20,673 bases of DNA, taken from positions 1-20,673 of the IMG/VR virus record IMGVR_UViG_3300048068_000144; one strand, given 5' to 3'. This document shows, in pieces, positions 1 to 20,673 of the stretch. Position numbers and translations under genes: made by a program. The DNA comes from a virus. Under the pieces are notes generated by a model. It saw only the letters and a list, made by a program, of their open reading frames with translations. It did not search any database and had not been told where the DNA came from. How positions within the stretch are numbered: the first letter of the stretch is position 1; each line of letters begins with the position of its first letter.

Positions 1-2
1 AA

Positions 3-71
3 GTAATTAAAGGCCCGAACTATAAACGTCCAGATTTAACCGACTTAGTGGAGACCCCTGATGAAAAATAA
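3..71 (+). CDS. C-terminal end of an unidentified upstream gene (partial)
   Basis: An open frame enters from the left edge and ends at TAA 69-71, giving 22 residues that finish in a charged tail (VETPDEK). It overlaps the first 11 bases of nrdJ in another frame, a spacing common between co-translated phage genes, and the nrdJ ribosome binding site (GGAG at 50-53) lies inside it. Too little is visible to name a product. It could be a chance open frame, but the tight overlap and the lack of any other gene end upstream favour a real one. Phages often keep other nucleotide-metabolism or replication genes next to a reductase, so that is a possible context only. Confidence 0.45.
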   Translation, partial: VIKGPNYKRPDLTDLVETPDEK

Positions 72-2010
72 CTACCTACCAACCGACTACCAAACCTTTA
101 TTGCTACCAGCCGCTACGCACGATGGCTGGAAGAGGAAGGCCGCAGAGAGACATGGGGTGAGACAGTATCCCGGTACATGACTAATATTGTGCGGCCTAA
201 AGTCGGTGCTGAATTTAATACTTCCGAAATAGAACAAGCTATACTTGGGTTAGAGGTGATGCCTTCTATGCGGTCTCTGATGACTGCGGGACCAGCAGCT
301 AACCGTGATAACACATGTATGTACAATTGTAGTTATCTAGCCGTAGATGACCCTAAGTCCTTCGATGAGGCTATGTTCATCCTCTTGTGTGGTACTGGGG
401 TTGGCTTCAGTGTTGAGCGGCAGTTCATCAAGAACCTTCCTGAAGTTCCTAAGCTCTTCGATAGTAATACCATTGTAGCTGTCAGAGATAGTAAGGAAGG
501 CTGGGCTAAGGCTTTCAGACAAGTATTGGCACTCCTTTGGGCTGGTGAAATTCCTAAGTGGGATGTAACTAGAGTAAGACCTGCGGGTGCTAGACTGAAG
601 ACTTTTGGTGGTAGGGCAAGTGGTCCGGCTCCTTTGGTTGATCTATTTAACTTCGCTGTTAGTACTTTTAAGGAAGCACAGGGACGTAAGCTTTCGTCTA
701 TTGAGTGTCATGACTTGATGTGCAAGGTCGGTGAGATAGTTGTTGTAGGTGGTGTACGCCGCAGTGCTATGATAAGTTTATCTAATCTATCAGATGATCG
801 TATGCGTCATGCCAAAAGTGGTAAATGGTGGGAGAATGATCCTCATCGCGCCCTAGCTAATAACTCTGTCTCCTACTCTGAGAAGCCTGATAGTATGTCC
901 TTCATGCGTGAGTGGATGGCTCTGGTGGAGAGTGGCAGCGGTGAGCGTGGCATTTTCAATAGACAGGCTGCTAAAAAACAAGCTGCTAAGAATGGACGCC
1001 GTGACGCTGACTATGAGTTTGGGACTAACCCGTGCAGTGAGATAATTTTACGGGGTCCGAAGCTTGATAAGAATGGGCAACCTATTGCTGGTACTGGTGG
1101 ACAGTTTTGCAACTTATCAGAGGTCGTTGTTAGAGCCACTGACACGCTTAAAGACCTTGAGCGTAAGGTACAACTAGCCACTATCTTAGGCACTATCCAA
1201 AGCACCTACACTAAGTTTCCTTACTTGCGTAAGGTATGGGAAAATAACACCGCTGAAGAGCGTCTGCTTGGTGTAAGTCTGACAGGGATTATGGACAACC
1301 CGCTAATGACTTCCAGTAATAAAGGTTTGGATAAAACCCTAGAGCATTTAAAGAATGTTGCTATTGATACTAACACTGAGTGGTCTAGCCGCCTTGGTAT
1401 TCCTATATCAGCCGCTATCTGTTGCGTAAAACCATCCGGCACGGTTTCTCAGCTTGTTGATTCCAGTAGTGGGATACATGCTCGACACTCACCGTATTAC
1501 ATCCGCACAGTACGGGGCGATAATAAAGACCCTCTAACGCAGTTTATGATAGACCAAGGCATTCCCAATGAGCCAGAAGCGTTTAAGCCGGATCAAACGA
1601 CTGTATTCAGCTTTCCAGTGAAGTCTCCAGAAGGTGCTGTATGTACGTCTGATATGACTGCCCTTGAACAACTTAACATGTGGTTGATGTACCAAAGACA
1701 TTGGTGTGAGCATAAACCAAGTGTAACTATCAATGTGCAAAAGCATGAATGGTTTGAGGTAGGTGCATTTGTCTATGAGAACTTTGACGAAATGTCGGGG
1801 GTATCCTTCTTGCCCTATAATGATCATACGTATCAGCAAGCTCCTTATCAAGAATGTTCAAAACACGACTATGAAACGCTACTATCTTGTATGCCAGAAA
1901 GCTTAGATTGGTCTAAACTAGCAGAGTATGAGCAAGGGGATAATACCGTTGCAATGCAGACAATGGCCTGTACTGGCGATAGCTGCGAACTTGTAGATAT
2001 CTCTGCATAA
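61..2010 (+). CDS. nrdJ: Adenosylcobalamin-dependent (class II) ribonucleotide reductase, monomeric type
   Basis: This enzyme reduces ribonucleotides to deoxyribonucleotides in the cytoplasm, using coenzyme B12 to make the thiyl radical, and so feeds phage DNA synthesis. Family signatures appear in order: NCSYL with Cys90 (a candidate partner of the substrate-reducing cysteine pair), GTGVGFSVE near residue 110, FGGRASGPAPL near 182, GGVRRSAMISLS near 230, and the active-site loop NPCSEI with Asn323, Cys325 and Glu327. KPSGTVSQLVDSSSG follows near 458, and the C-terminal redox pair is Cys637 and Cys642, with the same five-residue offset as Cys731/Cys736 of the Lactobacillus enzyme. At 649 residues it is shorter than that 739-residue homologue, but every catalytic motif I can recognise is present. 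GGAG lies seven bases before ATG 61. It is the only complete gene on the + strand and converges on the virion block. The host must make or import B12. No thioredoxin or glutaredoxin is visible here. Confidence 0.96.
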   Translation: MKNNYLPTDYQTFIATSRYARWLEEEGRRETWGETVSRYMTNIVRPKVGAEFNTSEIEQAILGLEVMPSMRSLMTAGPAANRDNTCMYNCSYLAVDDPKSFDEAMFILLCGTGVGFSVERQFIKNLPEVPKLFDSNTIVAVRDSKEGWAKAFRQVLALLWAGEIPKWDVTRVRPAGARLKTFGGRASGPAPLVDLFNFAVSTFKEAQGRKLSSIECHDLMCKVGEIVVVGGVRRSAMISLSNLSDDRMRHAKSGKWWENDPHRALANNSVSYSEKPDSMSFMREWMALVESGSGERGIFNRQAAKKQAAKNGRRDADYEFGTNPCSEIILRGPKLDKNGQPIAGTGGQFCNLSEVVVRATDTLKDLERKVQLATILGTIQSTYTKFPYLRKVWENNTAEERLLGVSLTGIMDNPLMTSSNKGLDKTLEHLKNVAIDTNTEWSSRLGIPISAAICCVKPSGTVSQLVDSSSGIHARHSPYYIRTVRGDNKDPLTQFMIDQGIPNEPEAFKPDQTTVFSFPVKSPEGAVCTSDMTALEQLNMWLMYQRHWCEHKPSVTINVQKHEWFEVGAFVYENFDEMSGVSFLPYNDHTYQQAPYQECSKHDYETLLSCMPESLDWSKLAEYEQGDNTVAMQTMACTGDSCELVDISA

Positions 2011-2025
2011 ATCTTAAAAATGTAT

Positions 2026-2062
2026 AAAAAAAGCCCCCTTACCAGTTGACGGTTTGGGGGCT
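2026..2062 (-). terminator. Rho-independent terminator for the minus-strand virion operon
   Basis: Read on the minus strand, AGCCCCC (2062-2056) pairs with GGGGGCT (2038-2032) around a 17-base loop. A run of T follows directly (seven A on the + strand at 2026-2032, the last one shared with the stem). It lies about 93 bases past the stop of the 1223-residue gene and ends the large leftward transcript. Read in the + direction there is no T-run after it, so it should not stop nrdJ transcription. Confidence 0.8.
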
Positions 2063-2111
2063 GATCCTATATAAGATTCATGTGAGGTTTGGTTATCCTT
2101 GCTAGTTGGTT

Positions 2112-2148
2112 GAAGCCCTCTGTTAGCAATAGCAGGGGGCTTCTTTTT
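2112..2148 (+). terminator. Rho-independent terminator for nrdJ transcript
   Basis: GAAGCCCTCTG (2112-2122) pairs with CAGGGGGCTTC (2133-2143), with one G-U pair. The stem can extend inward by three more pairs to close a GCAA tetraloop (2126-2129), and TTTTT follows at 2144-2148. It lies about 100 bases past the nrdJ stop and only seven bases short of the stop of the opposing gene at 2155. It lacks a T-run in the minus direction, so it acts on the rightward transcript only. Confidence 0.9.
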
Positions 2149-2154
2149 ATCATA

Positions 2155-5100
2155 CTAGAACGCTTTCTGTAGTTTTAGTACTCCATTAATCATTGTGGAT
2201 AATGCCCCCGCTGTAGAAGAGACAGCACTACCGAAAGCTCCAGACGTTTGCTCGTCTTCGTCCTGTACCCTGACATCATACTTAGCTGCATATGCAGAAG
2301 CCGATACTAGGTTTTTAATAGCCCGTTCAATCTCACCAGCGGGTCTACGTAAAGCAACCATCTCAGCGACTTTAGCAAACTCTCTAGGATTAGATATAAT
2401 AAGACCTAGTGTATCCTGACCTACATTTTTAGCAGCATTCTCCATTTCAGATACTAGATTGGCTGACCCACGGCGCATTGCTGCGGATGTCGGGTTCATA
2501 TAGCCACCTGTAATCAGGATAGCACCCTGCACAGCATCACGTATACCTAAATTTGGAACAGTGTCTGATCCGGGTGCTGCCGGAGTAGCCTTAACTCTAC
2601 CTGCTATGTTTGTATCACCAAGACCCCTAAGTGCAGCTTCCAAGCCTTCTACAATAAAAGGTTCGTCTTGGAATAAAATACGTAAACCAGATAACGTACC
2701 ATCCAATTCTTCATTAGAAATCTTAGATAGCTTGGCTAATTTAGTATTGTATGCAGCCCTGTCAGGGGCAACCAGACCAATAGGAGTATCACCAAAGACC
2801 CGTGCAGTAACTTGCTTGATTGCAGAAGATTTAACAGACTGTAATACAAGGTCACGTTGTGGACCTACAGGCATTCGATCTATCTCTGCAAGCAATGCTT
2901 CCATAGCTCCACCAGAGTTTTTACCCGTAACTAATTCACCAATAGTGATATCAGGACGATCCACAGTTTTGTTTTTGTTATAGGTATCCACGAACTTATC
3001 TAGAATACTAGTTTCTAAAGCGTCCTGTTGCCTCTTTGCCTGTTCTAGTAGCTTATCCGCAGCCAATGTCTTAGAGCCAAGCTCTACTTGAACAGCGTCT
3101 ATATCGTTTATTGCCCGTTGAAGATCGCCGTAGAGTGGTGAGTTATTGTTCTTAAGTTGTTGAGCTATAGTATTGAATGAATCCTGTGCAGCTACGTACC
3201 CTACTCTATCATTATCTCGCAATGCCTTTGCCATTTTAAGCGTTGCCTGAGATATATAATAATCCATGATAGGCTTAGAAACGTCTGCGCCCATAGCAAG
3301 CTCTAGCTGTTTAAACAGGTCGCCTGTTTTATTTGCCATAACTGTATCGGCTAAATTAGGAGCCTCTGCGTTTAGGTTCCGCTGCCCTACAGGAAGTTGC
3401 TTGGCCTGAACAACAGGTATGTTGTCGCCTCTACTAACACGCTCCCTAAGAAATGAAGAGTATTTTTCCATAAAGGGTGTTTCAAACCACCTACCCATAG
3501 CCGCGTTAAATGTATTATCTGCCGCAATAGCTGCATCTGCTACAGAGCTATCAGATACGTCTTTCATGTAACCAAGCTGACCATTATCTGAAGTAATGTG
3601 CTTCTTCAGTTCAATAAGCTTAGTGGCTATGCCAGACCCTTGAGGCTCTGCTTGGATCATTTGCTCAAGCTTCTGTTTAAGCTTGTACAGGTCTTGGAAG
3701 CCAATTGTGCCTTCAAGGTCTGCAAGAACCTCATCCGCAGTCTGTAGCCTCGTTGTACCGCCCTCTGGAGGCATTGTATCAGAGAAGTATCTTTCCGCTG
3801 CCTCTGGGCTATCAAACTGTGAAGTATTAGGTGCTGATACGTCAATCTCTCTTGGTTTAAATACAGCACGAATTTCAGACAGTAGGCTAGATACTTTGGC
3901 ATTATCCTTGCCTTCAGTCCTAAGCGGATCAATCTCTGTAATTACTTTGTTAATTTCCTCACGCAGCATTTTTAACTGCGTTTTATCTAGCGGAGTGTTA
4001 GGTATCGCAGCGTAGGCAGCTTCAACTTCTTTCCAAGTCTGTCGATATGCCTCAACGCCATCCTCACCAAACACTTTTTGAATAACTGCTAAGTCTGTCG
4101 TTTCGTCTAGCAACTCTTTAGGATCAACACCATCCAGCATCTGTTTAATTACAGGATTTTCTGCAAACACTGCGTCTGTCTGCGCTGCTAGAGTATCAAC
4201 TTCACCCGCTAAAGTCTGAGTGTTGAAATCAGCGGTTTCAACATCTGATCGGCGTAAGTCCACCAATTCCTGACCAGCATCTTTAGTAGTAAATCCTTCC
4301 GGTGCAAGATCATCTCCGGCGTCTTTTAGCACCTGTTGAGTGCTATCAATCATATTAGACTGTGCCATTCTTGATTGTACATTCTCAGGAACGGACCGTT
4401 GAATATCAATCATGCGCTGCACTAGTGCGGTAGCTTCTTCATTAACAAAATCATCAAACTTATCACCCATTTGGTTCTTAAGCTTTTGATTAGTGACTGT
4501 GACGTATGCTTTTGCGCCCTTCATTAGTGCATTAACAGTGTCTACTGGAACAGCGCCTTCTACATCACCTATCTTAAGATGTATTTCTGCATTGTTGTTC
4601 AGTACTTTGGCTAATTGACGTACATTTTGTAAGAAGTCTTTAGCACCAAGGTCTTTTAGCTTGGGGTCTAGGTAGGTTAGAGTATTTAGAATAGTGCCTT
4701 CTTTAATGGTTCTAGTTAAATACTCTTTATCAAGTGCAGATCGTAGCCCCTGACCTCTTCGGCCCAGAAACCCTGCACCCTTCATGAGACCTGCTAGAGC
4801 AACATCAAATACACCATCAACTACAAGACTATCAACCACCATAGCTACATCATTAGCGGTTTCTTCTTTAATGTTAGGCAATACAGATTTGATATTATCG
4901 CCAGTAACTAAGAGGCTACTATCACCATCAGTTGTAACCACAGCCTGTGCAAAAGCAGCCCCTAAAGAGCCGCCTAAGTAAGCCCTAGCCGCAGGTTTTA
5001 GCTTAGACCCTGCCCCAGCAACCGTCTTAAATGTCTTGTATCCTTTAGCCGCTGGAATACCAAACGCAATCATGTCAGTCAGGAAGCCTTCAAAGCCCCC

Positions 5101-5826
5101 GGACTCTAATTCTGGTATACGTTTCTCTAAATCGCTTTCTTCAGTTATATTTACTTCTAAACTACCATCATCATCACGTTCTACTAAGCCACCAATAGAA
5201 GTAACAATACGTCTAGTACCACTGTCGATAGCTCTACTAATCATATTACTATCAACCGTAGGAATACGGGTCATTTTTACTTCGTTATTATCGTCTACTT
5301 CATAGTAAACGGAGATAGGCTCTCCCATAGCATCTACTTCAGACGCAGCCCACCAAGGGACTTCTGTAGTGGGATACTTAGCTTTCTCAGCTTCAGCCGC
5401 TGCTTCAAACTCAGCCTGTTGATCCTGTATTTCCTGACGCTCTACTTGGGCAGTATTGGGATCATCAGATATCCCCACAAACTGCATAGCATCACCAAAC
5501 CCAGCCTGAATTTTACCAAAAAGTCCTTGACCTTCAGGCTGTACTATAGGCTCCCCAGATTCATTTTTAAGATCACCGTAGAAGTAATCATAGTCTTTTA
5601 CTGGGTTAGACTGCTTCTGCTTAAGCTTATCAGTAGCACCAGCATTTAATACTTCTATCTGTTGCTGTTTCTGTGCAGATGTTAAGCTTTCGTCATTCTG
5701 AATACGACTTAAAGTTGCCTGATAAGCTTCATCACTTTCAAGAAGCCTTTGGGTTCTTAGTAACTCTGCTTCTCTATCAGCCGCAAGTTCTAGCTCAAGT
5801 ATTTCTTCTTGGGATAGTTCTTCCAT
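2155..5826 (-). CDS. Very large internal virion (DNA-ejection) protein candidate, 1223 aa
   Basis: I do not recognise a named domain. The protein opens with a Glu-rich helical stretch (residues 1-75). Apolar, small-residue stretches follow near 247-266 (containing DMIAFGIPAAKGYK), 281-299 and 329-352, which could contact or cross a membrane. A long, mostly helical, Asp/Glu/Gln/Lys-rich body leads to another apolar Gly/Ala stretch near 1100 and a C-terminus ending in VLKLQKAF. It is the last gene of the leftward block and starts two bases after the stop of the 1021-residue gene, with GAGG upstream. Size and final position resemble T7 gp16 (1318 residues), which is ejected into the host ahead of the DNA, so an ejection-channel role is inferred by position. 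I see no lysozyme or transglycosylase catalytic motif, unlike T7 gp16, and the similarity could be positional only. Confidence 0.6.
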   Translation of the reverse strand: MEELSQEEILELELAADREAELLRTQRLLESDEAYQATLSRIQNDESLTSAQKQQQIEVLNAGATDKLKQKQSNPVKDYDYFYGDLKNESGEPIVQPEGQGLFGKIQAGFGDAMQFVGISDDPNTAQVERQEIQDQQAEFEAAAEAEKAKYPTTEVPWWAASEVDAMGEPISVYYEVDDNNEVKMTRIPTVDSNMISRAIDSGTRRIVTSIGGLVERDDDGSLEVNITEESDLEKRIPELESGGFEGFLTDMIAFGIPAAKGYKTFKTVAGAGSKLKPAARAYLGGSLGAAFAQAVVTTDGDSSLLVTGDNIKSVLPNIKEETANDVAMVVDSLVVDGVFDVALAGLMKGAGFLGRRGQGLRSALDKEYLTRTIKEGTILNTLTYLDPKLKDLGAKDFLQNVRQLAKVLNNNAEIHLKIGDVEGAVPVDTVNALMKGAKAYVTVTNQKLKNQMGDKFDDFVNEEATALVQRMIDIQRSVPENVQSRMAQSNMIDSTQQVLKDAGDDLAPEGFTTKDAGQELVDLRRSDVETADFNTQTLAGEVDTLAAQTDAVFAENPVIKQMLDGVDPKELLDETTDLAVIQKVFGEDGVEAYRQTWKEVEAAYAAIPNTPLDKTQLKMLREEINKVITEIDPLRTEGKDNAKVSSLLSEIRAVFKPREIDVSAPNTSQFDSPEAAERYFSDTMPPEGGTTRLQTADEVLADLEGTIGFQDLYKLKQKLEQMIQAEPQGSGIATKLIELKKHITSDNGQLGYMKDVSDSSVADAAIAADNTFNAAMGRWFETPFMEKYSSFLRERVSRGDNIPVVQAKQLPVGQRNLNAEAPNLADTVMANKTGDLFKQLELAMGADVSKPIMDYYISQATLKMAKALRDNDRVGYVAAQDSFNTIAQQLKNNNSPLYGDLQRAINDIDAVQVELGSKTLAADKLLEQAKRQQDALETSILDKFVDTYNKNKTVDRPDITIGELVTGKNSGGAMEALLAEIDRMPVGPQRDLVLQSVKSSAIKQVTARVFGDTPIGLVAPDRAAYNTKLAKLSKISNEELDGTLSGLRILFQDEPFIVEGLEAALRGLGDTNIAGRVKATPAAPGSDTVPNLGIRDAVQGAILITGGYMNPTSAAMRRGSANLVSEMENAAKNVGQDTLGLIISNPREFAKVAEMVALRRPAGEIERAIKNLVSASAYAAKYDVRVQDEDEQTSGAFGSAVSSTAGALSTMINGVLKLQKAF

Positions 5827-5828
5827 AC

Positions 5829-8800
5829 TTACTGTCCTCGCGCTTCATTTAAAATTAGTGTGGCTTGCGCTCTGCTAAGTTTAGGGTCTTGCTTCATCAA
5901 AGTGTTTATGAGTATAATGTCTTCGTAATCAGTTCGCTCTATTAAAGTCTTAGCAGACTGAGAAGATTTAATCTTAGCATTTTCAGGTATACCTTCTAAG
6001 GTTGCACCATCCCCGTAGAAATCATTCTGGCCTTCGTTATTGTTGCCACTACCATTGCCACCTTGCTCTACAATAGGTCCAGTAGAAGGACTGCCGTTTA
6101 GCCAAGCCATCTCAGCATCTAGTCTGTTGAACCTAATAAACTCATCCATATTTCGTGGATAGTTACCGATAGGCTGTCCTGATGTACGCTCAAGTGAAGC
6201 TACTTCAGCATTCATACCTTTTCCGGTTTCTTCAGAGCCGAAGATATTTTCGATACTGCCGCGAACTTTTCCAATAGTTTCATTAGTAAGCTGTCTCAAG
6301 AGACCTTCAAAGGTTTCTAGCTTACCATCACTGGCTTTTACCTGTCTTAGAGCCTGTTTAAAGTCAGTGTCTGACAGACCTCTGCCTGATTGCTCTAGGT
6401 TCACAGAAGCATACAAGTAAGCGTACTTAAGTATTTCGGCATCAAATAGTGCTTGTGCGGATGCCGTACCCTGAAGCTGTTCATTCATTACCCGATCAAC
6501 AACTTGTTCTGGCGATAGCCCTTGGTTAGCGTAATTAGTTAAAGTATCTAAGTTAATAGACAGACGCCCAAGGAATGAAGCCGCAGTACCTACCGTAGTA
6601 AGCACCTCTGGGTTTTTAGTAGCTATCTCAGATAGTCGTTTAGCCGATCTAATAGTACCCAGAGATTTAGACTGTACCGCAGACATTGGCGTTAATAGAT
6701 CATCCCTGATCCTAGTATAGTCTTTACTTATTTCTCTACGAATACTTTCTGGAATTGGTTTTGCTTCGGAAGTAGGCTCAACTACCTCATTTGTGTAGAT
6801 GTCTCTGAGTTTACCATCAGTGTCACGCTTGACGTAGCTGTCGCCTACCCTGAACATTTCACTATTGGTGATTATCTCAGCATCATCGGCGGGGCTAATC
6901 AACTCAGATACAGCTTTCTCCATAGCACCGATCTGTTCAAACGTCATTGCCGAAGGATTTTCGATTTGATTATCTTCCATCCACTTACGCCGTGCGCGTT
7001 CTTTAGGGTCTATAGTTTTACCTTCGTTAGCAGCCGCCTCTTGTTTTTGAAGCTCTACATGCATTTTTGTATATGCAGCTTTAAGAGCGTCATTACCTTC
7101 AAACTTAGCTTCGTTAGCAATCAGGTATCTGTTCAACTCATCTAAAGTCTCAATACCTGCCAATTCGCTGGAGCCACTTTCTGTTGCTTGAGCTTCTAAT
7201 GTAGGCTTCAAGCGTAGTAGTGCAGCGTATGCTTCTTTGTTATTTTCCTCTGTAATCGTACCGGAGTCGAGTAAAAGGTCTACTTCAGTAAGTGACATTT
7301 TAGAAAGGTTCTTGGCGTCTTGCCACCACTCTACAGAATTTTTAGCAATACTTGTTCTACCGGACCATAATTTCTCCCACGCAGCCAAATCTTTCTCTGC
7401 CTCTTTACGTACAGCTTCGTCTGTAGAGGCCAAGCTTTCTGCAAGACCTGTTCTAGCTGCCCAGCTTGTGAAGGCTAAATCTTTAGGCTTACGATCCTTA
7501 CTGTCTTTTTCTTTAGCAAGAGATATAAGCTTTTCTATTGTTACCATTTGTTCAGGTTTGGCTCTATCACCATATACTGCCTTAAGACCCTCTATAACAC
7601 CCACATCTGCGCCAACCATTTTCTCTAGGATTGCATCATCCAATGGCCTGTTGTTTTGAACCGCATCAAATATAGTAATAGCGTTTTCAATATTCTTAAC
7701 AGCCTCTGGCTTGTCGCTTGTAAGCTTCCAAAGTTCAAGTCGAGCTACTAGTACCTGTCTTTCGTCTTCTGACGCTAGCTTAGTAAATATCTCTTCAGGC
7801 TTATTCCAGAATGCACCTTCTTGCTCTATGGCTTGTTTGGCAACTACAAACTCCTTCAGTTTTGTTATGTCTTCGTCAGAGACATTCTGCCCACCGATAC
7901 CTGCTTCCATCTGATTAATTTCAGCCTGAAGCTCTGCGGATGTCTTACTACGGATATCCGCTGTACTTAAGCCGCCGAAAGTCACCCAGCCTTTAGAAGA
8001 TGCTACATCACGTATCTGTTGTGCAGTTTCTTCTGCATTAGGATACTTATTAGGGAAGTCTCTTCCTTGCTTTAGAACCCTGTCAATCTCAGCTTCCCAT
8101 GTACCTGCCTCAAGAGTACTCATGTCGAACTCTGTGCTTGTGCCAAACAGATTATCAGTCTGCGTATTTAAACTATTAGCAGCCGTTTCTAGATTTGTAC
8201 TAACAGATGTTTCAGTCTGATTTTCTGGGGCTGATAAACCACCGTCTGGGTTTCTAGATAGAACATCTTTTAGGCTGTCTATAGTAAAAGATTCCTTAGC
8301 AAGTACACCTGCATACTCCCCCCCATCTACTACAAATCTTCCATTAGCTTTTGGAGTTATCTTGTAGCCATTATGATAAATTGGAACTGTATTAGAAGAA
8401 GTGTCTACTTCAGGGACATCTACTACAGGTACATCAGTACTTGCGGTATTCGTCTGTACAGGTGCATAAAACCCATCAACAGTCTTTCTAAAATTAGGGC
8501 TAGCAAGTAAATCTTGTACGCCCTTGTAAGTGGTGATGCCCATATCCTGAACGGCGGTAAATATCTGGTCATTCATGCCAGCAAGACCTGCCGGATTACT
8601 GGGTGCATTTGAATATCCTGATGTTACATCAGCCATCGCACGGGTAATATACCCTTTAATCTTCTTATCAGCCGCTTCTTTAGCAGCCTGTTTAGCTGCC
8701 AATGCTTTTCGTTCAGCCGCTTTCTGTTGTTTTTCTATAAGGTCTTCCTTACGGCGCTGTTCTGCTTCAGCCCGAATACCAAAAGTAACCTGTTCAGCAA

Positions 8801-8894
8801 ATCCCATAAAGCCATATGGATCGGGATCAGCCTTCTTATAACTACCAGACTTTAAACCTGCCCGTACAGTTGCAGCTTCACTTTTAAAGCTCAT
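5829..8894 (-). CDS. Large internal virion or structural protein candidate, 1021 aa
   Basis: No catalytic motif or known domain is recognised. Residues about 40-80 form a highly charged Lys/Glu/Ala helix rich in QKAAERKALAAKQAAKEAA-type heptads, likely a coiled coil. The middle is Ala/Glu/Leu-rich and helical, with no membrane segment. Near the C-terminus is a Gly/Asn linker (NGSGNNNEGQN), followed by a short helical cap. The start is ATG 8894, with AGAGGAG seven bases upstream inside the end of the previous gene, which it overlaps by 11 bases; the next gene begins two bases after its stop. Its order and size between a 190-residue and a 1223-residue gene resemble T7 gp15 between gp14 and gp16, so a part in the internal core or periplasmic ejection tube is plausible. 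That is inference from layout, not from sequence similarity. Confidence 0.6.
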   Translation of the reverse strand: MSFKSEAATVRAGLKSGSYKKADPDPYGFMGFAEQVTFGIRAEAEQRRKEDLIEKQQKAAERKALAAKQAAKEAADKKIKGYITRAMADVTSGYSNAPSNPAGLAGMNDQIFTAVQDMGITTYKGVQDLLASPNFRKTVDGFYAPVQTNTASTDVPVVDVPEVDTSSNTVPIYHNGYKITPKANGRFVVDGGEYAGVLAKESFTIDSLKDVLSRNPDGGLSAPENQTETSVSTNLETAANSLNTQTDNLFGTSTEFDMSTLEAGTWEAEIDRVLKQGRDFPNKYPNAEETAQQIRDVASSKGWVTFGGLSTADIRSKTSAELQAEINQMEAGIGGQNVSDEDITKLKEFVVAKQAIEQEGAFWNKPEEIFTKLASEDERQVLVARLELWKLTSDKPEAVKNIENAITIFDAVQNNRPLDDAILEKMVGADVGVIEGLKAVYGDRAKPEQMVTIEKLISLAKEKDSKDRKPKDLAFTSWAARTGLAESLASTDEAVRKEAEKDLAAWEKLWSGRTSIAKNSVEWWQDAKNLSKMSLTEVDLLLDSGTITEENNKEAYAALLRLKPTLEAQATESGSSELAGIETLDELNRYLIANEAKFEGNDALKAAYTKMHVELQKQEAAANEGKTIDPKERARRKWMEDNQIENPSAMTFEQIGAMEKAVSELISPADDAEIITNSEMFRVGDSYVKRDTDGKLRDIYTNEVVEPTSEAKPIPESIRREISKDYTRIRDDLLTPMSAVQSKSLGTIRSAKRLSEIATKNPEVLTTVGTAASFLGRLSINLDTLTNYANQGLSPEQVVDRVMNEQLQGTASAQALFDAEILKYAYLYASVNLEQSGRGLSDTDFKQALRQVKASDGKLETFEGLLRQLTNETIGKVRGSIENIFGSEETGKGMNAEVASLERTSGQPIGNYPRNMDEFIRFNRLDAEMAWLNGSPSTGPIVEQGGNGSGNNNEGQNDFYGDGATLEGIPENAKIKSSQSAKTLIERTDYEDIILINTLMKQDPKLSRAQATLILNEARGQ

Positions 8895-9456
8895 CTTCAG
8901 GCTCCTCTTCTACCATAGGATCAGTTTCTGGAGCGTCTGCGCCACCAAGCATTTCATCTTGTTCTTCTGAAGTAGCTACCATCTCATCTGGCATACCCAT
9001 GAGACCGCCCATAACGGCCTGTGGTGATACTTCAGGCTCTTCAGCAACTTCTTCCGTATCTTCTTCCTGTTCGACTATTCCTAGCGCCTGTTTTAGCAGA
9101 GTTGGCGTTATGACGATTTCATCTTTATCCCGCACACCCATTTCGTAAGGCTTGCCTAAGTCTTTAGCGATAATCTCAACATATCGTGCTACCGGACCAG
9201 CAATAATAATTGCTAGATCAATAGGCATTTTACCTGTAGATACGGCCTGTAGCAGTAGCGTAGACACGATAGTTGATACTTGTGCGTCTATATCCAACAT
9301 CGCAATCACCATTTGGGACTGAAATGGATCATCTATTCTATTAATAATGTATTCAACCGCAGGGTCGTAATCTACGATATCAGGTGGCCTGTGCCATGCG
9401 TAGTTTCGGGTATCAGCTAATAGGTTAGCACCGGGGATAGGTGAACTATTTCTCAT
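8884..9456 (-). CDS. Conserved-looking virion-associated protein, 190 aa
   Basis: The start is placed at ATG 9456 (MRNSSPIPGANLL...), because GGGAG lies six bases before it. A longer in-frame reading from 9492 has no such site and would extend into the previous gene. The N-terminal half carries an aromatic patch (TRNYAWHRPPDIVDYD). A Leu/Ile/Ala-rich stretch follows around residues 55-95 that could be a buried helix bundle or a weak membrane segment. The last 55 residues are very acidic with Met/Glu/Asp repeats. It overlaps the small upstream gene and the large downstream gene by 11 bases each. From memory, similar small proteins occur beside structural genes in marine phages, but I cannot name a family. 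By position it may correspond to T7 gp14 (196 residues). Confidence 0.7.
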   Translation of the reverse strand: MRNSSPIPGANLLADTRNYAWHRPPDIVDYDPAVEYIINRIDDPFQSQMVIAMLDIDAQVSTIVSTLLLQAVSTGKMPIDLAIIIAGPVARYVEIIAKDLGKPYEMGVRDKDEIVITPTLLKQALGIVEQEEDTEEVAEEPEVSPQAVMGGLMGMPDEMVATSEEQDEMLGGADAPETDPMVEEEPEDEL

Positions 9457-9631
9457 CTTTTTCTCCCTTGTCTTTCTCGACAGGCTCACCAAGCAGTTCT
9501 TCTTCTAACTGGTCGAAATACTCAGGGGTATGAAACAGAGTTCCTTCCTCTGCCACTTCAGCCAACTTAGTTGGCATCTTTCCCTCAAGGAACTTTTCTA
9601 TGGATAATTTAACTGCGTCTTGAAACTGCAT
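9446..9631 (-). CDS. Small acidic protein, 61 aa, unknown
   Basis: The protein has a helical N-terminus (MQFQDAVKLSIEKFLEGK), a middle with HTPEYFDQLEEELLG, and a strongly charged Lys/Glu/Asp tail. No signal peptide or membrane segment is visible. It begins 16 bases after the LysM gene, with a purine-rich AGAAAGAG site upstream, and overlaps the start of the 190-residue gene by 11 bases. The tight packing on both sides supports it as real despite its size. Its job is unknown. Small acidic proteins at this position could be assembly chaperones or minor virion parts, but nothing in the sequence decides it. Confidence 0.65.
   Translation of the reverse strand: MQFQDAVKLSIEKFLEGKMPTKLAEVAEEGTLFHTPEYFDQLEEELLGEPVEKDKGEKDEK
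9463..9467 (-). promoter_or_regulatory. Ribosome binding site fixing the 190-aa start
   Basis: GGGAG on the minus strand lies six bases before ATG 9456, inside the last codons of the 61-residue gene. It is the reason for choosing 9456 over the upstream in-frame ATG at 9492. Confidence 0.7.
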
Positions 9632-9647
9632 GTCTTAACTCTTTCTT

Positions 9648-12107
9648 TTAACCGCCCAACCACCAAGGTTTAGAACCTGCGCCTAGTACTGCCCCGCCAA
9701 TGGAGAGAACAGACTTCCAGAAGCTACTACTGCTACTGCCGCCTTGCTGACCAGCTTGTGCCTGAAGCTGCGCTGTTAGTAATAGTAACTCGCGCTGTTG
9801 ATCATTGTCGGCTGATTTCCAAATGTAGTCTAACAGACTATCTGCATCATCCCATAAAGCATTCTGGGCTTCTTGTGTGATATCTAGTGCATTTTTAATA
9901 TCAGTGCTAGCAGCGTCAAACTTATTTTGATTGTTTGTTGTGGCTACGTCCTGACGCCAAGTAGCGTTCATCTTATCAATATTATACTGCATGTTAGCAA
10001 CGTACTGTTGCCTAGAGTTTCTTAAGTCTGCTAAAAACTCAGAGTTGTCGTTGATTTCACCAGCATTGAACTTCTTAAGCGCATTGATTTCTGTAGCGTT
10101 ATGACGTTGTATTGAAGCATTTAACTCATCGTAGAACTTAGCCATGTCATTCCGGCCCTCTGCCGTGAACAAGGCTTGTGCGTTAATTGCCTCAGTATTC
10201 TTAAACAGAGCGTCTACCATAGCCTGTTTATTGATGACCATAGCTTGCTGTTCGTTTGTTAAATTTTGTAAATCCATCTCTAAGAAGGCTTTGGCATTCT
10301 GAACAGCGGCTGTCTCACGGGCGTCTAAGTTACCCATTTCAAACTGAGCTAATATCTTAGCTTTATTAATAATCGACTCTTGGCGATTGTCTAGGTTCTT
10401 AACTGTGAGTGTTTGGAAGAATGCCGCTTCTTTGTCTGCTACACCAATAGTAGCTTCCATAATAGCATTGGCATATGCTTCTGTAGCCGCAGTCCCTGTC
10501 ATGCCGCCAAATGCAATGGTCTGTTGTATCCCTCTTAAATCAGCTTGCGCCCAAGTAGGTATTCGTGCATTACCATTGCTGTCTTTAAACTCCGCAGATA
10601 TTAACTTTATCTGACCCATCAAGGTTGCTTTATGGTCAGTATAATTACCCTCGCCTAATGCTTGGGCCAACATCTTACCTTCGGCTGTAGAAGTATTAAT
10701 AACTGTAGAGATATTCTGGGAAGCAAAGTTATCTAGGCTATCGCCCATAACCCCTTCACCCTTAGCCTCTGCCTCTACATCAATCTGTATGTTGTCAGCG
10801 TCTACAAGATTGTCACTGTCTATTTCACCAGTAACCCCTGTCGCTAGCATGTCATCTGTTATAACATTTTCTGTAACATCATATGTAGCAGCTTCTGCAT
10901 TGGCTATGCTATCTACCTGAACACCATCTGTCACAGTATTAACATCAGGCATGTTGATATCATCAAGACCCTCAAAGTCTCCCATGACTGTGCCTTCAGC
11001 GTCTGCATCAAGTTCTGGTACATTGTCGGATACGTTAAGGCCACGATCTTTTAGGTACTTCATCGCGTTAGCAATGATTTCTTCCTGAGTACCTTTGATG
11101 TCAGTAAAACCAGCGGCTTTAGCCATCTCCAGTACTTTGTCGTAGTCACTCTGACCAGTACCTGTACCATCACCAGTTTCAGGCTCACCTATACCTGCGT
11201 TGGCATCAGCGTACTGTTGAATTTCATTATTATCGTCATCGCCACCAGTGTTCTGGCTAGCTGTGTACTGATATGCGGTTTGGTCAGATAAGTTATCAGG
11301 ATCGTAGTTAGGATCACTATACTTATTCCCGTTCTTATCTACGGGTAAAGACAGGGTATCCACCATTTTACCATCAACAATACTAACCTCATACGGCAAG
11401 TTTAGAAAGTTATATGAATACAGCATACCATCGCCGTTATCATATACCTGATTATCTTTTCCGTTCTTATCTTTATATGTACCAGACGCTTGGTTCTCTG
11501 GATCAAGGCCGTTTGCCCAGCCCGTGAGTGCGCCCAAGGCTTTAGGTATTAAACTTAGACCGCCAGTGAGACCAGCGCTAACAGCCGTGCCTACAGTGCT
11601 ACTACTCTTGTATGTTCCTTTTAAAGTGTCTTCTTGTTTGTTGTTAAAACCAAAGTTAAATCCACCAAAGGGAATAGTCAGGTTTTGGTTAACCGTTATA
11701 ACATTACCGTTGTCCTGTGCTAACTCTGGGTTAGCGTCTATTAATGCCTGAACAGTAGTATTGTTTTTCTGTGCGATTTCAGAAAGGGTGTCGCCCTTAG
11801 CCACGGTATGTGTCTTGCCAAAGATAGAACTACCCAAGCCACCTGTAACGTCACTAACTGTGTTGCTTACTATTTGTCCAACACTGTTACTACTACCGTG
11901 TCCCGAAGACGTAGAACCTACTTGTGCGTTGTTATTATTTTGACCAGTACTACTACTGTCCATAATACCGCCGCCAATAACTTTGTTGGTATTTGTATCA
12001 ACAAGTGTACCGCCTTGGTATTCTTTACCATCGCCAGCGGTAAATGCGTTTGCAACACTTTCTCCAAAGCTATTGCCGCCACCAATATTTTCAGACCACC
12101 AACCCAT
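9648..12107 (-). CDS. LysM-domain virion protein, 819 aa
   Basis: Residues about 99-146 form a LysM module (THTVAKGDTLSEIAQKNN, then a second helix and ITVNQNLTIP), a fold that binds peptidoglycan. The 90 residues before it are Gly/Ser/Asn-rich and disordered. After it come an apolar Gly/Ala/Leu stretch (about 170-195), a long acidic Asp/Val-rich region, and from about 560 onward a helical Gln/Asn/Ala-rich part. The protein ends in a Ser-rich linker and a Gly/Trp tail. The start at ATG 12107 shares one base with the o-spanin stop (TAATG), with AGAAGGA upstream, so translation is probably coupled to lysis genes. Peptidoglycan binding fits either a virion protein that anchors the DNA-delivery complex in the cell wall or a lysis accessory. 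The size and the following virion genes favour the first. No hydrolase domain is visible. Confidence 0.75.
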   Translation of the reverse strand: MGWWSENIGGGNSFGESVANAFTAGDGKEYQGGTLVDTNTNKVIGGGIMDSSSTGQNNNNAQVGSTSSGHGSSNSVGQIVSNTVSDVTGGLGSSIFGKTHTVAKGDTLSEIAQKNNTTVQALIDANPELAQDNGNVITVNQNLTIPFGGFNFGFNNKQEDTLKGTYKSSSTVGTAVSAGLTGGLSLIPKALGALTGWANGLDPENQASGTYKDKNGKDNQVYDNGDGMLYSYNFLNLPYEVSIVDGKMVDTLSLPVDKNGNKYSDPNYDPDNLSDQTAYQYTASQNTGGDDDNNEIQQYADANAGIGEPETGDGTGTGQSDYDKVLEMAKAAGFTDIKGTQEEIIANAMKYLKDRGLNVSDNVPELDADAEGTVMGDFEGLDDINMPDVNTVTDGVQVDSIANAEAATYDVTENVITDDMLATGVTGEIDSDNLVDADNIQIDVEAEAKGEGVMGDSLDNFASQNISTVINTSTAEGKMLAQALGEGNYTDHKATLMGQIKLISAEFKDSNGNARIPTWAQADLRGIQQTIAFGGMTGTAATEAYANAIMEATIGVADKEAAFFQTLTVKNLDNRQESIINKAKILAQFEMGNLDARETAAVQNAKAFLEMDLQNLTNEQQAMVINKQAMVDALFKNTEAINAQALFTAEGRNDMAKFYDELNASIQRHNATEINALKKFNAGEINDNSEFLADLRNSRQQYVANMQYNIDKMNATWRQDVATTNNQNKFDAASTDIKNALDITQEAQNALWDDADSLLDYIWKSADNDQQRELLLLTAQLQAQAGQQGGSSSSSFWKSVLSIGGAVLGAGSKPWWLGG

Positions 12108-12352
12108 TAGAGATTATCCTTCTTATTTTCACAGGCTCTAATACGATCCCGTAGCTGTATATAATCGGTAACGGCAGTTTCGATAGCATCACTGTCTTGC
12201 GGAAGACTTGTTAGTTCTTCTGCCAGCTTTTCGTTGTATTCTTTTGAGTAGTCTGCCATTGGGGGGCAGTAGACCTCTAGGTTGGTCCTATAGACCGTTC
12301 CCCCGCAGCCGCTCAGTAAGAGACTTACGATCAGTAATGTTGTCGTTTTCAT
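12107..12352 (-). CDS. o-spanin (Rz1-like outer-membrane lipoprotein), 81 aa
   Basis: The start is set at ATG 12352, since this places a classic lipoprotein signal at the N-terminus: a Lys, an apolar LLIVSLLL stretch, and the lipobox LSGC with Cys16. An in-frame ATG 18 codons earlier would bury the signal. The mature part (about 66 residues) would be anchored by lipid in the outer membrane and is helical, with a PQDSDAIETAVTDYIQLRD segment like those I recall in phage o-spanins. It overlaps the i-spanin gene by 65 bases in another frame, the usual Rz/Rz1 arrangement. The pair fuses inner and outer membranes in the final step of lysis. The upstream site is weak (GGCAGAG), which fits low expression or coupling. 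The stop shares a base with the LysM gene start. Confidence 0.85.
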   Translation of the reverse strand: MKTTTLLIVSLLLSGCGGTVYRTNLEVYCPPMADYSKEYNEKLAEELTSLPQDSDAIETAVTDYIQLRDRIRACENKKDNL

Positions 12353-12527
12353 GCTCTGCCATTGCCTTATAAAAGTCAGTAGTTTTTTTCTGTGCTTGTA
12401 GATCATCCTTAAGCACTTTGTTTTTTTCTTTAGACCGTCCAGTAACCTGACCCATTACGTAGATTATAGGTAAGGCTAATGCCAATGCACCTATGATATA
12501 GGTCTTTATTTTTCCAAAGACGAACAC
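12288..12527 (-). CDS. i-spanin (Rz-like inner-membrane protein), 79 aa
   Basis: It begins with GTG, not ATG, at 12527, sharing one base with the lysozyme stop (TAGTG). Residues about 10-30 form a single membrane segment (YIIGALALALPIIYVMGQVTG region). A charged periplasmic helix follows with likely coiled coil (KNKVLKDDLQAQKK). This one-pass, N-in layout with a periplasmic helix is typical of i-spanins, which bind the o-spanin across the periplasm. The neighbouring overlapping lipoprotein gene and the lysozyme upstream make the assignment strong even though the protein is shorter than lambda Rz (153 residues). GAAGG lies upstream. Confidence 0.8.
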   Translation of the reverse strand: MFVFGKIKTYIIGALALALPIIYVMGQVTGRSKEKNKVLKDDLQAQKKTTDFYKAMAEHENDNITDRKSLTERLRGNGL

Positions 12528-13258
12528 TAGTGAATGCCTTCTTTATTGTCTTTGAACCGTGCATATGCTGCCAGCGCAATGCCCCCAATAGCCAGTATTA
12601 GGAATATTGTTTTAAGCATTGGAGCATAGCTTACTAAACCCTGTATTTGACCAGATACTTCGTTTAGGGCTGTTGCTGCGCCAGCAATACCTGCACCCGC
12701 CATTGTTTTGGACTTTGCCAAAGACTTAGGTGCTTCTGCGGTAGGCTTCTGTGGCATCTCTGGCCCACCCTCATCAGAGGGTAACTGTGCATCACGGCTA
12801 AAGACAGCGGCCTCTGCCGCACGGCGTCTAGTCAATCCACGCAGGGGCTGTAACTTACCATCTACACGGGCCTTGTTCCACCGCATGATTTGCTCTGGGC
12901 AATCATCGTAATTTCCTGAGTTTAGTTTTTTCAGCAAAGTTGATGACTTAAATGCACCACCACCTAAGTTGAATACAAATGATACCAGAGCATCATACTG
13001 CCCCTGTGTCAGTGGTACATTAACTAGTCGTTTAACAATCTTACCGTGTTCGTCTAAGTCTGCTATTAGACGCTGTTCAGCTTCTTCTACTGTGCATCGC
13101 ATACCAGAGCGGATGCCTTTAGTGGCTCCGTAGCCCAGTGTCCACTTATTTGCCGGACATCTATACGAATGGACTAAACCATCATCCTTCAGTTTATGTA
13201 GACCTTCAAACTTTTTAACAAGTTCTACACAATCTGGGGATACGTTTGTTGGATGCAT
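12527..13258 (-). CDS. Endolysin: GH24 (T4/P21-type) lysozyme with C-terminal membrane segment, 243 aa
   Basis: The enzyme cuts the glycan strands of peptidoglycan at lysis. Residues 1-150 carry the GH24 fold: KKFEG with catalytic Glu18, then YRCPANKWTLGYG with Cys34 and Thr40 in the positions of Asp20 and Thr26 of T4 lysozyme, and later VSFVFNLGGGAF, MRWNKA and GLTRRRAAE. Between Glu18 and Cys34 there are 15 residues, while the usual spacing is 8. After a Pro/Ala/Lys linker (about 155-180) come a Gly/Ala-rich apolar stretch and a clear membrane segment (KTIFLILAIGGIALAAYA, about 216-233) ending in a charged tail. The start at 13258 follows GAGG at 13266-13269 and lies four bases after the previous stop; an upstream in-frame ATG at 13291 would overlap that gene without need. 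No separate holin is visible, so the C-terminal part may serve membrane targeting or a holin-like role (inference). Confidence 0.9.
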   Translation of the reverse strand: MHPTNVSPDCVELVKKFEGLHKLKDDGLVHSYRCPANKWTLGYGATKGIRSGMRCTVEEAEQRLIADLDEHGKIVKRLVNVPLTQGQYDALVSFVFNLGGGAFKSSTLLKKLNSGNYDDCPEQIMRWNKARVDGKLQPLRGLTRRRAAEAAVFSRDAQLPSDEGGPEMPQKPTAEAPKSLAKSKTMAGAGIAGAATALNEVSGQIQGLVSYAPMLKTIFLILAIGGIALAAYARFKDNKEGIH

Positions 13259-13262
13259 ATTG

Positions 13263-15017
13263 TTACCTCGTTGTTGCGTAAGGGGAAGCAAATCCAGTGC
13301 TTGGTGCTGCGTTAGACATCGCCGGACTTAAATTACCCATTGATGTATTGGCCCCTTGAATAGTACTTAGTTGCGCTAAGTTATTAAGACTTCTGTTAAT
13401 ATTCATAACCTGATCACCCATGCGATTTCCTTGGGCATCAAAAGAACGCAACATTAAATTACCGTTGTCATCAATGGCGCGGGATACCGTAGTACCATTC
13501 TCCATTACAGAATTTTGAATTAAGTTACCCTGATCATCAAATGCTTGACCAAGCTGCCTAAATTCATTTCGCATATTAGCATCAAGATTGGTCTGTTCAG
13601 CCGCTAGACCTGCTAGATCACGGGTCTGGTTATCCAGCTTCTTATCTTGCTGAGTAAATCCTCTAGCAATCGCCTGTAGTTCCGCTCCAGTACTAGCCTC
13701 TGCGGAGTCGAAGCGCCGATCAAGTTGACCCATCAATGATTGCTCATAGGCTTCCGCATTACCCAGCATAGTGTCTACGTCCATAGAGACAGCACTTAGC
13801 TCATTACCGTTGGCGTCAATCTTGCGCTCCATAATAACGCCTTGGGCGTCCATAGACCGTGTTATTGTATTGCCTTGTTCGTCTATAGAGTTTGCAATCA
13901 ATTGACCATTTTCATCAAAAGAGTTAGCAAGTTTAGTATACTGGTCTCTAGTGCTTGCCTCAAGCGTATCACTAGAAGTTTGTATCAAATCTCGAACATT
14001 ACCAAGTCTAGTTGAAAGATTTTCTGATGCTGTTTGATCTGCAAGAGAAGCGTCTGAAAAGCCTGTACCTATAGCAGCGCCCACGTTTTTAAAGCCAGCG
14101 TCAATACCTGTACCCAGAGTGCCAATAGTTTTAGCAATATCACCCTGACCTGTAGCAGTTGCCTGTGCATAATCACCAAGGTCTTCGCGTAGACGGTCAG
14201 TTTGATTTGCCTGTGCGGTGGCAAGATCAGCCCGTGCTGTTGTAGCCAATTCAGTATCTTGTCCATACCTGTCTACAAAGCTATCGAAGTTAGATGAGAA
14301 TGTATCCTGACCTGACTGTAGCGCGGCTTGATTTTCAAGCGAAGACGTAGCATAGGCGTCCTGATTACCGGACATAGTATTAACACTATCTTGCAGCGTA
14401 CCTTGATTGCCTGTGATAGTTGTTTCTGCACTATTAAGATCAGCACCAAGATTATTAAGGGACGTATTCGCGCTATCAAATCCAGCATCTACCGCAGACT
14501 GTACGCCGCCCACGTTTGTATCAAGACTGTCAAACCTACTACCAGCGTCTGCAAAGCCCTCTGTCATTTGATTGCTTGTGTCAGTAAACCCTGTGTCTAC
14601 CGCAGACTGTACCCCACCAACGCTAGTATCTAATGTATCAAATCTACCAGTAGCGTCCTGAAAACCTGTATCAAGAGAAGCTTGTGTAGCTAGGCCACCT
14701 GTATTGTTCTGTAGCGCCGTAAGCATGTCATTATAATATTTAGCTCTTCCCGTAGCAGCGTCTGTTTGACCCTGCGTAAGGGCATCACCGTAGCCTTGTA
14801 CAACACCCGTAAGATTAGTAAATCCGGTATTAGTATTAGCATTAATGCCTGTGGTAGCGCCTTCGATTTTAGTACCAAGCCCAGTGATACCTTCGCCTAC
14901 GGCTGTAAAACCTTCTTGGGCTTGCTCACCAAGACCCGTCTGATTAGTTTGAAGCTGTTCATACTGATCATCACCTAGTCCCGTGTTGGTAACCGAAGTG
15001 GTTGAATTAAAACTCAT
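13263..15017 (-). CDS. Repeat-rich, coiled-coil structural protein, 584 aa
   Basis: This is a Gly/Asn/Gln/Thr-rich protein with no Cys and no signal peptide, built from short repeats. Residues 126-161 and 162-197 are two close copies of a 36-residue unit centred on GGVQSAVD, with a decayed copy before them. Later, two copies of a segment of the type FDENGQLIANSIDEQGNT start at residues 367 and 493, separated by a helical stretch of coiled-coil character. Such sequences are typical of elongated phage structural proteins (fibre shafts, connector or tape-like parts), but I cannot name a family. ATG 15017 follows AAAGGAT and lies four bases after the acetyltransferase stop. The downstream lysozyme ribosome site is inside its last codons. 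By place it belongs to the virion module, and the repeats suggest an extended oligomeric rod. Confidence 0.7.
   Translation of the reverse strand: MSFNSTTSVTNTGLGDDQYEQLQTNQTGLGEQAQEGFTAVGEGITGLGTKIEGATTGINANTNTGFTNLTGVVQGYGDALTQGQTDAATGRAKYYNDMLTALQNNTGGLATQASLDTGFQDATGRFDTLDTSVGGVQSAVDTGFTDTSNQMTEGFADAGSRFDSLDTNVGGVQSAVDAGFDSANTSLNNLGADLNSAETTITGNQGTLQDSVNTMSGNQDAYATSSLENQAALQSGQDTFSSNFDSFVDRYGQDTELATTARADLATAQANQTDRLREDLGDYAQATATGQGDIAKTIGTLGTGIDAGFKNVGAAIGTGFSDASLADQTASENLSTRLGNVRDLIQTSSDTLEASTRDQYTKLANSFDENGQLIANSIDEQGNTITRSMDAQGVIMERKIDANGNELSAVSMDVDTMLGNAEAYEQSLMGQLDRRFDSAEASTGAELQAIARGFTQQDKKLDNQTRDLAGLAAEQTNLDANMRNEFRQLGQAFDDQGNLIQNSVMENGTTVSRAIDDNGNLMLRSFDAQGNRMGDQVMNINRSLNNLAQLSTIQGANTSMGNLSPAMSNAAPSTGFASPYATTR
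13266..13269 (-). promoter_or_regulatory. Ribosome binding site fixing the endolysin start
   Basis: GAGG on the minus strand, seven bases before ATG 13258 and overlapping the last codon of the 584-residue gene. It decides the endolysin start in favour of 13258 over 13291 and suggests translational coupling. Confidence 0.7.
14427..14642 (-). repeat. Two tandem copies of a 108-bp (36-aa) unit
   Basis: Units 14535-14642 and 14427-14534 encode residues 126-161 and 162-197 of the 584-residue protein. The best-kept core at DNA level is CTACCGCAGACTGTAC (+ strand), seen at 14597 and again at 14489, exactly 108 bp apart. This points to a tandem duplication within the gene. Confidence 0.8.
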
Positions 15018-15021
15018 CTGT

Positions 15022-15489
15022 TCATCCTTTCACGGCGAGGAAACCTACGTCCCTATAACCCATCCTTGTTAGAAATTTCTTATAGCCAGTACCGTAGGCT
15101 TCAGTAGACGCGCCGATAGAGATTTCTTCTGCGCCGTTTTTCCGGCCCCATTTTTCAAAAGCTTGGACCATTTGCTTTAGTATCTTTGGGGCATGTCTAC
15201 GATATTCCGGTAGTATACATACTGCCCAATCCCCTGCGTATTTCATGTCACTAAAATAATGATGATCTACATACCCGTGGAAGTATCCTAGTATATCGTC
15301 AGAGCCTTGTTTAAGAGCCACCGACACATATACAGGGCTATTTGGTTTAAGGCTTAGAGATAACAGCTTTCTTACTTTGCTTTCGTTGTAGCTGAAAACT
15401 TTATACCGTGAGTTTTCGTGTAGCCACTTTGATACTTTTAGTACTGAAGGTAAGTCTGCTTCCCTAAGCCTTCTAATATATACGGTCAT
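15022..15489 (-). CDS. GNAT-family acetyltransferase-like protein, 155 aa
   Basis: The protein has the GNAT order: an N-terminal strand-helix (YIRRLREADLPSVLKVSKWL), a central strand pair (DILGYFHGYVDHHYF), and motif A-like AVCILPEYRRHAPKILKQMV with the beta-bulge and helix that hold acetyl-CoA. The C-terminal motif B-like strand is GYKKFLTRMGYRDVGFLAV. The usual Q/R-x-x-G-x-G/A signature is degenerate (YRRHAPK), so catalysis is uncertain. GNAT-like proteins are known among T7-like virion gene clusters, including T7 gp13 and its relatives, so a structural or assembly role is as likely as acetylation. It lies just after the only real gap in the leftward block, behind a candidate promoter, and four bases before the 584-residue structural gene. 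The ribosome site is weak. Confidence 0.75.
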   Translation of the reverse strand: MTVYIRRLREADLPSVLKVSKWLHENSRYKVFSYNESKVRKLLSLSLKPNSPVYVSVALKQGSDDILGYFHGYVDHHYFSDMKYAGDWAVCILPEYRRHAPKILKQMVQAFEKWGRKNGAEEISIGASTEAYGTGYKKFLTRMGYRDVGFLAVKG

Positions 15490-15495
15490 AGTGTG

Positions 15496-15539
15496 CCTAG
15501 TTAAGTACTTTTATGTATACATTATAACACTTAACTAGG
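15496..15539. promoter_or_regulatory. Concentric 44-bp dyad (candidate operator or RNA hairpin)
   Basis: CCTAGTTAAGT (15496-15506) is perfectly repeated in inverted orientation at 15529-15539. Midway lies the perfect palindrome ATGTATACAT (15513-15522), and both symmetries share the same centre between 15517 and 15518. No T-run follows on either strand, so it is not an ordinary terminator. It overlaps a perfect -10 box, as an operator would. Confidence 0.6.
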
Positions 15540-15550
15540 TGTTACTGCAA
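15521..15550 (-). promoter_or_regulatory. Candidate sigma70-type promoter before the acetyltransferase gene
   Basis: On the minus strand a perfect TATAAT lies at 15526-15521. TTGCAG (15550-15545), a partial -35 match, stands 18 bases upstream. Transcription would start near 15514, about 25 bases before the ATG at 15489. It could drive the acetyltransferase, structural, lysis and internal-protein genes separately from the fibre genes. The weak -35 keeps this tentative. Confidence 0.5.
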
Positions 15551-15553
15551 CCC

Positions 15554-15778
15554 CTAAGCAGCTTCTTCGACTGCCTCTTCTTTTTCGAGGCTAGCTGCTA
15601 GCATATTTACGAAAGCCTCACGGCCTACGTTTAGCTGATCTAGATTAAACTGTGCGTTTGCCAGTTTGCGATCTAAATCCTGTACATGGTTCAGCATTGT
15701 TACTTGCTGTTCCGTCATATCTTCAACAAGGTATTCTTTGTCGTTGACTGTGATTGGGGTCTTTTCTTTTTTAGCCAT
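15554..15778 (-). CDS. Small DUF6447-like protein, 74 aa
   Basis: The protein starts MAKKEKTPITVNDKEYLVED, a short beta-hairpin pattern (ITVNDKEY), followed by one long helix with heptad Leu spacing and an acidic Glu/Ala tail. This plan recalls DUF6447, a small family I associate with marine phages; the match is from memory and no function is known to me. AAGGA lies upstream, and a GTG at 15781 directly before the ATG could also be the start, adding one residue. It ends 64 bases before the acetyltransferase start, the largest gap in the leftward block. Confidence 0.6.
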   Translation of the reverse strand: MAKKEKTPITVNDKEYLVEDMTEQQVTMLNHVQDLDRKLANAQFNLDQLNVGREAFVNMLAASLEKEEAVEEAA

Positions 15779-15796
15779 CACGGTTTTTCCTTATGA

Positions 15797-16018
15797 TTAT
15801 GAATTAGCTGCAATAGCAGCGTTTGCGGCGGTCATGTCTTCTGTAGTCCAGAAGTCTTTTGCAACCATTAACTGTAGATGCTCTACATTGCGTGACACAG
15901 TGTCAGTCCAATCGGCGTCTTCCATGTCCTCTGGTTGCCCAGCATTTAGCAGATCAACGGAGTGACCCATTGCTGTGTAGTGCTGTGCGATTTCTTCCGC
16001 AGTTGGTGTATCAGTCAT
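15797..16018 (-). CDS. Small acidic protein, 73 aa, unknown
   Basis: No domain is recognised. The protein is Asp/Glu/Ala/Thr-rich, probably helical (TAEEIAQHYTAMGHSVDLL), with two Trp residues and an Ala-rich end. No signal or membrane segment is seen. A strong AAGGAG site stands before ATG 16018. It sits between two other small genes of similar size, each with its own good ribosome site, directly after the tail-fibre genes. Genes in that position often serve fibre assembly or attachment, which is only a guess here. Confidence 0.65.
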   Translation of the reverse strand: MTDTPTAEEIAQHYTAMGHSVDLLNAGQPEDMEDADWTDTVSRNVEHLQLMVAKDFWTTEDMTAANAAIAANS

Positions 16019-16045
16019 GTCTTTCTCCTTTTCTGACTAATAAAA

Positions 16046-16312
16046 TTAAAGCTGACTTTCAAAAGATGCAAAGTCGTTTAAAACCTCTGCTTGCATTTCT
16101 GAAACCTTTGTCCAATACGCTAGTCCATCACCACTTTCAGGATCAGAACCTTCCGCAGCGATAGCTTGATCTTGCGTATAATGCTCTCGCATCTTTTCTG
16201 TTATTAACGACGATATATTCTTGCCCTGATCTTCAATTGGATATTCTGTCCACTGACCATTTAGCAAAATAGAATAAACGCCGCTTTCATTTTTAAAGTA
16301 CGTTGTTTGCAT
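16046..16312 (-). CDS. Small protein after the tail-fibre gene, 88 aa, unknown
   Basis: The N-terminal part looks like a small beta-hairpin (TTYFKNESGVYSILLNGQW), and the rest is helical and acidic with a Gly/Asp/Glu loop. No signal or membrane segment is visible. AAGGAG precedes ATG 16312, and the gene begins 11 bases after the fibre stop, so it is co-transcribed with and likely translated after the fibre. Roles such as fibre chaperone or tip accessory fit the position but are not shown by any motif I know. Confidence 0.65.
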   Translation of the reverse strand: MQTTYFKNESGVYSILLNGQWTEYPIEDQGKNISSLITEKMREHYTQDQAIAAEGSDPESGDGLAYWTKVSEMQAEVLNDFASFESQL

Positions 16313-16323
16313 TTTTGATCTCC

Positions 16324-19116
16324 TTAATAATCGCCGTTACCGCCGCCGCCAATAACAGTGATTGAAACTGTTAAGTTGCTATCTTTTGTAACAACCAAGC
16401 TGTTGCCACTGGAGGAAACGCTGAATGTAGCAACACCGGTACCTTTGAAAGCTGCAACAAGAGTTTGATGGATAACAGAGTTGCCACCTCTAGGCATGTA
16501 CCAATATATCAAACACCCACCATAACTTTGAAGATCAGTTGTTCCACCAATGGAAATGTTGATTAAACAAGTAATATTATCGCCCATACCCATGTCTGCG
16601 GCAGTAAAAGTTTCACTAGAGTTTCCAGTATTTCTATTAACAATCCTAAACAGAGAATTAGAAAGAGATGATCTAGGGCCACCCAATAATTCAAGAGCGG
16701 ATGAACCTTGCGCAACAAATCTAGGAGTACCATCCCCATCAGACAGCACGACGTTGTTGCTTGATGTGCGGATGTCTAAGCCGGCTTCGTTGCCGTTGTA
16801 TGCGCCACAGATCGTGTTTTTTGCACCTGTGGTTATAACACTCCCCGCACCCGCACCTACAGCAGTATTATTGTTTCCGCTAGTCGCTGCGGAAAGTGCT
16901 TGATGGCCCACGGCAACGTTGTTAGCACCTGTGGTCAGTGCGTCATGTGCATCACGCCCGATTGATACGTTTTGATAACCAGAAGTAATTCTGACACCAG
17001 CGTTCACGCCCAAAGCGGAGTTATAATACCCGTTTGTTACTGCGCTTAAAGAACCGCTACCCACGGCAGTATTCAATGTACCCGTTGTAACAGCGTCCAG
17101 TGCGTTACGACCAACGGCGGTGTTGTTAGTTCCTGTCGTGCCCAGATTACCAGCATGGTATCCAACGTAGGTGTTGTTAGAACCCGTGGTGTTAGCATAC
17201 CCCGCTGCACGACCAACAAAAACGTTTTGTGATCCTGTGGTGTTAGCATATCCCGCCTGATAACCAAGACCTGTTATGTTACTGGTAGTGTTGTAATAAA
17301 GAGCTTGATATCCAACAGCGGTGTTGCTGTTGTCATCATTGCTGTTTAACGCCTGATATCCAACGGCTACGTTGTTGCTGCCTGTAGTTGCTGTCCTTAA
17401 AGCGTATCCACCCAACGCCACGTTTTGTGTAGCGGTAGTAGCGGCATCCATGACGTAATAGCCACTTGCAACGTTGCTGTGGCCTGTCGTCAGTCGATTT
17501 GCGGCCTTACGTCCCGCAAGTGTGTTGCCATAACCCGATGTAAGACTTTCACCAGCGGATGAACCAACCGCTACAGTGCTGTAAGCTGTTAGTTCTCCTC
17601 CAGCAAAGTCGCCAATCAAAACATTGTAGTTATTACCTGTAAACGCACCGTTGTAACCAGCACGATAGCCAACGACTGTGTTGTGACCGCCTGTTGTTGC
17701 ATCACGGTATGCCTCGTAACCAATGGCTACGTTATTGTCTCCTGTCGTGATATTTCTACCAGTACCATACCCATACGCCGTGTTTGCTGATCCGCCGTTA
17801 CTGTCTTCAAGGGATGCGTGGCCCATAGCCGTGTTTGCTGCTCCAGTAGCTTCAGTTTTTAGCGCAAAGTACCCAATACCAATGTTATAGTTTTGGGTAG
17901 TATTAGCGTATACCGCTTGATAACCAATACCTACGTTGTATGCGCCTGTTGTGTTGTTGCGGAGAGACTCATATCCAATAGCGACGTTATAACCAGCAGT
18001 GGTGTTGGAAGCTAGTGCGCTTCTACCTATAGCCGTGTTGAAGGACCCTGTGGTGGTAGCCTCTGCTGCGGCATAACCAATCACAATATTATCCTGACCT
18101 GTAGTAGCAGTCTGTAAAGAAAAAGGACCAACAGCTACGTTTCTTACACCTGTTGTAATGTTTTGCCCTGCTCTATGCCCAATACCTGTATTGTATGCAC
18201 CTGTTGTGACATCTAACAACGCTTGGTATCCAACGGCAGTGGTCCCTGTCGCTGTGGTGTTTGCATAAGCTGCTTGATACCCAACCGCAGTGTTGTTGCT
18301 GGCGGTGGTGTTGTTATAGAGTGCCTGATGCCCTAAAGCAGCGTTGTTTGTACCCGTGGTGTTTTCACGCAGAGCCTCTGTCCCAATCGAAACATTTGAG
18401 CCTCCTGTGGTGCTGTTTACCATTGAGTAATAACCAACAGCCACGTTGCTTGTTGCTGTTTCGTTGTTAGCCAATGTACCATAGCCAACAGACGTATTGT
18501 ACGAGCCTGTCGTGTTGTCTCTAAGGGCAATATATCCAAGTGCGGTATTGTAATTACCTGTGGTGTTATATTGCATTGCATTCATGCCAAATGCGGTTAC
18601 ATGACCTGTAGTATTACTATACCCAGCCTGAAACCCAACTGCCGTGTTGTTTGATGCAGTGCTATTATTATACAAAGCAAGTGAGCCTACAGCCGTATTA
18701 GAACCACCTGTAGTATAATACATAGCAGCACGACCAACAGCCGTGTTCTCGTCAGACGTAGCATTTGTCTGTAGCGCATTGTATCCAACCGCCGTGTTGT
18801 ATCTTGCAGACGTAACAGACTGTAGAGCCTGAGTACCAATAGCAATATTTTCATTACCATTGATAATATTAGGCAAGGCATTGTTACCTATGGCTACGTT
18901 ATTTTGTCCTGAGAACGTGCCGCCTACACTGCTAGGATTAAGTGTTCCCCCACCCAGTTGTACGTTGTTTGCTCCAACAGGATAATTACCATGTAGTCGT
19001 ATACTCCCAGACGTAATGGTTAAGTTCCCATTCTGTATTTCTGAGGCCGTGATTATGCCATCTGCCAGTATGCTACCGTCCGACAGTACGTTTGCGAGTG
19101 TTCTTGCTTTCGTCAT
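16324..19116 (-). CDS. Tail-fibre or adhesin-like protein with 42 NTAVG repeats, 930 aa
   Basis: A short N-terminal segment (MTKARTLANVLSDGSILADG, to about residue 73) probably attaches to the virion. Residues 74-788 are about 42 units of 17 residues of the type TALGYIALRDNTTGSYN, with the V/A-x-G core, apolar and small residues in fixed places, and TTG turns. The last unit (GAYNGNEAGLDIRTSSNN) is longer and acts like an exit cap. The final 142 residues are beta-rich with aromatic patches (GGCLIYWYMPRGG) and end in VIGGGGNGDY. Such repeats resemble the left-handed beta-roll of trimeric adhesin heads and occur in marine phage fibres (family knowledge). Unlike the neighbouring fibre it has no S74 chaperone. 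AAGG precedes ATG 19116, which lies three bases after the upstream fibre stop. Receptor binding at the cell surface is the likely job. Confidence 0.8.
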   Translation of the reverse strand: MTKARTLANVLSDGSILADGIITASEIQNGNLTITSGSIRLHGNYPVGANNVQLGGGTLNPSSVGGTFSGQNNVAIGNNALPNIINGNENIAIGTQALQSVTSARYNTAVGYNALQTNATSDENTAVGRAAMYYTTGGSNTAVGSLALYNNSTASNNTAVGFQAGYSNTTGHVTAFGMNAMQYNTTGNYNTALGYIALRDNTTGSYNTSVGYGTLANNETATSNVAVGYYSMVNSTTGGSNVSIGTEALRENTTGTNNAALGHQALYNNTTASNNTAVGYQAAYANTTATGTTAVGYQALLDVTTGAYNTGIGHRAGQNITTGVRNVAVGPFSLQTATTGQDNIVIGYAAAEATTTGSFNTAIGRSALASNTTAGYNVAIGYESLRNNTTGAYNVGIGYQAVYANTTQNYNIGIGYFALKTEATGAANTAMGHASLEDSNGGSANTAYGYGTGRNITTGDNNVAIGYEAYRDATTGGHNTVVGYRAGYNGAFTGNNYNVLIGDFAGGELTAYSTVAVGSSAGESLTSGYGNTLAGRKAANRLTTGHSNVASGYYVMDAATTATQNVALGGYALRTATTGSNNVAVGYQALNSNDDNSNTAVGYQALYYNTTSNITGLGYQAGYANTTGSQNVFVGRAAGYANTTGSNNTYVGYHAGNLGTTGTNNTAVGRNALDAVTTGTLNTAVGSGSLSAVTNGYYNSALGVNAGVRITSGYQNVSIGRDAHDALTTGANNVAVGHQALSAATSGNNNTAVGAGAGSVITTGAKNTICGAYNGNEAGLDIRTSSNNVVLSDGDGTPRFVAQGSSALELLGGPRSSLSNSLFRIVNRNTGNSSETFTAADMGMGDNITCLINISIGGTTDLQSYGGCLIYWYMPRGGNSVIHQTLVAAFKGTGVATFSVSSSGNSLVVTKDSNLTVSITVIGGGGNGDY
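16721..16800 (-). repeat. 80-bp shared junction, copy in the second fibre
   Basis: This stretch matches 19703-19782 in the same orientation at 71 of 80 positions by hand alignment. It encodes the exit cap LDIRTSSNN plus SDGDG-x-PR, directly before the point where the two fibres become unrelated. Confidence 0.9.
16753..18897 (-). repeat. 51-bp periodic coding repeat, about 42 units
   Basis: Residues 74-788 of the 930-residue fibre repeat with a 17-residue period; most units are exactly 17 and a few 15, 16, 19 or 21 long. Units are diverged at DNA level, so this is an old, structurally maintained array, not a fresh expansion. Confidence 0.9.
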
Positions 19117-19119
19117 ATC

Positions 19120-20673
19120 TTAACCTTCCAGAGTAGCGACACGGGCTTCTAGTTGTTCAATCCGATCCATTGCTTCTTGCAATGCCTTGACTGCTTTCAT
19201 GTAGAGGATGGAGTAGTTGACCTGTTTCGTGACTGTTCCCAAATCTTCTTTGGTTTCAGGGTCAAAGTCTGGGCTTTCAAACACAAGTCCACTCATTCCA
19301 GCCGCTTCGACTTCTTGTGCAATCACGCCTAGTTTGTTTGGTGCATCAAGATTGTCAGCTTTCATGCTGTACTTACGAACAGTCAGAGCCTTGATGTCGT
19401 CCCATTGTGAGCCGCTATCCACAATGTTTTCTTTCAGCTTAACATCTGACAGTGCGCCGTAAGAGTTATTTACATTTACTACGTTACCATTTGATTTAAT
19501 AGTCAGTCGTGCAGCAGGAGTACCGTCATAACAATATAAAAATTCATTCCCATTCCCATTAGGTGCTGCGCTTGTATACTGAATTAACAGACCATAAGGA
19601 TCACTAGCGTGTGTATTTTGAGTTGCTACTGTCCATTGCGCCTTATCGTTTTCAAGACCCCAATGAGCTAGGGAAGATGGATTTTTAGTTGAATACCACC
19701 CTCTAGGATTACCATCCCCATCAGATATAACGATGTTGTTGCTTGAGGTGCGGATGTCTAGGCCGCCTTGGTTGCCGTTGTAGCGGCCTATAATGGTGTT
19801 GGATTCGCCTGTGGTCATGTCTTCGCCAGACGTGCCGCCGACAAAGGTATTCTTTATACCAGTAGTCATATTTCTACCAGCATAATAACCAATCAACGTA
19901 TTGTACGCCGTTGTTGAGCTTGTTCGGTTATGCGTATAACCCGCTTGGAAACCAACAGCTACGTTGGCGTTTGATACGGTGTTTGTGTACAAACTCTCAA
20001 AGCCAAGACCTACATTGTTCGCACCTGTAGTATTAAGGCGCATAGCCTCTTGCCCCAATGCAACGTTGTTACTCGCCGTGGTGGTGTTACGCATTGCCAA
20101 CTTACCAACAGCAGTATTCTGGCTACCTGTTGTTAGGCTCATCATACTTTCACGACCAACGGTAGTGTTACCAATACCCGTTGTAATATCCTGACCTGCA
20201 AGTGACCCTACCGCCGTATTTTCATAACCAGTTGTAACAGCTTGTAATGCTCGCTCACCAACAGCTACTAGCCCACCAGCCGTTAGGTTTCCAGATGCGG
20301 TGGTGTTGGATAATAAAGCTTTACCACCTACTGCCACGTTTTGTGTGCCAGTGCTTGTAGTTGTTAGTGTATCATAACCTATCGCTACGTTATAGCTATC
20401 TACCGCAGAAGTTGGGTTGAAGGAGTATAATGCGTGTCTACCAATAGCTATGTTTCTACTGCCTACAGTGTTTGAGTAAAGAGCCTGATAGCCAACCGAA
20501 GTGTTGCTGCTTGCGGTGGTGTTATTTATTGAAGCAGCACGACCAACGGCTGTGTTATGTTGGCCTGTTGTATTATGGTACATTGCATAAGTACCAAATG
20601 CTTGGTTTCTTGCACCTGTCGTGTTTGTGTAAAGAGCCTGATAGCCAACAGCCGTGCTTTGATCTGCGGTGGT
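19120..20673 (-). CDS. Tail fibre with NTAVG repeats and C-terminal S74 intramolecular chaperone (N-terminus outside window)
   Basis: The reading frame is open to the right edge, so at least 517 residues are seen and the start is missing. An ATG at 20583 lies in the middle of a repeat and is not a credible start. About 17 repeat units of the 17-residue NTAVG type run from the edge to 19735, ending in the same exit cap as the next gene. A receptor-facing beta-rich segment of about 95 residues follows. The last 109 residues form a Peptidase_S74 chaperone: the motif SDVKLKENI carries the Ser and, five residues on, the Lys that drive self-cleavage, then RKYSMKADN, LGVIAQEVEAAG, and a C-terminal coiled coil (MDRIEQLEARVATLEG). 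S74 domains help fibres trimerise and then cut themselves off before the Ser. It is the first gene of the visible leftward block. Confidence 0.92.
   Translation of the reverse strand, partial: TTADQSTAVGYQALYTNTTGARNQAFGTYAMYHNTTGQHNTAVGRAASINNTTASSNTSVGYQALYSNTVGSRNIAIGRHALYSFNPTSAVDSYNVAIGYDTLTTTSTGTQNVAVGGKALLSNTTASGNLTAGGLVAVGERALQAVTTGYENTAVGSLAGQDITTGIGNTTVGRESMMSLTTGSQNTAVGKLAMRNTTTASNNVALGQEAMRLNTTGANNVGLGFESLYTNTVSNANVAVGFQAGYTHNRTSSTTAYNTLIGYYAGRNMTTGIKNTFVGGTSGEDMTTGESNTIIGRYNGNQGGLDIRTSSNNIVISDGDGNPRGWYSTKNPSSLAHWGLENDKAQWTVATQNTHASDPYGLLIQYTSAAPNGNGNEFLYCYDGTPAARLTIKSNGNVVNVNNSYGALSDVKLKENIVDSGSQWDDIKALTVRKYSMKADNLDAPNKLGVIAQEVEAAGMSGLVFESPDFDPETKEDLGTVTKQVNYSILYMKAVKALQEAMDRIEQLEARVATLEG
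19123..19449 (-). other. S74 self-releasing chaperone domain, 109 aa
   Basis: The Ser codon is at 19449-19447 and the Lys codon at 19434-19432, matching the Ser/Lys dyad with five-residue offset known from phage endosialidase chaperones. Cleavage is expected just before the Ser (after ...YGAL), releasing a 109-residue piece. Confidence 0.88.
19703..19782 (-). repeat. 80-bp shared junction, copy in the first fibre
   Basis: This is the partner of 16721-16800, in direct orientation about 2.98 kb away, with nine differences in 80 positions. It marks the boundary between the repeat region and the gene-specific C-terminus. Confidence 0.9.
19735..20673 (-). repeat. 51-bp periodic coding repeat, at least 17 units, continuing past the window
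   Basis: The same 17-residue pattern as in the neighbouring gene, with a few longer units of 21-22 residues (for example the one containing SFNPTSAVDSYN). The array runs to the right edge, so its true length is unknown. Confidence 0.88.

Follow-up and report, generated by a model that had tools for sequence, protein, structure and literature searches.

Two fiber genes that stand in tandem in one viral genome can share the same repeat and the same cap and then end in different tips. How does such a pair arise, and what joins a given tip to a given anchor? We examined these questions for a 20,673-base virus record (IMG/VR record IMGVR_UViG_3300048068_000144), referred to here as the window, and for the loci compared with it, which carry L numbers. 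The phage is read as T7-like on the basis of capsid-, gp11-, and gp12-type neighbors in its relatives, and a near-identical contig (L003/L007; 99.6% over 10.7 kb) comes from the same phage. On the minus strand, the genes run in the order B, A, an 88-aa gene, a 73-aa gene, a 75-aa gene, a GNAT acetyltransferase gene, and further genes. B lies upstream of A, and 3 nt separate the B stop codon (TAA) from the A start codon (ATG).

Two fiber genes with one repeat scaffold and different ends

Gene A (16324 to 19116, minus strand) encodes a repeat fiber of 930 aa without an intramolecular chaperone, as judged by its ORF and Pfam searches. Its N-terminal anchor and entry motif (MTKARTLANVLSDG... SIRLHGNYPVGANNV; 18922 to 19116) are of the type found in the MTRARDLADSADKD group and in gp37 of Roseobacter phage CRP-1, with which the A anchor agrees at 60% over 50 aa. 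Splitting of the translation gives about 41 repeat units (16819 to 18921), most of them 17 residues long, then a cap unit, NTICGAYNGNEAGLDIRTSSNNVVLSDGDGTPR (16720 to 16818), located by unit split and cap profile, and finally an orphan tip with a short Gly-rich end (16327 to 16719), predicted to be beta-rich. Neither Pfam nor a local profile finds Peptidase_S74 at the A C terminus, the last 131 residues have no match in Pfam or in 50,697 phage records, and within the loci compared the tip matches L003/L007 alone. AlphaFold models the tip with a pLDDT below 60 in most blocks.

Gene B (19120 to 20673, minus strand) is visible for 517 aa, its 5' end lying outside the window. Sixteen units of ~17 residues can be seen (19801 to 20673), followed by the cap unit NTIIGRYNGNQGGLDIRTSSNNIVISDGDGNPR (19702 to 19800; again by unit split and cap profile), a beta-rich segment presumed to be the receptor-binding part (19450 to 19701; from a model of moderate to low confidence), and an S74 intramolecular chaperone with a C-terminal helix (19123 to 19449). 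The chaperone matches Peptidase_S74 (PF13884) with an E value of 1e-7 and 32.6 bits versus a curated cutoff of 22, and the catalytic motif SDxxxK, the S74 consensus given in the available text of PMC10769870, is present as SDVKLK. In Foldseek, the MyRF ICA, the T5 L-shaped fiber chaperone, and the endosialidase chaperone rank top for this C terminus. From these matches, the B tip is expected to be folded by its built-in chaperone, for which cleavage is predicted.

The fixed cap common to both proteins reads YNGNxxGLDIRTSSNNxVxSDGDG. A cap profile, which replaced the whole of gene B as a query for viral contigs, finds at least 579 related stretches there, so the likeness of the two caps is not due to chance; the search with the whole gene had given a single distant match. 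In bacterial and archaeal genomes, the same profile finds five weak MAG contigs. A total of 105 phage records match A, and three PHROG profiles (phrog_23837, phrog_6002, and phrog_4636) match the repeats of A (E values of 1e-97 to 1e-104) and of B (1e-44 to 1e-49). The Pfam YadA/Hep_Hag head repeat (a left-handed beta-roll) was not matched in A or B up to an E value of 0.1, and a PDB sequence search with both proteins returned nothing up to an E value of 1. Single-chain models place a 3-residue strand about every 17 residues, with low confidence (pLDDT ~55 to 84). The longest exact DNA repeat inside the fiber genes of the window is 21 nt, indicating that the repeat is shared at the protein level. 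The initial annotation of this DNA, which placed a common 17-residue repeat in two genes (~42 units in one and at least 17 in the other), with the same exit cap and ends that diverge beyond it, was borne out in all these features, coordinates included; with the cap units counted, A has ~42 units and the visible part of B has 17.

Tandem repeat-fiber genes in other phages

The B-A junction was found in the window contig and in no other contig. Tandem pairs of repeat-fiber genes, in contrast, were found in about a dozen phages besides this one (L031, L078 [= L111], L116, L067, L147, L146/L148, L159, L037, L045, L201, and L217), and L166 carries three such genes in a row (1140 to 7245), the last of them without an S74 end. 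Of the 18 cap-scan loci that contain a complete gene flanked on each side by 3 kb or more, 4 have two or more fiber genes; a scan with the entry motif gave tandem genes in 3 of 23 loci by script and in two once L204 had been rejected by eye. L204 and L233 were discarded as tandem cases because their first gene seems to fit the unit pattern by chance; L082 and L093, each apparently one gene with a broken frame, were left uncounted. Most comparable pairs have two unlike anchors.

Every tandem case is a metagenome contig, and the cultured relatives CRP-1, CRP-7, CRP-831, HTVC111P, and HTVC112P have one repeat fiber each in the regions examined. The initial annotation had held that relatives with the repeats in a single gene would speak against a two-fiber module; several cultured phages are indeed of this kind, and the pair is not refuted by them.

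Tips and anchors are re-paired by crossovers within the repeat

How do tips come to stand on different anchors? In L031, anchor N1 carries tip X and is followed by anchor N2 with tip Y, whereas in L078 N1 carries Y and is followed by N2 with X. Between these two loci, the N1 anchors are 100% and the N2 anchors 99% identical, and tips X and Y are 93% and 96% identical, respectively. The first gene of L078 is identical to the first gene of L031 as far as nt ~568; from nt ~520 onward, it matches the second gene of L031, being identical across the crossover zone and 96 to 99% identical beyond it. The overlap of the two matches consists of the codons of NNTTASNNTAVGHQAGY, the hub unit, of which 26 nt are exact in both L031 genes. 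The first gene of L078 is a recombinant of the two L031 genes, with the crossing inside the hub unit. The second gene of L078 is not the simple reciprocal product, since its inner repeats differ, and the two loci thus represent a re-pairing rather than one clean swap.

The L078 arrangement is also present in L111, a contig from another metagenome that is 99.97% identical to L078, and was found in part in two more contigs. In L116, an X-type tip stands on anchor N1, and tips have moved between anchors in L067/L147 and L146/L159 as well. Among 159 complete genes, 19 tip clusters recur, of which 17 stand on two or more anchor clusters, and each of the 18 recurring anchor clusters bears at least two tips; the sample was picked by cap, anchor, and tip searches, and these counts are not population frequencies.

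The hub unit also marks the borders of other exchanges. Gene A contains a block of 377 to 380 nt (18272 to 18651) that is 98 to 99% identical in DNA to the fiber genes of L002 and L004, with flanks at ~40 to 55% in register, and both of its borders lie in the (T)TASNNTAVG hub unit (TTASNNTAVGYQAGY). After de-duplication, high-identity blocks have 28 internal ends, of which 11 fall in the TTA-type hub unit of both genes, versus at most 3.6 expected; with the pairs that had suggested the idea left out, the count is 8 of 22 versus 3.0 expected (simulated P of ~0.004). Part of this excess may be detection bias, since the DNA of hub units is somewhat better conserved (0.62) than that of the remaining units (0.56). 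The distribution of block ends suggests that a few conserved units are preferred crossover sites. The end points of exchange lie in conserved repeated motifs, as they would in T-even-like tip exchange. The initial annotation had anticipated that scaffolds stay while tips vary, which needs some correction, the scaffolds themselves being mosaic.

Exchange is not limited to parts of fiber genes. L006 is 99.25% identical to the window over 5.9 kb and diverges past window position ~15581, where it has an unrelated fiber cassette (L006 positions 1 to 1590) with the end motif GKVATPFEHRSYGEELALCQRYFE. A relative with nearly the same backbone and an unrelated fiber indicates that the fiber cassette is also exchanged whole.

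A probable shared pool of fiber modules and the alternatives to it

We consider it probable that A and B encode trimeric receptor-binding fibers, each with an anchor of its own, assembled from a shared pool of modules and that the repeat serves as both spacer and recombination platform. Each fiber would be modular, with an N-terminal anchor, a shaft of 17-residue beta-roll units, a fixed cap, and a tip. The pair would have been drawn from a pool common to many aquatic phages and not from a recent duplication, and the repeats and cap would provide the homology through which phage recombination can fuse anchors and tips in frame in any combination, whether the exchange is between phages or between genes in tandem. 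Tip exchange would probably change which bacteria the fibers grip. A bolder proposal is that crossovers or gene conversion in hub units between the tandem genes form an intragenomic tip switch, frequent enough for host-range contingency and independent of a dedicated recombinase or reverse transcriptase; we regard this as speculative and rather unlikely. A DGR or an inversion system was also considered for the window and dropped, as reading of its listed ORFs gave no obvious reverse transcriptase or invertase.

The initial annotation derived the pair from a tandem duplication of one fiber gene, followed by replacement of one C terminus in this lineage. The common unit and cap, the adjacency of the genes, and the likeness of the two proteins over the repeats are what such an event would leave, but the DNA shared by the two genes is confined to 85 nt of the cap, at 88%, and two snippets of at most 41 nt. 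With so little shared DNA, and with a block in A that is nearly identical to fibers of other phages, a recent duplication is not supported as stated; it would also fit poorly with the different anchors of most comparable pairs. Duplication plus tip replacement appears too simple for A and B, and we judge it an unlikely origin, while a two-fiber host recognition module with replaced C termini, the other half of that proposal, is supported by the recurring pairs and their exchanged tips. About equally doubtful is a pair in which one fiber alone functions on the virion and the other, decaying or kept in reserve, serves as a source of tips. Many relatives manage with one repeat fiber and the A tip is an orphan, as this would predict; against it, the A reading frame is open over 930 codons, both the 3' part of A and the 88-aa gene are intact in L007, and further tandem pairs also have intact frames.

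It is conceivable, though on balance doubtful, that the two fibers form a branched complex in which one docks on the other instead of both being attached to the tail. Receptor-binding complexes of this type are described for Ackermannviridae (PMC11414711) and Klebsiella phages (PMC6872550) in the available portions of these papers, and the paired anchors do differ; however, no docking domain was identified in the fibers, and repeat scaffolds also sit on plain T7-type N termini (L060 and L065). The restriction of tandem cases to metagenome contigs and the presence of the B-A junction in one contig could also mean that the pairs or the tip swap are assembly chimeras across repeats. We hold this to be very improbable: in neither L031 nor L078 do the two genes share an exact repeat of more than 30 nt, additional metagenomes contain the L078 arrangement, and pairs are present in about a dozen other phages. 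Misassembly of the window itself is unlikely because its exact repeats are short, at most 21 nt in the fiber genes.

Small genes downstream of the fibers and their possible relation to chaperones

What would fold a tip that lacks a built-in chaperone? The A tip may depend on the protein of 88 aa encoded directly behind it (16046 to 16312, minus strand), an orphan with no relatives in the loci compared except in the near-identical contig. Next on the same strand are a 73-aa gene of the IAQHYTAMGHSVDLLN family (15797 to 16018), which follows many repeat-fiber genes, and a 75-aa gene of the DKEYxxxxLT family (15554 to 15781; phrog_21153), which closes the fiber cassette. In many relatives, an AMGHSVDL gene of 73 to 80 aa directly follows the repeat fiber. 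Where that gene is nearby, it comes immediately after fibers with a built-in chaperone in 40 of 41 cases, whereas in 7 of 10 cases of fibers lacking one, the window included, an additional small gene stands in between (Fisher P of 8e-6, uncorrected for relatedness). For this comparison, S74 ends were classed by a local profile, as a regular expression missed true S74 ends, and ends of the form GDDIVRSKTIAKVTST...DGSYxVPCVLMAC were counted as built-in chaperones. The latter, a recurring non-S74 end of the fibers of L079, L102, L047, L048, and L101, looks to us like another intramolecular chaperone, presumably G2-type; a Pfam scan of the L079 fiber end gave no G2-type chaperone match.

The extra small genes have no visible kinship to one another. 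A role of the 88-aa protein as a chaperone or accessory of the A tip, indicated by the position of its gene, is plausible because downstream fiber chaperones and adhesins are known (PMC7289586). Examples of a fiber with a downstream intermolecular chaperone are T4 gp37/gp38, Mu Tfa, and gp26/gp27 of Alteromonas phage V22 (PMC7289586). Gene A resembles them in having no built-in chaperone and a small gene directly after it; the 88-aa protein, however, is much smaller and has no detectable similarity. If true, the contrast between built-in chaperones and downstream genes also offers a way to find fiber assembly proteins that have no sequence relatives.

Comparison with known systems of tip exchange

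In T-even phages, conserved repeated motifs in the fiber gene provide the homology for exchange of receptor-binding tips, and the repeats described here would act in a like manner. The motif and fold are different, however: the platform here would be the whole 17-residue shaft repeat together with the cap, and re-pairing of tips is also seen between the tandem fiber genes of related phages. The closest cultured counterparts are CRP-1 gp37, CRP-7 gp48, and gp48 of Pelagibacter phage HTVC112P, which have the same unit architecture and an S74-type end. The CRP-1 and CRP-7 fibers have the cap, and the CRP-1 anchor is related to that of A, but in the regions examined each of the three genomes has one repeat-fiber gene, unlike the window.

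The Mosaic adhesive trimeric (MAT) fibers of Bdellovibrio bacteriovorus are a paralogous trimeric set with mosaic tips, some of which end in S74 (SDxxxK) and others in a non-S74 tip that replaces the chaperone, as in B and A (PMC10769870, available text). They differ in being a family of 21 in a cellular genome with another N-terminal domain, and the same available text does not mention a 17-residue unit with a cap. Variable host recognition islands and flexible modules have been described in marine and cryoconite phages (PMC3909814 and PMC7468147), in which near-identical backbones carry interchangeable receptor-binding genes, as seen here with L006. In those phages, genes or regions are replaced, whereas the anchor-tip re-pairing described here is resolved to one unit in the repeat. 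A literature search that covered few subscription papers found no description of exchange inside a 17-residue repeat between tandem fiber genes. Tip exchange is already known; what appears to be new is the repeat-borne exchange between tandem fibers.

These results outline how abundant aquatic phages could renew host recognition by a concrete route at the level of sequence: the shaft repeat would double as a recombination platform, and two differing anchors would give each tip a second place. If so, tip-anchor pairs could be read from metagenomes, and the evolution of host range could be traced as the re-pairing of a finite set of tips.

Several other features of the window were seen in the course of this work. 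A gene at 13263 to 15017 encodes a 584-aa protein with degenerate repeats of the GF.D....GG.QSAVD type, and DNA matches to several relatives end or thin out inside it. Judged by eye, two small overlapping genes at 12107 to 12527, one of which has a lipoprotein-like start, resemble an Rz/Rz1 spanin pair and adjoin a lysozyme-like gene (12527 to 13291). The gene at 9648 to 12107 encodes an 819-aa virion-type protein with a LysM domain (PF01476). In CRP-7 (L016, 7860 to 10478), the annotation of ribonucleotide reductase is split in two around a small gene, which may reflect an intron or intein, and the ribonucleotide reductase gene of the window (61 to 2010) is, by eye, one frame.
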